DNA from: an uncultured Pseudomonadota bacterium
Lineage (GTDB): Bacteria; Pseudomonadota; Gammaproteobacteria; Methylococcales; Methylomonadaceae
Assembly (NCBI GenBank): GCA_903834465.1
Contig: CAILJB010000076.1
Span: 124,001 to 188,000 of the forward strand
Direction: 5' to 3'
Length of the DNA stretch: 64,000 nucleotides
Part shown: positions 1 through 64,000 of the stretch, piece by piece
Layout: every line of letters starts with the position of its first letter
How positions within the stretch are numbered: the first letter of the stretch is position 1
The notes under the pieces: model-generated
What the model was told of the DNA's origin: nothing
The model's input: the letters and a program-made list of their open reading frames with translations, nothing else
Database searches by the model: none
Made by a program: the position numbers and the translations under genes

Positions 1-1819
1 TTTCTAAAATCAAAAATGTTTGCACAATGGTTAAAAAATCTTGTCCATAGATTTCTAACTTGTGTTTACCAACGCCTGAAATTTCGCCCATTTCGGCAAG
101 TGTGCGTGGTTTTGTTTCCATCATCGCCATAAGCGTGGCATCATGAAAAATTGTGTATGCCGGAACTGTTTGCGCGGCGGCAAGTTCTCGCCGTTTTTCA
201 CGCAACGCACTCCAAAAACGTGATTTTAAATCGTCGGCAATTTCGGCTTTTTTAACCACTTTGCGTGTGCGTAATGGTTTTTCAAAACGCATTTCATGAC
301 GAAGCATTAACCGCTGTTCACCGCGTAAAATCGGACGGCTGGCTTCAGCAAGTTGCAATGTATTAAAACTTTCAAAATTGACGGTAACTAAATTTCGTGC
401 TACCAATTGCCGAAATACCGAATGCCATTGCGTTTCGTCTAACTCTTTGCCAATGCCAAAAGTCGATTGTTTATCATGATCAGCTTGCTGAATTCGTGCA
501 GTTTGTACGCCTTGTAAGACTTCAATAAGATACGCGACACCAAAACGTTGACCCGTGCGAAAAATACACGACAACGCTTGTTGTGCGGCAATTGTGCCAT
601 CCCACGTTTGCGCCGGTTCTAAACAACAATCACAATTTCCACACGGTTCGGTTTTATTTTCACCAAAATACTGCAACAATGTTTGTCGCCGACAATGCAC
701 TTGTTCACATAATGCCAGCATGGCATCGAGTTTGTAATTTTCTAAACTTTTGTGTGTTTCATCGGCATCCGAAAGCGCAATCCAACGTTTTAAAATCACA
801 ATATCTTGTAAACCGTAAGCCATCCAAGCATTTGCCGGCGCACCATCTCGACCAGCGCGACCTGTTTCTTGATAATACGCTTCAACACTTTTAGGTAAAT
901 CTAAATGCGCGACAAAACGCACATTCGGTTTATCAATCCCCATACCAAAGGCAATAGTAGCGACAATCACGACGTTATCTTGCATTAAAAACTGTTGTTG
1001 ATTGCGTTGCCGCACATCAGCGGATAAACCTGCGTGATAGGGCAGAGCGTTAATACCTTTTTCATTCAACCATTCAGCAATCGCATCAACTTTTTTGCGT
1101 GACAAACAATAAACAATCCCCACATCACCATCGTGATGTTTGCGGATAAAATCGAGCAATTGTTGCCGCTCTTTGCCAGATTGTTTTTGCACAATCGTGT
1201 AGCGAATATTGGGGCGGTCAAAACCGCCGATATAAAGCGGTGCATTTTCGAGTTGCAAACGTTGCTGAATTTCAAGGCGCGTGCGTTCGTCAGCAGTTGC
1301 GGTTAAGGCAATGCGTGGCACGTTGGGAAATTGCTCATGCAAAATTGACAAGTTTAAATAATCCACCCGAAAATCATGTCCCCATTGCGATACGCAATGT
1401 GCTTCATCAATGGCAAATAAGGCAATCGATAACGATTTTAAAAACCGCAGCGTGGCAGGCATTGCTAGACGTTCTGGCGCGATATAAAGTAAATCAATTT
1501 CACCATCGAGCAATCGTTGTTCAACGAGCTGTGATTCCTGAATTGTCAAGGTTGAATTCAGAAAGGCGGCATGCAGACCAAGCTGATTTAACGTATCGAC
1601 TTGGTCTTGCATTAAGGCAATTAGCGGTGAAATCACAATGCCTACGCCGTCTCGCAATAAAGCCGGAATTTGATAACATAACGACTTTCCGCCACCCGTT
1701 GGCATCAACACTAACGCATCTTGACCGGCAATTAAACCATCAATAATTGCTTGCTGTTGACCACGAAATTGCGGATAACCGAATACGGTTTTCAAAATTT
1801 TGAGCGGCATATTGTTCAT
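1..1819 (-). CDS. recQ: ATP-dependent DNA helicase RecQ (3' end cut by window)
   Basis: A 3'-5' superfamily 2 helicase for recombination and replication-fork repair. I translated the minus strand: about 606 residues are present and no stop is reached before position 1. Walker A (PTGGGKS) lies near residue 40 and the DEAH box (IDEAHCVSQWGHDF) near 137. Helicase motifs VI (QETGRAGRDG) and the RecQ zinc cysteines (near 371-397, ending CGNCDCC) follow. A C-terminal HRDC domain ends in GVGKHKLEIYGQDF. E. coli RecQ is 609 residues, so only a few residues are probably missing. The start is ATG at 1819 (MNNMPLKI) with a GGAAT upstream; ATG at 1810 is an alternative. It is divergent from the HD-GYP regulator gene, with 75 nt between them. 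Confidence 0.95.
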   Translation of the reverse strand, partial: MNNMPLKILKTVFGYPQFRGQQQAIIDGLIAGQDALVLMPTGGGKSLCYQIPALLRDGVGIVISPLIALMQDQVDTLNQLGLHAAFLNSTLTIQESQLVEQRLLDGEIDLLYIAPERLAMPATLRFLKSLSIALFAIDEAHCVSQWGHDFRVDYLNLSILHEQFPNVPRIALTATADERTRLEIQQRLQLENAPLYIGGFDRPNIRYTIVQKQSGKERQQLLDFIRKHHDGDVGIVYCLSRKKVDAIAEWLNEKGINALPYHAGLSADVRQRNQQQFLMQDNVVIVATIAFGMGIDKPNVRFVAHLDLPKSVEAYYQETGRAGRDGAPANAWMAYGLQDIVILKRWIALSDADETHKSLENYKLDAMLALCEQVHCRRQTLLQYFGENKTEPCGNCDCCLEPAQTWDGTIAAQQALSCIFRTGQRFGVAYLIEVLQGVQTARIQQADHDKQSTFGIGKELDETQWHSVFRQLVARNLVTVNFESFNTLQLAEASRPILRGEQRLMLRHEMRFEKPLRTRKVVKKAEIADDLKSRFWSALREKRRELAAAQTVPAYTIFHDATLMAMMETKPRTLAEMGEISGVGKHKLEIYGQDFLTIVQTFLILE

Positions 1820-1894
1820 TTTTATTCCAGTAAAGCCATAATAGCTGCACAATATAAACAATAATTTTCCATTTAAAACTTTTGCGTTGTTCTT

Positions 1895-2947
1895 ATGCTT
1901 GAAAATTCTGCTGAATCCTATACCGCTGACATTCTGATTGTGGATGATACATTAGCAAATTTACAGTTGCTAACGTCGATTCTTAAAGAAGAAGGTTATA
2001 AAGTCCGTCCCGCGAGTTCTGGCGCAATGGCACTGCAAGCTATCGCAAAAAAATTACCGGATTTAATTTTACTCGACATCAAAATGCCGGATATGAACGG
2101 TTACGAAGTGTGCGAAGAATTGAAGCGTCATGCTCGCACGCAAGACGTTCCAATTATTTTTATCAGCGCGCTCAGTGATATTGCTGACAAAGTCAAAGCC
2201 TTTAATGTCGGCGGCGTAGATTACATCAATAAACCGTTTCAATTTGAAGAAGTGAAAGCGCGTGTTATCACGCATTTAAAGCTACGCGCTTATCAAACGG
2301 ATATGGCGCAAAAAGTAGCGGAAGGCATTGAAAAAATAAATGGATTAAGTCAGGAAATTATTGATACGCAACGCGAATTGATTTTTACGATGGGCGAAAT
2401 TTGTGAAACGCGCTCGCATGAAACAGGGCAACACGTTAAACGTGTCGCAGAATATTCGTATTTGTTAGCAAAGTTGAATGGTTGCGAAGATGCTGAACTT
2501 ATTCGGCAAGCGACACCGATGCACGATATTGGCAAAGTGGCAATTAGCGATGATATTTTGCACAAAACGGGGAAATTAACACTCGAAGAGTGGGATGTGA
2601 TGAAAACACATACCACGATAGGTTTTCGTATGTTGTCAATTTCTCATCGTCCATTATTGCGTATGGCTGCACTTGTTGCGTTAGAACATCATGAAAAATG
2701 GGATGGCAGCGGTTATCCAAAAGGGCTAGCAGGCGAAGAAATTAGTTTAGCGGGTCGTATTACGGCACTTGCCGATGTATTTGATGCGTTGGGTGCGGTG
2801 CGCTGTTATAAGTCTGCGTGGGAATTACCCAGAATTTTAGACTATTTCCGTGAGCAACGCGGAAAGCATTTTGATCCGGTTTTACTCGATTTATTTTTTG
2901 ACCATTTGGACGATTTTTTGGTGATTCGAGAAAAATTTGTAGATTAG
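1895..2947 (+). CDS. Response regulator with HD-GYP c-di-GMP phosphodiesterase domain
   Basis: A two-domain regulator expected to hydrolyse cyclic di-GMP when phosphorylated. The REC domain covers residues 12-130, with phospho-acceptor Asp61 (LLDIKMPD) and Lys113 (INKPF). A short coiled linker leads to an HD-GYP domain at about 160-340. The catalytic HD pair is His210-Asp211 (MHDIGK), and the second metal site is HHEKWDGSGYPKG (265-277). All hallmark residues are present, so activity is likely. The usual DALTS-RPYK stretch after the GYP region is altered to DALGAVRCYK. No kinase gene is adjacent, so the input is unknown. The next gene starts 15 nt downstream. Confidence 0.93.
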   Translation: MLENSAESYTADILIVDDTLANLQLLTSILKEEGYKVRPASSGAMALQAIAKKLPDLILLDIKMPDMNGYEVCEELKRHARTQDVPIIFISALSDIADKVKAFNVGGVDYINKPFQFEEVKARVITHLKLRAYQTDMAQKVAEGIEKINGLSQEIIDTQRELIFTMGEICETRSHETGQHVKRVAEYSYLLAKLNGCEDAELIRQATPMHDIGKVAISDDILHKTGKLTLEEWDVMKTHTTIGFRMLSISHRPLLRMAALVALEHHEKWDGSGYPKGLAGEEISLAGRITALADVFDALGAVRCYKSAWELPRILDYFREQRGKHFDPVLLDLFFDHLDDFLVIREKFVD

Positions 2948-2962
2948 CAAAGGGGCGTTATC

Positions 2963-4285
2963 ATGTTGAAACATGTTGTTTTATTGTCGATGTTAGTAAC
3001 CGTTTCACCCAGTATTATTGCCGATGAAATACCTGCAACCGTTTCACCTGAAAGTGTTGGTTTATCTTCACTACGATTAAAAAATCTCGATGCGCTGATG
3101 GAATCACACATTACTGAAAAAAAAATTGCGGGCGCAAATGTGCTAATTGCTCGAAAGGGAAAAATCGCTTATTTCAAATCGTTTGGTATTGCGGACGAAA
3201 ATAAACCCATGCAGCGTGACAGTTTAATTCGCGTTATGTCGATGTCAAAACCAATTACCAGTACAGCGGTAATGATTCTTTATGAACAAGGAAAATTACT
3301 GCTTTCTGACCCTGTTTCAAAATATATTCCAGAGTTTAAAAATCAAAAAGTTATCGAAATGAATCCAAATGGTAAGGGTTATAAACTCGTGCCAGTGAAA
3401 CGTGAAGTGACGATACGCGATTTGCTTACACATAAATCTGGCATTTTGTATTCATTTTTAAATAATTATTATCACGAACCTGAACGCCAAGCGTTGATTG
3501 ATTTATATCGACAAGCCGGAATCAGCGATGGTTTTTGTCGCCCCGATGAAACGATTGGCGATATGGTTAAACGTTTAGCGCGTTTACCACTTTACAAACA
3601 ACCGGGTGAAGTGTGGGATTATGGTTTATCCAATGATGTACTTGGTTATTTAATTGAAGTCGTGTCAGGAATGCGCTTTGATGAGTTTGTCCATCAAAAT
3701 ATTTTTACACCATTAAAAATGACCGACAGTTATTTTTACGTTCCCTCTGAAAAACAAGCTCGCATTGCGGCGGTGTGGAAAAGCGATTGGCAAGGTCATT
3801 TAACCCGTACTGATGATAAACCAATGATTGATGGCGATTTGGCATTGTGTCCTTTCGATGCGTATGCAACGGAAGGCAAGTATTTAACCGGTGGCGTAAA
3901 TGTCATCTCGACGGCGTATGATTATTACCGATTCGCGCAAATGTTGCTCAATCAAGGTGAATTAGACGGCGTGCGTTTACTCAGTCGTAAAACGGTAGAA
4001 TTGATGACCGCAACCAATCAAATTGGCAATTTTGATGCGACCTTTTTGCACGATCACGGCTGGAAATTTGGGTTAGGGTTTGCGATTCAACAAGACCGTG
4101 GACACGATGTGGATGCTGGTGATGTCGGTGTTTTTGAATGGGCAGGGCTTTATTCCACCCGCTTTAGCGTCGATCCAAAAGAACAAAAAATTACTATTTT
4201 TATGTCTCAAACCACGCCTTTCGGTTTGCATTTTGGGCTATGGGATAAATTACTTGTGTTATCGGGTTCTGCAATTATTGATTAG
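2963..4285 (+). CDS. Secreted serine hydrolase of the class C beta-lactamase / esterase family
   Basis: 440 residues with a signal peptide (MLKHVVLLSMLVTVSPSIIA, about 20 residues), so probably periplasmic. The SxxK catalytic motif is S93-M-S-K96, and YGLSN at 220-224 occupies the place of the family's Tyr-x-Asn motif. It is longer than a true AmpC and has the HxSG-like helix (LLTHKSG) typical of EstB-like carboxylesterases and DD-peptidase-like hydrolases. Substrate cannot be deduced, and resistance should not be inferred. The gene follows the HD-GYP gene by 15 nt and is followed 9 nt later by a solute-binding protein with its own signal peptide; the three may be co-transcribed. Confidence 0.88.
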   Translation: MLKHVVLLSMLVTVSPSIIADEIPATVSPESVGLSSLRLKNLDALMESHITEKKIAGANVLIARKGKIAYFKSFGIADENKPMQRDSLIRVMSMSKPITSTAVMILYEQGKLLLSDPVSKYIPEFKNQKVIEMNPNGKGYKLVPVKREVTIRDLLTHKSGILYSFLNNYYHEPERQALIDLYRQAGISDGFCRPDETIGDMVKRLARLPLYKQPGEVWDYGLSNDVLGYLIEVVSGMRFDEFVHQNIFTPLKMTDSYFYVPSEKQARIAAVWKSDWQGHLTRTDDKPMIDGDLALCPFDAYATEGKYLTGGVNVISTAYDYYRFAQMLLNQGELDGVRLLSRKTVELMTATNQIGNFDATFLHDHGWKFGLGFAIQQDRGHDVDAGDVGVFEWAGLYSTRFSVDPKEQKITIFMSQTTPFGLHFGLWDKLLVLSGSAIID

Positions 4286-4294
4286 GAGCGTGTG

Positions 4295-5101
4295 ATGAAA
4301 ACATTTTTAAGCATTGTTTTATTTTGTGTATCCGGTGCAGCTTTGGCAACAGGACCGCGCGTAACATCAGCATTACTCACCCCACCGGTTAACGAAATTT
4401 TTGCGTTAGATTTTCCAGCCGTTTTAAGTTCTGAAATTGCTGATGGAGGTATCGCTGCTGCGTTAATAACCGAAGCATTTAAAACAGAACAAATCGAAAG
4501 TACGATTACGCCACTGCCATTGCAAACAATGGTCGCGTATTATTTGACCGAAGAAAATGCACTAGGTATTGTTGGACATGATTTAAATTTAAGTCCAGCA
4601 GAGTTGAAAAATATTGTTTTAGTGCCAGTGTTACGCTTAAAAGAAAGTTATTTTTATTATCGTCCCAAATATGAAACGTTGGCGTGGAAAGGCGATTTAG
4701 CGGTGTTTAAAGATTTAACAGTGGGCGTGAACAAAGGCGAAGACGTAACAACGTATCAAAAAGCTGGTGTTAAAATTGAGCAAGAACGGTTGGACGCACG
4801 CATTAAAGCGTTGATTGCTGAGAAAATTGATGTATTGCGCGAAGCTGATTTGACAATGACAAATGCTTTAGCCAAAAATTTTAGTGGCCAACAAGCAAAC
4901 ATTGTACGTTTAGAGCCGAGTGCAGGTGAAGCGGTGATTTCTATTGCCTTTAATAAGAAAAATCCTAAAGGTATAGTGTTAGCAAAACAGTTTCAACAAG
5001 GACTTGCCAAGCTCATTGCCAGCGGCAAATATACTGACATTATCAAGTCACACATTGGTAAGGCAGCGGTAGAACAATATTTTGTACCACTCAAAAAATA
5101 A
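4295..5101 (+). CDS. Periplasmic solute-binding-like protein (SBP_bac_3 type)
   Basis: 268 residues with a clear signal peptide ending ALA-TG near residue 18. The rest resembles the type 2 periplasmic binding fold found in amino-acid ABC transporters and in periplasmic sensor domains: TVGVNKGEDVTTYQKAG in the hinge region, then a C-terminal helix before KSHIGKAAVEQYF. No transporter permease or ATPase lies nearby, so it may be an orphan binding protein. The start is the ATG at 4295, not the in-frame GTG at 4292: GGAG at 4285-4288 gives a 6-nt spacing to the ATG. Ligand unknown; family assignment moderate. Confidence 0.75.
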   Translation: MKTFLSIVLFCVSGAALATGPRVTSALLTPPVNEIFALDFPAVLSSEIADGGIAAALITEAFKTEQIESTITPLPLQTMVAYYLTEENALGIVGHDLNLSPAELKNIVLVPVLRLKESYFYYRPKYETLAWKGDLAVFKDLTVGVNKGEDVTTYQKAGVKIEQERLDARIKALIAEKIDVLREADLTMTNALAKNFSGQQANIVRLEPSAGEAVISIAFNKKNPKGIVLAKQFQQGLAKLIASGKYTDIIKSHIGKAAVEQYFVPLKK

Positions 5102-5133
5102 TTTATTTTAAAAAGAATCAAAGAGACGTAAAC

Positions 5134-6021
5134 ATGACTCAAAAAATTAGAAAAGCTGTTTTTCCCGTTGCTGGTTTAGGTACACGCTTTTTACCTGCGA
5201 CCAAAGCTAGTCCCAAAGAAATGTTACCCATTGTTGATAAACCGTTGATTCAATACGCGGTTGATGAAGCGGTAGCAGCAGGCATCGACACGATTATTTT
5301 CGTAACCGGACGCAGCAAAAATGCCATCGTTGACCATTTTGACAAAGCCTATGAATTAGAAAATGAATTGGCGATTCGCGGCAAAACCGAAACCTTGCAA
5401 ATGATTCGCCAAATGATGCCGCCGCACGTTTCATTCATTTTCATTCGTCAAGCTGAAGCGTTGGGGCTAGGTCATGCGGTGCATTGCGCGAAACGTGCGG
5501 TGGGTGACGAACCATTTGCCGTGATTTTAGCGGATGATTTAATTTGCAACGGCGACAACGGTTGTTTAACACAAATGGTGGCGCAATATCACAAAAATCA
5601 GTGCAGTATTTTAGGGGTAGAGCGTGTTAATCCTAATGAAACTGATAAATACGGAATTGTGAAAACTAAAGAACTCACACCGAATTTAGGACAAGTTGAC
5701 TTAATTGTTGAAAAACCCTCGCCGGATCGTGCGCCGTCGAATTTAGCCGTAGTTGGTCGTTATATTTTAACCCCCACAATTTTTAGAAAAATCGAAGAAA
5801 CGGGGAAAGGGGCTGGTGGAGAAATTCAATTAACTGATGCGATTGCCTCATTGATGCTAGAACAAAATGTCTTTGCTTATGAATTTGAAGGCAAACGTTA
5901 TGATTGTGGTTCAAAATTGGGCTATTTACAAGCAACCGTTGAAGAAGCTTTAATTCATGATGAATTGAAAGATGATTTTTTAGCCTATTTGAAAAATTTT
6001 GTTGCAAATTTACCAGCTTAA
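5134..6021 (+). CDS. galU: UTP--glucose-1-phosphate uridylyltransferase
   Basis: Makes UDP-glucose from UTP and glucose-1-phosphate, feeding lipopolysaccharide and exopolysaccharide synthesis in the cytoplasm. At 295 residues it is the usual GalU length. The nucleotide-binding signature is GLGTRFLPATKASPKEM (residues 14-30), followed by DKPLIQYAVDEA, the LGLGHAVHCA loop, the ILADDLI metal-binding segment and the VEKPSPDRAPSNLAVVGRYI stretch typical of bacterial GalU. ATG start. It stands between a binding-protein gene and a lipoprotein gene and does not overlap either. Confidence 0.97.
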   Translation: MTQKIRKAVFPVAGLGTRFLPATKASPKEMLPIVDKPLIQYAVDEAVAAGIDTIIFVTGRSKNAIVDHFDKAYELENELAIRGKTETLQMIRQMMPPHVSFIFIRQAEALGLGHAVHCAKRAVGDEPFAVILADDLICNGDNGCLTQMVAQYHKNQCSILGVERVNPNETDKYGIVKTKELTPNLGQVDLIVEKPSPDRAPSNLAVVGRYILTPTIFRKIEETGKGAGGEIQLTDAIASLMLEQNVFAYEFEGKRYDCGSKLGYLQATVEEALIHDELKDDFLAYLKNFVANLPA

Positions 6022-6037
6022 ACACAGTGGCGTGAAA

Positions 6038-6805
6038 ATGAAATCGTATTATTTTAAAAAAAGTTCGCTAGTTAGCGTTATCATTTTCGCGCTAATGTTG
6101 ACGGGGTGCGTGTATTGGATTCGTGCTTTTCAGGTTTATCAGCAAATGGACGAGTTTGATAAACATTTTGCGATTGTCGTCACCGATGAATTTACGCTGC
6201 AATTTAAAGACCCCATTTTATACAGCAAAGATTTTGTATCGCTGTCAAAACTTTATCCCAGCGATGATTCATCAACTACTGAGGGGCGAAAATGGCGATA
6301 TTGGTTCCGAAAAATTGATGCAACAGGTAATATTATCAAGCCTGAAATCAAGTTTTATTCTGACCTGTATTTCAACAAAGAAAGTAAATTAACGGCATGG
6401 TCATTTTCATCGTTGTTTTTGCAAATTGCGCCGCCGAAATTTTTAGAAGTGTCGTTACGCTCTATTGGTGGCGCGGAAATCGACAAAGAGAAAAAACAAC
6501 TCAAAGCCAACAACGCGTTATTGGAAAAAATATCGGATGATTTACCAAAGAAAGCGGTTGTGGTTGCAAAATTAGGCGAACCGTTAGAAATTAAAGACGA
6601 ACCTGAACAAGAAATTTATATTTATCATTTTTTACTTGAAACGCACGAAATTGAAAAAGGGTACGAAGATCGAGCATTAAATGAAGTTAAGATTACCTTT
6701 GATAAAAAGACCCAAGAATTAACGCGAATGGCAGGACGATTTGCGGGTTTAAAAGTGTCAATTAACTATAAAAAGTTTTTGGCTGAACAACCCGAAGCGG
6801 ATTGA
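6038..6805 (+). CDS. Putative lipoprotein of unknown function
   Basis: A 255-residue protein I do not recognise. From ATG 6038 it begins MKSYYFKKSS followed by a hydrophobic stretch and the lipobox LTGC, so Cys24 is the likely lipidation site. The mature part is charged and mixed alpha/beta with no catalytic motif I can name. A longer in-frame start at 5999 would run into galU and would bury the signal sequence, so I rejected it. The CZB gene begins 26 nt downstream. Confidence 0.7.
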   Translation: MKSYYFKKSSLVSVIIFALMLTGCVYWIRAFQVYQQMDEFDKHFAIVVTDEFTLQFKDPILYSKDFVSLSKLYPSDDSSTTEGRKWRYWFRKIDATGNIIKPEIKFYSDLYFNKESKLTAWSFSSLFLQIAPPKFLEVSLRSIGGAEIDKEKKQLKANNALLEKISDDLPKKAVVVAKLGEPLEIKDEPEQEIYIYHFLLETHEIEKGYEDRALNEVKITFDKKTQELTRMAGRFAGLKVSINYKKFLAEQPEAD

Positions 6806-6831
6806 TTTTTAATATTCAGGAGATTTAAATT

Positions 6832-7377
6832 ATGCCCGATAAAGAAGAGATTGTAACGAAAGCAACTGTCCCAGATGAAGCCTCTTTGACTGAAACACCT
6901 AGCGCAAGAGCAGAAGGCGAGGCTGAAATTGAAGTAACTATTCCCGTAAGAGCAATTATTCCAGTTAAATTTCGACGTGCTGACGACCATCTTTATTTGG
7001 TTGCCAGTCACGCTTACTGGAAGGAAAAAATATGCGAAGCTATTGAAAATAAAGAAATACTAGATGAAAAGGAAATATTTAAATCCGATTCTTGTGATTT
7101 AGGGCAATGGTTAAATTGCGAACACGAACATCCACACGTTTCTCATTTACAAAGCTACCATGATTTGAAAAAAAGAAATGCAGAGTTTCATGTTCAAGCC
7201 AGCAGAGTAGCCGAATATATCAATGCCCAAAAATACGATGCGGCAAAGCGATTAACGGAATGTACTTCTGCATTCGAATCCTCTTCTAACGCGGTCATTA
7301 TGGCAATTTTTCGTTTGAAAAAAGATTTTGATAGTGACAAGGCTAATCGCAATCATCATAAAATCACACACGAATAA
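6832..7377 (+). CDS. Stand-alone CZB (chemoreceptor zinc-binding) domain protein
   Basis: 181 residues: about 50 acidic, probably disordered residues, then a CZB-like helical domain. The pattern H60-x2-W63, C88-DLGQW (family C-x-LGxW) and AEFH120 matches the CZB zinc site of chemoreceptors and of the diguanylate cyclase DgcZ. The first His of the usual HxxxH pair is Asn116 here; His110 or the cluster CEHEHPHVSH (96-105) might compensate. No chemoreceptor, GGDEF or other effector domain is attached, so it may act as a zinc or redox-sensing partner in trans. It starts behind AGGAG and converges with cysH, 3 nt away. Confidence 0.72.
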   Translation: MPDKEEIVTKATVPDEASLTETPSARAEGEAEIEVTIPVRAIIPVKFRRADDHLYLVASHAYWKEKICEAIENKEILDEKEIFKSDSCDLGQWLNCEHEHPHVSHLQSYHDLKKRNAEFHVQASRVAEYINAQKYDAAKRLTECTSAFESSSNAVIMAIFRLKKDFDSDKANRNHHKITHE

Positions 7378-7380
7378 CTG

Positions 7381-8094
7381 TTATTTTTTCACATTTTCTG
7401 CATGTAAACCGCATTCTTTTTTCGCGCCATCTTCCCACCACCAACGTCCAACGCGCTCATGTTGATTTGGTAAAATCGGGCGCGTACAGGGTTCGCAACC
7501 AATACTGGTAAAACCATGTTGATGCAGCAGGTTGTAAGGCACTTGATAAGCCTCGATGTAATCCCACACCTGCGCTGAAGTCCAATTGAGTAGCGGATTA
7601 AATTTAATTAACGTATGTTCTGGTGTTGAAAATGCACTATCAATCTGTACTTCGGGAATCTCTTGGCGTGTATCTAAACTTTGGTCTTTGCGCTGCCCCG
7701 TAATCCACGCATCAACAGTCGTCAACTTACGGCGTAACGGTTCAACTTTCCGAATCCCGCAACATTCTGAATGCCCATCTTCATAAAAACTAAACAAGCC
7801 TTTAGTTTTCACAAACTCATCAAGTAAATCGCGGTTTGGGCTTAACACCTCGATGTCGATGCCATAATGTTTTCGTACTTGTTCAATGAAACGATAGGTT
7901 TCAGGATGTAAACGTCCTGTATCGAGGCAAAAAATAGAAATGTCTTTGCGAATATTCAATGCCAAATCAATTAGCACGACATCTTCTGCACCACTGAATG
8001 AAATAGCAATGTTGTTAAATTGCGCTAATGCTGCTTTTAAAATCACACGCGGATTTTTGCCGGCTAATTCAGTTTGTAAATTTTCAATATTCAT
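7381..8094 (-). CDS. cysH: Adenylyl-sulfate / phosphoadenylyl-sulfate reductase
   Basis: Reduces activated sulfate to sulfite for cysteine synthesis. 237 residues with the PP-loop [14 protein letters not shown] near the N-terminus and the C-terminal catalytic ECGLH. It carries both cysteine pairs of the iron-sulfur form, CC in [13 protein letters not shown] and CxxC in GCEPCTRP. These mark the [4Fe-4S] APS-reductase type rather than the E. coli PAPS-reductase type. It lies 3 nt downstream of gshA on the same strand, linking sulfate reduction with glutathione synthesis; the two are likely one operon. Confidence 0.93.
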
Positions 8095-8097
8095 AGC

Positions 8098-9648
8098 TTA
8101 GGGTTGAGAAAAATAATGTTGTAAAAATTGCTCAAAAGGCAGTTGTGGTGCGGCTTCTAATTCACGTTGTTTGGCATGCGATTGAGCGGCGAGGTCGATA
8201 AATGTTTGTCGCGTTGCATCGTCTAACGATTGCCCCGCAAAAAATTTAGCTAACTCCGCAGATTGATTAACGGTAAAACATGAAAATGGTTTTTCCGTTT
8301 CGTGCATGGCAACCAGCATTCGCGCTGAGGGTGTTAAATCAGGATTTTCGACTAATTCACGTTGCAGTTTTAACGTTTGCGAATAAGGCGAATTAGTTTC
8401 TGTTGAATCGAGAGCTTCACAAATCGGTTGCATCGCGGTCAGAATTTCTCGCGCCCAGTTTTGTAACGTTATTGATTGACCATTTTTAACCAATTCCACA
8501 TTGGGTTTGCGTCCACTGTTTGCCACAATTAACTGATTAGAATTATTTACTCGCAATTCGTTTTCCGTAATTTCAGGACTATCGGTCAATAAACACGTCA
8601 ATAATAAGGCTTCAATAAATCGCGCTGTTGGTTCATCAATCCCAATCGGATGAAAGGGATTTAAATCCAATGCTCGCATTTCCACATATTCCACACCGCC
8701 ACGTCGCAACGCCGAAGTTGGTTTTTCACCCGATAACGCAATTTGTTTGGGACGCATGATGCTGTAAAACTCATTTTCGATTTGCAAAATATTGGCATTC
8801 AATTGTTTATATTCGCCATCAACGCACACGCCAATTTTTTCATAATCAGGGTAGGGCGTACTAATTGCTGAACTTAAACTGCGAACGTAACCGTCCAGTG
8901 TATTGTAATCAATGGCTAAACTTGCTTGATTTTTGCTTTTATAACCAATATCGCTCATGCGTAACGAGGTGGCGTAAGGATGATAAAGCGTGCCGTTATC
9001 GAACTCTTCAAATTGCGCCATCAGGGCAGGGCGACTTTTAAAAAAGTTTTTACAAATTGCCGGGGATGCGCCAAATAAATACAAAATTATCCAGCCGATG
9101 CGTTGAAAATTTCGAATTAGTCCAAAATATGCGGCATTTTTAAATTCGGCTAACGTTTGCGAGGTGTTGGCTTGCGTGTGCAAAAATTTCCATAACGGTT
9201 CTGGCACAGAATAATTAAAATGAATGCCGGCAATGGCTTGCATGGTACGTCCGTAACGATGCCATAATCCGTGACGATAAACGTGTTTCATTCGTCCAAT
9301 ATTGGAACTGCCATATTCAGCAATGCGAATGTTCTCATCGCCATCAATGCCACATGGCATACTCGCGCATAACAATTGTTCTTTGCCTAAGTTTTCATAA
9401 ACAAATTGGTGAATATCTTGTAAATTTTTTAACGTATCCTGAACGTCAGCAAACGGCGGCGTAATCAATTCAATCAACGCTTCGGAATAATCAGTGGTAA
9501 TTTGTGAATGTGTCAGCGTTGAGCCTAACGCATGCGGATGTGTGGCTTGTGAAATTAAACCATGCGCGTTAATACGCAGGCTTTCTTTTTCAATGCCTTT
9601 GAAACCGCCGCTGAGGAGATGAGGGTAATCTGTGAGCCAATGGGTCAT
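8098..9648 (-). CDS. gshA: Glutamate--cysteine ligase
   Basis: First step of glutathione synthesis, ATP-dependent joining of glutamate and cysteine. 516 residues from ATG 9648, close to the E. coli enzyme. Family features include GGFKGIEKESLRI at the N-terminus, ITTDYSEALIELITPP, CASMPCGIDGDENIRIAEYG, RHGLWHRYGRTMQAIAGIHF and VEYVEMRALDLNPFHPIGID. A start at 9684 would add 12 atypical hydrophobic residues and was rejected. No strong Shine-Dalgarno is visible at 9648. cysH follows 3 nt downstream. Upstream, 93 nt separate it from the cyclase gene end. Confidence 0.95.
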   Translation of the reverse strand: MTHWLTDYPHLLSGGFKGIEKESLRINAHGLISQATHPHALGSTLTHSQITTDYSEALIELITPPFADVQDTLKNLQDIHQFVYENLGKEQLLCASMPCGIDGDENIRIAEYGSSNIGRMKHVYRHGLWHRYGRTMQAIAGIHFNYSVPEPLWKFLHTQANTSQTLAEFKNAAYFGLIRNFQRIGWIILYLFGASPAICKNFFKSRPALMAQFEEFDNGTLYHPYATSLRMSDIGYKSKNQASLAIDYNTLDGYVRSLSSAISTPYPDYEKIGVCVDGEYKQLNANILQIENEFYSIMRPKQIALSGEKPTSALRRGGVEYVEMRALDLNPFHPIGIDEPTARFIEALLLTCLLTDSPEITENELRVNNSNQLIVANSGRKPNVELVKNGQSITLQNWAREILTAMQPICEALDSTETNSPYSQTLKLQRELVENPDLTPSARMLVAMHETEKPFSCFTVNQSAELAKFFAGQSLDDATRQTFIDLAAQSHAKQRELEAAPQLPFEQFLQHYFSQP

Positions 9649-9741
9649 GAAAAATACAAAATTAAAATAACGAATAAGGCGCATTATACGTTAGAAAATC
9701 CCCCCTGCGTTGTCGGATTCAAGTAATAATGGTTTTAGAAT

Positions 9742-11967
9742 TTACTTACTCGTGTGTGTAAATGCGCCATCCCAATTATCTTCTGGTGGTGTTTCACGAT
9801 AATGCTCAATGCGTTCCAAATAAATTTTATATAACTTATCGTCCGGTTTTAACTCGTGTAACTGATTAAATACAGCCTCGGATTTGTCCCACAGTTGATG
9901 ACGATAATCGACCAATGCCTGATGTACTAAATCCAAAAGCGTTTGTTGTTCTGGCGAAATTTCAGAAAGCTCGCCAATTGGTTCGTAAATCGTAATCGGT
10001 TTGTGTTTTCCTTTTACGCGCACGCGATCCAATTCTCGATAGGAAAATTCTGGTGCAGCGGCTTTGGTCGATTCACTGACAATCATTTTCACGCCATACT
10101 GTTTCGTTAGCCCTTCCAAGCGTGACCCTAAATTCACCGTATCACCCATAACCGTGTAAGCAATCCGGAATTGTGATCCCATGTTTCCGACAACCATCGG
10201 GCCAGTATTAACACCAATACCTAAATCAATTTCAGGCCAGTTTTTTGTTTTAAAGCGTTCGTTAATTGCGGGCAACGTTTGTATGACTGCCAATCCTGCC
10301 CTGACGGCTTCCGTTGCATGTTGTTCCATGTGCAGCGGTGCGCCCCAAAACGCCATAATCGCATCGCCAATATATTTATCAATCGTTCCTTTGTGATTAT
10401 GAATAGCGTGCGTGACTGGCGTGAGAATATCGTTAATTAAATCGCACAATTCTTGTGGCTCAAGACCTTCTGAAATGGTGGTAAAACCTCGCACGTCTGA
10501 GAAAAACACTGACATTTCGCGGTTTTCACCTTGCAGCGTAAATTCTTCATCGGTTTTACTCATTTCTTCGACTAATTCACTGGGAATATATTGCCCAAAA
10601 ATATTACCTAATTGTTTTTTCTTACGGCTTTCGAAGAAAAAACCAAAGAAAATTTGTAGACCGTAAAGTAATGAAAATAATAATAAAGGGGTTGCTAAAT
10701 GCGTATCTAAATTCTTTTCTGACCAACCATAAAAATTGAGCGCGATAATAATACTGGCTAAAACAATAAACACCGCCGCCGATGTCACCACGCCCAAACG
10801 GGGGAAAATTAGCATCGATAAAATGAGCAATACTACCAACTCAATCGATTCTACTGCGAGAATGTAAGTTGGACGCGATTTCACGGTTTGATCTAATAAA
10901 CCACTGAGAATATTGGCGTGAACTTCAACCCCCGCGTAAATATTTTGTACTGGTGTTGAGCGTAAATCGAGTAAACCGGCTGCCGACGTTCCGATAATGA
11001 CAATTTTATCTTTTAGTTCTGAAATATCCGCGACACCATTTAATACGTCCGTTGCTGAAATATATTTGAAACTCCCTTGTCGTCCACGAAAGGGTACTAA
11101 CAAATTACCGGCAGCATCTACAGGAACGTTAAAGCCGGATAATGAAATAGCTTCTAAACGACTGTCACCATAGTCTTCGCTGGTGATGAATTCAATTTCA
11201 GGCGACCCCATCAATTGACGCAAAAGTGATAACGACAAAGTGCTATAAATCTGATTCTTATATTGTGTTATCATCGGAAGGCGGCGATAAACACCGTCTT
11301 CATCAACGTTTGAATTATTTAAATAACCACCTAATTGTGTCGCCGATTGCAACTGCGCCAAATTACCGACATAACTACGCGCTTGAAACAACAAGGATAC
11401 AAAATCGCGCCCTTCAGCATGTGCCAATGGCTGAGGTAATACTCCAATTTCGTTATTATTTTCTTCGTGATGACTGAGAAAATAGCCCATCACCACAGGA
11501 CGATTTTGCAAACTTTTGGCAAATTTATCGTCATACGATAATTCGGGGCGTATTTTTTCTATCGCCGATAAAAACTTGCCGTCTTGCTGTAAATCCGTTT
11601 TTGCCAATTTCTCCAACGCATCAATGCCACCACTTGTGTCTGCTTCGGAGAACACAACGTCTAATCCCACCAATTTTGCGCCGTAATAGTCAAAAACCAT
11701 GTCCATTAAATAGGCTAATTTATCGCGCCGCCAAGGCCAATGCCCTTCCTGTGCCAAACTTTTTTCGTCAATATCCAAAATAACGATGCGGTCATCGATG
11801 GTATTTGGCATTGTGACGCGCAACCGTAAGTCATACAAAATATTTTCAACGCGCTGCATGGTTGGAATTTGCATCCATCCAGCGGTATGCGCTAAAAAAA
11901 TAACAGTTAAAACAATACTCAATAACCAGTGATAGCCTTTCAGCCATTTACTACTTAATAATTTCAT
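9742..11967 (-). CDS. CHASE2-domain class III adenylate/guanylate cyclase
   Basis: A membrane-bound nucleotide cyclase of 741 residues. One N-terminal transmembrane helix leads to a periplasmic CHASE2 sensor domain (about 30-345; RIVILDIDEKSL and VGLDVVFSE are typical). Three transmembrane helices follow (about 365-450), then a class III cyclase domain (about 480-660). Metal-binding Asp residues sit in FFSDVRGFTT (near 487) and YIGDAIMAFWGAP (near 530); TVMGDTVNLGSRLEG carries the transition-state Asn and Arg. The Lys before YIGD suggests ATP as substrate, but cGMP synthesis is not excluded. Its ATG overlaps the stop of the HD-GYP gene by 4 nt, so the two are translationally coupled. Confidence 0.92.
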   Translation of the reverse strand: MKLLSSKWLKGYHWLLSIVLTVIFLAHTAGWMQIPTMQRVENILYDLRLRVTMPNTIDDRIVILDIDEKSLAQEGHWPWRRDKLAYLMDMVFDYYGAKLVGLDVVFSEADTSGGIDALEKLAKTDLQQDGKFLSAIEKIRPELSYDDKFAKSLQNRPVVMGYFLSHHEENNNEIGVLPQPLAHAEGRDFVSLLFQARSYVGNLAQLQSATQLGGYLNNSNVDEDGVYRRLPMITQYKNQIYSTLSLSLLRQLMGSPEIEFITSEDYGDSRLEAISLSGFNVPVDAAGNLLVPFRGRQGSFKYISATDVLNGVADISELKDKIVIIGTSAAGLLDLRSTPVQNIYAGVEVHANILSGLLDQTVKSRPTYILAVESIELVVLLILSMLIFPRLGVVTSAAVFIVLASIIIALNFYGWSEKNLDTHLATPLLLFSLLYGLQIFFGFFFESRKKKQLGNIFGQYIPSELVEEMSKTDEEFTLQGENREMSVFFSDVRGFTTISEGLEPQELCDLINDILTPVTHAIHNHKGTIDKYIGDAIMAFWGAPLHMEQHATEAVRAGLAVIQTLPAINERFKTKNWPEIDLGIGVNTGPMVVGNMGSQFRIAYTVMGDTVNLGSRLEGLTKQYGVKMIVSESTKAAAPEFSYRELDRVRVKGKHKPITIYEPIGELSEISPEQQTLLDLVHQALVDYRHQLWDKSEAVFNQLHELKPDDKLYKIYLERIEHYRETPPEDNWDGAFTHTSK

Positions 11968-13583
11968 ATATCAACTTGTTCGGGCGTTAAAAATTTTTCT
12001 GCATATTTTTTGGGAATGTCATGAGCAATAAATGCGTCGTACAAATCAGGGTCAATATGACCTTCTTCTTTCATTTTGCCCAAAATAAAGAGGGCTTCCG
12101 AAATCTTTTTACCAGGTTTATAAGGACGATCCGAAGCGGTTAATGCTTCAAAAACATCGGCAATTGCCATCGCCCGCGCTTGAATGGGCATTTCTTCGCG
12201 CGTTAAACCTTTCGGATAACCTTTTCCATCCATGCGTTCATGATGTCCACCAGCGTAGGCGGTCACATTTTTCAAATGTTTTGGCCATTTAATCGCACTG
12301 AGCATCGAAATGGAGACACTGACGTGATTGTTAATAATTTTACGTTCGGCTTCAGTGAGCGTACCACGCGCGATACTGAGATTATGTAATTCATTACCGC
12401 TCAATAACGGCAACGTTTCGCCATTTAACTGCCAAGTAATTTCTTGCAAACTATTAAGGCGACGTAATTTATCTTCCGACATAAATTCGCCGCCAGTGTT
12501 ACAGGTTTTAATAAATTCAAATTCATCTTTGAGAAAATCGAGATTACTTTTTAAACCATATTCTAAAATAACGTCTGGTAACTCTTGCCCAGCTTTTAAG
12601 GCTTCGACTTGTCGTTTAAGCATCGCAATTTCAGCATCACGTTTTAATACCTCAAAACGTGCTTCGATAAGGTGAATTCGATCAAAAATCGTTTCCAATT
12701 TAGTGGCTTTATCAACAACCGCTTCAGGCGTAGTGATTTTTCCGCAATCGTGTAATAAACCGGCAATGCGTAATTCATAACGATCATCATCGTTCAATGT
12801 AAAATCTTTAAGATAACCTTCTGCTGTTTCATGGGCGGCATCGGCAATCATCATCGTAAGTTCGGGTACGCGCCGACAGTGACCACCGTTGTAAGGGGAT
12901 TTTTCGTCAAGCGCGTTAGCAATCAACATAATCATTGACTCAAACATATCGCCTAAATCGATAATCAATTGTTGTTTTGTCAATACTGTTGCCGCTTGAG
13001 AGGCGAGTGATTCACAAAAACGTTGTGCAACCGAATCGAAAGGAATGACTTTTTCTGTATGCGGATCAATGGCGTTAATCAGTTGCAGCATTCCCACCGT
13101 TTCGTATTGGTGATTTTTGAGCGGGACGGTTAAAAAGGAGGTTGAGCGGTAATGGTTTTTTTCATCAAACATCTTTGTACCACGAAAATCAAACCCTTCG
13201 GCGTTATAAGCATCTTCGATATTGAGCGTTTGATCTTTATGATAAGAATAGCTGACAACATTTTTTAAATTGGGTTCACCATCTTCGCCATATAATGGCA
13301 CTGTTGGCAAGTTAATGGCGTTTTTACCACTACCGTTGAGATGAATGCCTAAACTGCCTGAATGAATAATCTCAATTTTGATTGCATCGCCTTCAATCAT
13401 GTAAATTGTGCCACCATCCGCATTTGTCAAAGAAATGGCACCCACCAAAATCTTTTCCAATAATTCGGTAGTATTGTGTTCTGAAGATAATGCAACGCCA
13501 ATGTCGGTCAGTTTTTCAAACTGGCTTACAATGTGCTTCATTTCCAGATAATGTTGCTGATTGAGTTCGGTGAGTTTTGTCAT
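11964..13583 (-). CDS. GAF--HD-GYP c-di-GMP phosphodiesterase
   Basis: 539 residues from ATG 13583. A GAF domain (about 25-200; LVGAISLTNADGGTIYMI) precedes an HD-GYP domain with LLHDCGK (near 275) and HHERMDGKGYPKG (near 446). The interval between the HD pair and the HHE..GYP site is about 170 residues, against about 55 in the HD-GYP regulator at the window start. A helical insertion of roughly 115 residues (KRDAEIAMLKRQVEALKAG region) therefore splits the catalytic fold. I recall such inserts in other GAF/HD-GYP proteins. The frame is open upstream to 13745, but that segment does not look protein-like. It is the first gene of an operon with the CHASE2 cyclase. Confidence 0.88.
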   Translation of the reverse strand: MTKLTELNQQHYLEMKHIVSQFEKLTDIGVALSSEHNTTELLEKILVGAISLTNADGGTIYMIEGDAIKIEIIHSGSLGIHLNGSGKNAINLPTVPLYGEDGEPNLKNVVSYSYHKDQTLNIEDAYNAEGFDFRGTKMFDEKNHYRSTSFLTVPLKNHQYETVGMLQLINAIDPHTEKVIPFDSVAQRFCESLASQAATVLTKQQLIIDLGDMFESMIMLIANALDEKSPYNGGHCRRVPELTMMIADAAHETAEGYLKDFTLNDDDRYELRIAGLLHDCGKITTPEAVVDKATKLETIFDRIHLIEARFEVLKRDAEIAMLKRQVEALKAGQELPDVILEYGLKSNLDFLKDEFEFIKTCNTGGEFMSEDKLRRLNSLQEITWQLNGETLPLLSGNELHNLSIARGTLTEAERKIINNHVSVSISMLSAIKWPKHLKNVTAYAGGHHERMDGKGYPKGLTREEMPIQARAMAIADVFEALTASDRPYKPGKKISEALFILGKMKEEGHIDPDLYDAFIAHDIPKKYAEKFLTPEQVDI

Positions 13584-13911
13584 GGTAGCTGGCGAGTCAG
13601 TTGAGTGATTCAATATAAAAGCGAAAAAAGAGACGTACCTACAGTGAAAATCCAAGTGGTTTAATAGTAGCACTCTACGTTGATTTTTTACATAAACGTC
13701 AATCATTACATGAGTAGTTATCGTTACGTCATTGTGGCGATTCAACGTATAATTTTTTAAATTTTTAAAAATTAGTTTTTCTGCCGATTAACTGGCAAGT
13801 CTATATCACGTTTAATGACATAGATAAAATTTTTTGCAGTACCTTACGATGGCGGCTATATCATGTTTCATAGCGCACAGTATTTTAATTACACAAGCAC
13901 ACGAGAAAACA
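13584..13911. other. Divergent intergenic region between HD-GYP gene and motA
   Basis: 328 nt, strongly AT-rich, with the promoters of the divergent transcription units on either side. It holds an AT block around 13751-13780 (runs of T and A). A flagellar-type -10 (GCCGATTA, 13783-13790) has no properly spaced -35. I see no RNA gene, repeat or confident promoter. The frame upstream of motA is open to 13834, but it lacks MotA-like sequence. Confidence 0.6.
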
Positions 13912-14763
13912 ATGTTAGTTATTATTGGATATATATTAGTTTGTAGCGCACTGATGGGTGGATATATCGGTGGCGGCGGTCATCCAGCGATTTTATTTCA
14001 ACCATTTGAATATATTATTATTGTAGGTGCGGCTCTTGGCGCGTTGATTGTTGCGAATCCATTATCATTAGTGAAATTATCGATTGCCAAAGCTACGGCA
14101 ACGATGAAGCCAGAACCTTACAGTAAAGAATTTTATTTGGAATTACTAATGTGCTTTTATATGTTAACCAATAAAACCCGTAAGGAAGGTTTGCTTTCAT
14201 TAGAGGATTTGATTGAAAATCCTGACAGTAACCCCGCCATTTTTACTGAAAAACTCGTTGCTGATCATCATTTACTAGACTTCATTTGTGATAATTTACG
14301 ATTGATTGTGACAGGCGTTGAGGTTCATCAGTTGGAAGAATTGATGGATCAAGTTTTAGAAACACATCATGAAGATGAACACGCCCCTGTAAAAGCGATT
14401 CAAACGATGGCAGACGGATTACCTGCATTTGGTATTGTTGCCGCGGTTATGGGGGTGGTACATACGATGGAACTTGTTGGTGCGCCACCTGCTGTTATGG
14501 GTAAAGCGATTGCGGCGGCATTGGTAGGAACATTTATTGGTATTTTGCTCGCATACGGTTTTATCGGGCCTGTTGGCGCGTTAATGTCTACTCGTGCAGA
14601 AATGACGGGAAATATTTTCAAATGCGCGCAAAAAGGCTTGTTATGCTGCGCGAAAGGGGTTTCACCTGCAATGACAGCCGAATATATGCGAGCAATGATT
14701 TCTTCGGAAAAACGCCCTAGTTTTAAAGAACTTGACGATTTATTACGCAGCAATAAAGGGTAA
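13912..14763 (+). CDS. motA: Flagellar motor stator protein MotA
   Basis: Proton-channel stator subunit in the inner membrane. 283 residues from ATG 13912 (MLVIIGYILV...), matching the E. coli MotA N-terminus. Four membrane helices are visible: residues about 2-18, 34-53, and the pair in the ADGLPAFGIVAAVMGVVHTM and GKAIAAALVGTFIGILLAYG regions. The conserved loop Pro-Gly-type motif appears as IGPVGALMS. GAGA lies a few nt upstream. An in-frame ATG at 13834 would add 26 residues unlike MotA. motB follows 8 nt downstream. No other flagellar genes are in the window, and a gliding organism could use it for another motor. Confidence 0.93.
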   Translation: MLVIIGYILVCSALMGGYIGGGGHPAILFQPFEYIIIVGAALGALIVANPLSLVKLSIAKATATMKPEPYSKEFYLELLMCFYMLTNKTRKEGLLSLEDLIENPDSNPAIFTEKLVADHHLLDFICDNLRLIVTGVEVHQLEELMDQVLETHHEDEHAPVKAIQTMADGLPAFGIVAAVMGVVHTMELVGAPPAVMGKAIAAALVGTFIGILLAYGFIGPVGALMSTRAEMTGNIFKCAQKGLLCCAKGVSPAMTAEYMRAMISSEKRPSFKELDDLLRSNKG

Positions 14764-14771
14764 TCGCAGTC

Positions 14772-15647
14772 ATGGCGGAACAACAACAACCCATTGTTAT
14801 CAAAAAAGTCAAAAAAGGTGGTCACGCGCATCATGGGGGCGCGTGGAAACTCGCTTATGCGGATTTTGTGACCGCGATGATGGCGTTCTTTTTGCTGATG
14901 TGGTTACTCGGTTCAACCGACGAAACCACACGCAAAGGGATTGCTGAATTTTTCGCTGATCCGTACAGAGTGTCAATGAGCGGTGGGAAAGCAGCAGCCG
15001 AACGAACGTCGATGATTGAAGGTGGCGGTACGGATATGGTTTCAAGCGAACCTGGGCAAGTCAAAAATGGTGAGACGATTGACGTGAATCAATCAACCGC
15101 CGAAGAGATTGAAAAAAAGGCTGATGAAATCGAAAAGGAAAGACTGGAAAATCTGAAAGATAAGATTCAGACTAAACTTAACGAAACGCCAGAATTGAAT
15201 GAGTTTAAAGATCAAATCAAACTGGAAATTACATCTGAAGGGTTGCGTATTTTGATTGTTGACGATCAAAAACGTCCGATGTATAAACTTGCCAGCGCAC
15301 AAACAGAGCCGCATATTCGTGTAATTTTACGCGCGTTAGCACCGGCAATTAACGAATTACCAAATCGTGTGAGTTTGAATGGTCATACAGACGCACTGCC
15401 TTTTCCTTCAAATCAAAAAGGTTATACCAATTGGGAATTGTCTAGCGATCGAGCGAATGCGGCGCGTTATGAATTAACAGAAGGTGGTTTGGAAGAAAAT
15501 AAAATTTTGCGGGTAATTGGTTTGTCTTCGAGTATTCCTTATAGCCCGACAACGAATCCATTGGATCCGATGAATCGACGGATTTCAATTATCGTGATGA
15601 ACAAAAAAACTGAACAACAAATTTTGCAAGGTAGTAGCGCGGAATAG
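14772..15647 (+). CDS. motB: Flagellar motor stator protein MotB
   Basis: Peptidoglycan-anchoring stator partner of MotA. 291 residues: a basic, His-rich N-terminus (KKVKKGGHAHHGGAWK), one membrane helix with the proton-binding Asp31 (YADFVTAMMAFFLLMWLLGS), a charged coiled linker (about 95-145), and an OmpA-like domain. The latter carries the peptidoglycan-binding signature LNGHTDALPF and the NRRISIIV end. All essential residues are present. It is co-transcribed with motA and followed by a strong intrinsic terminator. Confidence 0.95.
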   Translation: MAEQQQPIVIKKVKKGGHAHHGGAWKLAYADFVTAMMAFFLLMWLLGSTDETTRKGIAEFFADPYRVSMSGGKAAAERTSMIEGGGTDMVSSEPGQVKNGETIDVNQSTAEEIEKKADEIEKERLENLKDKIQTKLNETPELNEFKDQIKLEITSEGLRILIVDDQKRPMYKLASAQTEPHIRVILRALAPAINELPNRVSLNGHTDALPFPSNQKGYTNWELSSDRANAARYELTEGGLEENKILRVIGLSSSIPYSPTTNPLDPMNRRISIIVMNKKTEQQILQGSSAE

Positions 15648-15679
15648 CTCGTTAGTTTGCGTTTCTAAGGAAATGATTT

Positions 15680-15715
15680 GCCCAACCAGTTTAATTTGGT
15701 TGGGCGTTTTTTTTT
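15680..15715 (+). terminator. Intrinsic terminator after motAB
   Basis: Perfect 9-bp stem GCCCAACCA (15680-15688) / TGGTTGGGC (15697-15705) with an 8-nt loop, followed by nine T residues (15707-15715). It ends at the stop codon of convergent pyrE, so the T-run overlaps that gene's end. Confidence 0.93.
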
Positions 15716-16352
15716 AAATACCGTAACGTGCTTGATAGATTTGAATAGCGGTTAATTGCGAGGTTTCCCCCGTTGTTTTGAGGTAATCGATAATATTACT
15801 TAAACTAATAATAGCGGTCACTGGCAATGCGAAACGTTCGGTTACTTCTTGAATTGCCGAAATTTCGCCTAATCCTTTTTCTTGACGATCTAAAGCAATT
15901 AAAACAGCAGCTGGCGTAGCGTTAGCAGCGCGGATGATTTCAACCGATTCACGCACAGATGTTCCGGCGGTAATAACATCGTCAATGATTAACACTCTGC
16001 CTGTCAACGGCGCACCGACCAATAAACCGCCTTCACCGTGATCTTTCGCTTCTTTGCGATTAAACGCAATTGGCATATCGTCGCCCGTTAATGTTGCATA
16101 AGCTATCGCTGTTGCAACGGCTAAGGGAATACCTTTGTACGCTGGGCCATAAAAAATATCGACGTTAATACCCGATGCAATCAGGGCTTGTGCATAAAAT
16201 TCGCCCAATTTTTGTAATTGTGCGCCCGTGTTAAATAAGCCACTGTTAAAAAAATATGGGCTAACACGTCCCGATTTCAATTCAAATTCGCCAAATTTCA
16301 ATACGCCACAATCCAGCGCGTAACGAATAAAATCGTGTTGATAAGTAAGCAT
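15714..16352 (-). CDS. pyrE: Orotate phosphoribosyltransferase
   Basis: Converts orotate and PRPP to orotidine monophosphate in pyrimidine synthesis. 212 residues. The PRPP-binding signature is [17 protein letters not shown], and the catalytic Lys-rich loop is [13 protein letters not shown]; both are intact. The N-terminal [20 protein letters not shown] is typical of proteobacterial PyrE. ATG 16352 has GGAG about 11 nt upstream. It follows hemW on the same strand with a 32-nt gap. Confidence 0.96.
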
Positions 16353-16384
16353 TTTAAGACTATCTCCATTAAAAAAGTTAAAAA

Positions 16385-17518
16385 TTACGGTACAAATTTC
16401 TGTAAAACATTATCCAAAAAGTTCCAGCCGTGGTCAGTGCAACGATAAATATTTTCGCATTTTTCAAGCAATCCCGTTTTCACACAATCACTCAATGCCG
16501 GTTCAAGCGTTGTCGCATCCAAACCTGTTGCGATTTGATAATACGCGAGCGTGAAACCTTGTTTTAAACGCAATTGGTTCATTAAAAATTCGAGTGGTAA
16601 CTCCGACAGTTCAATCTCATTTTCAATAAAATCGTTTGGCTGTGCGTAACATTCGGGATGTTTATTTTTTTGTGTGCGGATAATATTCTGGGGCAATGTT
16701 AAACTCAATTTCCCGTGTGCGCCTGCGCCGATGCCTAAATAATCACCAAACTGCCAATAATTCAAATTATGCCGACATTGTTTTCCAGTCAAACTGTACG
16801 CTGACACTTCATATTGCGCGTAACCGTTTTCAGCTAAAATTTGTTGGCAATGCTGTTGCGTTTTAAAAATCAATTCATCGGACGGTAAAACGGGCGGATA
16901 ACGGTGAAAATAAGTATTAGGTTCGAGCGTCAATTGATAAAATGATAAATGTGTTGGTTGCAAAGCAATCGCAGTGCGAATATCGTGTTCACTATGGGTG
17001 ACTGTTGATTTTGGCAGTCCAAACATTAAATCCAAATTGAAATTATCAAAACCAACTTGTCGCGCCATTTCGGCAGCGGCAATCGCTTCTTTCCCCGAAT
17101 GCACACGCCCTAATTCTGTTAACAAATTATCATCAAACGTCTGCACACCAATCGATAATCGATTGATACCAATGGTTTTAAACTCTGCAAACTTTTGATA
17201 TTCAAACGTGCTGGGATTGGCTTCAAGGGTGATTTCGATATTGTCTACGAAACGCAATTGCGCTTCAATGCCACGCAATAATCGGTTAAGTGCGTCGGGC
17301 GAAAATAAACTCGGCGTACCGCCACCAATAAAAATACTGTGTAATGGGCGAGTGATGTCATAGCGTTCTATATCTTGCGCCAAATCGGCAAGTAAACTGT
17401 CAATGTAATGCGTTTCAGGAAGTTGGTCTTTGATGGCGTGCGAATTAAAATCGCAATAGGGGCATTTTTTCAAACACCAAGGAATATGAATGTATAAACT
17501 CAGGGGCAGCAAGGACAA
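16385..17518 (-). CDS. hemW: Radical SAM heme chaperone HemW
   Basis: 377 residues, CPO-III-like radical SAM protein. The cluster motif CxxxCxYC ([13 protein letters not shown]) is followed by the family's [30 protein letters not shown] and [11 protein letters not shown]. It lacks the N-terminal extension of true HemN, so heme trafficking (HemW) fits better than coproporphyrinogen oxidation. The only reasonable in-frame start is TTG at 17518: an in-frame stop lies 18 nt upstream and no ATG precedes the cluster motif. It is divergent from the two-component regulator. Confidence 0.9.
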
Positions 17519-17575
17519 ATCATCGTGGTAGGTTTAGAATGGCGGCGAGTGTAACACAAAACATAGCGAGGATTT

Positions 17576-18244
17576 ATGCGACTGTTATTGGTTGAAGACG
17601 ATGAAATATTGGGTGATGGCTTGGCGGCAGGTTTAACGATGGAAGGCTACGCGGTCGATTGGTTGACGAATGGTAAATTAGCCGATGAAGCCTTAAAAAC
17701 AAATAGTTATGAATTGGTGGTGCTGGATTTAAATTTACCAGATATGGACGGAATTAGTATTTTACGCGCTTTGCGAAGCCGTAAAAATGAAACGCCAGTG
17801 TTAGTGCTAACGGCAAAAGATACCATCCCTGACCGAATTTTAGGATTAGACAGCGGTGCGGATGATTTTGTGATTAAACCGTTTGATTTAAACGAAGTGT
17901 GTGCCAGATTGCGAGCGTTAGCGCGACGTAATGAAGGACGTAGCGCACCGACGATTGAACATAACGGTATTGTGCTGGATCCAGCCTCGCATCACGTCAC
18001 CTTTCATGGCGAAAAAGTCGAGTTATCGCAAAAAGAATTTGAAATTTTGAGTTTTCTAATGAGTAATATTGGACGAGTCATTTCACGCGCACGACTGGAA
18101 GAGAGTTTATATTCGTGGAATTCTGACGTAGAAAGTAATACGGTCGAGGTTCACATTCATCATTTACGAAAAAAACTGGATACGCGCGTGATTCGTACGG
18201 TGCGTGGTGTGGGTTATATCATTGATATGGATGATGATTTATGA
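17576..18244 (+). CDS. OmpR-family response regulator (QseB/PmrA-like)
   Basis: 222 residues. REC domain with acidic pair EDD near residues 7-9, phospho-acceptor Asp in VVLDLNLPD and Lys in FVIKPFD. The winged-helix DNA-binding domain follows (about 125-220; VELSQKEFEILSFLM, VEVHIHHLRKKL, IRTVRGVGYII). GAGGA sits 4 nt before the ATG. It overlaps the downstream kinase by 4 nt (ATGA), so the two form a cognate pair. Target genes are unknown; the RTX protease just downstream is a candidate. Confidence 0.94.
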   Translation: MRLLLVEDDEILGDGLAAGLTMEGYAVDWLTNGKLADEALKTNSYELVVLDLNLPDMDGISILRALRSRKNETPVLVLTAKDTIPDRILGLDSGADDFVIKPFDLNEVCARLRALARRNEGRSAPTIEHNGIVLDPASHHVTFHGEKVELSQKEFEILSFLMSNIGRVISRARLEESLYSWNSDVESNTVEVHIHHLRKKLDTRVIRTVRGVGYIIDMDDDL

Positions 18245-19827
18245 ATTATTCGCTACGACGATTACTTTTGTTTAGTTTACTTAGCGCGTCAATGTGTATT
18301 TGGGGCGTGACAGCATTTTTAACCTATCAAGTAACGCGAAGCGAAGTCGCGAGTCTATTTGATGCCGAACTCGCGCAATCGGCGAAAGTGCTACACAGTT
18401 TTATTGAAAGTTTATTACGCGAAGGTTCACTATCGACACATTGGATGCAAACGCAAAACGATGAGCAATTACATGTTTATTCATTAGGGCGTAAACACGG
18501 AAAACAACGCGCTTTTCAATTACTTACCGATGATAACAATAATTTATTACGTTCTAAATCAGAACCAAATTTGTTGTTACACAGTTTTGACGAAAAAAAT
18601 CTGGATGACCAATTGTGGGGCGTATTTGATGATTTGTTACAAGCCAGCACGTTAGGGCATAAATACGAGCGCAAAATTGCGTTTCAACTTTGGTCAAAAA
18701 CTAACGGTGTTGTGTTGCATTCAGACAGTGCGCCGCTATTCGCATTGTCATCGGCAGATCATGGTTTTAGTGAAACTAATATCGATGGGCATTTGTGGCA
18801 TGTATTTAGTATTGCCAGCACAAATGGTGAATACATTATCCATGTTGGACAAAAAGAAGAAATTCGCTCTCAATTAACGGACGAAATTTCGTTGCAATTA
18901 GTGATGCAGTTTTTAGTAGGTTTACCAATTTTAGGGCTGGTGATTTGGTTTATTGTGGGGCGTGCGCTTGCCCCGTTAAACCGTTTGGAAATTGCACTTT
19001 CACGTCGTGAAGCGAGTTATTTAAAACCGTTATCTACAAGAAAATTACCCAACGAAATTGTACCGATTGTGCATGAAATCAACATTTTGTTTGGGCAGTT
19101 AGAAGAAGCCTTTAATCATGAACGCCAATTTACTGCCGATGCCGCGCATGAATTACGCACACCGCTTGCCGGTTTACTCACGCAAGCGCAAGTTGCCTTG
19201 CGTACCGCTGATGAAACGGTGCGAAATCAAGCTCTAAAACGCATTGAACAAGCTGTGCATCGCATGACCTATTTGGTGCAGCAATTATTAACGTTTTCAC
19301 GCATTGATTCCAATACCGAATATTTAGCAAAAGCTGTGACGCATATTGACCAAGAAATTGTGAAAATCATTACCGAACTCGATGCCGAAGCCTATAAAAA
19401 ACGCATCCACATTGAATTTATCGAAAATAAAATTGTGCCAATCATGGCAAATACTTTGCTCATAAATATTTTGGTGCGAAACGTGATTGATAACGCCATT
19501 AAATACACGCCGTCGCGCGGTAGCATTAAAGTCAGTTTAACGGGAACGGAAACGCAGTTACTTTTTTGCGTGGAAGATTCTGGACCTGGCATTGCGCCCG
19601 ATCAGTATGAAAACTCGCTCAAACGTTTTCATCGTTGCGTCGAAACGGCACATAGCGCACATGGTACAGGTTTAGGATTTTCAATTGTGCAACGCATTGC
19701 TGCTATTCATCACGCCGAATTGGCGTTAGGGCAATCTGAATTGGGCGGTTTAAAAGTAAAAGTTGCCTTCGTTCTACCAAGGCAAACCCCCATTAAAAAA
19801 CGTTCGCGTAAATTGAAGTTTTTTTAG
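18241..19827 (+). CDS. Sensor histidine kinase (QseC-like) with duplicated sensor segment
   Basis: 528 residues, inner membrane. TM1 about 8-30, periplasmic sensor about 31-215, TM2 about 220-240, HAMP, HisKA with phospho-acceptor His in DAAHELRTPLAGL, and HATPase with N box NVIDNAIKYTPSRG and G boxes VEDSGPGIAPDQ and GTGLGFSIVQ. The sensor contains an internal repeat. AFQL (91-94), LLRS (102-105) and N-LDDQLWGVF (120-129) recur as AFQL (147-150), VLHS (158-161) and N-IDGHLWHVF (180-189). QseC proteins usually carry this pattern once. It is encoded with its response regulator. Confidence 0.93.
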   Translation: MNYSLRRLLLFSLLSASMCIWGVTAFLTYQVTRSEVASLFDAELAQSAKVLHSFIESLLREGSLSTHWMQTQNDEQLHVYSLGRKHGKQRAFQLLTDDNNNLLRSKSEPNLLLHSFDEKNLDDQLWGVFDDLLQASTLGHKYERKIAFQLWSKTNGVVLHSDSAPLFALSSADHGFSETNIDGHLWHVFSIASTNGEYIIHVGQKEEIRSQLTDEISLQLVMQFLVGLPILGLVIWFIVGRALAPLNRLEIALSRREASYLKPLSTRKLPNEIVPIVHEINILFGQLEEAFNHERQFTADAAHELRTPLAGLLTQAQVALRTADETVRNQALKRIEQAVHRMTYLVQQLLTFSRIDSNTEYLAKAVTHIDQEIVKIITELDAEAYKKRIHIEFIENKIVPIMANTLLINILVRNVIDNAIKYTPSRGSIKVSLTGTETQLLFCVEDSGPGIAPDQYENSLKRFHRCVETAHSAHGTGLGFSIVQRIAAIHHAELALGQSELGGLKVKVAFVLPRQTPIKKRSRKLKFF

Positions 19828-19905
19828 GATGAAGAAAACTTGATAATGTGCGAAGTTAACGGCAATTAGATGCCAGATTTTTATTATACGAATTAGGTTA
19901 TGTTA

Positions 19906-21588
19906 ATGAGTTCTTCTAATCCATTTTCACAAATAAATAATTTCAATCTTTCTAGTTTTTGGAAAGGTTTTACTTTAAGCGATGTTTTAAATATGGTCAA
20001 CGAGTTGGAAAACGATGCGTCAAGTGCTTCCTATTCAATCAATATAGCGGGCAGTACGGTTAATTTTACGCCTAGCGATTTGGATGACAGTTTACTTAGT
20101 TATGTGAATAGTATAACCGGTATTCGATTAGCCCCCACCGCTCTCACGACGAGTATTTCTAACACTACGGCAAATAGCACTAGTTTTACGGTAACAACAA
20201 ATGAGTTAAAAAATATTAACTATTCCGGTAATGTAACTATCGATGCGTTGCTTGATAATAGTATTAACTGGAATTACCTCAATCCTGTTCGTACAGTGTT
20301 GTATTACACATTTGATACGCAAACTTTTGATGATAGCAAAATCAATACGCCAGTCAGTGCGTTTAATACGGCACAACAAGATGCTGCCCAGGCGATTTTA
20401 ACGTATGCGAGTTCTGTAACGGGCATTACATTTCAAGAGGTTGCGTCAGGGCAAAATGCAGACATACATTTTGCCAATACTGATTTAGATGGAAAATTAA
20501 CCGCTGGCTTATGTGATAAAAGTTATAGTTATCAATACAACAGTAAAAATGTTGTCACAGAATATACAGCCGATGCTTACGTTTATTTAGATAATGTGGA
20601 ATGGAACCAAGATAATTCCACGCCGATAGCCGGTACGCAAGGTTATGAAACATTGTTGCATGAAGTGGGTCATGCTTTAGGTTTAAAGCATCCATTTGAA
20701 TTGCCTTATGAGTTACCACAAAGTGAAGATAATACCAATAACACGGTCATGTCTTATACGCATGCAGGGGATTATAAAACAACTTATCAGGCTTATGATT
20801 TAGCCGCATTACAATGGATTTACGGTGGTGATGGTTTAGGCGGTGCGGGGAATTCTTCGGTAACGGTGACTAAACAATCGCAAAATACCGTCGGTAATTA
20901 TGATTTGGTTGGTACTAGCGGTAACGATAAACTCACCGGTTCGGATGGAAATGATACCCTTGACGGTGGGGCAGGGCGCGACATGCTCATTGGCGGCAAT
21001 GGTAATGACCTTTATATTATAGATAATATTGGCGATAAAATTATCGAAACAGGAAAGAATGATATTGATACCGTACAAAGCAGCGTAAATTATACTTTAG
21101 GGCAAAATTTGGAAAATTTAACGCTGACCGGTAATGCTAAAATGGGAACAGGCAATGAATTAAATAATGTCATTGTCGGCGATGATGGTAACAATGTTTT
21201 GAAAGGAATGGCAGGTAACGATACGTTAGAAGGTGGCAAAGGTAATGACACATTAACCGGTGGTAGTGGAAATGATACCTTTGTTTTTAATATTAGCGAT
21301 TACGATTTTACGGGCGATGTCGCGCCTCGCGCTCAAAATTTAGATACCATTACAGATTTTACAAAAGAAGCCGATATTATCGAACTCAGTGCCGCATTCG
21401 CGTTTAAAGGATTTATTGCTGTGATGAATTTAAAACAACCGCTTGGTGACGCAAGTTTGATTTATGACAATGCAACACATGCTTTATATTTTGATGCGGA
21501 TGGTGCAGAAAATCATTACACACCAACTAAATTCATTCAATTTAGCGGACGGGTAAATTTAGAAATAAGTGATTTAGAATTGATTTAA
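19906..21588 (+). CDS. Serralysin-like RTX metalloprotease
   Basis: 560 residues, no signal peptide, as expected for type I secretion. The zinc motif HEVGHALGLKH begins at residue 252 and the Met-turn is VMSYTHAG. RTX nonapeptides (GSDGNDTLDGGAGRDMLIGG, then GNDTLEGGKGNDTLTGGSGN) occupy about residues 335-470 and bind calcium. The C-terminus is Asp-rich and hydrophobic, consistent with an uncleaved secretion signal. I chose ATG 19906 over 19900: the AGG at 19895-19897 is 8 nt from 19906 but only 2 from 19900. No ABC/MFP/TolC export genes are nearby. It may be regulated by the adjacent two-component pair. Confidence 0.9.
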   Translation: MSSSNPFSQINNFNLSSFWKGFTLSDVLNMVNELENDASSASYSINIAGSTVNFTPSDLDDSLLSYVNSITGIRLAPTALTTSISNTTANSTSFTVTTNELKNINYSGNVTIDALLDNSINWNYLNPVRTVLYYTFDTQTFDDSKINTPVSAFNTAQQDAAQAILTYASSVTGITFQEVASGQNADIHFANTDLDGKLTAGLCDKSYSYQYNSKNVVTEYTADAYVYLDNVEWNQDNSTPIAGTQGYETLLHEVGHALGLKHPFELPYELPQSEDNTNNTVMSYTHAGDYKTTYQAYDLAALQWIYGGDGLGGAGNSSVTVTKQSQNTVGNYDLVGTSGNDKLTGSDGNDTLDGGAGRDMLIGGNGNDLYIIDNIGDKIIETGKNDIDTVQSSVNYTLGQNLENLTLTGNAKMGTGNELNNVIVGDDGNNVLKGMAGNDTLEGGKGNDTLTGGSGNDTFVFNISDYDFTGDVAPRAQNLDTITDFTKEADIIELSAAFAFKGFIAVMNLKQPLGDASLIYDNATHALYFDADGAENHYTPTKFIQFSGRVNLEISDLELI

Positions 21589-21602
21589 TAGCTATGAACG
21601 GG

Positions 21603-22031
21603 TTAATTATCAAATAAGCCATTAGTGGTTGAAGCTAATATGTTTTTAATAGTTTGTTCTAATTCTGCGTTACGTTTTTTAACCAAATCGAGCGAGGGTG
21701 CGCCAAATGGTTTGGAGACAATCGCATCTGCGCCAAGCCGTAGGGCTTTTGACACATTCGGTGAACGTATTTGCACAAAGGATGATAAAACAACAATTTT
21801 CGCTGGCGTGAGTGGTCTTGCACGCTGCAAAAATTCAAAACCGTTCATTTCGGGCATTTCAATATCAAGCAGAATCAACGACAAATCGGGATGATTAGCC
21901 AATTCATTTAAGGCTTTTTTGCCATTTTCAGCCGTTGCAACGATTTCAAAGTCCTCCCATTTACTAACTAAACCGTGAATAACCCGTTGCAATATTACTG
22001 AATCATCAACAATCATCACTTTATAAGTCAT
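21603..22031 (-). CDS. Single-domain CheY-like response regulator
   Basis: 142 residues, a single REC domain. The acidic pair is DD (IVDDSVILQ), the phospho-acceptor lies in LILLDIEMPEMNGF, Thr/Ser and Lys in VVLSSF and IVSKPFG. The C-terminal tail (KKRNAELEQTIKNILAST) resembles the CheB/CheY-type receivers that control chemotaxis or act as phosphate sinks. GAGGAA lies 8 nt before the ATG. It converges with the RTX protease (14-nt gap). No kinase is adjacent on its strand. Confidence 0.9.
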   Translation of the reverse strand: MTYKVMIVDDSVILQRVIHGLVSKWEDFEIVATAENGKKALNELANHPDLSLILLDIEMPEMNGFEFLQRARPLTPAKIVVLSSFVQIRSPNVSKALRLGADAIVSKPFGAPSLDLVKKRNAELEQTIKNILASTTNGLFDN

Positions 22032-22124
22032 TTTGATTATTCCTCATATTTCTCGCCTGTCATAGGTTTTTTACAATTATTGGATAACTTTACCCGTATT
22101 CTATTTGAGGTCATTGCATTAAAC

Positions 22125-22143
22125 TACCAAGCTATACTTGGTA
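22125..22143. promoter_or_regulatory. Candidate operator 1: TACCAAG-N5-CTTGGTA
   Basis: Perfect 7-bp inverted repeat between the CheY-like gene and the Xre regulator. The TACCAA/TTGGTA half-sites recur about 120 nt downstream with a different spacer, suggesting a shared binding protein, most simply the Xre regulator itself. Confidence 0.45.
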
Positions 22144-22230
22144 TTTTTCTCGCAATACTTGTTAGGTATTAAAGTGAATTCTATAAAACAAAAACAACTA
22201 TTTGTTCTTTCTAAGAATATATCAATTAAA

Positions 22231-22236
22231 TATAAT
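22231..22236 (+). promoter_or_regulatory. Candidate -10 box of the Xre gene
   Basis: A consensus TATAAT 76 nt before the ATG at 22312. The best -35 with 17-nt spacing is the weak TTTCTA (22208-22213). The start site would fall at about 22243, on the edge of candidate operator 2, a position suited to repression. Confidence 0.4.
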
Positions 22237-22243
22237 GTGCGGC

Positions 22244-22269
22244 GTACCAATTGAATTGAATTTTGGTAC
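22244..22269. promoter_or_regulatory. Candidate operator 2: GTACCAA-N12-TTGGTAC
   Basis: A 7-bp perfect inverted repeat with arms at 22244-22250 and 22263-22269, just downstream of the TATAAT. The core half-sites TACCAA and TTGGTA are those of operator 1, but the spacing between the cores is 12 rather than 7 nt. Confidence 0.45.
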
Positions 22270-22311
22270 ACACCTATTTCTTAATATACGACGTAATTTA
22301 GTAAATTTGTT

Positions 22312-22830
22312 ATGACAATACATGAAAAAATCCGATTTCTAAGGCAACAAAAATTGTGGTCTCAAGAACAAATGGCAAACTATTTGGGAATGTCGATTAA
22401 CGGTTACGGTAGTATAGAACGCGGCGAGACGGACATTGGCTTGTCTCGGCTTGAGCAAATCGCCTCATTATTTGGTGTCGGCGTACATCAATTATTTGTG
22501 TTAAATGAAGAGGCAAATGCTCTTTACTTTTTGGGTGCTAATAGTACAGGAAATAATACAGGAATTCAGACTAACAATATTTATTGCAATTATCGTTCAG
22601 AATCTAATACGTCTGACTGCAATTATTTACGCAAAGAATTAGAGCTTGAAAAACAATTATTTATCAATGAACAAAAAGACAAAGAACTCTCTTATTTAAG
22701 AGAAATCAATGCGTCGAAAGAAAGAGAACTTGTTTATTTAAATGAAATAAATGCGTTGAAAGAGAAAAAACTCAGTTACTTAAAAGAAATTAACAGGTTA
22801 ATTAGAAATCAAGACGTTGAAATGGCTTAA
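22312..22830 (+). CDS. Xre-family transcriptional regulator with coiled-coil repeats
   Basis: 172 residues. An N-terminal helix-turn-helix of the Cro/C1 type (about 5-60; EKIRFLRQQKLWSQEQMANY, GYGSIERGETDIGLSRLEQI, then FGVGVHQLF) is joined by an Asn-rich linker to a charged helix. The end of the helix consists of three 14-residue repeats: KELSYLREINASKE (124-137), RELVYLNEINALKE (138-151), KKLSYLKEINRLIR (152-165), encoded by three adjacent 42-nt units (22681-22806). This should form a coiled-coil for oligomerisation. It lies directly upstream of the NifA site and nifB, so it may modulate the nif cluster, but no sequence proves this. Confidence 0.82.
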   Translation: MTIHEKIRFLRQQKLWSQEQMANYLGMSINGYGSIERGETDIGLSRLEQIASLFGVGVHQLFVLNEEANALYFLGANSTGNNTGIQTNNIYCNYRSESNTSDCNYLRKELELEKQLFINEQKDKELSYLREINASKERELVYLNEINALKEKKLSYLKEINRLIRNQDVEMA

Positions 22831-22832
22831 TT

Positions 22833-22848
22833 TGTTAATTTACACACA
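22833..22848 (+). promoter_or_regulatory. Candidate NifA upstream activator sequence
   Basis: TGT-N10-ACA, the NifA-binding consensus, located about 90 bp upstream of the -24/-12 element of nifB, within the normal working distance. The pattern is short, so the match alone is weak; position and gene context support it. Confidence 0.55.
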
Positions 22849-22921
22849 TAAATTTTGTTATCTTTACGACAATCTCAGCAAATTAAAAAATAAAATAACT
22901 GTAAATCAATAAGTTATTAAC

Positions 22922-22937
22922 TGGTACAGTCCGTGCA
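22922..22937 (+). promoter_or_regulatory. Sigma-54 (-24/-12) promoter of nifB
   Basis: TGGTAC-N5-GTGCA, with GG (22923-22924) and GC (22935-22936) separated by exactly 10 nt as RpoN requires. The predicted start at about 22948 gives a short leader of about 25 nt before ATG 22973 that retains the GAGG ribosome-binding site. Confidence 0.75.
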
Positions 22938-22972
22938 TTTACCCCTTGTAATAATCAAGCGAGGTGAACAAC

Positions 22973-24436
22973 ATGGAATTGCCAGTTTTAAACGAAAAAC
23001 CAAAAGGCGGTTGTGCCGCTAGTTCTTGTGGGTCGAGCGACGACCAACTCAATCATCTATCCGACGAAATTCGTGCCAAAGTGCAAAATCATCCGTGTTA
23101 TTCGGAAGACGCACATCATTACTTTGCTCGAATGCACGTTGCCGTTGCGCCTGCTTGCAACATTCAATGTCATTACTGCAACCGTAAATACGATTGTGCG
23201 AATGAATCCCGTCCTGGTGTTGTTTCAGAATTATTAACCCCCAATCAAGCCGTGAAAAAAACGATGGCGGTCGCGGCAAACATTCCGCAAATGACCGTGT
23301 TAGGTATCGCAGGGCCTGGCGACCCATTAGCTAATCCTGAACGAACGTTTGAAACGTTCCGTCGTTTAAGCGAAGAAGCTCCCGACATTAAACTTTGCGT
23401 TTCAACCAATGGTTTAGCGTTGCCTGATGCTGTCGAAGAATTATCAAAACACAACATCGACCACGTCACGATTACGATTAACTGTGTTGACCCGAAAATC
23501 GGCGCAAAAATTTACCCGTGGATTTTCTGGAAAAACAAACGTATCAAAGGCGAAAAAGCCGCCAAAATTCTCATCGAACAACAGCAAAAAGGCTTAGAAA
23601 TGCTGGTGGCAAAAGGCATTTTGGTGAAAGTGAATTCGGTGATGATTCCTGGTGTGAATGACAAACATCTTGCCGAAGTGAGCAAAATCGTCAAAGCCAA
23701 AGGCGCGTTTTTACATAACGTCATGCCGCTAATTGCCGAAGCGGAACACGGCACATTTTACGGTGTGATGGGACAACGTGGGCCAACTGCTTTAGAGCTT
23801 CAAGAATTGCAAGACGATTGTTCAGGCGATATGAACATGATGCGTCATTGCCGCCAATGTCGCGCGGATGCCGTCGGAATGCTTGGCGAAGACAGAGGCG
23901 ACGAATTCACACTCGACAAAATCGAAGATATGGAAATCGACTATCAAGCCGCAATGGAAAAACGCAAAGTGATTCATCAAGCCATCGAAGCCGAAATGAA
24001 CAGCAAACGCGCCGCAAAAGTCGAAGTGAAAGCTGAAAAATTAGGCACACGCCCTGCGTTAATGGCAGTCGCAACAAGCGGTCAAGGCGTTATCAACGTG
24101 CATTTTGGTCATGCGAAAGAATTTTTGATTTATGAAGCCTCGCCTGAAGGCGTGCGTTTTATTTCGCATCGAAAAGTTGACCAGTATTGCGAAGGCGATA
24201 CGACTTGCGGTGATGGTGAAAGCGTGTTGCAACGTACGATTCGTACGTTAGAAGGTTGCGAGGCGGTGTTGTGTTCAAAAATCGGTTATGAACCATGGGA
24301 AATGCTCGAAAACGCAGGCATTACGCCAAACGGCGAACACGCGATGGAAGAAATCGAAACCGCTGTGATGTTGGTTTATAACGAAATGGCAATGGCTGGA
24401 AAACTCGACGACGTTAAACAACGTGCGACCGCTTAG
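22973..24436 (+). CDS. nifB: Nitrogenase cofactor biosynthesis protein NifB
   Basis: Radical SAM enzyme that builds the NifB-co (8Fe-9S-C) core of FeMo-cofactor. 487 residues. The SAM-cluster motif CNIQCHYCNRKYDC follows an N-terminal Cys-rich segment (GGCAASSCGSS). Further signatures are GIAGPGDPLANPE, CVSTNGL, TITINCVDPKIG and the CRQCRADAVG zinc/cluster site. The C-terminal 120 residues form a NifX/NafY-like cofactor-binding domain (VINVHFGHAKEFLIYE). ATG 22973 is preferred over GTG 22964 because GAGG at 22961-22964 is 8 nt from it. It is first in an apparent seven-gene nif accessory operon. Confidence 0.96.
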   Translation: MELPVLNEKPKGGCAASSCGSSDDQLNHLSDEIRAKVQNHPCYSEDAHHYFARMHVAVAPACNIQCHYCNRKYDCANESRPGVVSELLTPNQAVKKTMAVAANIPQMTVLGIAGPGDPLANPERTFETFRRLSEEAPDIKLCVSTNGLALPDAVEELSKHNIDHVTITINCVDPKIGAKIYPWIFWKNKRIKGEKAAKILIEQQQKGLEMLVAKGILVKVNSVMIPGVNDKHLAEVSKIVKAKGAFLHNVMPLIAEAEHGTFYGVMGQRGPTALELQELQDDCSGDMNMMRHCRQCRADAVGMLGEDRGDEFTLDKIEDMEIDYQAAMEKRKVIHQAIEAEMNSKRAAKVEVKAEKLGTRPALMAVATSGQGVINVHFGHAKEFLIYEASPEGVRFISHRKVDQYCEGDTTCGDGESVLQRTIRTLEGCEAVLCSKIGYEPWEMLENAGITPNGEHAMEEIETAVMLVYNEMAMAGKLDDVKQRATA

Positions 24437-24445
24437 GAGAATGTG

Positions 24446-24724
24446 ATGTCTCTAAAAATTATCGAAAGTTGTGTGAATTGTTTTGCCTGTGAGCCAGTTT
24501 GTCCGAGCAAAGCGATTTACGAAGCCGCGCCGCATTTTTTGATTGACCCGAAGAAATGTACCGAATGTGTAGGTGATTTTGATGTGCCGCAATGCGCGAG
24601 TATTTGCCCGATTGAAGGCGCGATACTCGATGCGTTGAATGTGCCAATCAATCCACCTGGTTCGCTCACAGGTATTCCCCCTGAAAAAATGGCGGAGGCA
24701 ATGGCTGAATTACAAGCCCATTGA
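24446..24724 (+). CDS. fdxN: 2[4Fe-4S] ferredoxin, FdxN-type
   Basis: 92 residues. Two cluster motifs are clear: CVNCFACEPVCP (CxxCxxCxxxC) and CTECVGDFDVPQCASICP (CxxCx8CxxxC). The expanded second motif is typical of the nif-associated ferredoxins next to nifB, which supply electrons for NifB or nitrogenase. GGAG precedes ATG 24446; GTG 24443 is a less likely start. It lies 9 nt after nifB, and its stop is 5 nt before the next ATG. The symbol follows its family and position. Confidence 0.88.
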   Translation: MSLKIIESCVNCFACEPVCPSKAIYEAAPHFLIDPKKCTECVGDFDVPQCASICPIEGAILDALNVPINPPGSLTGIPPEKMAEAMAELQAH

Positions 24725-24729
24725 CGACT

Positions 24730-25155
24730 ATGGCTCTCATACATTTTTACGAAAAAATCGGTTGTGGCAATAACACCAAGCAAAAAGATCTACTAATTGA
24801 AGCAGGTCATTGGCTGATTGAGCATGATTTACTAACCCACGATTGGCGCAGTGAACCTGAAAAATTACGTTCGTTTTTTGGTGATAAACCTGTTGTCGAA
24901 TGGTTCAATCGCGCCGCACCTGCGATTAAAAACGGCGAATTAAATCCCGCTGAAATTGATGCCGAAGAAGCGATTGCCTTGATGCTTGAACAGCCGCTTT
25001 TAATTCGTCGTCCATTGATGGAAATCGAAAATCATCGTATGGCGGGTTTTGAAACGAGCGAGGTTGAGCAGTTTTTAAATTTAGAAACCGAGGGCGATTT
25101 AGAAAGTTGCCCGAAAAAAGATTCGGCAAGAGTGTGTCGAAATGAACGCGGTTGA
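24730..25155 (+). CDS. ArsC-like nitrogenase-associated protein
   Basis: 141 residues of the thioredoxin-fold ArsC/Spx group, in the subfamily found in nif clusters. Visible marks are FYEKIGCGNNTKQK near the N-terminus (single Cys at the active-site position), DWRSEPEKLRSFFG, VVEWFNRAAPAIK and LLIRRPLMEI. Its function in nitrogen fixation is not established. ATG 24730 is preferred over a TTG overlapping the ferredoxin stop. Its last 14 nt overlap the start of the flavoprotein gene in another frame, implying coupled translation. Confidence 0.83.
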   Translation: MALIHFYEKIGCGNNTKQKDLLIEAGHWLIEHDLLTHDWRSEPEKLRSFFGDKPVVEWFNRAAPAIKNGELNPAEIDAEEAIALMLEQPLLIRRPLMEIENHRMAGFETSEVEQFLNLETEGDLESCPKKDSARVCRNERG

Positions 25156-26419
25156 ATTAGAAAATGCGGCAGGTATTCCAAAAGCTGTCGCACTCTCTGA
25201 GCGTGTGCATTGGATAGGTGCGCTCGACCCAAATTTGCGGACGTTCGACATCATTTTAAAAACCGCTAACGGCACGACGTATAACGCTTATGTGATTCGC
25301 GGCAGTGACGGCGTGGCGGTGATTGATACGGTAAAAGAAGGTTTTGCCAGCGATTTTTTTGCACGACTTGAAAGCGTTGCAGATTATTCAGAAATCAAAG
25401 TCATCGTTTTAAATCATTTAGAACCTGACCACACAGGCGCGTTGCCTGAACTCATGCGCCGTGCGCCGCAAGCGCAATTGTTCATTTCGCAAAAAGCCCA
25501 ATCGATGCTCAAAGGATTGTTGAAACAGGAAGAACTCAGTTTTACGCCTGTTTTAACGGGCGACAGCGTTTCGCTGGGTGATAGAACCTTGCAATTTTTA
25601 CACACGCCGTATTTGCATTGGCCCGATACGCAATGCACGTTTTCGCCCGAAGAGCAGATTTTGTTTTCGGGCGATGTTTTTGGCTGTCATTTTTGCGATA
25701 ACCGTTTGTTTAATGACCATGTTGGCGATTTTCGGTTTTCGTTCGAGTATTACTATGCCTACATCATGCGTCCGTTCAAAGATTATGTGCTTTCGGCATT
25801 GAGTTTAATTGAACCGCTGACGCTTTCCACGATTGCTCCCGCGCATGGCCCGATTTTGCGCGACCGTCCACAACGTTACATCAAACGTTATCGAGAACTT
25901 TCCAGTCCTGCGTTGCATAGCGAACTCAGCGAAAACCAAAAAACCTTGCTGATTTTTTATATCAGCTCGTATGGCAACACGCGAAAAATGGCAGAAGCGA
26001 TTTATAACGGTGCAATGCAAGTGCCTGACGTGCGCGTGTCGCTTTACGATTTGGAAGGCGGCGAAGTTGCGCCGTTTGTCGATTTGATTGAAGAAGCCGA
26101 CGGTTTAATTCTCGGCACACCAACGATTAACGGTGATGCAGTGAAACCGATTTGGGATTTGCTGTCGTCGCTGGCGGTGGTGAATTTGAAAACAAAACTC
26201 GGTGGCGTGTTTGGTTCTTACGGCTGGACAGGCGAAGGCGTGCGAATGGTCGAAGACCGTTTGCGCGGTTTGAAATTGCGCGTGCCGATTTCAGGTTTGC
26301 GGGTGAAATTGATTCCGACAGATGAAGAAATTTTGCAATGTGAAGCGTTTGGTTTGGAACTCGCCCAAGAATTGATGGGCTTGCGTGGCGCGAGAGAAAT
26401 CAATTTTGAAGATTTGTAA
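25142..26419 (+). CDS. FprA-family flavodiiron-type flavoprotein
   Basis: 425 residues: an N-terminal metallo-beta-lactamase-like di-iron domain (about 20-255; HLEPDHTGALPELM has the HxExDH motif, with further ligands in FSGDVFGCHFCD and APAHGP) and a C-terminal flavodoxin domain (about 265-405; FMN loop ISSYGNTRKMAEA, then GTPTINGDAVKP and GSYGWTGEGV). Such proteins reduce oxygen or nitric oxide to water or N2O. Inside a nif operon the likely role is oxygen protection or electron transfer. No rubredoxin is adjacent. The small ferredoxins downstream could serve as donors. Confidence 0.9.
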   Translation: MNAVELENAAGIPKAVALSERVHWIGALDPNLRTFDIILKTANGTTYNAYVIRGSDGVAVIDTVKEGFASDFFARLESVADYSEIKVIVLNHLEPDHTGALPELMRRAPQAQLFISQKAQSMLKGLLKQEELSFTPVLTGDSVSLGDRTLQFLHTPYLHWPDTQCTFSPEEQILFSGDVFGCHFCDNRLFNDHVGDFRFSFEYYYAYIMRPFKDYVLSALSLIEPLTLSTIAPAHGPILRDRPQRYIKRYRELSSPALHSELSENQKTLLIFYISSYGNTRKMAEAIYNGAMQVPDVRVSLYDLEGGEVAPFVDLIEEADGLILGTPTINGDAVKPIWDLLSSLAVVNLKTKLGGVFGSYGWTGEGVRMVEDRLRGLKLRVPISGLRVKLIPTDEEILQCEAFGLELAQELMGLRGAREINFEDL

Positions 26420-26426
26420 AAATTCA

Positions 26427-26499
26427 ACTGATGCAAGGACGCATCAGTAAAAACGCATTGCCTAAAAATGGCAATGACAACAAGGAATCCTCCGATTCC
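26427..26499. repeat. Three consecutive hairpins downstream of the flavoprotein gene
   Basis: Three perfect stem-loops in 73 nt: ACTGATGC/GCATCAGT (26427-26434, 26441-26448; 6-nt loop), CATTGCC/GGCAATG (26456-26462, 26470-26476; 7-nt loop) and GGAATC/GATTCC (26484-26489, 26494-26499; 4-nt loop). None has a T-run, so they look more like RNA-processing or stability elements than terminators. Confidence 0.75.
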
Positions 26500-26503
26500 A
26501 ACA

Positions 26504-26545
26504 CGAAAATTGGCTAGGTTGACGATTTTCGAGATTATTTTTTTT
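26504..26545 (+). terminator. Weak terminator-like hairpin before the ferredoxin genes
   Basis: CGAAAAT (26504-26510) / ATTTTCG (26525-26531) with a 14-nt loop, then TTTTTTTT at 26538-26545. The stem is AT-rich and the T-run begins 6 nt late, so partial termination or attenuation is more likely than a full stop. GAGGAG follows for the ferredoxin start at 26567. Confidence 0.4.
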
Positions 26546-26563
26546 CATGTTTGAGGAGTATGA

Positions 26564-26854
<291 letters not shown>

Positions 26855-26880
26855 TTCACTAACTTATCAGAGGTGTTTTT

Positions 26881-27231
26881 ATGGCATTAGTTACTTTTAG
26901 CAGTCCTGAATATCGTGACAAAACGGTTTATGCAGTGGCAGGCAGTCACACACAAACGATTTTAAAACTCGCACTCGAAAACAAAATCCCCATCAATTTT
27001 GAATGTGAAGATGGTGATTGCGGAACGTGTGTGGTGAAAGTGTCGAGCATCGACAAAAAACATGAACGCATGGGCGGCCCTTTGACTGAAAAAGAAAAAA
27101 CCGTTTTGCGTGAAACAGGCAAATTAACTGCTGAAGATTTGGAAAAAATGATTGTGGACGATTTACCGTCAGAATGGCGGTTAGCGTGCCAAATGATTGT
27201 TCGAGATGAAGACATCCGCGTTGAGTATTAG
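26881..27231 (+). CDS. Second plant-type [2Fe-2S] ferredoxin (nif-associated)
   Basis: 116 residues. Cluster motif CEDGDCGTC with the distal Cys in LACQMIV, as in the preceding ferredoxin. A roughly 20-residue charged insertion (MGGPLTEKEKTVLRETGKLT region) lies between the third and fourth cysteines. This insertion is characteristic of FeSII/Shethna-like and related nif ferredoxins, where it helps conformational protection of nitrogenase; the resemblance is an inference. AGAGG is 8 nt before the ATG. Confidence 0.87.
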   Translation: MALVTFSSPEYRDKTVYAVAGSHTQTILKLALENKIPINFECEDGDCGTCVVKVSSIDKKHERMGGPLTEKEKTVLRETGKLTAEDLEKMIVDDLPSEWRLACQMIVRDEDIRVEY

Positions 27232-27324
27232 TCTTTAATCGATTGTTTTAAGCGATGTCACACTGGTCTTGCAGCATACCCATGCGTAACCGGTGGGACA
27301 TTCATGGCAAGTGAGGAATTCAAT

Positions 27325-27888
27325 ATGTCTCTTTCACCACTTAATCCACAACCTCATTATCAAGCGTTGTTAGCGTGTTCAGACGGTTCTACAAACAGCA
27401 AATTATTCGCGCAAATTCTCGCCAGTTGGCAAGTTGGCGCTGGCGCGTTGCCGAATTTTTTGGGTTTAACGAGTGAACAATTTCAACAACTTTTAGCGCA
27501 ACATTTCCCTACACTTCACCTTTCTATTTTTCCACTTAGAAAAAATCTCGATTTCAGTCGGATGACTGAAAAGCTCGAACTTGAGCAATTTTTGCGTGGT
27601 TTTGCCGTTTCGCAAAACGACGAAATAGAATGGGTGATTTCAATTATTGTTGCCGCGTGTTTGGGCGATAATCATCTTTGGCAAGATTTAGGTTTGTTTG
27701 GGCGTGAGGATTTGTCGGCGTTATTAAAAAATAATTTTCCAGAAATGGCAGCGCAAAATGTTTATGACATGAAATGGAAAAAATTTATTTACAAACAACT
27801 CTGCGAAACCGAAGGAATTTATGTTTGTCGTTCGCCTTCGTGTGAGTATTGCAAAGATTATTTGAATTGTTTTGGGGAGGAGGATTAG
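27325..27888 (+). CDS. nifQ: Molybdenum-processing protein NifQ
   Basis: Supplies molybdenum, as a Mo-Fe-S cluster, to FeMo-cofactor synthesis. 187 residues. The C-terminal cysteine motif CRSPSCEYCKDYLNC (Cx4CxxCx5C) is diagnostic, and the middle contains the family's WVISIIVAACLGDNHLWQDL and LGLFGREDLSALL. I chose ATG 27325 because GAGGA (27313-27317) is 7 nt away; the upstream in-frame ATG at 27304 lacks a good site. It is the last gene of the nif accessory run and converges with the HTH/antitoxin-like gene 28 nt away. Confidence 0.93.
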   Translation: MSLSPLNPQPHYQALLACSDGSTNSKLFAQILASWQVGAGALPNFLGLTSEQFQQLLAQHFPTLHLSIFPLRKNLDFSRMTEKLELEQFLRGFAVSQNDEIEWVISIIVAACLGDNHLWQDLGLFGREDLSALLKNNFPEMAAQNVYDMKWKKFIYKQLCETEGIYVCRSPSCEYCKDYLNCFGEED

Positions 27889-27916
27889 AAGATATAAAAA
27901 GTTATTTTTTCATATT

Positions 27917-28117
27917 TTACAATAGTTTTGTTTTGCCTGCTTGATGTTCTGCGAGTGCGGCATCAATCAAAAAGTCCAGTTTTCCCGCGTTAGAATCGGA
28001 TTCGATTTTTTTATCCCAACGGATTTGTTCAAATTCTTTAAACCATTCCCGAAGTTTAGAAAATGAATCATCATCCAATTCTGTGATGTGTTGTTCTAGT
28101 AATTCAATTGCGACCAT
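27917..28117 (-). CDS. Possible internally initiated antitoxin-like protein
   Basis: In-frame ATG at 28117 inside the 229-residue gene, preceded by AAAGGAG with 5-nt spacing, better than the site of the full-length start. The product would be 66 residues: IELLEQHITELDDDSFSKL, REWFKEFEQIRWDKKIE, AGKLDFLIDAALAEHQAGKT. This is the pattern I know from stand-alone antitoxin-like proteins of about 70 residues in TA loci. Whether it is made separately cannot be decided from sequence. No RelE/ParE-like toxin follows. Confidence 0.5.
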   Translation of the reverse strand: MVAIELLEQHITELDDDSFSKLREWFKEFEQIRWDKKIESDSNAGKLDFLIDAALAEHQAGKTKLL

Positions 28118-28606
28118 AAAATCTCCTTTGTGTCGTAAGCAGACATTGCAAATGTTTAGGAGGTTGCCATTTGGATTAACTCCTTCTATTGGAAGTGGTG
28201 CTGCTCCATTCACAATTTTATTGACGGCTGATTGACTTACATTATATTGACTAGCTAATTGAGTTTGAGTGTATCGACCCGCATGATAAAGATGATAAAT
28301 TTCACGGCGGCATTGTTCTGGAATTGTTTTACTAAAATTCAAGTTAGCCATCTGAATCATGTTGTTAAGAGCTTGATAGTGGGAATTTAAATAATCTTTT
28401 GTTTGATTTAATTCAACTAACAAACTCGCATATCGTATGCTTTCTTCTTGTGTTCGTATATTTCGTCCTAAATACATCACATTGTCATTAAGATGTCTTA
28501 AATGTAATTCTGTATCAAAAATTAACTGTTGCATCCGAGCAATCTCATTCCGTTGAAGCTGAGTATCTTGAACATGTTGCATTGTGTATTGGGGATGATT
28601 AAGCAT
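27917..28606 (-). CDS. HTH protein with antitoxin-like C-terminus, function unknown
   Basis: 229 residues with three parts. Residues 1-95 are helical and Gln/Asn-rich. About 98-135 form a resolvase/Xre-like helix-turn-helix (REIYHLYHAGRYTQTQLASQ, then YNVSQSAVNKIVNG). The last 66 residues (MVAIELLEQHITELDDDSFS onward, with REWFKEFEQIRWDKKIESDS and LAEHQAGKT) closely resemble small antitoxins usually encoded alone. That segment begins at a Met with its own strong ribosome-binding site. The gene has an excellent promoter overlapped by an inverted repeat. No toxin gene is adjacent. It may be a fusion, or one gene with an internal second product. The full-length assignment is uncertain. Confidence 0.72.
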   Translation of the reverse strand: MLNHPQYTMQHVQDTQLQRNEIARMQQLIFDTELHLRHLNDNVMYLGRNIRTQEESIRYASLLVELNQTKDYLNSHYQALNNMIQMANLNFSKTIPEQCRREIYHLYHAGRYTQTQLASQYNVSQSAVNKIVNGAAPLPIEGVNPNGNLLNICNVCLRHKGDFMVAIELLEQHITELDDDSFSKLREWFKEFEQIRWDKKIESDSNAGKLDFLIDAALAEHQAGKTKLL

Positions 28607-28628
28607 AACTGACCTCTAAAGATATTTA

Positions 28629-28655
28629 AGATATTACGAATTTTTGATAATATCT
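28629..28655. promoter_or_regulatory. Inverted repeat AGATATTA-N11-TAATATCT, candidate operator
   Basis: A perfect 8-bp inverted repeat (28629-28636, 28648-28655) overlapping the -10 box of the HTH/antitoxin-like gene. The 19-bp centre-to-centre distance fits a dimer binding successive grooves. An additional GATATT half-site starts at 28621. Autoregulation by the encoded HTH protein is the simplest reading. Confidence 0.6.
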
Positions 28656-28676
28656 CAATTATTACAAATATATCAA
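28647..28676 (-). promoter_or_regulatory. Sigma-70 promoter of the HTH/antitoxin-like gene
   Basis: On the minus strand, -35 TTGATA (28676-28671), an 18-nt spacer, and -10 TATTAT (28652-28647). Predicted start near 28640, leaving about 33 nt of leader with AGAGG 7 nt before ATG 28606. Confidence 0.65.
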
Positions 28677-28769
28677 CTGTCTGAATCCGTTTATCATTAA
28701 ATAGCTTTCTTACAATCAATCAACTTCTCATATAGACTTGGCCACACATACATTATTTGAGGAGAAAAA

Positions 28770-28826
28770 ATGAACAAATTATTTGAACCGTTGCAACGTC
28801 CACGGCTAACAAAATCCATTGTTTAG
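28770..28826 (+). CDS. 18-residue ORF with strong ribosome-binding site
   Basis: GAGGAG (28759-28764) sits 5 nt before an ATG that opens only 18 codons (MNKLFEPLQRPRLTKSIV). The codons look protein-like. It could be a leader peptide, a small protein, or the 5' stump of a gene truncated when the adjacent IS-like remnant arrived. I do not recognise the peptide. Confidence 0.35.
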   Translation: MNKLFEPLQRPRLTKSIV

Positions 28827-28853
28827 TTTCCTTGTTGCCTATAAACATCAGCT

Positions 28854-29060
28854 TTAACAAATAATAGCTGAATTTTGCTGTTCTTCTACTTTAATGGCAA
28901 ATTGGGCATACGCTGTAATAACGTAAATTGACCAAGAAAATGCGGTAAATCCCTCTGCATGAATTTCTTTAAACTCGTCATTTATCACAAACTGCCTACC
29001 ACATTCTTTGCAACGATAGTTTTGTTTTTCGTTGTGATTACCCATGTTATTTTTGTAAGT
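28854..29060 (-). pseudogene. Remnant of an IS1-like transposase (InsA zinc-ribbon)
   Basis: The translated stretch KNNMGNHNEKQNYRCKECGR, followed by QFV, matches the KNG-H-GKQNYRC-CGRQF signature of IS1-family InsA-like N-terminal zinc ribbons. The upstream CxxC half of the ribbon is missing, a stop lies 18 nt before the Met codon at 29045, and the following 43 residues are unrelated to transposase. I see no terminal inverted repeats. This is a decayed fragment, not a working element. Confidence 0.55.
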
Positions 29061-29333
29061 TTATTCATAACGGGTTTGCTAAAATTCTCGTATCACTTTT
29101 CTACGCCCTAATCGTTTAAAGTGCATAGATTAAGTGACTTTGTTTGTGTTTTTTCCAGAACATTACTTGTGTAGCATTACCAATTTAACTCATTTTCAAA
29201 GTATGAAACGTAGGCAAATATTTTATTCTGAATAATGTTGATCCGTCATAAATCAAAACACGGTTTTTTTACCGTTTCGCTTTTATGCCATAATGCGTCA
29301 AATCTTTAATTTTCAACATCGGACAGTGATTTC

Positions 29334-30989
29334 ATGACACAAAGAAAAATTTTAGTGACCAGCGCGTTACCTTATGCGAATGGCGCAATTCATTTAGGAC
29401 ATTTAGTCGAATACATTCAAACAGATATTTGGGTGCGTTTCCAAAAACAACGCGGCAACGAATGTTATTACGTTTGCGCCGATGACGCGCACGGCACGCC
29501 GATTATGCTCAAAGCAGACCGTGATGGCATCACCCCAGAAGCATTGATTACCGAAGTGGGCAAATCGCATTTTGCGGATTTTTCAGACTTTGGCATTGCA
29601 TTCGACAATTATCACTGCACGCATTCACCTGAAAATAAAACGCTTTCTGAATTGGTTTACACTCGTTTGCGAGATGCGGGTCACATCAGTTCTCGCACGA
29701 TTACCCAAGCATTTGATCCTGTTAAAAACATGTTTTTACCTGACCGTTTCATTAAAGGCGATTGCCCAAAATGTGGCGCAAAAGACCAATATGGCGACGG
29801 TTGCGAAGTGTGTGGCGCGAATTATTCGCCAACGGATTTAAAAAATGCGGTTTCGGCAGTTTCCGGTGCAACGCCAATTGAAAAAGATTCAGAGCATTAT
29901 TTTTTCAATTTAGCTGATTTCACCGACATGTTGCGCGAGTGGACAACTGCAGGGCATTTGCAATCGGAAGTGCGTAATAAATTAGCTGAATGGCTCGAAG
30001 GTGGTTTGCAACAATGGGATATTTCGCGTGATGCACCGTATTTTGGTTTTGAAATTCCCGATGCGCCAAATAAATATTTTTACGTTTGGCTCGATGCACC
30101 GATTGGTTATATGGCGAGTTTTAAAAATTTGTGCGACAAAACCGATTTGAAATTTGATGATTTTTGGGGGAAAAACAGCGACGTTGAGCTGTATCATTTT
30201 ATTGGTAAAGACATTATTTATTTTCACGCCCTTTTCTGGCCAGCGATGTTAAGCGGTGCGAATTTCAGAACACCTGACGCGATTTTTGCCCACGGATTTT
30301 TAACGGTAAATGGCGAAAAAATGTCGAAATCACGCGGCACATTTATTACCGCGCGTACTTATTTAGACCATTTGAACCCCGAATATTTGCGTTATTACTT
30401 TGCGGCGAAATTGAGCAGTAGCGTGGATGATTTGGATTTAAATTTTGACGATTTTAGTCAACGGGTGAATTCAGATTTAGTTGGTAAAGTCGTCAATATC
30501 GCTAGCCGTTGCAGTGGTTTTATTCGTAAAAAATTCGATAATAAATTGTCTTCAACGTGTGTTGAACCAGAATTATTTGCTGAATTTATTGCTGAAAATA
30601 AAGCCATTGCAGAAGCATACGAACATCGTGAATTTGGAAAAGCGATGCGCGAAATCATGGCATTAGCTGATAAAGCGAACCAATATATTGACGATAAAAA
30701 ACCGTGGGCAATTGCGAAAGAAGAAGGCAAAGACGCGGAATTACATGACGTATGTTCGGTAGCGATTAACTTATTTAGAATTCTTGCTGCGTATTTGAAA
30801 CCTGTTTTACCTGCATTGACCGGCGAAGCCGAAGTGTTTTTAAATGCACCGATTAACGGTTGGATTGATGAATTGCAACCGTTAGTCCATCACACATTAA
30901 ACGACTTCAAACCGTTAATGATGCGCGTGGAAGCGGACAAAATTGCGGCAATTGTTGAAGCCTCAAAAGAAACATTGCTTAAAGTTTAA
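29334..30989 (+). CDS. metG: Methionine--tRNA ligase
   Basis: Charges tRNA-Met. 551 residues, the shorter form without the C-terminal tRNA-binding (Arc1p-like) domain of the 677-residue E. coli enzyme. The class I signature is [12 protein letters not shown] (near 14-25) and the KMSKS loop is [11 protein letters not shown]. The zinc-binding insert has [19 protein letters not shown], i.e. four cysteines. The gene ends 44 nt before surE. Start ATG at 29334 fits the family's N-terminus ([14 protein letters not shown]). Confidence 0.97.
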
Positions 30990-31033
30990 ATGAACAAAAC
31001 GCTTTTTTACGCCGTAAACAGTGAGGAGAGAAA

Positions 31034-31789
31034 ATGCACATTTTATTGAGTAATGATGATGGTTATTTAGCGGAAGGAATCGTGACTTTAGCCAAGGCAT
31101 TAAGTGATTACGCCACGGTTTCTGTTGTCGCACCCGATAGAAATCGCAGTGCCGCGAGTAATTCACTTACCTTAGATATGCCATTACGCGCCACATTAGC
31201 ACACAATGGTTTTACAAAAGTCGATGGCACACCAACTGATTGTGTGCATTTAGCCATCACCGGTTTACTTGAAACCGAACCGGATATGGTCTTTGCTGGT
31301 ATCAATCATGGCTCGAATTTAGGCGATGATGTGTTGTATTCCGGAACAGTTGCAGCGGCAACGGAAGGGCGTTTTTTAGGTTTGCCGGCGGTGGCAATTT
31401 CGCTCGTAGGCGATCATCCGCAGCATTTTGAAACTGCCGCGCAAGTTGCTGTGATTTTATTGAAACAAATTCGGGAAAAACCGCTGCCTGAAAATACCAT
31501 TTTGAACGTCAATGTTCCCGATATTCCTTTTTCGGAATTGAAAGGTTTTCAAGCCTGTCGTTTAGGGCAACGTCATAAATCTGAACCTATTATTTCCAGT
31601 GAAGACCAACGTGGACGGCGAATTTATTGGGTTGGTGCAGCGGGTGCAGAGCAAGATGCAGGCGAAGGCACAGACTTTTATGCCATCAATAATGGTTACG
31701 TTTCAGTCACGCCGTTGCAACTCGATTTAACGTGGTACGACCGTTTAGAAACATTAGACAACTGGCTGCCCAAGGCTACTAAACTATGA
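31034..31789 (+). CDS. surE: 5'/3'-nucleotidase SurE
   Basis: A survival-protein phosphatase acting on nucleoside monophosphates. 251 residues with the metal-binding [13 protein letters not shown] at the N-terminus, the [14 protein letters not shown] loop, [11 protein letters not shown] and [21 protein letters not shown] precedes the ATG by 4-5 nt. The stop overlaps the start of pcm by 4 nt, the usual surE-pcm stress-survival arrangement of proteobacteria. Confidence 0.96.
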
Positions 31790-32454
31790 TGCAGCGGCAT
31801 TTACAAGGCATCGGGATGACTTCGCAGCGTACCCGCGATAGGATGATTAAACGGTTGATAGAGCAGGGCATTACCGATGAACGTGTTTTGAATGTGATGC
31901 GAACAACGCCGCGTCATATTTTTATGGATGAAGCCTTAGCCAGTCGCGCTTACGAAGATACGGCGTTACCGATTGGTTATAACCAAACTATTTCGCAGCC
32001 TTACATTGTTGCTAAAATGACAGAGTTATTATTGGAAAACAGAGAATCATTGGGCAATGTGTTGGAAATTGGCACGGGTTGCGGTTATCAAACGGCAATT
32101 TTGGCACAAGTGGTGGGCGACGTATATTCGGTTGAACGGATTTTGCCGCTGCAAAAAAAAGCAAAAACGCATACCGAATTATTAAAACTCAAAAATATTC
32201 GTTACACGCACAGCGATGGTGGTTGGGGTTGGGCAGATTACGCGCCTTACGAGGGGATTTTAGTTGCCGCCGCACCAAATGAAGTTCCTGAAGCATTATT
32301 AGAACAACTCGCCATTGGCGGCGTGATGATTATTCCGGTTGGTGAACAAGACGGCGACCAGATTTTGCAACGTATTACGCGCACCGAAAGTCATTTTCAA
32401 ATCGAAGAATTAGAACCGGTTATCTTCGTACCATTTTTAGCAGGAAAAGAATAA
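31786..32454 (+). CDS. pcm: Protein-L-isoaspartate O-methyltransferase
   Basis: Repairs isoaspartyl residues in aged proteins using S-adenosylmethionine. 222 residues, with [13 protein letters not shown] near the N-terminus, the family's [14 protein letters not shown] substrate loop, SAM motif [17 protein letters not shown], and [20 protein letters not shown]. Two ATG codons are adjacent at the start; the first overlaps the surE stop. The DedA-like membrane gene follows after 2 nt. Confidence 0.96.
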
Positions 32455-32456
32455 TT

Positions 32457-33041
32457 ATGTTTCAAAAACTCTATGACAAAACCCTGCGCTGGTCGGGGCA
32501 TCAACATGCGACACGCTATTTAGGCTTTGTCAGTTTTGCAGATTCGTCATTTTTTCCAATTACACCGCTGGTAATGTTAGTACCGATGGTGTTAGCGCGA
32601 CCTGATAAGGCATTTCGATTGGCATTTTTGACAACCATCATGTCGGCATTGGGCGCGGTACTTGGCTATAGCATTGGTTATTTTTTATTTGAAACAATTT
32701 CGCCTTGGTTACAAACGACGCATTATTGGAATGATTATTTATCAGCGAAAACGGAAGTCGATAAATGGGGAATTTGGGCGGTGTTAATTGGCGGTTTTTT
32801 ACCGATTCCGTACAAAATTTTCACCATCACTGCCGGTTCGTTGAACATGGCATTGTTGCCATTTTTATTGGTATCAACATTAGGACGCGGCACACGCTTT
32901 TTAGTTGTTGCGGCGTTAGTTAAATTCGGGGGCGAACGATTCGAAACCAAATTACGCGATTACAGTAATCACATTGGTTGGGTTTGTGTAGCAACAATTG
33001 CAATTGGTGTTGTGGTGTATCAGCAGCTAGTTAAAAGTTAA
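32457..33041 (+). CDS. yqaA: YqaA/DedA-family membrane protein
   Basis: 194 residues, inner membrane, with four to five hydrophobic helices. DedA-family signatures are FADSSFFPITPLVMLVPMVL, GAVLGYSIGYFLFE and GGFLPIPYKIFTITAG, whose Pro/Lys pair is typical of the YqaA branch. Members influence lipid scrambling and membrane potential. It is the third gene of surE-pcm-yqaA. It converges with and overlaps the EAL-protein gene by 4 nt at the stop codons. Symbol by family resemblance. Confidence 0.85.
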   Translation: MFQKLYDKTLRWSGHQHATRYLGFVSFADSSFFPITPLVMLVPMVLARPDKAFRLAFLTTIMSALGAVLGYSIGYFLFETISPWLQTTHYWNDYLSAKTEVDKWGIWAVLIGGFLPIPYKIFTITAGSLNMALLPFLLVSTLGRGTRFLVVAALVKFGGERFETKLRDYSNHIGWVCVATIAIGVVVYQQLVKS

Positions 33042-36000
33042 ATTGGTTTGCATTTAATCATCAATTTCACAAACTCATCAGCGGGAATCGGTTTGCTTTT
33101 AATATAACCTTGATAAATGTCACAACCTTTAAGTTGTAGAAAATTTAGTTGCTCGATAGTTTCCACGCCTTCGGCTAACACTTTAAAACCTAACGTTTGT
33201 CCCATTGAAATAATTGCCGAGGCAATTGCCATATCATCGGCATGATGTGGAATATCGTCAATAAAACTTTTATCAATTTTTAACACATCCAATGGAAAAC
33301 GTTTTAAATACGCCAACGATGAATAGCCCGTACCAAAATCATCAATAGCCAAATGTATGCCCAAAACGCGCAACTCATTCAAAATCTCGATGACCGCTTC
33401 TTGATGTTCCATCAAACCGCTTTCGGTTAATTCAAGTTCTAATTGTTCGGCAGGATAGTTAGTTTCAGCTAAAACCGTTGTGACCAATTCCACCATGTTA
33501 CAGCGTTTAAATTGTGACGGTGATACATTTACGGCTAATCGAATTGGAGGCAAACCGGCATCGAGCCATTCTTTACCTTGCCTACAAACCTCACGCAACA
33601 CCCATTCACCAATGCACATAATTAAGCCCGTTTCTTCGGCAATTGGAATAAATTTGTAGGGTGGAATTAAACCATTGTCAGGATCTTGCCAACGTACTAA
33701 GGCTTCAGCACCGACAATTTTACCACTTTCAATATCGACTTGTGCTTGATAGAACACGCGCAATTCACCTTGTTCAATACCACGTCGCAAACGTGCTTCT
33801 AAATCTAAACGTTCGCGTGCTGCTTGCGTTAAACTTTCCGAAAAATAAGCAAAACAGCCTCGTCCGTTATCTTTTGCTTGATAAAGTGCTATGTCTGCAT
33901 TATCCATCAATAATTCTGGCGTTCGACCGTGTTGCGGATAAAGCGTGATGCCGATACTCGCACCAATTCGCACGTCATTGCTTTGTGTGAGTTGGAACGG
34001 CGCAGTCAAATCACTCACGATTTCAGTTGCTACACGGGCGGCATCGTCTTGATTGGTAATATCTTCAAGTAACACCACAAACTCATCGCCACCCAGTCGC
34101 GCCACCATATCTGTTGTGCGTAAACGCGCCGTAATGCGTTCACCAACTTGTTTGAGTAATTCATCGCCTGCTAAATGCCCCAAGGTATCATTGACAGCTT
34201 TAAAGCGATCTAAATCCATCATCAGCACCGCAAGTTGCATATTTTCTCGATCACACATGGCAATACTGTGGTTTAGACGTTCTAATAATTTGCGACGATT
34301 AGCAAGTCCTGTCAGCGAATCGTAAAAGGCGAGATGTTTGATTTTTTCTTCCGCAATTTTGTATTCGGTAATATCGACCAGTGTTGCAACGTAATGCGTT
34401 GTTTGCCCATGCTCATCTTTTACGGCAGTGATAGTTAGCCATTGTGGGTTATTTTCGCCATTTTTATTTCGATTCCAAATTTCACCTTGCCATGAACCCG
34501 AACGCAGGAGTTTTATCCACATTTTTTGATAAAACTCTGCGTCCTGTAAATCTGATTTTAATAAACGGGGCGTTTGACCAATGACTTCTTCAGCACTGTA
34601 ACCGGTAATTGTACTAAAGGCTCGGTTGATGCGAATGATGGCATTATTGGCATCGGTGATAAGAATACCTTCTTGTGATTCAAAAGCAATCGAGGCAATG
34701 CGTTGTTCAGTTTCGAGTTGTTTGCGTTCGGTAATGTCTTCTTTGATGGCTAAATAATGGCTAATTTCTCCATTCGGTTGGCGCACTGGCGTAATTAACG
34801 CCAACTCAACGTACTCGCTACCGTCTTTACGTCGATTGATGAGTTCGCCTTTCCACATCTCACCTTTTCCGATGGTTTGCCATAACTGTTTGAATATCGC
34901 TTTAGGTGTTTTCCCCGAATTTAATATGTTTGGCGTGTGTCCTAATACTTCGTGTAAGTTGTATCCGGTTGTATTGGTAAAGGCCGCGTTTGCATATTCA
35001 ATTTTTGCATTCAAATCTGTAATTACAATCGCGCAGGGGTTTTGTTCAACGGCGAGAGAGAATTTACGCAATGAATCTTCGGCTTTTTTACGTTTAGTAA
35101 TATTTCGCGCAATGCCTAACACGCCAATAATATTGCCTTCATTATCGTGCAACGGTGTTTTTATCGTTTCCATAAAGGCTTGTCGCCCGTCATCGGCAAA
35201 CACGATATTTTCCTCGGTGACAAACACTTCATTTGTCGCCATGATTTTTTGATCGTATTTTCGGAATATATCCGCTAAGTCTTTGCTGACAAAATCATAA
35301 TCTGTTTTGCCAATAATATCGGCTTCTTTTGCACCAATATAACGTTCAAACATAGCGTTACATGATAAATACACACCGTCTTTATTTTTGAGCCAAATTA
35401 AATCGGGAATCGCTTTAATTAAGGCGCGTAAATGCGCTTCACTGTCATGCAAACGACTTTCATTTTCGTCGTGCGACGCTAGCAATCGTTGAAAACTGGC
35501 GGTCATGGCATTGAAATTGTCAGCCACCAACGCCAGTTCATCTTGCGTATCTAAAACGATTTGCGCTGATAAATCACCATCCGCAATTTTTTGTGCAGAA
35601 TGTACGAGTGAACGAATACTGCCAACGGTCGCATAATAAATACCGATAAAAAAATACTGGGCAATGATGAACAATAAAACCGCGCTACCAATGCTGAGCA
35701 ACAACGATTTTTTTGCCGCTCGAATACGTTGCTCAAATAACGATTCCAGAGACGGCAATAACGTTTCATAACTTTGTGAATAAATTTTGTTAATGACTCG
35801 CGCATTTAAGGAGAAAAAATCTTGGGGAGTGAGTTGGAAGCGTTTCGATAAAATGTCAGATTGGACAACGTTAGTGATTTGCAAAACACTTTTAAGCACT
35901 TCTTTTGCCACGTTATTCATCAACGGTTGCAGAGTGGGATTAGCCCGCCCGGTTTTTTCGAGGATAATATCGACAATTTTGAGACTTTGATTTAATTCGG

Positions 36001-36673
36001 CGATTAACACCAAAATATTATTTTTTTGATTTTCAGATAATTGTTTTGTGATTAACGAATTTTCGCTAAGCGATTGTAACTGCTCGAGCTTTTCTAATAC
36101 ATCGGGCAGTTTTTTAAGCACAATATCGGTCAAATAATGGGCATCCGTTTCTGCATCAAAAGTCAGAACGTAATAGTCCGCAAGCATTTCTTTGAATTGT
36201 TGCAATTGGTCAAGTAACTCAACATGTGCGGCAAAATTCTGTTCTGCTGACCACGTTTCACTTCTCAAACGTAAACGATGCCAATTTGCCTTAATACTGC
36301 GCCATTCTTTATTCAACAACGTGTTGTCATGATTTAACAATGTGTCATTGGGCAAACGCTGCTCAATGAGGGTCATTTTTTTTATCAATTCATTTTCAAC
36401 TTTTGTTTGTTCATCACGCATAAAACCATCATGCGTCAGTACACTTGCGCTGTGATATTCCTGAATGGATTCCATGGCTTGCGTGAGTGGTTTGATTAGC
36501 GTAATACCATGCAATTCGCGTTGTGTTGAGTTTATAACTTGTGAAAAATTACTGTATAAACTGACAAACATCACAACAATAGCAACGAGATAAATTAACC
36601 CTAACACCAAAAATTTTTTGGTATAACCGAGTTTATTCATCAACGTAATAGCAGGTAAAAACAAAGCTCTCAT
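33038..36673 (-). CDS. Membrane sensor with HAMP, three PAS, GGDEF and EAL domains
   Basis: 1211 residues from ATG 36673, which has AAAGGA about 8 nt upstream; the in-frame ATG at 36691 lacks one. Layout: TM1 (about 15-40), a long helical periplasmic sensor, TM2 (about 335-355), HAMP, three PAS/PAC modules (roughly 420-545, 550-670, 675-795), GGDEF (about 800-960) and EAL (about 975-1205). GGDEF is intact in ARLGGDEFVVLL. The EAL domain keeps GAEALVRW, NVSPSQF, ELTESGLM, AIDDFGTGYSSL and LKIDKSFI, so both cyclase and phosphodiesterase activities are possible. It makes or degrades c-di-GMP in response to unknown periplasmic and PAS signals. Confidence 0.93.
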   Translation of the reverse strand: MRALFLPAITLMNKLGYTKKFLVLGLIYLVAIVVMFVSLYSNFSQVINSTQRELHGITLIKPLTQAMESIQEYHSASVLTHDGFMRDEQTKVENELIKKMTLIEQRLPNDTLLNHDNTLLNKEWRSIKANWHRLRLRSETWSAEQNFAAHVELLDQLQQFKEMLADYYVLTFDAETDAHYLTDIVLKKLPDVLEKLEQLQSLSENSLITKQLSENQKNNILVLIAELNQSLKIVDIILEKTGRANPTLQPLMNNVAKEVLKSVLQITNVVQSDILSKRFQLTPQDFFSLNARVINKIYSQSYETLLPSLESLFEQRIRAAKKSLLLSIGSAVLLFIIAQYFFIGIYYATVGSIRSLVHSAQKIADGDLSAQIVLDTQDELALVADNFNAMTASFQRLLASHDENESRLHDSEAHLRALIKAIPDLIWLKNKDGVYLSCNAMFERYIGAKEADIIGKTDYDFVSKDLADIFRKYDQKIMATNEVFVTEENIVFADDGRQAFMETIKTPLHDNEGNIIGVLGIARNITKRKKAEDSLRKFSLAVEQNPCAIVITDLNAKIEYANAAFTNTTGYNLHEVLGHTPNILNSGKTPKAIFKQLWQTIGKGEMWKGELINRRKDGSEYVELALITPVRQPNGEISHYLAIKEDITERKQLETEQRIASIAFESQEGILITDANNAIIRINRAFSTITGYSAEEVIGQTPRLLKSDLQDAEFYQKMWIKLLRSGSWQGEIWNRNKNGENNPQWLTITAVKDEHGQTTHYVATLVDITEYKIAEEKIKHLAFYDSLTGLANRRKLLERLNHSIAMCDRENMQLAVLMMDLDRFKAVNDTLGHLAGDELLKQVGERITARLRTTDMVARLGGDEFVVLLEDITNQDDAARVATEIVSDLTAPFQLTQSNDVRIGASIGITLYPQHGRTPELLMDNADIALYQAKDNGRGCFAYFSESLTQAARERLDLEARLRRGIEQGELRVFYQAQVDIESGKIVGAEALVRWQDPDNGLIPPYKFIPIAEETGLIMCIGEWVLREVCRQGKEWLDAGLPPIRLAVNVSPSQFKRCNMVELVTTVLAETNYPAEQLELELTESGLMEHQEAVIEILNELRVLGIHLAIDDFGTGYSSLAYLKRFPLDVLKIDKSFIDDIPHHADDMAIASAIISMGQTLGFKVLAEGVETIEQLNFLQLKGCDIYQGYIKSKPIPADEFVKLMIKCKPI

Positions 36674-36747
36674 GCAGTCATCCTTTAACACATTGTTATT
36701 ATTTTTAACATTTCCTAATGATAACAGAAGCCAATTTCGTCGCGCAT

Positions 36748-36776
36748 AAAAAAACCGCCATGTAGACGGTTTTTTG
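36748..36776 (-). terminator. Intrinsic terminator after the ompA-like gene
   Basis: On the minus strand AAACCG(T)C, loop TACAT, G(G)CGGTTT, followed by T residues; one T-G wobble in the stem. It lies 28 nt after the ompA-like stop. A-rich sequence on the other side would also let it act on the plus strand, but nothing is transcribed towards it from there. Confidence 0.85.
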
Positions 36777-36803
36777 TATTCTAAAGTTTGAACGTTTTTT
36801 GTT

Positions 36804-37880
36804 TTATTGCATCCAAATCAATTCAACGCGACGGTTTTTCGATTTACCCGCCTCGGTACTGTTATCTGCAATCGGACGGCCTTCACCATAACCGTGCGCG
36901 GTTAATTTGTTCGAAACACCTTTGTGTTTTAAATAATTGGCAACGGATTGTGAACGTTGTTGCGATAAACGCAAATTGTATTTATCAGCCCCTTCGCTGC
37001 TGGTGTGACCTTGAACATCTAAATCATTTTTTTGTGGATAAGCGATTAAACTGTTTGCAACACCGTCTAAAATGACTTTTGCATCGGGTGTTAATTCCGC
37101 TGAATCATATTTGAATTGTACGCCTTTGATTTCTAAACTAATCGGACAACCGTGAGCATCGACTTTGCTGCCCGCAATCGTGCCAGGGCATTGATCTAAA
37201 CAATTATTCACACCATCATTATCATCGTCGCGTGTTGAGCAATCGGCAACAGGTGTGGATTTAACCGCAACAGGTAATTCAATTTTTGGTTCAGGTTTAG
37301 ATGCTTTTTCGCCAAATGGAACGACAAAACCAACATTGACCGTCATATCATGGAAATCGTCGCTGCTTGCGCCCGTGTAAACGGAATTGAAATTGTTGTT
37401 GTAGCGATAACGCACGTCACTGCGAACCAACAAATGGTCACAAAGTTCGTAAGTAAAACCTACGCCCGTTTCACCAATGAAACCAACGTGATTACTGCCA
37501 CCTGGCGCACTGGTATTTGCTGCGCCGGCAGCTATGACGGCATAAGGCGAGAATTTGTCACGAAAGAAGTAGTATTGCAAATCCGCTGTGCCGCCCGCCA
37601 TATCGACATTACCAGAATTCGCACCGAATAAGGCAGGTGTTGAGACATTGCCCAAGTTTTGATAAAAACCTTTTAATTCAACATTGAAATGTTCGTTGAG
37701 CATTTTACCTACCGCTAAACCGCCACCCCAACCGTCACTACTGTTACGATCGCTGTCGGTTAAAACAAATGAACCATAAGGCGCAACATACCAGCGTGTG
37801 TCTACGTTATCGGCTGCCTGTGCGATAACAGGTGTCATTAAAGCTGCCAAGACAGCCGTTGTTAAATATTTTTTAATCAT
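36804..37880 (-). CDS. OmpA-family outer membrane protein
   Basis: 358 residues. The signal peptide is MIKKYLTTAVLAALMTPVIA-QA. An eight-strand beta-barrel of the OmpA type (about 25-190; many alternating aromatic strands such as RWYVAPYGSFVLTD) is followed by a Pro-rich linker. One thrombospondin-type-3 calcium repeat (DDDNDGVNNCLDQCPGT, about 218-234) comes next. The C-terminal peptidoglycan-binding OmpA domain has VQGHTSSEGADKYNLRLSQQ and NRRVEL. AGAGG precedes the ATG. It is a likely abundant structural porin, transcribed alone, with its own terminator. Confidence 0.93.
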   Translation of the reverse strand: MIKKYLTTAVLAALMTPVIAQAADNVDTRWYVAPYGSFVLTDSDRNSSDGWGGGLAVGKMLNEHFNVELKGFYQNLGNVSTPALFGANSGNVDMAGGTADLQYYFFRDKFSPYAVIAAGAANTSAPGGSNHVGFIGETGVGFTYELCDHLLVRSDVRYRYNNNFNSVYTGASSDDFHDMTVNVGFVVPFGEKASKPEPKIELPVAVKSTPVADCSTRDDDNDGVNNCLDQCPGTIAGSKVDAHGCPISLEIKGVQFKYDSAELTPDAKVILDGVANSLIAYPQKNDLDVQGHTSSEGADKYNLRLSQQRSQSVANYLKHKGVSNKLTAHGYGEGRPIADNSTEAGKSKNRRVELIWMQ

Positions 37881-37896
37881 AAAACCTCTTAATTAT

Positions 37897-38445
37897 TTAA
37901 AATAAACCCAATTGCACCTGAGCCACTTCCGACATCATTTCGCGTGACCACGGTGGGTCTAATACAATTTCAACGTTCGCGCTCGCCACACTGGGCAATG
38001 CACGGATGCCTTTTTCGACATCGCTTTGAATGACAGGTCCCATGCCACAACCAGGAGCTGTTAATGTCATTGTAACATGAACGTGATATTGAGCTTCGGC
38101 AACGGTATGGACTTCGCAACCATAAACTAAACCTAAATCCACGATGTTGACCGGAATTTCTGGGTCATACACCGTTTTCATCACCGCCCAACAGTTTTGT
38201 TCAATCGCCTGAGCGTTGTCTTCTGTAGTTAATGTCGCAGATTGTTGAAAGTCTTTCCCTAACGCATCGGCATCATTGCCAGCAATGCGTACCATGTGAC
38301 CATAAGGCGTAATCACCGTGAAATTATCGCCAAGAGCTTGGTGCAAGGTGACGATTTCGCCAGCATTTAATTTACCAATATGTCCGTCAGGAATGGTAAT
38401 AATGTCTACATCGCGGGTTAAGGTAATGCTTTCTTTTTCTGCCAT
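37897..38445 (-). CDS. sufT: Fe-S cluster assembly factor SufT (DUF59/MIP18 family)
   Basis: 182 residues. The N-terminal half (PDGHIGKLNAGEIVTLHQAL) is the extension specific to proteobacterial SufT. The C-terminal half is a MIP18-like domain with the signature DPEIPVNIVDLGLVYGCEV, LTAPGCGMGPVI (reactive Cys) and DPPWSREMMS. It aids maturation of Fe-S proteins, which are plentiful in this genome (nif, hyp, radical SAM enzymes). It follows yciK by 3 nt, so it is probably the last gene of the ubiG operon. Confidence 0.92.
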   Translation of the reverse strand: MAEKESITLTRDVDIITIPDGHIGKLNAGEIVTLHQALGDNFTVITPYGHMVRIAGNDADALGKDFQQSATLTTEDNAQAIEQNCWAVMKTVYDPEIPVNIVDLGLVYGCEVHTVAEAQYHVHVTMTLTAPGCGMGPVIQSDVEKGIRALPSVASANVEIVLDPPWSREMMSEVAQVQLGLF

Positions 38446-38448
38446 GGT

Positions 38449-39189
38449 TTATTTTGAAAAGTTGTTGTTAAAAGTAGGCGCATCAATGCGTTGTCCGGTT
38501 ACGCCCAAACTGTCGTCGCTAAATAAATATTGATAAATGGGTTCTAAGGATGTCATCGTCGGAAGCTGGCTTTTATCTTCGGCGGGATAGGCGCGTTTGC
38601 GTAATGGGGAATCGACAGGGCAGGGAACTAATGTGTTAACTCGAATTTTTCCTGCGCCAGAAAGTTCTTCGGCTAAAACGTGCGCCAAGCCTTCCATTGC
38701 CATTTTTGAAACACCGTAAGCTCCTGAATACGCGGGGGTGAGCCGTGCCGACGAATCAGAGGTAAAAACAATGGAAGCATTCGTTGCTTTTTGCATAACG
38801 GGCAATAACACGCGCGTCAGTAAAAAAGGCGCATTTAAGTTCACGTTTAAAGTATGCCCCCATTCTTTTGTACCATGTTGAATCAATGGTGTGAATGAAC
38901 TGAATTCAACGGCTGAATGCAATAAACCATGTAATACGCCATATTTTTCATCAATACGTTGCGCGAGTTCGAAATAATCGTTTTCACTAGCTCCTGCTAA
39001 ATCAAACGGATACAAAATAGGGTTAACACCGTTTTCAGCCAAAATTTTGTCGTAAATGGCTTCGAGTTTAGGTAAGTCTTTGTCCAACAAAATAATTTGT
39101 GCGCCAGCTTTTGCCAATGTCAGCGCAGCCGTTGAACCTAATCCACCTGCTGCACCGGTGATTAAAATGACTTTATTGTTTAGCGACAT
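38449..39189 (-). CDS. yciK: SDR-family oxidoreductase YciK
   Basis: 246 residues from ATG 39189. Short-chain dehydrogenase: the Rossmann motif is TGAAGGLGS, the catalytic Tyr-Lys is in YGVSKMAMEG with Ser upstream (FTSDSSA), and the NAG-like segment is replaced by HSAVEF, as in YciK proteins. Substrate unknown. The start overlaps the end of the phosphatase gene by 10 nt. The order ubiG-phosphatase-yciK is conserved in several gammaproteobacteria, supporting the name. Confidence 0.85.
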   Translation of the reverse strand: MSLNNKVILITGAAGGLGSTAALTLAKAGAQIILLDKDLPKLEAIYDKILAENGVNPILYPFDLAGASENDYFELAQRIDEKYGVLHGLLHSAVEFSSFTPLIQHGTKEWGHTLNVNLNAPFLLTRVLLPVMQKATNASIVFTSDSSARLTPAYSGAYGVSKMAMEGLAHVLAEELSGAGKIRVNTLVPCPVDSPLRKRAYPAEDKSQLPTMTSLEPIYQYLFSDDSLGVTGQRIDAPTFNNNFSK

Positions 39190-39860
39190 AATGTAGTTTC
39201 TAACCAAGAGAGCAAATGTTGTGGGGAATGAATCAGCGCGTTTGCGCCCCAGTTTTCAGGATTATCGTTTGATTGCAAATAACCATACGTTGCGGCGAGC
39301 GTGTGCATTTGAGCATTTTTACCAGCGACAATATCGTGTGCGGCATCACCAATGTAAACGCAATTTTCAACAGAAACATTTACGCGTTTACACGCTTCCA
39401 ATAATGGCGCTGGATGTGGTTTAGGATTTGGCGTAGTATCACCACAAATTACACACGCGACGCGATGTTGTAAATTCAACGCCTCAACGAGTGGAAATGT
39501 AAAACGTTCTCGTTTATTGGTCACAATGCCCCACGATAAATTTTGCGCTTCGATAAAATCCAACACATCCAACATACCGTCGAAAAACCGGCTGTGCCTT
39601 GCAATATTGTTTTCATATTGTTCAAGCATCGTCGCTAAAATTGCTGCGTGTTTTTCGTCGTCAATCGTGTTTTGAATGCTGGCGTTAATCATCGCGATTG
39701 CACCAAAGGAAACATGTGGTTTAACGTGTTCGGAAGTCACAACGGAAAAGCCATGTTGTGCTAACGCATAATTTAAACAAGCAATTAAATCCGGTGCAGT
39801 ATCGACAAGTGTGCCATCTAAATCAAACAACACACACGAAAGCGGTTGTTTCATTTTCAC
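39180..39860 (-). CDS. mupP: HAD phosphatase, MupP/Gph-like
   Basis: 226 residues of the haloacid dehalogenase superfamily. Motif I is LFDLDGTLVDTAPDLI, motif II VTNK, and motif III/IV is KPHPAPLLEAC with YIGDAAHDIVAG. Sequence alone cannot separate phosphoglycolate phosphatase (Gph) from MurNAc-6-phosphate phosphatase (MupP). The position between ubiG and yciK is that of Pseudomonas mupP, a peptidoglycan-recycling gene, so I favour MupP. It overlaps ubiG by 4 nt and yciK by 10 nt. An in-frame ATG 6 nt later is an alternative start. Confidence 0.75.
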   Translation of the reverse strand: MKMKQPLSCVLFDLDGTLVDTAPDLIACLNYALAQHGFSVVTSEHVKPHVSFGAIAMINASIQNTIDDEKHAAILATMLEQYENNIARHSRFFDGMLDVLDFIEAQNLSWGIVTNKRERFTFPLVEALNLQHRVACVICGDTTPNPKPHPAPLLEACKRVNVSVENCVYIGDAAHDIVAGKNAQMHTLAATYGYLQSNDNPENWGANALIHSPQHLLSWLETTLCR

Positions 39861-40561
39861 GCCTGCTTTTTGAACGCGGCAATGTAATTAACATCAACAT
39901 CTTTACCTAACGAAAAACGTTGTGTAATTGGGTTGTATTCAATGCCAATCATGCCTTGTAATTCTAAACCAGCGGCTCTGGCTGTTTGACTAAGTTCAGA
40001 GGGTTTGATAAACGTTTTAAAATCGTGTGTACCTTTAGGCAACATGTTTAAAACATATTCTGCGGCAACAATTGCCAGTAAAAAGGCTTTTGGTTTACGG
40101 TTTAATGTCGAAAAAAACACCATGCCATCAGGTTTTACCAATTTCGCGCACGCTGAAACAATCGAACCCGCGTCAGGGACGTGTTCGAGCATTTCCATAC
40201 ACGTTACAAAATCAAAACTTTCAGGCTGTTCAGCGGCAAGTTTTTCAACGGCGATTTTTTGATAATTGACGGTAGTAGTGCCAGTTTCTAACGCATGTAA
40301 TTCAGCGACATCCACTAAATCACCGCTTAAATCAATACCGAGAGATTCTGCACCATTTTGCGCTAAGGCTTCGGTTAAAATGCCGCCACCACATCCCACG
40401 TCCAAAACTCGTTTACCGGCAAGGTCTGTGTATTGTTGAATAAAGTGTAACCGTAGAGGATTTACGGCATGTAGCGTTTTGAATTCGCCTTGTTTATCCC
40501 ACCAGCGTTCTGCCATTGAGCCAAATTTGTGAATTTCGTGGGCGTGTACATTATCGGTCAT
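39857..40561 (-). CDS. ubiG: Ubiquinone biosynthesis O-methyltransferase UbiG
   Basis: Carries out both O-methylations of ubiquinone synthesis. 234 residues. The N-terminal EIHKFGSMAERWWDKQGEFK and NPLRLHFIQQY are typical of UbiG. SAM motif I is VLDVGCGGGILTEALAQNGA, and CMEMLEHVPD and FFSTLNRKPKAF are also conserved. It is the first gene of ubiG-mupP-yciK-sufT, all closely packed. It implies an aerobic or nitrate-respiring ubiquinone-based chain. Confidence 0.95.
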   Translation of the reverse strand: MTDNVHAHEIHKFGSMAERWWDKQGEFKTLHAVNPLRLHFIQQYTDLAGKRVLDVGCGGGILTEALAQNGAESLGIDLSGDLVDVAELHALETGTTTVNYQKIAVEKLAAEQPESFDFVTCMEMLEHVPDAGSIVSACAKLVKPDGMVFFSTLNRKPKAFLLAIVAAEYVLNMLPKGTHDFKTFIKPSELSQTARAAGLELQGMIGIEYNPITQRFSLGKDVDVNYIAAFKKQA

Positions 40562-40630
40562 GTTGTTTATTTCGTCTTTTGTGAAAGTAGCTATAGTTTA
40601 GCGCATTAGTAGGTTATTCGTCATATTGAC

Positions 40631-40655
40631 GTGAGCGCGAGTTTTTCGCGCCCAC
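40631..40655. other. GC-rich hairpin between fba and ubiG
   Basis: Arms GTGAGCGCGA and TCGCGCCCAC with a five-nt loop GTTTT; nine Watson-Crick pairs plus one mismatch that is a G-U wobble in the minus-strand RNA. No T-run follows on either strand, so it is not a canonical terminator; it may stop 3' decay of the fba transcript. Confidence 0.55.
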
Positions 40656-40668
40656 AAAAGCCGTTTAA

Positions 40669-41748
40669 TTACAAAGAATTAACGGCATTTAATTCAGCAA
40701 ATGCTTGTTCGATTCGCGATACCATGCTGACTTGTGCCGCACGTTGCCATGCTCGCGGGTCGTAATATTTTTTATTGGGTTTATCCTCGCCATCAGGATT
40801 TCCGATTTGACCTTGCAAATAGCCTTCGTTAGCTTTGTAATATTCCATGACACCCGCCCATGTTGCCCATTGCGTGTCTGTATCAATATTCATTTTGATT
40901 ACGCCGTAACTAATCGCTTCGGCAATTTCAGTCGCTGACGAACCACTGCCGCCATGGAAAACAAAATCTAACGAATTATGTGGCAAACTAAATTTTTCAG
41001 ACACAAAGGTTTGTGAATTACGCAAAATGGTCGGTGTGAGTTTCACATTGCCTGGTTTATAAACGCCATGAACATTGCCAAATGAAGCGGCAATGGTAAA
41101 ACGTGGGCTGATTTTAATGAGTTGTTCATACGCATACGCGACATCTTCGGGCTGCGTATAAAGCGCGTCTTGATGCAAATGACTGTTGTCTACGCCATCT
41201 TCTTCGCCGCCGGTGCAACCGAGTTCGATTTCGAGCGTCATGCCGATTTTGCTCATACGTTCTAAATAACGCGCCGAAATTTCAATATTTTCGTGTAACG
41301 ATTCTTCGGATAAATCCAACATGTGTGAACTGAAAAGGGGTTTTCCTGTGGCAGCAAAATGTTTTTCGCCTTCATCAAGCAAACCATCAATCCATGGCAA
41401 TAATTTTTTCGCGGCATGGTCAGTATGCAAAATTACCGGCACACCGTAATATTTCGCCACCGCATGGACATGTTGTGCGCCAGCGATGGCACCTAAAATT
41501 TGCCCTTGCTGCCCTTCAAGTTTTAAACCTTTCCCCGCAACAAATTGTGAGCCACCGTTTGAAAACTGCACAATAACGGCAGATTTTGATTTCGCAGCCG
41601 CTTCTAAAACCGCGTTAATCGAATCGCTGCTCACCACATTTACAGCAGGTAGAGCCATGTTGTGTTCTTTACAAAATGCGAAAATCTTTTGTACATCATC
41701 GCCAGTGACAACGCCTGCGCTAACAATATCGGATAATTTTTGTGCCAT
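40669..41748 (-). CDS. fbaA: Class II fructose-bisphosphate aldolase
   Basis: Zinc-dependent glycolytic/gluconeogenic aldolase. 359 residues, the class IIA length of E. coli FbaA. Visible are NVVSSDSINAVLEAA, the zinc His in VPVILHTDHAAKKLLPWIDG, ELGCTGGEEDGVDNS, AASFGNVHGVYKPGNVKLTP and FHGGSGSS for phosphate binding. GAGGAG lies 7 nt before ATG 41748. It is divergent from the NtrX-like gene, with a 119-nt shared promoter region. Confidence 0.96.
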   Translation of the reverse strand: MAQKLSDIVSAGVVTGDDVQKIFAFCKEHNMALPAVNVVSSDSINAVLEAAAKSKSAVIVQFSNGGSQFVAGKGLKLEGQQGQILGAIAGAQHVHAVAKYYGVPVILHTDHAAKKLLPWIDGLLDEGEKHFAATGKPLFSSHMLDLSEESLHENIEISARYLERMSKIGMTLEIELGCTGGEEDGVDNSHLHQDALYTQPEDVAYAYEQLIKISPRFTIAASFGNVHGVYKPGNVKLTPTILRNSQTFVSEKFSLPHNSLDFVFHGGSGSSATEIAEAISYGVIKMNIDTDTQWATWAGVMEYYKANEGYLQGQIGNPDGEDKPNKKYYDPRAWQRAAQVSMVSRIEQAFAELNAVNSL

Positions 41749-41867
41749 GAGAATCTCCTCAAAATGGAATAAGTGTGCGAAAACATTTTACAACACAATC
41801 GCGTTTGCATCTAAAACCATAGAATGCCATGATTTGCGCCACTTTAATTCAATTTATAAAAATCGTT

Positions 41868-43223
41868 ATGAGTAATCAATCTCCCCGTATTTTAGTTGTC
41901 GATGATGAACCCGATATTCGCCATTTATTGGGTGAAATTTTAGAAGACGAAGGCTATCAAGTCAGTATGGCGGAAAACGCCAGTGTGGCGAAAGTATTAA
42001 AAGTTTCAATGCAACCGGATTTAATTTTGTTAGACATTTGGATGCCCGATACAGACGGCATTACCTTGTTAAAAGAATGGCTCGCAGAAGAAAAAGCCTT
42101 ATGTCCAGTCATTATGATGTCTGGGCATGGTTCGGTTGAAGCAGCGGTTGAAGCAACTCGTTTAGGTGCGTTCGACTTTTTGGAAAAACCGTTGTCGCTA
42201 GCGAAATTATTATTGATTGTTGAACGCGCCTTAGAAGCCGGTCAGCAAAATGCAGGTTTGCGTCAACCAGTGCATATTGATGTTGAACCTATTGGCAAGA
42301 GTGCAGCTGTTGCCCGCACGAAAGATCAATTAAAACGTTTGGCGCAACATGACACGCGTGTTTTGTTTATGGGTGAAGCGGGTGTGGGTAAAGAATTATT
42401 TGCGCGTTATCTGCACAATAATAGCAGTCACCGCAATGGCGCATTTGTAAATGTCGCGGTGGGCAGTATTTCGCCTGAAAATTCCGCCGTTGAGTTTTTT
42501 GGCAAAGAAGATGGACATCGTGTTTATCAAGGTTTACTCGAACGGGCGAATAACGGCACGTTGTTTTTAGGCGAAATTGGTGATATGGATAAAGAAACGC
42601 AACTGCGTTTGCTGAGTGCGTTGGAATCGAGTTCATTTTTGCGTGTGGGTGGCAGTGAAGCGGTCAATGTTGATGTTCACGTCGTCGCTTCAACGCGCAT
42701 GGCGTTAGACGAAGAAGTGCGTTTTGGGCGTTTTCGCCATGAGTTATATTATTTGCTCAATGAAGTGACGCTAACTATTCCGCCATTGCGCGAACACAGC
42801 GAAGATGTGCCGGCGTTATTAAATTTTTATGTCGATTATTTTGTTACGCACGAAAAGTTGGCATTTCGACGTTTTTCGATGGCGGCGCAAAATTATTTAC
42901 GCAATTACAGTTGGCGCGGTAATGTGCGCGAACTTAAAAATGTGGTGCAACGGTTAATGATTTTAGGTGTCGGTGAAGACATTGAATTGGATGAGGTAAA
43001 AAACGCGCTTGGTATGATGAGTGGCGATATGATGACCTTATCATCGTCTGTACCAGAATTTTTCAATTTGCCGCTCAAAGAGGCACGCGATCATTTTGAA
43101 AAAGCCTATTTGGAATACCATTTTGAAAAAACAGGCGGCAGTGTGGCTAAATTGTCTGCCGCTGTGGGGATGGAACGCACGCATTTGTATCGTAAATTAC
43201 ATTCGTTGAATATTAAATTGTAA
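41868..43223 (+). CDS. NtrX-like response regulator with degenerate sigma-54 AAA+ domain
   Basis: 451 residues from ATG 41868 (MSNQSPRILVVDDEPDIR). REC domain with the Asp in LILLDIWMPD and Lys in FLEKPLS; central AAA+ domain (about 145-375); C-terminal Fis-type HTH (VAKLSAAVGMERTHLYRKLH). Walker A is present (GEAGVGKE, near 169). The GAFTGA loop that contacts sigma-54 is replaced by FFGKEDGHRVYQG, and Walker B reads LFLGEIGDM, with Gly in place of the catalytic Asp. NtrX is the nearest family by REC and HTH. It may bind DNA without acting as a normal sigma-54 activator. No ntrY kinase is adjacent. Confidence 0.85.
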   Translation: MSNQSPRILVVDDEPDIRHLLGEILEDEGYQVSMAENASVAKVLKVSMQPDLILLDIWMPDTDGITLLKEWLAEEKALCPVIMMSGHGSVEAAVEATRLGAFDFLEKPLSLAKLLLIVERALEAGQQNAGLRQPVHIDVEPIGKSAAVARTKDQLKRLAQHDTRVLFMGEAGVGKELFARYLHNNSSHRNGAFVNVAVGSISPENSAVEFFGKEDGHRVYQGLLERANNGTLFLGEIGDMDKETQLRLLSALESSSFLRVGGSEAVNVDVHVVASTRMALDEEVRFGRFRHELYYLLNEVTLTIPPLREHSEDVPALLNFYVDYFVTHEKLAFRRFSMAAQNYLRNYSWRGNVRELKNVVQRLMILGVGEDIELDEVKNALGMMSGDMMTLSSSVPEFFNLPLKEARDHFEKAYLEYHFEKTGGSVAKLSAAVGMERTHLYRKLHSLNIKL

Positions 43224-43246
43224 GTGACGTGCCAAAATCCTCTGGT

Positions 43247-43276
43247 TGTTATCGCAGGGCATCCTAGTCTATAATA
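43247..43276 (+). promoter_or_regulatory. Sigma-70 promoter of rplM-rpsI
   Basis: -35 TTGTTA (43247-43252), an 18-nt spacer and a consensus -10 TATAAT (43271-43276). Start predicted at about 43283, giving an 81-nt leader before rplM. Confidence 0.75.
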
Positions 43277-43288
43277 GCCGCCATAAGA

Positions 43289-43312
43289 ATCAGCTATAAA
43301 AGCTGGTGATTT
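43289..43312 (+). promoter_or_regulatory. Hairpin at the start of the rplM leader
   Basis: CAGCT (43292-43296) / AGCTG (43302-43306) with loop ATAAA, extended by AAT/ATT across a 3-nt bulge. It begins within 10 nt of the predicted transcript start. A role in ribosomal-protein autoregulation or 5'-end stability is possible but unproven. Confidence 0.4.
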
Positions 43313-43363
43313 ACTTGAATTTTCGCTCTCAATTATTGAGATTCTTTGATAGAAATAAAAACA

Positions 43364-43801
43364 ATGAAAACATTTAGCGCAAAACCCGCAGAAGTAAAAC
43401 GCGATTGGTATGTGATTGATGCAGAAGGCAAGACTTTAGGTCGCCTAGCATCTGAAATCGCTCTCCGTCTTCGTGGCAAACACAAACCTGAATACACACC
43501 GCACGTTGACACGGGTGATTACATCATCGTTGTCAATGTCGAAAAAATCGGCGTGACAGGTAATAAAGAAAAAAACAAACTTTACCAACATCACACAGGT
43601 TACATCGGTAACTTGAAAACCGTGTCATTGGGTAAATTAAGAAAAACTTTCCCTGATCGTATTTTAACGACAGCGGTAAAAGGCATGTTGCCTAACAATC
43701 CATTGGGTCGCGCAATGTTTAAAAAGTTGAAAGTGTATGCTGGTGCAGAACACGATCATCAAGCGCAACAACCTAAAGTCTTAGAATTAGTGAGTAAATA
43801 G
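43364..43801 (+). CDS. rplM: 50S ribosomal protein L13
   Basis: 145 residues from ATG 43364 ([15 protein letters not shown]); an in-frame TTG at 43346 was rejected. L13 signatures include [50 protein letters not shown] and [20 protein letters not shown]. It is co-transcribed with rpsI 3 nt later, the universal bacterial pairing. Confidence 0.98.
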
Positions 43802-43804
43802 AAC

Positions 43805-44197
43805 ATGGCTGCAACTCAATATTATGGAACAGGTCGTCGTAAAAGTGCTACTGCACGCGTTTACGCAACTGTAGGCACAGGCAATTTCACTGTTAATGAT
43901 AAAGCGTTAGACGTTTATTTTGGTCGTAAAACGGATCAAATGGTTTCTAGCCAACCTTTGGAATGCGTCGATTTAATCGGTAAATTTGACATCAACGTTA
44001 TCGTTAAAGGCAGCGGTCCTTCTGGTCAAGCTGGTGCGATTCGTCACGGTTTAACGCGTGCATTGATGGAATATGACGAAACATTACGTCCCGCACTTAG
44101 AAAAGCTGGTTTTGTAACCCGTGATTCGCGTGAAGTTGAACGTAAAAAAATCGGTTTGCACAAAGCGAGAAAACGTCCTCAATACTCAAAACGTTAA
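43805..44197 (+). CDS. rpsI: 30S ribosomal protein S9
   Basis: 130 residues. Signatures [15 protein letters not shown] at the N-terminus, [19 protein letters not shown], and the basic tail [13 protein letters not shown] that reaches the decoding centre; its terminal Lys-Arg is conserved. It is the last gene of the rplM operon, closed by a strong terminator. Confidence 0.98.
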
Positions 44198-44243
44198 TCG
44201 TTTTTGCTTATGCGTTGGGTTTTTTACTCAACACATTAGCGCG

Positions 44244-44279
44244 AAAAAGGGCTGCATTTTAAAATGTAGCCCTTTTTTT
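44244..44279 (+). terminator. Intrinsic terminator after rpsI
   Basis: A 17-nt arm (44244-44260) and its near-perfect complement (44261-44277; one G-T pair) form a long stem with the core GGGCTGCATTTT/AAAATGTAGCCC, running into a T-tract to 44279. The flanking A-tract makes it potentially bidirectional. Confidence 0.93.
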
Positions 44280-44310
44280 GTGGTTCAATTCTTAAACATT
44301 CGAGGTTTTT

Positions 44311-45039
44311 ATGACGATTTCTGTCGTTGTTCCTGTTCATAATGAAGCTGAAAATATCAATCCTTTATTAAATGAAATTATCGCTGCACTGCAAGATGTT
44401 ACGGATTACGAAATTATTTACATCGATGACGGTAGCCGTGATGAGACGTTAAACGTGTTGAAAACAGCGCAACAAACCATTCCGAATTTGCGTGTTTTTC
44501 ATCATGCCCAAAGTTGCGGACAAAGCGCAGCAATTTATACTGGCGTGAAAGCGTCGAAATATTCTGTCATTGCAACGCTCGATGGCGATGGACAAAACGA
44601 TCCCGCTGATATTCCCAATTTGCACGCGCAATTGCAAGCGCAACAAAAAATAAATCCCAAATTAGCCATGATTGCCGGTTGGCGTAATCAACGTCATGAT
44701 TCCGCATGGCGATTATTTTCATCCAAATTTGCAAACGGTATTCGCTCACGATTATTGGGCGATGCTACGCCAGATACAGGTTGCGGTTTGAAAGTATTTT
44801 TACGCAACGCGGCATTGCAATTACCGTTTTTTGACCATTATCATCGTTTTTTACCCGCGTTAATGCTGCGTGCAGGTTATCAAGTCGTTTCTGTTCCAGT
44901 CAATCATCGTGCAAGAGAACGCGGCGTTTCTAAATACGGCACATTGGATAGATTATGGGTGGGAATTAGCGATATTTTAGGTGTAATGTGGCTCAAAACA
45001 CGCATGAAACTTACCGAGGTCAGCGAAATTGAACGTTAA
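44311..45039 (+). CDS. GT2 family glycosyltransferase (DPM/ArnC-like)
   Basis: 242 residues. The GT-A nucleotide-binding start SVVVPVHNEAENINPLLNEI, the Asp-x-Asp region IATLDGDGQNDPADIPNL, and the C-terminal NHRARERGVSKYGTLDRLWV are typical of enzymes moving a sugar onto a polyprenyl phosphate. It lacks the two C-terminal membrane helices of ArnC. Its 3' end overlaps the small LAB_N gene, and a GT39 transferase follows. The three probably make and use a polyprenyl-linked sugar for lipid A or another envelope glycan. GAGG precedes the ATG. Confidence 0.88.
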   Translation: MTISVVVPVHNEAENINPLLNEIIAALQDVTDYEIIYIDDGSRDETLNVLKTAQQTIPNLRVFHHAQSCGQSAAIYTGVKASKYSVIATLDGDGQNDPADIPNLHAQLQAQQKINPKLAMIAGWRNQRHDSAWRLFSSKFANGIRSRLLGDATPDTGCGLKVFLRNAALQLPFFDHYHRFLPALMLRAGYQVVSVPVNHRARERGVSKYGTLDRLWVGISDILGVMWLKTRMKLTEVSEIER

Positions 45040-45325
45040 TATCAGTCAGGAAACGATTTGGCTAGGGATTGGTTTTTTAGGGCAAGCGTTATTTTCAGCA
45101 CGTTTTATTGTGCAATGGCTCAAAAGTGAAAAAGAGAAAAAAAGCGTGTTTCCGATTGCCTTTTGGTATTTCAGTATTGGCGGTGGTGTAACATTGCTCG
45201 CGTATGCAATTTACCGTCAAGACCCTGTTTTTATTTTAGGGCAGGGCAGTGGGCTATTTATTTATTTCCGTAATTTGTATTTTGTGATTCACGAACGTAA
45301 ACAACTCGATGCTGTAGCGGATTAA
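45029..45325 (+). CDS. Small membrane protein with lipid A biosynthesis N-terminal (LAB_N) domain
   Basis: 98 residues with three hydrophobic helices. The LAB_N signature is GFLGQALFSARFIVQWLKSE, then FPIAFWYFSIGGGVTLLAYA and IYFRNLYFVIHE. The domain occurs alone or fused to LpxB; its role is unclear. The only fitting start is TTG at 45029, 11 nt inside the preceding gene, with GAGG 10 nt upstream. Its stop is 1 nt before the GT39 start. Translation is clearly coupled across the three genes. Confidence 0.85.
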   Translation: MNVNISQETIWLGIGFLGQALFSARFIVQWLKSEKEKKSVFPIAFWYFSIGGGVTLLAYAIYRQDPVFILGQGSGLFIYFRNLYFVIHERKQLDAVAD

Positions 45326-45326
45326 A

Positions 45327-46931
45327 ATGACACGCATCGTAATTTTATGGGTAATTTTAATCGCCGCAAATTTAATGATTCGCCCACTAATGCCTATCGA
45401 TGAAACTCGTTACGTTGGTGTGGCGTGGGAAATGTGGGTGCGTGGTGATTTCTTAGTACCGTATTTGAACGGTGAGACGTATAGCCATAAACCACCGTTA
45501 TTGTTTTGGCTTATGTCTGTAAGTTGGTGGTTATTTGGGGTAAATGATTGGACACCGCGTATTATTTCCCCTTTGTTCGCATTAGGTTCAACTTTATTAT
45601 CCGGTTTAGTAGCGCGTGAATTATGGCGTGACCGTTCGCAAGTCGCCGAATTAACGCCGCTAATTTTACTTGGTACGTTGTTTTGGTTGCTATACAGCAC
45701 CTTGACCATGTTCGATATGTTGCTCGCCTTTTTTGTCTTGTTGGCAATTTATAGTGTATTAAAACTGTCGCAATCCAATTCCTGGCGAAATATTTTTTTA
45801 TTAGGTGTTGCCATCGGTGGCGGCGTATTAAGTAAAGGGCCTGTTGTGTTGTTACAAATTCTACCCGTTGCCTTACTTGCACCGTGGTGGATTCAACATA
45901 AAGCGTCTGATTTGTCTTGGAAAACGTGGTATTTGAAATTAGTCGTAGCGGTTTTAATCGGCGCAAGCATTGCTTTAGCGTGGGCAATTCCGGCGGGTAT
46001 TTCGGGTGGTGACGATTATCGAAATGCCATTTTTTTAGGACAAACTAGCGGACGATTAGTGAAATCTTTTGCCCATCAATTACCGTTTTGGTGGTATGTG
46101 GAACAATTACCGTTGTTATTATTGCCGTGGCTGTTTTTCAAGCCGTTGTGGCAAGGCGCAAAAAAACTTAATTTAAATGATTACGGCGTACGTTTTTGTC
46201 TTGCATGGGCATTACCGGTTTTTATTATGTTTTCATTCGTGAGCGGCAAACGGATTCATTACTTGTTGCCGCTGATTCCTGCCTTGGCGTTATTGCTTGC
46301 GCGGGCGGCGGACGAAATCAAAGACGTGGAAAAATGGCGCAGGGCTTATGTTATTGTGTTTTCTATTTTCGGATTTGTCCTATTAGCGGCGATTATTTTT
46401 CTGATTTTTAATAATATTTACCACTGGACTGACAAATTACAATTTCATCTTTTATCAGGTAGTTGTGCATTGCTTGTGATAATCGCTATGCCGCTTGGCA
46501 TTTACTTTTTACGAGTGAAAAATGCACAGCAAGTCATTTTTTATACGTCTACTGCGTCAATCATCGTCTTAACTTTACTGGCTAGCATTTATTTTGAGAG
46601 TAACTTCGCTCGCCATGATACACAACCGATTGCTGAAAAAATCGCTCAATTTCAGAACGAAAATAAAGGCGTGGCGTTTTATACCGGAAAATATCACGAC
46701 CAATTTCAATTTACCGGACGATTAACGCAGCCGCTGACATTGTTAAGTTCACCCGAAATCTTACAAACTTGGGTGCAAGAACATTCTGAGGGTTTTATTT
46801 TGGTTGATTCTGAAAAATTACCTGAAAACGTTTTGTTTTATTCGCATGCTTATCGGGCTGGACAATTAGGTTTTATTCGTAGTCAATCGTTGTCCTATCA
46901 TCCCGATTTAATTCACATTTTGCAGCCCTAA
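45327..46931 (+). CDS. GT39 (ArnT-like) membrane glycosyltransferase
   Basis: 534 residues with about ten to twelve membrane helices and a C-terminal soluble domain (about 430-534). The catalytic first periplasmic loop has PIDETRYVGVAWEM (Asp-Glu pair near the N-terminus), then GETYSHKPPLLFWL, as in ArnT, which transfers 4-amino-arabinose from undecaprenyl phosphate to lipid A. The sugar used here is unknown because the aminoarabinose synthesis genes are not in the window. It completes the GT2-LAB_N-GT39 set and is followed 2 nt later by nirJ. Confidence 0.88.
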   Translation: MTRIVILWVILIAANLMIRPLMPIDETRYVGVAWEMWVRGDFLVPYLNGETYSHKPPLLFWLMSVSWWLFGVNDWTPRIISPLFALGSTLLSGLVARELWRDRSQVAELTPLILLGTLFWLLYSTLTMFDMLLAFFVLLAIYSVLKLSQSNSWRNIFLLGVAIGGGVLSKGPVVLLQILPVALLAPWWIQHKASDLSWKTWYLKLVVAVLIGASIALAWAIPAGISGGDDYRNAIFLGQTSGRLVKSFAHQLPFWWYVEQLPLLLLPWLFFKPLWQGAKKLNLNDYGVRFCLAWALPVFIMFSFVSGKRIHYLLPLIPALALLLARAADEIKDVEKWRRAYVIVFSIFGFVLLAAIIFLIFNNIYHWTDKLQFHLLSGSCALLVIIAMPLGIYFLRVKNAQQVIFYTSTASIIVLTLLASIYFESNFARHDTQPIAEKIAQFQNENKGVAFYTGKYHDQFQFTGRLTQPLTLLSSPEILQTWVQEHSEGFILVDSEKLPENVLFYSHAYRAGQLGFIRSQSLSYHPDLIHILQP

Positions 46932-46933
46932 AC

Positions 46934-48076
46934 ATGTTTAGACTTAGCCAATACATGCGCGAAGTAATTGCGCCCACGCCGCTCAAACCTACGCGCAAAC
47001 CAGTTGCGCCGGTGGTGATTTGGAATTTAATCCGTCGTTGTAATTTGACGTGTCAGCATTGTTACACCACGTCAGCAGACAAAGATTTTCCAAACGAACT
47101 CACAACGCCGCAAATTTATACGGTGATGGATGATTTAAAAGAGTTTAAAGTACCGGTGTTGATTTTATCGGGTGGCGAACCGTTGTTGCATCCAGATATT
47201 TTCGCAATTTCGCAACGTGCCAAAGACATGGGTTTTTATGTTGCCTTGTCGAGTAATGGGACAAAAATATCAGCTGAAAATATCGACCAAATTGCCGCCA
47301 TCAATTATTCCTATATTGGTGTGAGTTTGGACGGTATTCAAGACACGCACGATGCCTTTCGCCGTTCGAAAGGTTCGTTTAATCAAGCGTTGCGCGGTAT
47401 TGAATTGTGTTTAGCAAAAGGCATTAAAGTAGGCATTCGCTTTACCTTGACGCAATCGAACGCACATGATTTTCCGGCAATGTTGCAATTGATGGATGAT
47501 TACAACATCGATAAATTTTATTTATCGCATTTGAATTATGGTGGACGCGGTAATAAAAATCGTGGCGATGACGCACATTTCACGATGACACGCGAGGCGA
47601 TGGATTTGTTGTTCGATACTTGTTATCGCTGGGAATTGGAAGGCAAAGAACGCGAATTTGTGACCGGTAATAATGATGCCGATGCGGTGTATTTTCTGTA
47701 TTGGGTACGCGCTCGATTTCCTGAAAAAGTCGCGCACATTCAAGCGAAATTGCAGCAATGGGGCGGTAATGCGTCGGGCGTGAATGTGGCAAATATTGAT
47801 AACACTGGCAATGTGCATCCGGATACGTTTTGGTGGCATTACAATTTAGGTAATGTCAAAGAGCGTCCGTTTTCTGAAATTTGGCAAGATACCAGCGACC
47901 CGCTTATGGCTGGTTTAAAAAGTTCGCCTCGTCCGCTCGAAGGGCGTTGTAAAACCTGTCATTATCAATCAATTTGCAATGGCAATACGCGGGTGCGTGC
48001 CGCGCAAACGACGGGTAATTATTGGGCGGAGGATTCGGGGTGTTATTTGGGGGAGGGTGAAATAACTGAAAAATGA
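46934..48076 (+). CDS. nirJ: Heme d1 biosynthesis radical SAM protein NirJ
   Basis: 380 residues. Radical SAM motif CNLTCQHCYTT follows the highly conserved PVVIWNLIRRC; the start MFRLSQYMREVIAPTPLKPT is the NirJ-specific N-terminus. The C-terminal SPASM-like cysteines lie in CKTCHYQSICNGNTRVRA and DSGCYLGE. NirJ replaces propionate side chains during synthesis of heme d1, the cofactor of cytochrome cd1 nitrite reductase. No nirS or other nir genes are in the window, so it is separated from the rest of the pathway or reused in another heme modification. It starts 2 nt after the GT39 gene. Confidence 0.9.
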   Translation: MFRLSQYMREVIAPTPLKPTRKPVAPVVIWNLIRRCNLTCQHCYTTSADKDFPNELTTPQIYTVMDDLKEFKVPVLILSGGEPLLHPDIFAISQRAKDMGFYVALSSNGTKISAENIDQIAAINYSYIGVSLDGIQDTHDAFRRSKGSFNQALRGIELCLAKGIKVGIRFTLTQSNAHDFPAMLQLMDDYNIDKFYLSHLNYGGRGNKNRGDDAHFTMTREAMDLLFDTCYRWELEGKEREFVTGNNDADAVYFLYWVRARFPEKVAHIQAKLQQWGGNASGVNVANIDNTGNVHPDTFWWHYNLGNVKERPFSEIWQDTSDPLMAGLKSSPRPLEGRCKTCHYQSICNGNTRVRAAQTTGNYWAEDSGCYLGEGEITEK

Positions 48077-49575
48077 ACAATTTTATCCAAATAGAACTTT
48101 TTGATTCTGAACTTCCAAAAGAAAATTTAAAAATTAAAGTTGATGATGTTGATTGGCAGAAAAAATTAGGCTGTTCAATTCTTACACGTCAAGAAATCTC
48201 TGTGCTAATTTCTAAACATAAAACTGAAAATTATTACATTTATGTACTGTGGAAAATGTACACAGAAAAGCCAATTCCGTTTTATGTGGGCAAAGGTCAT
48301 TTTGACCGTGTTATCAAACACGAAATGCCCAGTGACAAGCAAAACAAAATCAAAAATAACATCATCAACAAGCATCAAAGATTAGGTTTTAATGTTGGCT
48401 ATTCAATTCTGAGTTGGCATAAAGAAGAACAAGACGCGCTTAATCGAGAAGCAGAGTTAATTTCACAACTTGGTCGGGCTAATTTAAAAAAAGGAATCTT
48501 GGTTAATAAAACAGATGGTGGCGATGGAACTCGCGGACATTTATCACCTAAACGTGGCGAAAGTTATAGTGCAAAACCTGTTTATACTGTATTCAATGGA
48601 ATATCAACTCATTTTGCTTGTGTTGCAGATGCTGCCGAAGCTCTTGGTATTTCAGGTGGCGCGTTATCAGGACGCATCAGAAATGGTTGGATTGGTTACT
48701 ATTACGAAGATGAAGGGCAACAACCAACAATTAGCACACATCAAGGTTTTTATCGAAAGGTCGTTCATACGCCTGATGGCGTTTTTGAATCACTCGCTGA
48801 AGCAGGACGGCAACTCAATGTTTCACATAAAAAAATACACAAAAGAATAAAGTACGGTTGGGTAGGTTATTACTACGTTGATGAAGGTCAACGTCCACGC
48901 CGCCGACCTGAAAAAGCAGTTGAAATTGCAGGTATTAAATTTGAGAGCCATAAAGAAGCGGCTCAAACCTTTGGTATTTCAGTTGGTTCTATTGCAAAGC
49001 GATTAGGAAGCTCTAATTACCCAGATTGGATAGACTTATCAGGAACTATTAAAAAAGAAAGTAAAAAATCCAGAATACAAAGTGAAAGAAAACCTTTTAC
49101 TGCTATTTGGATTGGCGAAATAAAATATAGTTCGCTAGTTGAAGCAGAAAAAGCAACAGGAATTAAACACGGAACGCTCGTAGCCAGAGCAAAAAGTTCA
49201 AATTATCCCGATATAAGAATTGACGGTGTGGTTAAGGAACAACGCTCTGCAAAAATGGGAAAAATTGCTGTTTCGGTAACAATTGATGGTGTTGAATATC
49301 AAACTTTATCAGATGCGGCGCGAGCAATTGGAATTGATATAAATACGGTTAAACAAAGATGCCGCAGCACATCATTTCCAAATTACATTTCAAAAGATGT
49401 CGATCTACAAAAGAAACCACCTAAAAGTGGATTACCTTATTTAGGGAGAATTGTTGTCGATGGTGTTAAATATCGTTCTATTAAAGCGGCGCATGAAGCT
49501 GTTGGTATTCAGCGAGCAAAATTAAAAAAGATGGCTTTAGATGAGAATATGCCAAATGTTTATTTTGAAATTTGA
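48073..49575 (+). CDS. GIY-YIG nuclease-like protein with six NUMOD-like repeats
   Basis: 500 residues. A GIY-YIG nuclease domain covers about 53-155: YYIYVLW, FYVGKGHFDRVIKH with the conserved Arg, REAELISQLG with the metal-binding Glu, and LVNKTDGGDGTRG. Six repeats of 45-60 residues follow, starting near 166, 230, 282, 342, 399 and 457. Each is a short beta-hairpin with an F/YxS or F/YxT-like turn followed by a helix-turn-helix (EAAQTFGISVGSIAKRL style). Repeats 1-2 share GW-GYYY-DEGQ; 3-6 share S/N-YP/FP-ends. Such tails direct DNA binding in homing endonucleases. It overlaps nirJ by 4 nt and is more AT-rich than its neighbours, suggesting acquisition by transfer. Confidence 0.82.
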   Translation: MNNFIQIELFDSELPKENLKIKVDDVDWQKKLGCSILTRQEISVLISKHKTENYYIYVLWKMYTEKPIPFYVGKGHFDRVIKHEMPSDKQNKIKNNIINKHQRLGFNVGYSILSWHKEEQDALNREAELISQLGRANLKKGILVNKTDGGDGTRGHLSPKRGESYSAKPVYTVFNGISTHFACVADAAEALGISGGALSGRIRNGWIGYYYEDEGQQPTISTHQGFYRKVVHTPDGVFESLAEAGRQLNVSHKKIHKRIKYGWVGYYYVDEGQRPRRRPEKAVEIAGIKFESHKEAAQTFGISVGSIAKRLGSSNYPDWIDLSGTIKKESKKSRIQSERKPFTAIWIGEIKYSSLVEAEKATGIKHGTLVARAKSSNYPDIRIDGVVKEQRSAKMGKIAVSVTIDGVEYQTLSDAARAIGIDINTVKQRCRSTSFPNYISKDVDLQKKPPKSGLPYLGRIVVDGVKYRSIKAAHEAVGIQRAKLKKMALDENMPNVYFEI

Positions 49576-49620
49576 AAATACATGAAAAATATCGTTTTAA
49601 CTCACTCATAAATACAATTC

Positions 49621-50004
49621 ATGACTATTATTTGCCCCTGCAACTCAACAAAAAACTACCCAGACTGTTGTCAACTCTTTCACGACGGCACACATTTCCC
49701 CATTACCGCCGAAGCCTTGATGCGTTCGCGTTATAGCGCGTATGTGTTGCAAAACGCGGATTATTTACTGGCAACATGGCACAAAAACACCCGCCCGAAA
49801 CAACTCGATTTTTCACAAGATAATACAACATGGCAAAAATTAGAGATTCTGCACACCAAAAAAGGTGGCGAGAAAGATGAAAAAGGACGAGTAGAATTTA
49901 ATGCGTTCTATGTGCAGGACGGTGAAACGCGGCTGATGCACGAAATCAGCCGCTTCAAAAAGGTCGCCGGACGTTGGTTTTACGTTGACGGCGTATTGGA
50001 TTAG
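49621..50004 (+). CDS. YchJ-family SEC-C metal-binding protein
   Basis: 127 residues of the YchJ/UPF0225 family, function unknown. The N-terminal SEC-C zinc motif is CPCNSTKNYPDCC, followed by the family's EALMRSRYSAYVLQNADYLL, a central NTF2-like fold (WHKNTRPKQLDFS, VEFNAFYV) and HEISRFKKVAGRWFYVDG. It lacks the second C-terminal SEC-C motif of longer YchJ proteins. No clear ribosome-binding site. It converges with the GH5 gene and overlaps it by 4 nt. Confidence 0.87.
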   Translation: MTIICPCNSTKNYPDCCQLFHDGTHFPITAEALMRSRYSAYVLQNADYLLATWHKNTRPKQLDFSQDNTTWQKLEILHTKKGGEKDEKGRVEFNAFYVQDGETRLMHEISRFKKVAGRWFYVDGVLD

Positions 50005-51122
50005 TCAAATTTGCTCGGCAACCAACCGTTATTCACACAATCTCGAAAACACCACGCCGGTGTCGTTTCGGTTTTGTAACTCCAGAAAAACCAACCTAAA
50101 TATTTTTCAAAGGTTGCCAATTGCGCCGCCGCATAACCACGGTAAGCGACATTCATTTGAAAATCATCCATCGTTTCTAAGGCATGATTGAAAGGTCCTT
50201 CTGCCCAAAGCGACACCACTTTTAAATCTAAACCTAAACTCCACTCACCAAGGTAAGTTTGTTGTTTTAATTCGTGGATAATGTCATCGGCTTCTTGTTT
50301 CCATTCACCGCTAGCTTTGTGCATGTGAGTGTAAATATCCGAATCAATATCAGCTCGGTCAAAACATTGATAACGGTGCATATCAAACACCACGTTTTGA
50401 AATTCTGGCTCAGGCATAAAGCCAATGTATTCCCGAAATGAACGAAAACCATCATGAAAAACAACCGCCACTTTATCGGGCGAACAATGTTTACGAATGC
50501 GTTGATAGGCGAGCGTGTTGTAATTTTTTAAATAATCGGTTGGCACATCCCAACGCGGTTCGTTTAAAACTTCAATCGCGTGCAGAGCAGGGCGATTGCA
50601 ATAACGTTCCGCAAGACGTTCCAAAACACTTAGCGAATGTTCTAAATAGGCTTCTTGCGTATGCCATTCGCACACATCTTTAATGCCACCATTATCAAAT
50701 CCATTTTGACAACCTGGCGCAGCGTGTAAATCGACAAGAATGTTTAAGCCGAATTCTTCTGCCCAATCGAAGGCGTTATCTAAAATTTCAATCCCACCTA
50801 CAACAAACGGGTGTTGATTTTCGCCATAACTGCGGTGATAGGGATACTCTGCGCCAAAAATCCAATGTCCCACCGGAATGCGAACCGCGTTAATGCCACG
50901 TTCTGACAACCATGAAAAATCGTCGCGGGTAATAAAATTGTTCCAATGCACTTTTAAAATGCTATCAGCTTTGTCGCCTAATTCAGCACAAAATGTGGTT
51001 TCATCGGTTGCGTCTAAACCTTCAAAAAGACTAGGTGTCATCCATTTCTCTAACACCAACCAACCGCCTAAATTCACGCCGCGTAATTTTTTACCGCGTG
51101 CTTGTTCTACTGTTTTTGTCAT
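50001..51122 (-). CDS. Glycoside hydrolase family 5, exo-beta-1,3-glucanase-like
   Basis: 373 residues. The N-terminal LRGVNLGGWLVLEKWMTPSL matches fungal-type exo-1,3-beta-glucanases in GH5. The acid/base Glu is in IEVLNEPRWD and the likely nucleophile in TYLGEWSLG; HAAPGCQNG and INAVRIPVGHWIFG are also family marks. No signal peptide or membrane segment is visible, so the enzyme appears cytoplasmic, unusual for a polysaccharide hydrolase. GAGGAG precedes the ATG. It starts 12 nt after the ABC exporter gene on the same strand, implying co-transcription. Confidence 0.88.
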   Translation of the reverse strand: MTKTVEQARGKKLRGVNLGGWLVLEKWMTPSLFEGLDATDETTFCAELGDKADSILKVHWNNFITRDDFSWLSERGINAVRIPVGHWIFGAEYPYHRSYGENQHPFVVGGIEILDNAFDWAEEFGLNILVDLHAAPGCQNGFDNGGIKDVCEWHTQEAYLEHSLSVLERLAERYCNRPALHAIEVLNEPRWDVPTDYLKNYNTLAYQRIRKHCSPDKVAVVFHDGFRSFREYIGFMPEPEFQNVVFDMHRYQCFDRADIDSDIYTHMHKASGEWKQEADDIIHELKQQTYLGEWSLGLDLKVVSLWAEGPFNHALETMDDFQMNVAYRGYAAAQLATFEKYLGWFFWSYKTETTPAWCFRDCVNNGWLPSKFD

Positions 51123-51134
51123 GTTAAAAACTCC

Positions 51135-52835
51135 TCACTGTAAAGTAATTTTGCGTTGGTGGAAGGCTTCAGCGCGAGATTCGTGCGTAATCGTTAAAAT
51201 CGCCGATTTAGGTAATTCTTGGCAAATCAAACGCATAATGGCAATTTCTTCGTCGGAATCTAGTGAATCAAAGGCTTGTTGTAATAAAATCCATTTGGGT
51301 TGTTGCAATAACAAACGCACCGCACCCAAACGTTGTTGTTGTTCGCGCGACAGAGCCGTATCCCAATTATCTATTTCATCCAAATTTTCTCGCAATTCGC
51401 TTACGCCAACTAAATCGAGTTTTTCTTCCAAATCGCTTTGATTAACGTCTTCTTCAGATAAGGGATAGCAAATTGCCGCGCGTAATGTTCCGGTTGGTAA
51501 ATAAGGACGTGGCGGTATAAAAGAAATGTCATCGTCAGGCAATTCAATTTTACCTTCTCCCCAAGGCCAAAAACCAACAATGGCTTTGAATAATTTTGAA
51601 CCGGTAAACGCATTGCCGGTAAGTAAAATACGTTCACCGGCTTTGATATGAATATCCATTTTATGCAGACAGACCACGCCATCTAAACGCACGATGCTCA
51701 AATCATGCAGACGTAAAACAGGTTTGTCTGTCTTAATGCGTTCAATGCGATGCGGATCTCTTTGAGAAATTTCTTGTTCTAATTTGTCCAAGGCATGAAC
51801 CAAACCCAATACCCGTTCAACGGAAGCACGCCATTCGGCAATTTTTGCCATATTATCAACTGGCCATGAAAGCGCGGATGTCATTTGTTGAAAGGCTTGT
51901 GCCGATTGCATTAACCCACCTAATGAAATACTACCCAGTACAAAACGCGGGGCAGACACTAAAATCGGAAATGCCATCAGCAACACAGAATGTCCAGACG
52001 TAAACATTAAAATATGTGTCCACGCGGTTGTTTGTCGTTGCCATGCTTCGACAATATCGTGAAATAAACCGTAACAACGGTGTTGCTCAGTATGTTCGCC
52101 GTGTACAAGTGCAATAGCTAATGAATTCTCACGCGCATTCACCAAACCAAAACGAAAATTGGCTTCAACGGTTTGACGACCATTTGTCGCTTCAGTTAAA
52201 GGACGACCTATCCACCAACCTAAAACAGAAGCCCCAGCCGCGTAAAACATCGCTAGCCAAACTAAATGTCCATAAATCGGAATTTCGATAAAACCTAAGT
52301 CAAGCGTTATCACGCCAGACAATGTCCACAAAATTTTGGTAAAACTGACTAAAAGCAAGAGACAAAATGTCAACGAATGTACTAAATCAATCGCAGATTC
52401 CGTTGCAATTCGCACGTCTTCTGCAATTCGCCCATCCGGATTATCGTGTGAATCAATATTTTGTTGAATGTGCGTAACTAAATAATGTCGTCCATCATTC
52501 ATCCATTGGTTAATTAACTTTGTGGTCAACCAATTACGCCAATCGAGTTGCAATGCGCGTTTAACTTTAAAATGTGTCACCGTTACCGCAATATTGGCAA
52601 CAAAGATAACAATAATTAGCCCAACTTGCGTCAATACGCCCGACATGGAACGGCGTTCTAAAGCGTTAAATAAATCTGCACTCCATTCGGTAATCAACAC
52701 TGCAATGGCAATTTGTATGACGGTTAAAACAAATAGTCCTAACGTTAATTGATGAATTTTGGTTTTATTTTCGGATTGCCAAAAAGGGGCGGCTAAACGA
52801 ATAAACTGAGCAAGAAATCCATTTTGAGTGAGCAT
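51135..52835 (-). CDS. ABC transporter (SbmA/YddA type) with degenerate nucleotide-binding domain
   Basis: 566 residues. The N-terminal membrane domain (about 1-330, six helices) is of the ABC_membrane_2/SbmA-BacA class, with WRNWLTTKLINQWMNDGRHY and QNIDSHDNPDGRIAEDVRIA as hallmarks. The C-terminal ATPase domain is recognisable but broken. Walker A reads GNAFTGSKL rather than GxxGxGKS/T, the signature is LSREQQQRL, and Walker B reads WILLQQAFDSLD with QQ where DE is required. It probably cannot hydrolyse ATP. SbmA itself has no ATPase domain and is proton-driven, so transport may persist by that route. GGAGG lies 9 nt before the ATG. GH5 follows. Confidence 0.88.
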   Translation of the reverse strand: MLTQNGFLAQFIRLAAPFWQSENKTKIHQLTLGLFVLTVIQIAIAVLITEWSADLFNALERRSMSGVLTQVGLIIVIFVANIAVTVTHFKVKRALQLDWRNWLTTKLINQWMNDGRHYLVTHIQQNIDSHDNPDGRIAEDVRIATESAIDLVHSLTFCLLLLVSFTKILWTLSGVITLDLGFIEIPIYGHLVWLAMFYAAGASVLGWWIGRPLTEATNGRQTVEANFRFGLVNARENSLAIALVHGEHTEQHRCYGLFHDIVEAWQRQTTAWTHILMFTSGHSVLLMAFPILVSAPRFVLGSISLGGLMQSAQAFQQMTSALSWPVDNMAKIAEWRASVERVLGLVHALDKLEQEISQRDPHRIERIKTDKPVLRLHDLSIVRLDGVVCLHKMDIHIKAGERILLTGNAFTGSKLFKAIVGFWPWGEGKIELPDDDISFIPPRPYLPTGTLRAAICYPLSEEDVNQSDLEEKLDLVGVSELRENLDEIDNWDTALSREQQQRLGAVRLLLQQPKWILLQQAFDSLDSDEEIAIMRLICQELPKSAILTITHESRAEAFHQRKITLQ

Positions 52836-52862
52836 AGTTGCGAATCCTCCAAAAGATAAAAG

Positions 52863-52922
52863 GCTATCATTTTTTTATTGTTTTATTTTTCGCAGCTTTC
52901 GCTGCTCCAATTATTTGATAGC
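52863..52922. other. Nested hairpins between hypD and the ABC gene
   Basis: An outer 7-bp inverted repeat GCTATCA (52863-52869) / TGATAGC (52916-52922) encloses a 5-bp stem GCAGC/GCTGC (52892-52896, 52901-52905) with a tetraloop, GAAA in the minus-strand RNA. It lacks a T-run in the direction of transcription. It could limit read-through from hypD into the ABC gene or mark an RNA-processing site. Confidence 0.5.
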
Positions 52923-52929
52923 TAAAATG

Positions 52930-54018
52930 TCAATGTTGTTGACGATAACGATAATACGCCGCACATGCACCTTCGGAAGAAACCATTGTTGCGCCAAACG
53001 GATGTTCTGGCGTACAAGTTGTTCCGAATTCGGCGCATTGTGCGGGTTTGATTAAACCTTGTAATACTTCACCACTGCGACATGCCGCAGGTTCTTGTGT
53101 GTTAATGGTGCCAACGGAAAAACGTTGCTCGGCATTCCATTCATCATAATCCGAATTCAACGCTAAACCACTTTCAGCAATTTCACCTAATCCGCGCCAG
53201 TTTCGATTTACCACATTAAATACTTTTTGCATTAAGGCTTGCGCGGGCAAATTGCCTTTTTCTTTAACGACGCGGGCATATTGGTTTTCAACGGCAAAAC
53301 GTTTTTCTTCTAATTGTTTCACGCACAAATACAAACCCTGCAAAATATCGACCGGCTCAAAACCTGTGACAACAATAGGCATTTTGTATTGTTCACAAAT
53401 AGGTAAATATTCATGAAAACCCATAATCGAACAAACGTGACCAGCACCTAAAAAACCTTGCACGCGATGATTAGGTGTCGCTAATAACGCTTGCATCACA
53501 GGTGGTACGCGCACATGGCAAATCAATAATGAAAAATTTTTGAGTTGACGCAATTTTGCTTGATAAGCGGCTAATGCGGTCGTCGGAGCAGTGGTTTCAA
53601 AACCAACACCAAAGAAAACCACTTCTTTATTAGGTGATTGTTCGGCAATCGTCAACGCATCTAATGGCGAATACACAATGCGAATATCTGCGCCTTGGGC
53701 TTTTAAACTGAGCAAATCGTGTTGTGAACCCGGTACACGCAACATATCGCCAAACGAACAAAAAATCACATTCGATTGTGCGGCAATGGCTAAGGCTTTA
53801 TCAATATAAGCCAGTGGCGTAACACAAACAGGGCAACCAGGGCCGTGAATTAACTCGATTTCATCGGTAAGCAATTGGTCAATGCCGTATTTAATAATAC
53901 TGTGTGTTTGACCGCCGCACACTTCCATAATACGCCAACGTTGTGTGGTCAACGATTTAATTGCACTGACCCAATGTTGTGCGAGTTGTGGATTACGAAA
54001 CGCTTGCATGTAATTCAT
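52930..54018 (-). CDS. hypD: Hydrogenase maturation protein HypD
   Basis: Builds the Fe(CN)2CO unit of [NiFe] hydrogenases on a HypCD complex. 362 residues. Conserved [55 protein letters not shown] and [10 protein letters not shown] are present, and the C-terminal [4Fe-4S] ligands are in [20 protein letters not shown]. It overlaps hypC by 4 nt. HypA, HypB, HypE and the hydrogenase structural genes are outside the window. Confidence 0.96.
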
Positions 54019-54260
54019 AACGTGGCTTCAAAGTCGACTAAATCTTGGAAGGCTTGTAAACTTGCTTTTGCTTCCGTTTCATCGAGAACGGATAACGCGA
54101 AACCAGCGTGAACAATCACATAATCTCCAATTTGGGCTTCGGGGACGTAAGCCAAACTGATTTCTTTTTGTACGCCAGAAAAATCAACATTTCCAGTGCG
54201 AAGCAAGACATCGGCATTAGCATTTAAGCTAATAATTTTTGCGGGAATAGCTAAACACAT
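54015..54260 (-). CDS. hypC: Hydrogenase maturation chaperone HypC
   Basis: 81 residues. The essential N-terminal MCLAIPAKI with Cys2 is present, and the beta-barrel core ends in [20 protein letters not shown], typical of HypC/HupF. It partners HypD in carrying the iron precursor to the hydrogenase large subunit. Its stop overlaps hypD by 4 nt. It starts 18 nt after the REC-PAS-GGDEF gene, so transcription may come from the signalling genes upstream. Confidence 0.95.
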
Positions 54261-54278
54261 AATAAGTCCGTAATGGCG

Positions 54279-55565
54279 TTAATTCGCACAATCAAACCAA
54301 CAAACTTGATTGCGTCCAGATTCTTTAGCGGTATACATTGCACTATCCGCGCGGTTCAATACCATTTCACTATCGGTATCATCTATAGATAATAACGCGG
54401 CACCAATGCTAACTGTGATGTGAACCATGCCTTTAGGGTGAGAAATAGCGATGTTGGCAACTTCTTTACGCAGACGTTCCGCCATGATGAGTGCTTCATT
54501 GCGTCCTGTACTAGGTAATAAAACGGCGAATTCTTCACCCCCTAAACGGGCGGGAACATCAATATTTCGGGAATTATGTCTCATCACGTTTGCAAATTGT
54601 TTTAACACCTCATCGCCCGTCGCGTGTCCGTAATTGTCGTTAATATTTTTAAAAAAATCTAAATCTAACATGAGCAACACCGCCGAACCACCTAGACGAG
54701 AAATACGGTCTGATTCTTGAGTTAATCGATCTAAAAAAACGCGGCGATTAAACAAACCCGTTAACGGATCGGTATTTGCCAATTTATGCAGCATTTCTTC
54801 TAACGATTTACGTTCGCTGATATTTTCTTTTATACCAATAAAATTGACAATTTCCCCACGACCATTTTTAACCGGCGCAATACTCAATTCTTCGTGATAT
54901 AAATCGCCATTTTTATGTTTATTGATAACTTCGCCGCGCCAATGTTTTCCTGCAAGCAAATTTCGCCACATATCTTGATAAAACAATTCATTTTGTTTAC
55001 CCGATTTTATCAATTCACTAGGCTTACTTCCCATCACTTCTTCTAAACTGTAACCCGTTAAACGACTAAAGGCAGGATTTGCCCATTTGATATTAGCTTC
55101 GGTGTCGGTAATGATGATGCTATTTGCCGCCGCTTCCAATGCGGCAACCAATAACTTGTTATGTGTTTCCATTTCAACGCGAAGTAACGCATAACGAATC
55201 ACTCGCGCTAAACCATCGAATCCAAAATCACCTTTTACCATATAATCTGTTGCGCCTGCTTTTAATGCAGATAACGCAAAATCCACATCGGCACGTCCCG
55301 TAAGAACAACAATGGGAATATCACCTGCCATTTGTCGTCCAATTTCTACGGTTTCTAATCCTTCTGAGTCTGGCAGTGATAAATCTAACAACATGACATC
55401 AAAACAAGAATGTCTTAATTGATGCTCGGCAATTGCTAACGATTCTACCCAAGTGATTTCGAAACTCACATCACGGTTTTGCTTTAACACGGTTTTGACT
55501 AAATACGCATCTCCTGTTTCATCTTCAACCAGTAACACACGAATAGGCGACTTCGCAGAACTCAT
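54279..55565 (-). CDS. Response regulator with PAS and GGDEF domains (diguanylate cyclase)
   Basis: 428 residues from ATG 55565. REC domain with acidic residues VEDETGDAY and the phospho-acceptor in VMLLDLSLPD, then PAS/PAC (about 135-255; AANSIIITDTEANIKWANPA), then GGDEF (about 265-425). The catalytic loop ARLGGEEFAVLLPS is intact (GGEEF), so c-di-GMP synthesis is expected. The RxxD inhibitory site region reads MAERLRKEV and is not obvious. Its ATG overlaps the stop of the single-domain regulator by 4 nt. It is likely the output of the two upstream histidine kinases. Confidence 0.93.
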   Translation of the reverse strand: MSSAKSPIRVLLVEDETGDAYLVKTVLKQNRDVSFEITWVESLAIAEHQLRHSCFDVMLLDLSLPDSEGLETVEIGRQMAGDIPIVVLTGRADVDFALSALKAGATDYMVKGDFGFDGLARVIRYALLRVEMETHNKLLVAALEAAANSIIITDTEANIKWANPAFSRLTGYSLEEVMGSKPSELIKSGKQNELFYQDMWRNLLAGKHWRGEVINKHKNGDLYHEELSIAPVKNGRGEIVNFIGIKENISERKSLEEMLHKLANTDPLTGLFNRRVFLDRLTQESDRISRLGGSAVLLMLDLDFFKNINDNYGHATGDEVLKQFANVMRHNSRNIDVPARLGGEEFAVLLPSTGRNEALIMAERLRKEVANIAISHPKGMVHITVSIGAALLSIDDTDSEMVLNRADSAMYTAKESGRNQVCWFDCAN

Positions 55566-56011
55566 ATTTTGTGTCCTTGCGGTAAACGCACAAGCGTGAA
55601 CCAATATTCATTTAATTGATGAATCGCGGAAATAAACTGTGACATATCGACAGGTTTTGTAATGTAACTGGCGGCACCTAATTGGTAAGAGCGCACCACG
55701 TCATTCTCAACATCTGAGGTTGTCAATACAACAACGGGGATGTCATTTAACAATGCGTTAGCTTTCATTGCTTCTAAAAATTCACAACCATTCATGCGCG
55801 GCATATTTAAATCAAGAAAAATTAAATCAGGGCGTGGCGCGTTGGCATATTTTCCAACTTTTTGTAAAAAATCTAATCCTTCACTGCCATCGATGACATG
55901 ATGTAGATTCGCCATGATTTTGCCTTCTTTTAACGCCATTTTTACCAAATACGCATCAGCAGGTTCATCTTCTAACAATAAAATTTCAACTGCGTGGGGG
56001 TGTTCAATCAT
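55562..56011 (-). CDS. Single-domain response regulator (Rcp1-like)
   Basis: 149 residues, REC only. The acidic cluster LLEDEPADAYLVKMAL and LIFLDLNMPRMNG, with TTSD and ITKPVD for the Thr and Lys positions, match the Rcp1-type receivers that pair with phytochrome-like and PAS kinases. It has no output domain, so it may pass phosphate on or act by protein contact. It sits between the CHASE kinase gene and the REC-PAS-GGDEF gene, overlapping the latter by 4 nt. Confidence 0.92.
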   Translation of the reverse strand: MIEHPHAVEILLLEDEPADAYLVKMALKEGKIMANLHHVIDGSEGLDFLQKVGKYANAPRPDLIFLDLNMPRMNGCEFLEAMKANALLNDIPVVVLTTSDVENDVVRSYQLGAASYITKPVDMSQFISAIHQLNEYWFTLVRLPQGHKI

Positions 56012-56042
56012 TAAGGTTTCTCATAAATTAAAATAAAAAAGT

Positions 56043-57839
56043 TTAATTCCCGGTCGGTAAATCAAATACAACCGTTGTGCCACCGCCATTAGTTTCTTTC
56101 AAACTCACTGAGCCGCCGCAACTTTCAATAACTCGCCGGACAATAGCTAAACCAATGCCGGTCGATTCTTGATTATCGTTGACTTGTAATCGTTCAAATA
56201 CCAAAAAAACGCGCTCACGGTATTGCGTTGGAATTCCTACGCCATTGTCTTCGACATAATAACGAATTCGTTTTCCTTTGAGTTCGCCATAAATGCGTAT
56301 TTTGGGAATACGATTGGGGACACGATAACGCAGGGCATTATCAAGTAATATATCGAAAATGTCATATAATCGTGGTCGGTCAATCGTTACTGTTGGCAGG
56401 GCAACGTAATCAATCTGAGCATAAACTTCAAGAATCAACGGGGCATGATGTTCCACGACTTTTGCAATGATTTCAGTAACTGAAACGGATTCAACAGTTG
56501 CTCTGGGTTGTGTTGCGGCAAGGTAAAGTTGAATGTCTCGAACTAACGCGCGTTGGCGCAATGCACTTTGTTCAATGAAATGCAATGTAATTGCCGCATC
56601 TTCATTAGGTGCGAAGGTAGTTATTAGCTCGTGCTGTAATCGTTGCACAAAACTTACTAACCGTCGCGCGGGTTCTTGTAAATGATGAGCAGAAATATTG
56701 GTGAATTGTAATAAATCGGCATTTGTTAATGCCAGTTTTTCTTCACTTTTGCGTAATTGCGTGGTTAATTCAAATGCTATTTTAAGTGCATTCGTTCGCA
56801 TTAAAAAGTAAGTGCGTAGCAAGAAAAATAATAACAAACTAATAAACACGCCTGCACTGGTTGTAATCCAGACTTTGCCGTAATCCACATTTTTTTCTAC
56901 GCCTGTAAATTCTTCAAAACGCAGTGTCCATAACGTCCCGAAAAGCGCCATTTGTGTTTCTAAACTAAAAAGTGGCGCAGGATTATTTAATAAATGATTT
57001 TCGCTTTGGTATAACAAATTTTCGGGTTGTATTTTATCGCCATCATAAATGTGTAAATGCAGATGAGAGATAGTCTCAATATTTCCATCAGAAACAATAT
57101 TTTTGAATAAATCCGTCATGCGAAACGGACTGTAAACCCAACCAAATAAAGCCGCTCGCCGTTGTTCACGCGTATCAATTGGTTTGTTTTTTTGATACAC
57201 CGGCGCATACATTAACGTTCCTGCTTGTACATTTGTCGATTCTTCTTGAAGTAGCGTGACTTTTCCCGACAAACTCACATTTTGACTATCGACCGCATAA
57301 TCCATTGCCGCACGACGAATGGGTTCTGAATACATATCGTAACCAAAGGCGCGTAAATTACGCCCGCTAAAAGGTTCGATGTAAATGATAGAGGTATAAG
57401 CATCGCGTTTGCCTTCTGGTTTCACGCGATAATCTGGGAAACCCGATTGGCGCAAACTATTTTCATGCGCTTTGAGTTGTTCAGGTTTAATCCACAGTGA
57501 AAAGCCTAACGCTTGAATGCCATTAAAATGTTGGTCAAAACTTAACCGCCGGACATAAACTCGCCATTCTTTGCGTGTCACGTCTTCGGAGGCATCAAAC
57601 ATCGCCGCACCACTTAATAAAATTTGTTTTTGTGCAGCAAGTCGGGCTTGTATTTTTAATTTAACTTCTTCGCAACGTAATTCAAATTTCTGGCGTTCAT
57701 GCAATTCAATGTCTGTTTTGACGCGATAACTGACGAATAGCGTTAATAATAAACCTAACAATAATACCAACCATGAAAGTATAAGAAGGCTCTTTTCGCG
57801 TACTTTTTTATAAAACGTTTCAGTGTTGGATTCATTCAT
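56043..57839 (-). CDS. CHASE-domain sensor histidine kinase
   Basis: 598 residues from ATG 57839; an in-frame ATG 39 nt earlier would overlap the upstream gene. TM1 about 18-40, periplasmic CHASE domain about 75-290 (GAAMFDASEDVTRKEWRVYV, GIQALGFSLWI, PFSGRNLRAFGYDMYSEPIR), TM2 about 325-345, a coiled linker, HisKA with ISAHHLQEPARRL, and HATPase with NALRYRVPNR, VEDNGVGIPTQY and STGIGLAIVRR. CHASE is the sensor of plant cytokinin receptors and of many bacterial kinases; the ligand here is unknown. It follows the ETR1-like kinase by 4 nt and precedes the response regulators. Confidence 0.92.
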   Translation of the reverse strand: MNESNTETFYKKVREKSLLILSWLVLLLGLLLTLFVSYRVKTDIELHERQKFELRCEEVKLKIQARLAAQKQILLSGAAMFDASEDVTRKEWRVYVRRLSFDQHFNGIQALGFSLWIKPEQLKAHENSLRQSGFPDYRVKPEGKRDAYTSIIYIEPFSGRNLRAFGYDMYSEPIRRAAMDYAVDSQNVSLSGKVTLLQEESTNVQAGTLMYAPVYQKNKPIDTREQRRAALFGWVYSPFRMTDLFKNIVSDGNIETISHLHLHIYDGDKIQPENLLYQSENHLLNNPAPLFSLETQMALFGTLWTLRFEEFTGVEKNVDYGKVWITTSAGVFISLLLFFLLRTYFLMRTNALKIAFELTTQLRKSEEKLALTNADLLQFTNISAHHLQEPARRLVSFVQRLQHELITTFAPNEDAAITLHFIEQSALRQRALVRDIQLYLAATQPRATVESVSVTEIIAKVVEHHAPLILEVYAQIDYVALPTVTIDRPRLYDIFDILLDNALRYRVPNRIPKIRIYGELKGKRIRYYVEDNGVGIPTQYRERVFLVFERLQVNDNQESTGIGLAIVRRVIESCGGSVSLKETNGGGTTVVFDLPTGN

Positions 57840-57843
57840 TGCT

Positions 57844-60477
57844 CTAATCCATTGTGTTTTTGATAATAGGCAACTCAAACCAAAAGACGCAACCTAGCCC
57901 TTCACCTTTTGATTCTACGCCAATTTTTCCATCATGATGTTCGACGATTTTTCGACATAATGCTAAACCTACGCCCGTGCCTTCAAAATGACTGCGTGCT
58001 TGTAGACGAGAAAAAACTTTAAATAATCTATCTATTTGCGTTGGGTTAATGCCGATGCCTGAATCGCGCACGGTGACTTTGAAAAAGTTGTTGGCTGTGA
58101 CCGTTGCACAAACTTCGATTTGAGGCGGTTTATTTTCTTCGTGATATTTAATGGCATTACCAATCAAATTTTGTAACAGGCGTGTTAATTCATCACGACT
58201 CGCCACCAAATCCACCCAATCGCCCGATATTTCAACATGTCCGTTACTGGTATCTAATTCGGGTTTTAGAAATAAAAGAGCTTCATCGATAGCTGCATGA
58301 CTAGAAATAAGGGTAAAAGGTTCGGTTCGTCGTCCCACCCGTGAATAATCCAGCAACGATAAAATCATCGCATCCATGCGTTTTGCGCCATCAATGGCAA
58401 AATCGAGAAATTGACGTGTTTCTTCGTCTAATTGCTTGGCTAATGCCGTTTCAATCAATGATAAATAACTTGCCACCATCCGTAACGGTTGTCGCATATC
58501 ATGTGAAACGGCGTAAGCAAATTGTTCTAAATCTGCGTTAGAACGTTGCAGTTCTAATTCGATTTGTTTCCGGTCGGTAATATCTTGAACAATACCTCGA
58601 AAAAAACTGGGGATGCCTTCGGATGTAAACTCGGCACGTCCCACTGAACGCATCCAACGTATTTCGCCGTCGGCAAGAATAGTTCGATATTCCACATCAT
58701 ATTTTTCCCTATTTTTAATATGACTTTGTGTTGCATCAATAATGAATTGTCTATCATCAGGATGCACGATGGCTAAAAAATCTTCCCATGTTGGATTTTC
58801 TATCACGGGAAATTTTACGAGATCAAAGATGGTGCGAGACCAGATTTGTTTGTTATGGATTAAATCTGCTTCCCACGAACCAATGCCAGCATAGTTTTGG
58901 CTGAGATTAAGCCGCTCTTCACTGGCTTTTAATTTATTTTCCATGCGTTTTCGCTCAGTGATATTGCGCGATAACACGATAAAACGTGGCTCTTGTTCAT
59001 TTTCAGTTAATTTGAACGCAACGGACAATTCGAACCAATGCTGCTCTCCCTCCAGCTCTAATTTTATTTGTTTACCCGTTGACCAACCTTGTTTTTGAGC
59101 TTCTTGTAATGCTAAAAAACAAATTGCCGTGGCATCTGGCGGCAAAATAGCAGAAATTTTTTTCCCTAAAAGTTGTTCTGCTCGCAAGGCAAATGTTTCA
59201 CTGCGATGTGCATAGTAATCATGGAAACGCCCGTTTAAATCCAGTTCAAAAAGCACATCAGGAATCGCATTTAACGTGGCTTGTAATTGATTTTTTGTGT
59301 TGAGTACATCGAGTTCTATTTGTTTACGTTCGGTGATGTCTGAAACAAAACCATGCCACAAAATAGAGCCGTCGTCTTCTAGTTCGGGTAACGCATTTCC
59401 CAGTAACCAGCATTCTGTACCATCTGCAAATTTAAGACGATATTCATCACGCCACGGACTTAATTCCCTTGCTGACGTTTTAATTCCTTCAAGATGATGC
59501 ACTAAATCATCAGGATGAACGTTGGCAAAAACGGCGGCAGCATCTTCTCGAACTTCTTCAGGATTGATGCGATAAATTTTGCGTAACACTTCACTGGCAT
59601 AAGGAAGATAAAAACTGCCATCTGTACGCATACAAAATTGAAAAACTAAACTAGGTAGCTGATTGGCAATTTTATGTAACCGTTCAGAGGTTTCTTGTTG
59701 CGCTAATTCACTCTGTTTAAGTTCGGTCACATCGGTCGAAATGCCAGACAGCGCGTAAATCTTGCCGTTTTCATCTCTTAACGGTTCTTTTGTCGTTAAA
59801 AAAACATGCTCTTCGCCGTTTTTTAAATGATATTTACTGATAACTTCTACACGTTCGCCATGTTCCAGAACCCGTCGATCGTAATATCGAGTTTTTTGAA
59901 CAGTTTCTTCATCAAAAAAATCACTATCAAGACAACCAATAATTTCAGTAGATGGTAAACCGAATAATTCTGCAACCATTCGATTTGAATATTGATAGCG
60001 ATAATTAAGATCCTTGGTATATGCCGCCACGGGTGCATTATCCAAAATAGAAGATAGTTTGTATTTTTCCTTATTTGTTTTTTCTTGTTCAGCAAGTAGT
60101 TCAGCAGTGGTTGGTAATTTCAGCGCAAGCGGAATAATCTTTAACATTGCAATGGCTGTGATGACAGAAATAATTGCCGTAAAAACTTTAAGATAACCAT
60201 CAAGCCAATACAGCGGAATCCAAATCAAAATTGCAGACATTAAGTGGGTTGTGCCACAGGCAACAATAAATAATGCCCCCATCGTAAATAGCCAAGCATA
60301 AGGTAAATCTTTGCGTTTACGAATGAAGTACAAAAGACTGAGTGGAATAGAGTAATAAGACAACGTAATCAACACGTCAGAAACAACGTGTAACCATAAT
60401 AAAATGGGGTTCCAGCTTAAACAGAAACCATGTGGAATGAAGCTGTTGATGCCGAAAAAATCAATCAATATTTGCAT
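57844..60477 (-). CDS. Histidine kinase with ETR1-like ethylene-binding membrane domain and four PAS domains
   Basis: 877 residues. Three N-terminal membrane helices (about 24-125) match the ethylene-binding domain of plant ETR1 and cyanobacterial Etr1. Asp34, Tyr41, Ile44, Pro45, Cys74 and His78 line up, at a constant offset of nine, with ETR1 Asp25, Tyr32, Ile35, Pro36, Cys65 and His69; the last two bind copper. Four PAS/PAC modules follow (about 140-260, 265-390, 395-510, 515-640). Next come HisKA (AVSHDMRQPLRMVASYL) and HATPase (NLIGNAIKYHEENKPP, VRDSGIGINPTQ, GTGVGLALCRK). It is the first kinase of the block between hypF and hypC. Ethylene as ligand is inference from the residues. Confidence 0.9.
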   Translation of the reverse strand: MQILIDFFGINSFIPHGFCLSWNPILLWLHVVSDVLITLSYYSIPLSLLYFIRKRKDLPYAWLFTMGALFIVACGTTHLMSAILIWIPLYWLDGYLKVFTAIISVITAIAMLKIIPLALKLPTTAELLAEQEKTNKEKYKLSSILDNAPVAAYTKDLNYRYQYSNRMVAELFGLPSTEIIGCLDSDFFDEETVQKTRYYDRRVLEHGERVEVISKYHLKNGEEHVFLTTKEPLRDENGKIYALSGISTDVTELKQSELAQQETSERLHKIANQLPSLVFQFCMRTDGSFYLPYASEVLRKIYRINPEEVREDAAAVFANVHPDDLVHHLEGIKTSARELSPWRDEYRLKFADGTECWLLGNALPELEDDGSILWHGFVSDITERKQIELDVLNTKNQLQATLNAIPDVLFELDLNGRFHDYYAHRSETFALRAEQLLGKKISAILPPDATAICFLALQEAQKQGWSTGKQIKLELEGEQHWFELSVAFKLTENEQEPRFIVLSRNITERKRMENKLKASEERLNLSQNYAGIGSWEADLIHNKQIWSRTIFDLVKFPVIENPTWEDFLAIVHPDDRQFIIDATQSHIKNREKYDVEYRTILADGEIRWMRSVGRAEFTSEGIPSFFRGIVQDITDRKQIELELQRSNADLEQFAYAVSHDMRQPLRMVASYLSLIETALAKQLDEETRQFLDFAIDGAKRMDAMILSLLDYSRVGRRTEPFTLISSHAAIDEALLFLKPELDTSNGHVEISGDWVDLVASRDELTRLLQNLIGNAIKYHEENKPPQIEVCATVTANNFFKVTVRDSGIGINPTQIDRLFKVFSRLQARSHFEGTGVGLALCRKIVEHHDGKIGVESKGEGLGCVFWFELPIIKNTMD

Positions 60478-60508
60478 GAAGTGAAAATGTGATGACTGAA
60501 GCGTTCAG

Positions 60509-62746
60509 TCAGATAGGAAAAGACGCGGCGTACAGCTGCCCCAATGCTAAACCACCGTCATTAGGCGGTACGTTTTGATGACAGTGTACAGTAAAACCTG
60601 CATTCGTTAATTCAGTAAATATGTTTTCTGTTAGCCGCGCATTTTGAAAACAACCACCGCTTAAAACAACAATTTTCTGATTCGCACGTTGAGCAATTGC
60701 AACGCTGATTTTTGCCAGCGTGTTGTGAAATTTTGCGGCGCAGTAATTTGTTGGTTGCGTTGTTTTATCGAGTAAAAGCTGTTTTATCATGGGTTGCCAA
60801 TCAATCACCATCGAATCACCGATTTTAAAATCATAATATTCTTTTGTTTCATTGGTTGTAGCGCAATTTTCCAACAACATCGCAGCATGACCTTCGTATT
60901 CATTAACGTGACAAACCCCAAGTAAACTCGCCACCGCATCAAATAAACGTCCGACGCTGCTAGTTTTTGGACAATTCAATTGTTTGGCTAACGCGATTTT
61001 TAATAAGGCTTGTTCACTTATCGAAAAATCTAAATCTAAATCTGAAAAAGCTTTTTCGCCATAAATTTCATACAACAAACCTAATGCAACGCGGCGCGGT
61101 TCTTGAATGGCTTTAGAACCGCCGACTAATGGGAAAGTACGAAAATGGGCAAAACGCTCAAAACCTTTTTCGTGAATCGATAAAAATTCTCCCCCCCAAA
61201 TTGTGCCGTCTGTTCCAAAACCTGAACCATCCCAAACAATGCCTAACGCTGGCGGTTGTAAACCATTTTCTGCCATGCAAGACAGCGCATGAGCGTAATG
61301 ATGTTGAACGGCGTGTTTTTCGATATTTAAATTCGCCGCAAATTGACTACTCACATAATCCGAATGCAAATCGTGCATCACTCGGACAGGTTTAACGGCG
61401 TAAGCATTTTGTAAATCGGCAAGCGTTTTTTGAAATTGTTGGCGCGTCGCTTCGGAATCTAAATCGCCTAAATGTTGACTTAAAATGGCTTGGTTTTTGT
61501 AACTAATTGCGACGGTATTTTTCATTTGTCCACCAACGGCGAACGTATTTGGAGAAGCGTTTTTTAACGTAATTGGCAACGGTGCATAACCTCTAGCACG
61601 ACGTAAAACAGTGATTTTTTTGTTAATGACGCGAACAATTGAATCATCTAATGGTCGCAAAATTGGGCGATTATGAACTAAAAAATAATCTGCAATGCTG
61701 GCGAGATTTTTTAACGCTTGCGTGTCATCAATACAAATCGGTTCGCTAAAACGATTGCCACTCGTGGCAACTAATGGAAAACCAAAATCATGTAACAACA
61801 AATGGTGCAATGGCGAATAGGCGAGCATCACACCCAGCAAAGATTGTTGTGGCGCGACAGATTCGAAAGTTGTAGAAGATTCAAGCCGTTTCATTAAAAC
61901 AATCGGGGCGGCAGGCGAGGTGAGGGCAGTTTGTTCGAGTTCGCTTATTTTACAGAGTTTTTGCGCGGCGGCTAAATTTTCAACCACCAGAGCAAATGGT
62001 TTCATGGGGCGATTTTTTCGTTTACGCAAACGTTCTACCGCTTCTCGATTCGTGGCATCGACCAATAATTGAAAGCCACCAATGCCTTTCATCGCCACAA
62101 TTTTTCCAGCTTTTAATTGTTCAACTGCCATTTTTAAAGCCGCGTCTTTTTCAGCTAAAACATATCCTGATTCGTCCCAAAAACTCAGTTGCACACCACA
62201 CGTTGGACAAGCAAGCGTTTGAGCATGAAAACGGCGATTTTCCATCGATTGATATTCATGTTTACAATCAGCACACAAAATAAATTCTGCCATGCTGGTA
62301 TTCGCGCGGTCGTAAGGTTGGCGCGTGGTGATGCTGTAACGTGCGCCACAACTACAACAACTGGTAAATGGATAACGATAATAACGACTTTGTGAATTAA
62401 AAATATCTTTGACACATTCGGGACACGTTGCAATATCGGGCAGAGCAAATGCGGATGTTGGTGCGTCGTTAATGCTGGTTAAGATTTCAAATCGTTCAAA
62501 ATTTACCAGTGTTTTGGCAGTGCGTTTTAAGTCACTAATTTCAGCAAAAGGCGGTAATTCTGTTTGGAGTGCGTTGAGGAATTTTTGTTGCGATGCGTCT
62601 GAACCTTCGATTGAAATTAAAACACCTAAAGACGTGTTTTTAATCCAACCTTTTTGCTCAAAGCGCGTCGCTAAACGTGCTACGAATGGACGAAATCCAA
62701 CGCCTTGCACCATGCCTTGGATTTCGAGTTGTGAATGAACGCGCAT
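60509..62746 (-). CDS. hypF: Carbamoyltransferase HypF
   Basis: Makes the thiocarbamate precursor of the cyanide ligands of [NiFe] hydrogenase from carbamoyl phosphate. 745 residues: acylphosphatase domain (GMVQGVGFRPFVARLA), zinc fingers (CPECVKDIF, CCSCGARYSI, CADCKHEY, CPTCG), a YrdC-like domain (LKAGKIVAMKGIGGFQLLVD, RKNRPMKPFALV, SPAAPIVLMKR) and a C-terminal Kae1-like domain (VQHHYAHALSCMAENGL, GIVWDGSGFGTDGTIWGGEF, VVLSGGCFQNARL). All parts are intact. The ATG follows the cysS stop directly (TAAATG), so translation is coupled. hypC and hypD lie about 6 kb further along the same strand. Confidence 0.97.
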   Translation of the reverse strand: MRVHSQLEIQGMVQGVGFRPFVARLATRFEQKGWIKNTSLGVLISIEGSDASQQKFLNALQTELPPFAEISDLKRTAKTLVNFERFEILTSINDAPTSAFALPDIATCPECVKDIFNSQSRYYRYPFTSCCSCGARYSITTRQPYDRANTSMAEFILCADCKHEYQSMENRRFHAQTLACPTCGVQLSFWDESGYVLAEKDAALKMAVEQLKAGKIVAMKGIGGFQLLVDATNREAVERLRKRKNRPMKPFALVVENLAAAQKLCKISELEQTALTSPAAPIVLMKRLESSTTFESVAPQQSLLGVMLAYSPLHHLLLHDFGFPLVATSGNRFSEPICIDDTQALKNLASIADYFLVHNRPILRPLDDSIVRVINKKITVLRRARGYAPLPITLKNASPNTFAVGGQMKNTVAISYKNQAILSQHLGDLDSEATRQQFQKTLADLQNAYAVKPVRVMHDLHSDYVSSQFAANLNIEKHAVQHHYAHALSCMAENGLQPPALGIVWDGSGFGTDGTIWGGEFLSIHEKGFERFAHFRTFPLVGGSKAIQEPRRVALGLLYEIYGEKAFSDLDLDFSISEQALLKIALAKQLNCPKTSSVGRLFDAVASLLGVCHVNEYEGHAAMLLENCATTNETKEYYDFKIGDSMVIDWQPMIKQLLLDKTTQPTNYCAAKFHNTLAKISVAIAQRANQKIVVLSGGCFQNARLTENIFTELTNAGFTVHCHQNVPPNDGGLALGQLYAASFPI

Positions 62747-64000
62747 TTATTCTCTGCGCCAGCGCGTTGTACCGTCTGGCGAATCTTCCAAAATAACGTT
62801 TTTAGCTTTCAATTCGTCACGGATTTGGTCAGCTAACGCCCAGTTTTTAGCTTTTTTGGCATCAATTCGTTCCTGAACTTGTTTATCAATGATGGGGTTT
62901 GATATGGAAACTTCAATGTTATCTGAAATACCGATTGAATCGGAAATAGCAACTACTCGTTTAAAATAATCATCTGGATTCTCTTGTAATAATCCTAAAA
63001 TATTACCTAGATACTGTAGCGTATAAGCCAAGGCTTCTGCTTTTTCAGGAGCAGATTTTTTGGCTTTATTTAACTCTTTAGCCACGTCAAATAAAACGGA
63101 CAATGCAATTGGTGTATTAAAATCGTCATTCATTGCTCGTTCAAAACGTGTTTTATATTCAGTGTCATCAATGTATGGAACGTTGGCGTTATAATCCCCA
63201 GTGAGTTTGGAATTGACACTGTCTTTCATAATTGCATAGTCAAAGTCACGCAGAGCTATGTAGAACCCTGTTAATTTGGCTTTTGCGCTATTCAATTGCT
63301 CATCAGAATAATTCAATGGACTACGATAATGACTCGACAAAATAAAAAGTCGCACGACTTCAGGAGAATATTGTTTTAACACTTCGCGTACGGTGAAAAA
63401 GTTGCCGAGCGATTTGGACATTTTTTCTTCGTTGATTCGCACAAAACCGTTGTGCATCCAAAGATTCACAAACTTTTCACCCGTCGCGCCTTCGGATTGG
63501 GCGATTTCGTTTTCATGATGCGGAAATTGCAAATCCATGCCGCCGCCGTGAATATCAAACGAATTGCCTAAACAACACGTTGACATTGCCGAACATTCGA
63601 TATGCCAACCGGGACGACCATTTCCCCACGGTGATTCCCAAAACGGCTCACCTTCTTTTGCCATTTTCCACAACACAAAATCCATCGGATTACGTTTCGC
63701 CAAATCCACATCAACCCGTTCACCGGCTTGCAAATCGTCTGTATTTTTACCCGATAATTGCCCGTAATTTTTAAATTTATCCACCGCATAAAACACGTCG
63801 CCATTTGTGCCGACATAAGCAAACTCGTTTGTAATCAATTTTTCAATCATAGCGATGATGTCGTGAATTGAAGATGTAGCGCGAGGTTCAATATCAGGCG
63901 GTAAAACGGCTAATGCGCGTTCATCTTCGTGCATCGCGTCAATAAATCGAGCGGTTAAGGCTTCAATTGATTCGCCATTTTCGTTGGCACGATGAATAAT
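62747..64000 (-). CDS. cysS: Cysteine--tRNA ligase (5' end cut by window)
   Basis: The C-terminal 417 residues of CysRS. The frame is open through position 64000; the 22 codons before the Met at 63934 continue the protein (RANENGESIEALTARF). Family marks are DERALAVLPPDIEPRATSSI, GDVFYAVDKFKNYGQLSGK, the zinc ligands in GWHIECSAMS, DIHGGGMDLQFPHHENEIAQ, the KMSKS loop EEKMSKSLGNFFTVR, and the C-terminal DSPDGTTRWRRE. The missing part should hold the HIGH motif and first zinc Cys. Its stop abuts the start of hypF. Confidence 0.96.
   Translation of the reverse strand: MIHRANENGESIEALTARFIDAMHEDERALAVLPPDIEPRATSSIHDIIAMIEKLITNEFAYVGTNGDVFYAVDKFKNYGQLSGKNTDDLQAGERVDVDLAKRNPMDFVLWKMAKEGEPFWESPWGNGRPGWHIECSAMSTCCLGNSFDIHGGGMDLQFPHHENEIAQSEGATGEKFVNLWMHNGFVRINEEKMSKSLGNFFTVREVLKQYSPEVVRLFILSSHYRSPLNYSDEQLNSAKAKLTGFYIALRDFDYAIMKDSVNSKLTGDYNANVPYIDDTEYKTRFERAMNDDFNTPIALSVLFDVAKELNKAKKSAPEKAEALAYTLQYLGNILGLLQENPDDYFKRVVAISDSIGISDNIEVSISNPIIDKQVQERIDAKKAKNWALADQIRDELKAKNVILEDSPDGTTRWRRE

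What the first reader, a model, noticed from the sequence alone, without database searches (positions are those of the whole stretch)
57844..60477. Bacterial histidine kinase with a complete ETR1-type ethylene-binding site
The N-terminal three-helix domain keeps all six residues known to matter for ethylene and copper binding in ETR1 (Asp34, Tyr41, Ile44, Pro45, Cys74, His78, each offset by nine from ETR1). A chance match of the spacing is unlikely. In cyanobacteria such receptors bind ethylene and control phototaxis. Here the output would pass through four PAS domains and a kinase next to diguanylate-cyclase genes.
Basis: partly seen in the sequence, partly recalled or inferred. Interest (0 to 1): 0.72.

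Follow-up and report, generated by a model that had tools for sequence, protein, structure and literature searches.

The report
Methanotroph ethylene-receptor kinase signalling operon
A methane-eating bacterium carries a membrane sensor with the same gas-binding site as the plant ethylene receptor, in an operon that ends in an enzyme making the biofilm signal c-di-GMP; such sensors look unusually common in the methane eaters sampled, which ethylene can poison.

Summary
The gene lies on the minus strand (60477..57844, 877 aa). Ethylene receptors in bacteria are already known, so the receptor itself is a new member of a known family. Three things go beyond that. (1) The genome is a methanotroph, and ETR1_N passes its cut-off in 71 of 121 genomes of its family against 28 of 398 in a phylum-wide draw. 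(2) The kinase belongs to a cassette that recurs in Methylobacter: ethylene-type kinase, CHASE kinase, small response regulator, REC-PAS-GGDEF cyclase. (3) In one Methylobacter MAG a ~5.5 kb deletion fuses the ethylene domain in frame to that same cyclase. Best reading: a Cu(I)/ethylene sensor that sets c-di-GMP in a methane oxidiser. Ethylene binding and signalling remain untested. A congener keeps the cassette with a kinase lacking the ethylene domain, so ethylene is not the only input. Searches found no paper linking such receptors to methanotrophs.

The parts
60085..60477 (-). Ethylene-binding domain, residues 1-131, three predicted membrane helices
   Evidence: Pfam ETR1_N 1.3e-35; AlphaFold2 helices 24-54, 61-84, 90-119, pLDDT 84.6; alignment of 46
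60244..60378 (-). Stretch coding Asp34 to His78, with the seven ETR1-type copper/ethylene residues D34 Y41 I44 P45 I71 C74 H78
   Evidence: P45, C74 and H78 listed as invariant and D34, Y41, I44, I71 at 90% or more in the 46-row alignment
58558..60060 (-). Four PAS domains (about residues 140-640)
   Evidence: Pfam PAS_4 (2 stretches) and PAS_3 (2 stretches)
57844..58530 (-). HisKA and HATPase_c kinase core, H-box SHDMRQP at residue 658
   Evidence: Pfam HisKA 8.1e-12 and HATPase_c 1.1e-24; motifs
56043..57878 (-). CHASE-domain histidine kinase; the listed frame starts with TTG, its first ATG is at 57839, four bases after the preceding stop
   Evidence: Pfam CHASE 1.4e-66, HATPase_c 1.4e-20; AHHLQEP H-box; nearest solved CHASE domain is PDB 6k62, 5.6e-16
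55562..56011 (-). Single-domain response regulator, Rcp1-like by eye
   Evidence: Pfam Response_reg 8.6e-21
54279..55604 (-). REC-PAS-GGDEF diguanylate cyclase; the listed frame starts with TTG, its first ATG at 55565 overlaps the regulator's stop as ATGA
   Evidence: Pfam GGDEF 9e-49, Response_reg 1.2e-16, PAS_9 8.2e-17; GGEEF with RNID inhibitory site
60509..62746 (-). hypF, upstream flank (hydrogenase maturation)
   Evidence: Pfam HypF_C_2, zf-HYPF
52930..54018 (-). hypD, downstream flank, 260 bases after the cyclase
   Evidence: Pfam HypD 6.6e-154

Best explanation
This is an ethylene-receptor histidine kinase of a gammaproteobacterial methanotroph. Its three-helix membrane domain holds Cu(I) with Cys74 and His78 and binds ethylene (inferred from homology to ETR1, SynEtr1 and AzoEtr1). 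Binding changes kinase activity through four PAS domains, and the phosphoryl group passes to the two receivers of its cassette, the small response regulator and the REC-PAS-GGDEF enzyme, so that ethylene sets the c-di-GMP level (inferred from operon structure, conservation and a natural fusion). A second kinase with a CHASE domain feeds the same receivers (inferred). Shown by computation: the domain, the residues, the cassette and its recurrence, the fusion, the over-representation in the methanotroph families sampled. Not shown: ethylene binding, direction of the kinase switch, phosphotransfer partners, phenotype. Likely use: to detect ethylene, a co-substrate and poison of methane monooxygenase, and change biofilm, motility or metabolism accordingly.
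For: ETR1_N 1.3e-35 and all seven residues. Own genome has two PF02461 (pMMO/AMO subunit A) genes, as do one or more in 105 of 121 genomes of its family. ETR1_N over cut-off in 71 of 121 genomes of the family, 0 of 14 controls, 28 of 398 in the phylum draw. Alphaproteobacterial family: 7 of 11 with PF02461, 20 of 138 without. Of 13 loci with an orthologous kinase core (69% identity or more) among the 64, 11 are followed by the CHASE kinase, 10 of these by the regulator, 7 by the same cyclase. Fusion L064: ethylene domain, PAS domains and the cassette's PAS-GGDEF, by a ~5.5 kb deletion relative to L039 and L012; its cyclase nests beside L039's (97/87). 4 of 48 scanned ethylene-domain proteins carry GGDEF, 2 of these EAL too. 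In Azospirillum ethylene lowers c-di-GMP and the linking pathway is called unknown (PMC11819568, passages).
Against: No binding or signalling data exist for this protein. In congener G063 the syntenic cassette is kept but its kinase has a short single-helix N-terminus instead of the ethylene domain, so the cassette can run without ethylene input. The cyclase was not found in the held DNA of two cassette loci, L006 and L007, and is only 37% alike in L008; two orthologous kinases, L013 and L046, stand without the CHASE kinase. The fusion rests on one MAG: G083 matches it at 100% but is the same genome by its coordinates, while G110, assembled in 3 contigs, has the two halves about 5.4 kb apart. 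The alphaproteobacterial association is 2 of 3 genera against 13 of 40, which proves nothing by genus. A family with an AMO-bearing member shows no excess, 5 of 81.
Confidence: 0.62

Rival explanations
1. The domain is a Cu(I) site used to sense copper (or another small unsaturated gas such as acetylene) rather than ethylene. Methanotrophs depend on copper for pMMO (recalled), so a Cu(I)-binding membrane domain could report copper supply.
For: Cys74 and His78 are the most strictly kept residues, 97 of 97; the excess appears in families with pMMO.
Against: Residues tied to ethylene binding in ETR1 beyond the copper ligands (Asp34, Tyr41, Ile44, Pro45, Ile71) are kept almost as strictly. Characterised cyanobacterial receptors with this site bind ethylene, with estimated Kd of 127-335 nL per L (PMC6682694, passages).
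Confidence: 0.15
2. The domain is a relic: a membrane anchor and dimer helix bundle, with the real signals read by the PAS domains.
For: The PAS region varies among orthologs while ethylene domain and kinase stay alike, and G063 lacks the domain but keeps the cassette.
Against: An anchor would not need the seven-residue set kept in 91 to 97 of 97 matches, which include proteobacteria, cyanobacteria and planctomycetes.
Confidence: 0.12
3. The operon regulates hydrogenase, because it sits between hypF and hypD.
For: hypF and hypD flank the cassette in the window and in G063; hypF precedes it in L004; a NiFe hydrogenase large subunit is in the genome.
Against: In the Methylobacter cassettes L012, L016 and L039 no hypF or hypD match lies in the 16.4 kb locus; in congener G119 no hypF match lies within 7 kb upstream of the kinase; around hypD of G040 and G096 no cassette kinase or regulator is found in the stretches taken. 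Sharing an operon looks lineage-specific.
Confidence: 0.05
4. Methanotrophs have many such receptors only because they have many sensor kinases or live near plants, not because of methane monooxygenase.
For: Plant-associated proteobacteria are described as likely carriers (PMC11819568, passages); the alphaproteobacterial signal fades by genus; domain copies of the own family fall in several separate clades.
Against: 71 of 121 genomes and 22 of 29 genera against 28 of 398 genomes and 18 of 213 genera; total kinase numbers were not counted, so this does not settle it.
Confidence: 0.35

Closest known systems
AzoEtr1 of Azospirillum brasilense (PMC11819568, passages seen)
   Same: Proteobacterial kinase with the same N-terminal site; a single-domain response regulator gene just downstream; binds ethylene; ethylene lowers biofilm formation and c-di-GMP
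   Different: 525 aa with a PAS domain; no CHASE kinase or cyclase beside it in the passages seen; host is plant-associated, not a methanotroph
SynEtr1 of Synechocystis and GeiEtr1/2 of Geitlerinema (PMC6682694, passages seen)
   Same: Same domain; [quoted passage not shown]
   Different: SynEtr1 is also a photoreceptor and affects phototaxis; no CHASE kinase in the passages seen
ETR1 of Arabidopsis
   Same: Seven-residue copper/ethylene site, three helices, kinase family (recalled; residues compared)
   Different: GAF instead of PAS, plant output through CTR1 (recalled)
PcrK/PcrR of Xanthomonas campestris (PMC7072313, passages seen)
   Same: PcrK is a CHASE-domain kinase acting through a regulator with phosphodiesterase activity; the window's CHASE domain matches PDB 6k62, which I recall as PcrK, at 5.6e-16
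   Different: The window pairs CHASE with an ethylene-type kinase and a cyclase; cytokinin binding here is untested

Membership tests
ETR1-type ethylene-binding domain (Pfam PF25487) | Profile match over the curated cut-off | tested here: met
   121.9 bits against 27
ETR1-type ethylene-binding domain (Pfam PF25487) | Seven residues required for ethylene binding (D, Y, I, P, I, C, H) | tested here: met
   'seven' is stated in PMC11819568 and PMC6944256 passages; which seven is recalled in part
ETR1-type ethylene-binding domain (Pfam PF25487) | Three membrane helices with Cys and His on helix 2 | tested here: met
   AlphaFold2 model, pLDDT 84.6; membrane insertion itself is inferred; no solved relative to superpose on
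ETR1-type ethylene-binding domain (Pfam PF25487) | Copper binding and saturable ethylene binding | not testable with these tools
   needs a binding assay
Ethylene receptor histidine kinase | Domain linked to an intact kinase core | tested here: met
   HisKA, HATPase_c; H, N and G boxes
Ethylene receptor histidine kinase | Ethylene alters kinase output and physiology | not testable with these tools
   needs kinase assay and mutant
Active diguanylate cyclase (REC-PAS-GGDEF) | GG(D/E)EF active site and RxxD inhibitory site | tested here: met
   RNID-VPARL-GGEEF from residue 346 of the listed frame
Cytokinin receptor (CHASE kinase) | CHASE domain | tested here: met
   Pfam 1.4e-66
Cytokinin receptor (CHASE kinase) | Cytokinin-binding pocket residues | not tested
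   residue list not in the passages read

The most novel reading that the evidence does not exclude
Methane-oxidising bacteria in two proteobacterial classes have independently expanded plant-type ethylene receptors to sense ethylene as the competing substrate and toxic-epoxide precursor of methane monooxygenase, and wire it straight to c-di-GMP, through a four-gene cassette or through single-chain ethylene-domain cyclases. Ethylene in soils and lakes would then act as a regulatory signal on the methane sink, not only as an enzyme inhibitor.
Probability: 0.3. Interest if true: 0.85.

Novelty: new variant of a known kind. Interest (0 to 1): 0.58.

Why it matters
Ethylene inhibits methane oxidation in soils and in a methanotroph culture (PMC11507031, passages). 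The main text of that paper, with 142 uses of 'ethylene' (listing), contains neither 'receptor' nor 'histidine kinase'. If methanotrophs sense ethylene, part of its effect on the methane sink may be regulated behaviour. The cassette and the natural fusion also offer a direct route from an ethylene receptor to c-di-GMP, a link that the Azospirillum study describes as unknown, and a single-chain protein in which it can be tested.

Tried and rejected
Plasmid records filled the 5000-record limit with PAS kinases under 60% identity; not used. Hydrogenase control by the cassette was considered and set low, because the hyp flanks look lineage-specific. A link to AMO-bearing bacteria in general was tested and not found: 5 of 81 genomes of the family of G222 (within that family only G222 was tested for PF02461). 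An independent second case of the L064 fusion was sought in 121 genomes and not found: the one full-length match, G083, is 100% identical and, by its coordinates, the same genome as L064. Equal contig lengths show that G081, G119 and G063 are the genomes of L004, L006 and L011, so they are not independent cases.

Rows left out: the partial matches of L002 and L003 (first halves) and two of L067. In the census: three proteins cut by contig ends (L014, L031, L048), three short ones (L005, L032, L037) and the loci not taken as methanotroph (L044, L054-L057, L060-L063, L065-L067), leaving 47 plus the window; some of the 47 are titled only 'uncultured proteobacterium'. In the tree, 51 loci were hand-picked and L107 dropped for coverage. 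Searches are two searches of 149 genomes each with matching handles; I took the two draws as the same genomes.

Full report
WHAT IS THERE. The stretch 57844-60477 is one open frame on the minus strand, 877 aa. Pfam gives ETR1_N at residues 26-121 (1.3e-35), two PAS_4 and two PAS_3 stretches, HisKA and HATPase_c. Published work speaks of seven required residues (PMC11819568 and PMC6944256, passages). Over 97 translated matches the copper ligands Cys74 and His78 never vary. AlphaFold2 on a 46-row alignment gives three long helices at mean pLDDT 84.6, with Cys74 and His78 one turn apart on the second.

WHERE IT IS. The closest named loci are titled Methylococcales and Methylobacter, some only 'uncultured proteobacterium', and the genome (G000, 2.82 Mb) holds two PF02461 (pMMO/AMO subunit A) genes. 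It is therefore taken as a methanotroph. A second ETR1_N gene lies on contig C45. It is a receiver-bearing hybrid kinase by eye, has Tyr in place of Ile44, and its reading frame is broken near the N-terminus.

HOW COMMON. ETR1_N passes its cut-off in 71 of 121 genomes of the family, and 22 of 29 genera have a match at E <= 0.001; one genome, G110, has five matches over the cut-off. PF02461 is found in 105 of the 121. In an even draw over the phylum ETR1_N passes in 28 of 398 (18 of 213 genera at E <= 0.001). Both counts include the own genome; without it the Fisher p is 1e-31, not corrected for kinship. Three of the 398 pass the PF02461 cut-off: the own genome, G222 and G307. G222 and G307 themselves have no ETR1_N match. 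In the genus of G307, which lies outside the own class and is taken as alphaproteobacterial with many methanotrophs, 14 of 39 have the domain; not all its members carry PF02461 (G554 does not). In that whole family 7 of the 11 genomes with PF02461 have the domain, against 20 of 138 without (p = 6e-4); by genus this is 2 of 3 against 13 of 40 and proves nothing. The family of G222, probably ammonia oxidisers, has 5 of 81. In the domain tree the two rows from the genus of G307 (L109, L110) group with rows of another family outside the own class, away from the window's clade, so the two classes seem not to share one recent source.

THE CASSETTE. On the minus strand the order is hypF, ethylene-type kinase, CHASE kinase, single-domain response regulator, REC-PAS-GGDEF, hypD. 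The gaps are 31 bases before the ethylene-type kinase, 4 bases to the first ATG of the CHASE kinase, 31 bases to the regulator, an ATGA overlap to the cyclase's first ATG, then 260 bases to hypD (from coordinates). The cyclase has GGEEF and the RxxD inhibitory site. Of the 64 loci, 13 carry an orthologous kinase core (69% identity or more). Eleven of these continue into the CHASE kinase (L004, L006, L007, L008, L010, L012, L016, L022, L039, L040, L051; L010 is cut by its contig end, L040 is recognised by the kinase part only, L008 has a further kinase in between), two do not (L013, L046). The regulator follows in 10 of the 11. The same cyclase (64% or more; L004's cut by its contig end) follows in 7; it was not found in L006 and L007 and is only 37% alike in L008. 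hyp neighbours were seen only in the window, L004/G081 and G063, so hydrogenase control is unlikely.

TWO NATURAL EXPERIMENTS. First, in congener G063 the same cassette stands between hypF and hypD, but its kinase begins with a short single-helix segment and has no ethylene domain. As the Methylobacter cassettes have the domain, loss in G063 is the simplest history. The cassette therefore has inputs other than ethylene. Second, L064, from a Methylobacter MAG, encodes a 695-aa protein of ethylene domain, three PAS domains and GGDEF. DNA alignment with L039 runs from 7365 to 9206, then jumps to 14708, so about 5.5 kb (the rest of the kinase, the CHASE kinase, the regulator and the receiver domain) is missing. 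The flanks on both sides still match, and the joint lies at a six-base shared word. Its cyclase nests with that of L039 (97/87) inside the cassette clade (99/98). The fusion keeps the binding residues, GGEEF and RxxD. It is seen in one MAG only; G083 matches at 100% but is the same genome. Ethylene-domain proteins joined to GGDEF (L026) and GGDEF-EAL (L033, L038) carry cyclases outside the cassette clade, so the coupling to c-di-GMP probably arose more than once. In all, 4 of 48 scanned proteins have GGDEF and 44 of 48 HisKA.

HOW IT PROBABLY WORKS. Cu(I)-bound ethylene shifts the kinase; its output passes to the cassette's two receivers and so to c-di-GMP. This is inference from anatomy. It agrees with Azospirillum, where ethylene lowers c-di-GMP and biofilm formation by an unknown route (PMC11819568, passages), and with Geitlerinema, where a cyclase-domain gene is grouped with GeiEtr2 (PMC6682694, passages). 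The CHASE kinase is a second input. The nearest solved CHASE domain is 6k62, which I recall as PcrK, a cytokinin receptor acting through a phosphodiesterase regulator (PMC7072313, passages). Whether the window's CHASE domain binds cytokinin is untested.

WHY A METHANOTROPH. Ethylene is co-oxidised by methane monooxygenase to epoxyethane and inhibits growth and methane oxidation; 3-50 ppmv strongly inhibited several forest soils (PMC11507031, passages). That paper proposes a different sensor, a MEDS-domain regulator, for the epoxide genes of its strain, and says it is absent from the corresponding clusters of other methanotrophs. Cyanobacteria with receptors of this kind respond from 1-8 nL per L. 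A sensor working well below the toxic range would be useful. That is a hypothesis; the alternatives are copper sensing and a general richness in sensors.

NOVELTY. The domain and its use in bacterial kinases are known. Searches for 'ethylene receptor' with 'methanotroph' (3 papers, off topic by their titles), 'ethylene-binding domain' with 'methylo' (2; one seen in passages, the other as a listing), 'ethylene receptor' with 'methane-oxidizing' (1) and 'ethylene', 'methanotroph', 'copper', 'histidine kinase', 'sensor' together (9, of which 8 listed) showed no report of it in methanotrophs. 'Ethylene receptor' with 'GGDEF' and 'ethylene-binding' gave four papers, seen only as listings. Most subscription papers are not in this library, so earlier mention cannot be excluded.

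Noticed in passing
L098:6987-8814 (own genome, contig C45): A second ethylene-receptor gene of this genome, a hybrid kinase with Tyr at the Ile44 position, whose reading frame is broken near its N-terminus. Methylomonas loci L053 and L058 show the same Tyr with an open frame.
   Followed up: partly
L120:13900-15770 (G063): Syntenic ortholog of the window's kinase with a short single-helix N-terminus in place of the ethylene domain: a sensor difference between congeners.
   Followed up: yes
L064:8001-10088: Natural single-chain ethylene-domain diguanylate cyclase formed by a ~5.5 kb deletion inside the cassette.
   Followed up: yes
alignment of 46 domains, window residue 19: Cys19, in a PHGxC motif just before the first helix, is listed as invariant (rows that start later do not cover it); its role is unknown to me.
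   Followed up: no
genomes G021, G047, G069, G101 (genus g21): Weak ETR1_N matches (21-30 bits), three of them in frames of about 790 aa, in small-genome relatives: perhaps a diverged version of the domain. G101 and G087 of the same genus also have stronger matches.
   Followed up: no
window 48073-49575: Product begins like a GIY-YIG nuclease and continues with repeated NUMOD-like segments, by eye; possibly a free-standing homing-type endonuclease.
   Followed up: no
window 19900-21588: Looks like a secreted metalloprotease with RTX-type calcium-binding repeats, by eye.
   Followed up: no
window 33038-36691: A 1217-aa protein that by eye reads HAMP-PAS-GGDEF-EAL; not part of the cassette. Its GGDEF part falls in the tree near those of the ethylene-domain GGDEF-EAL proteins L033 and L038.
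   Followed up: no
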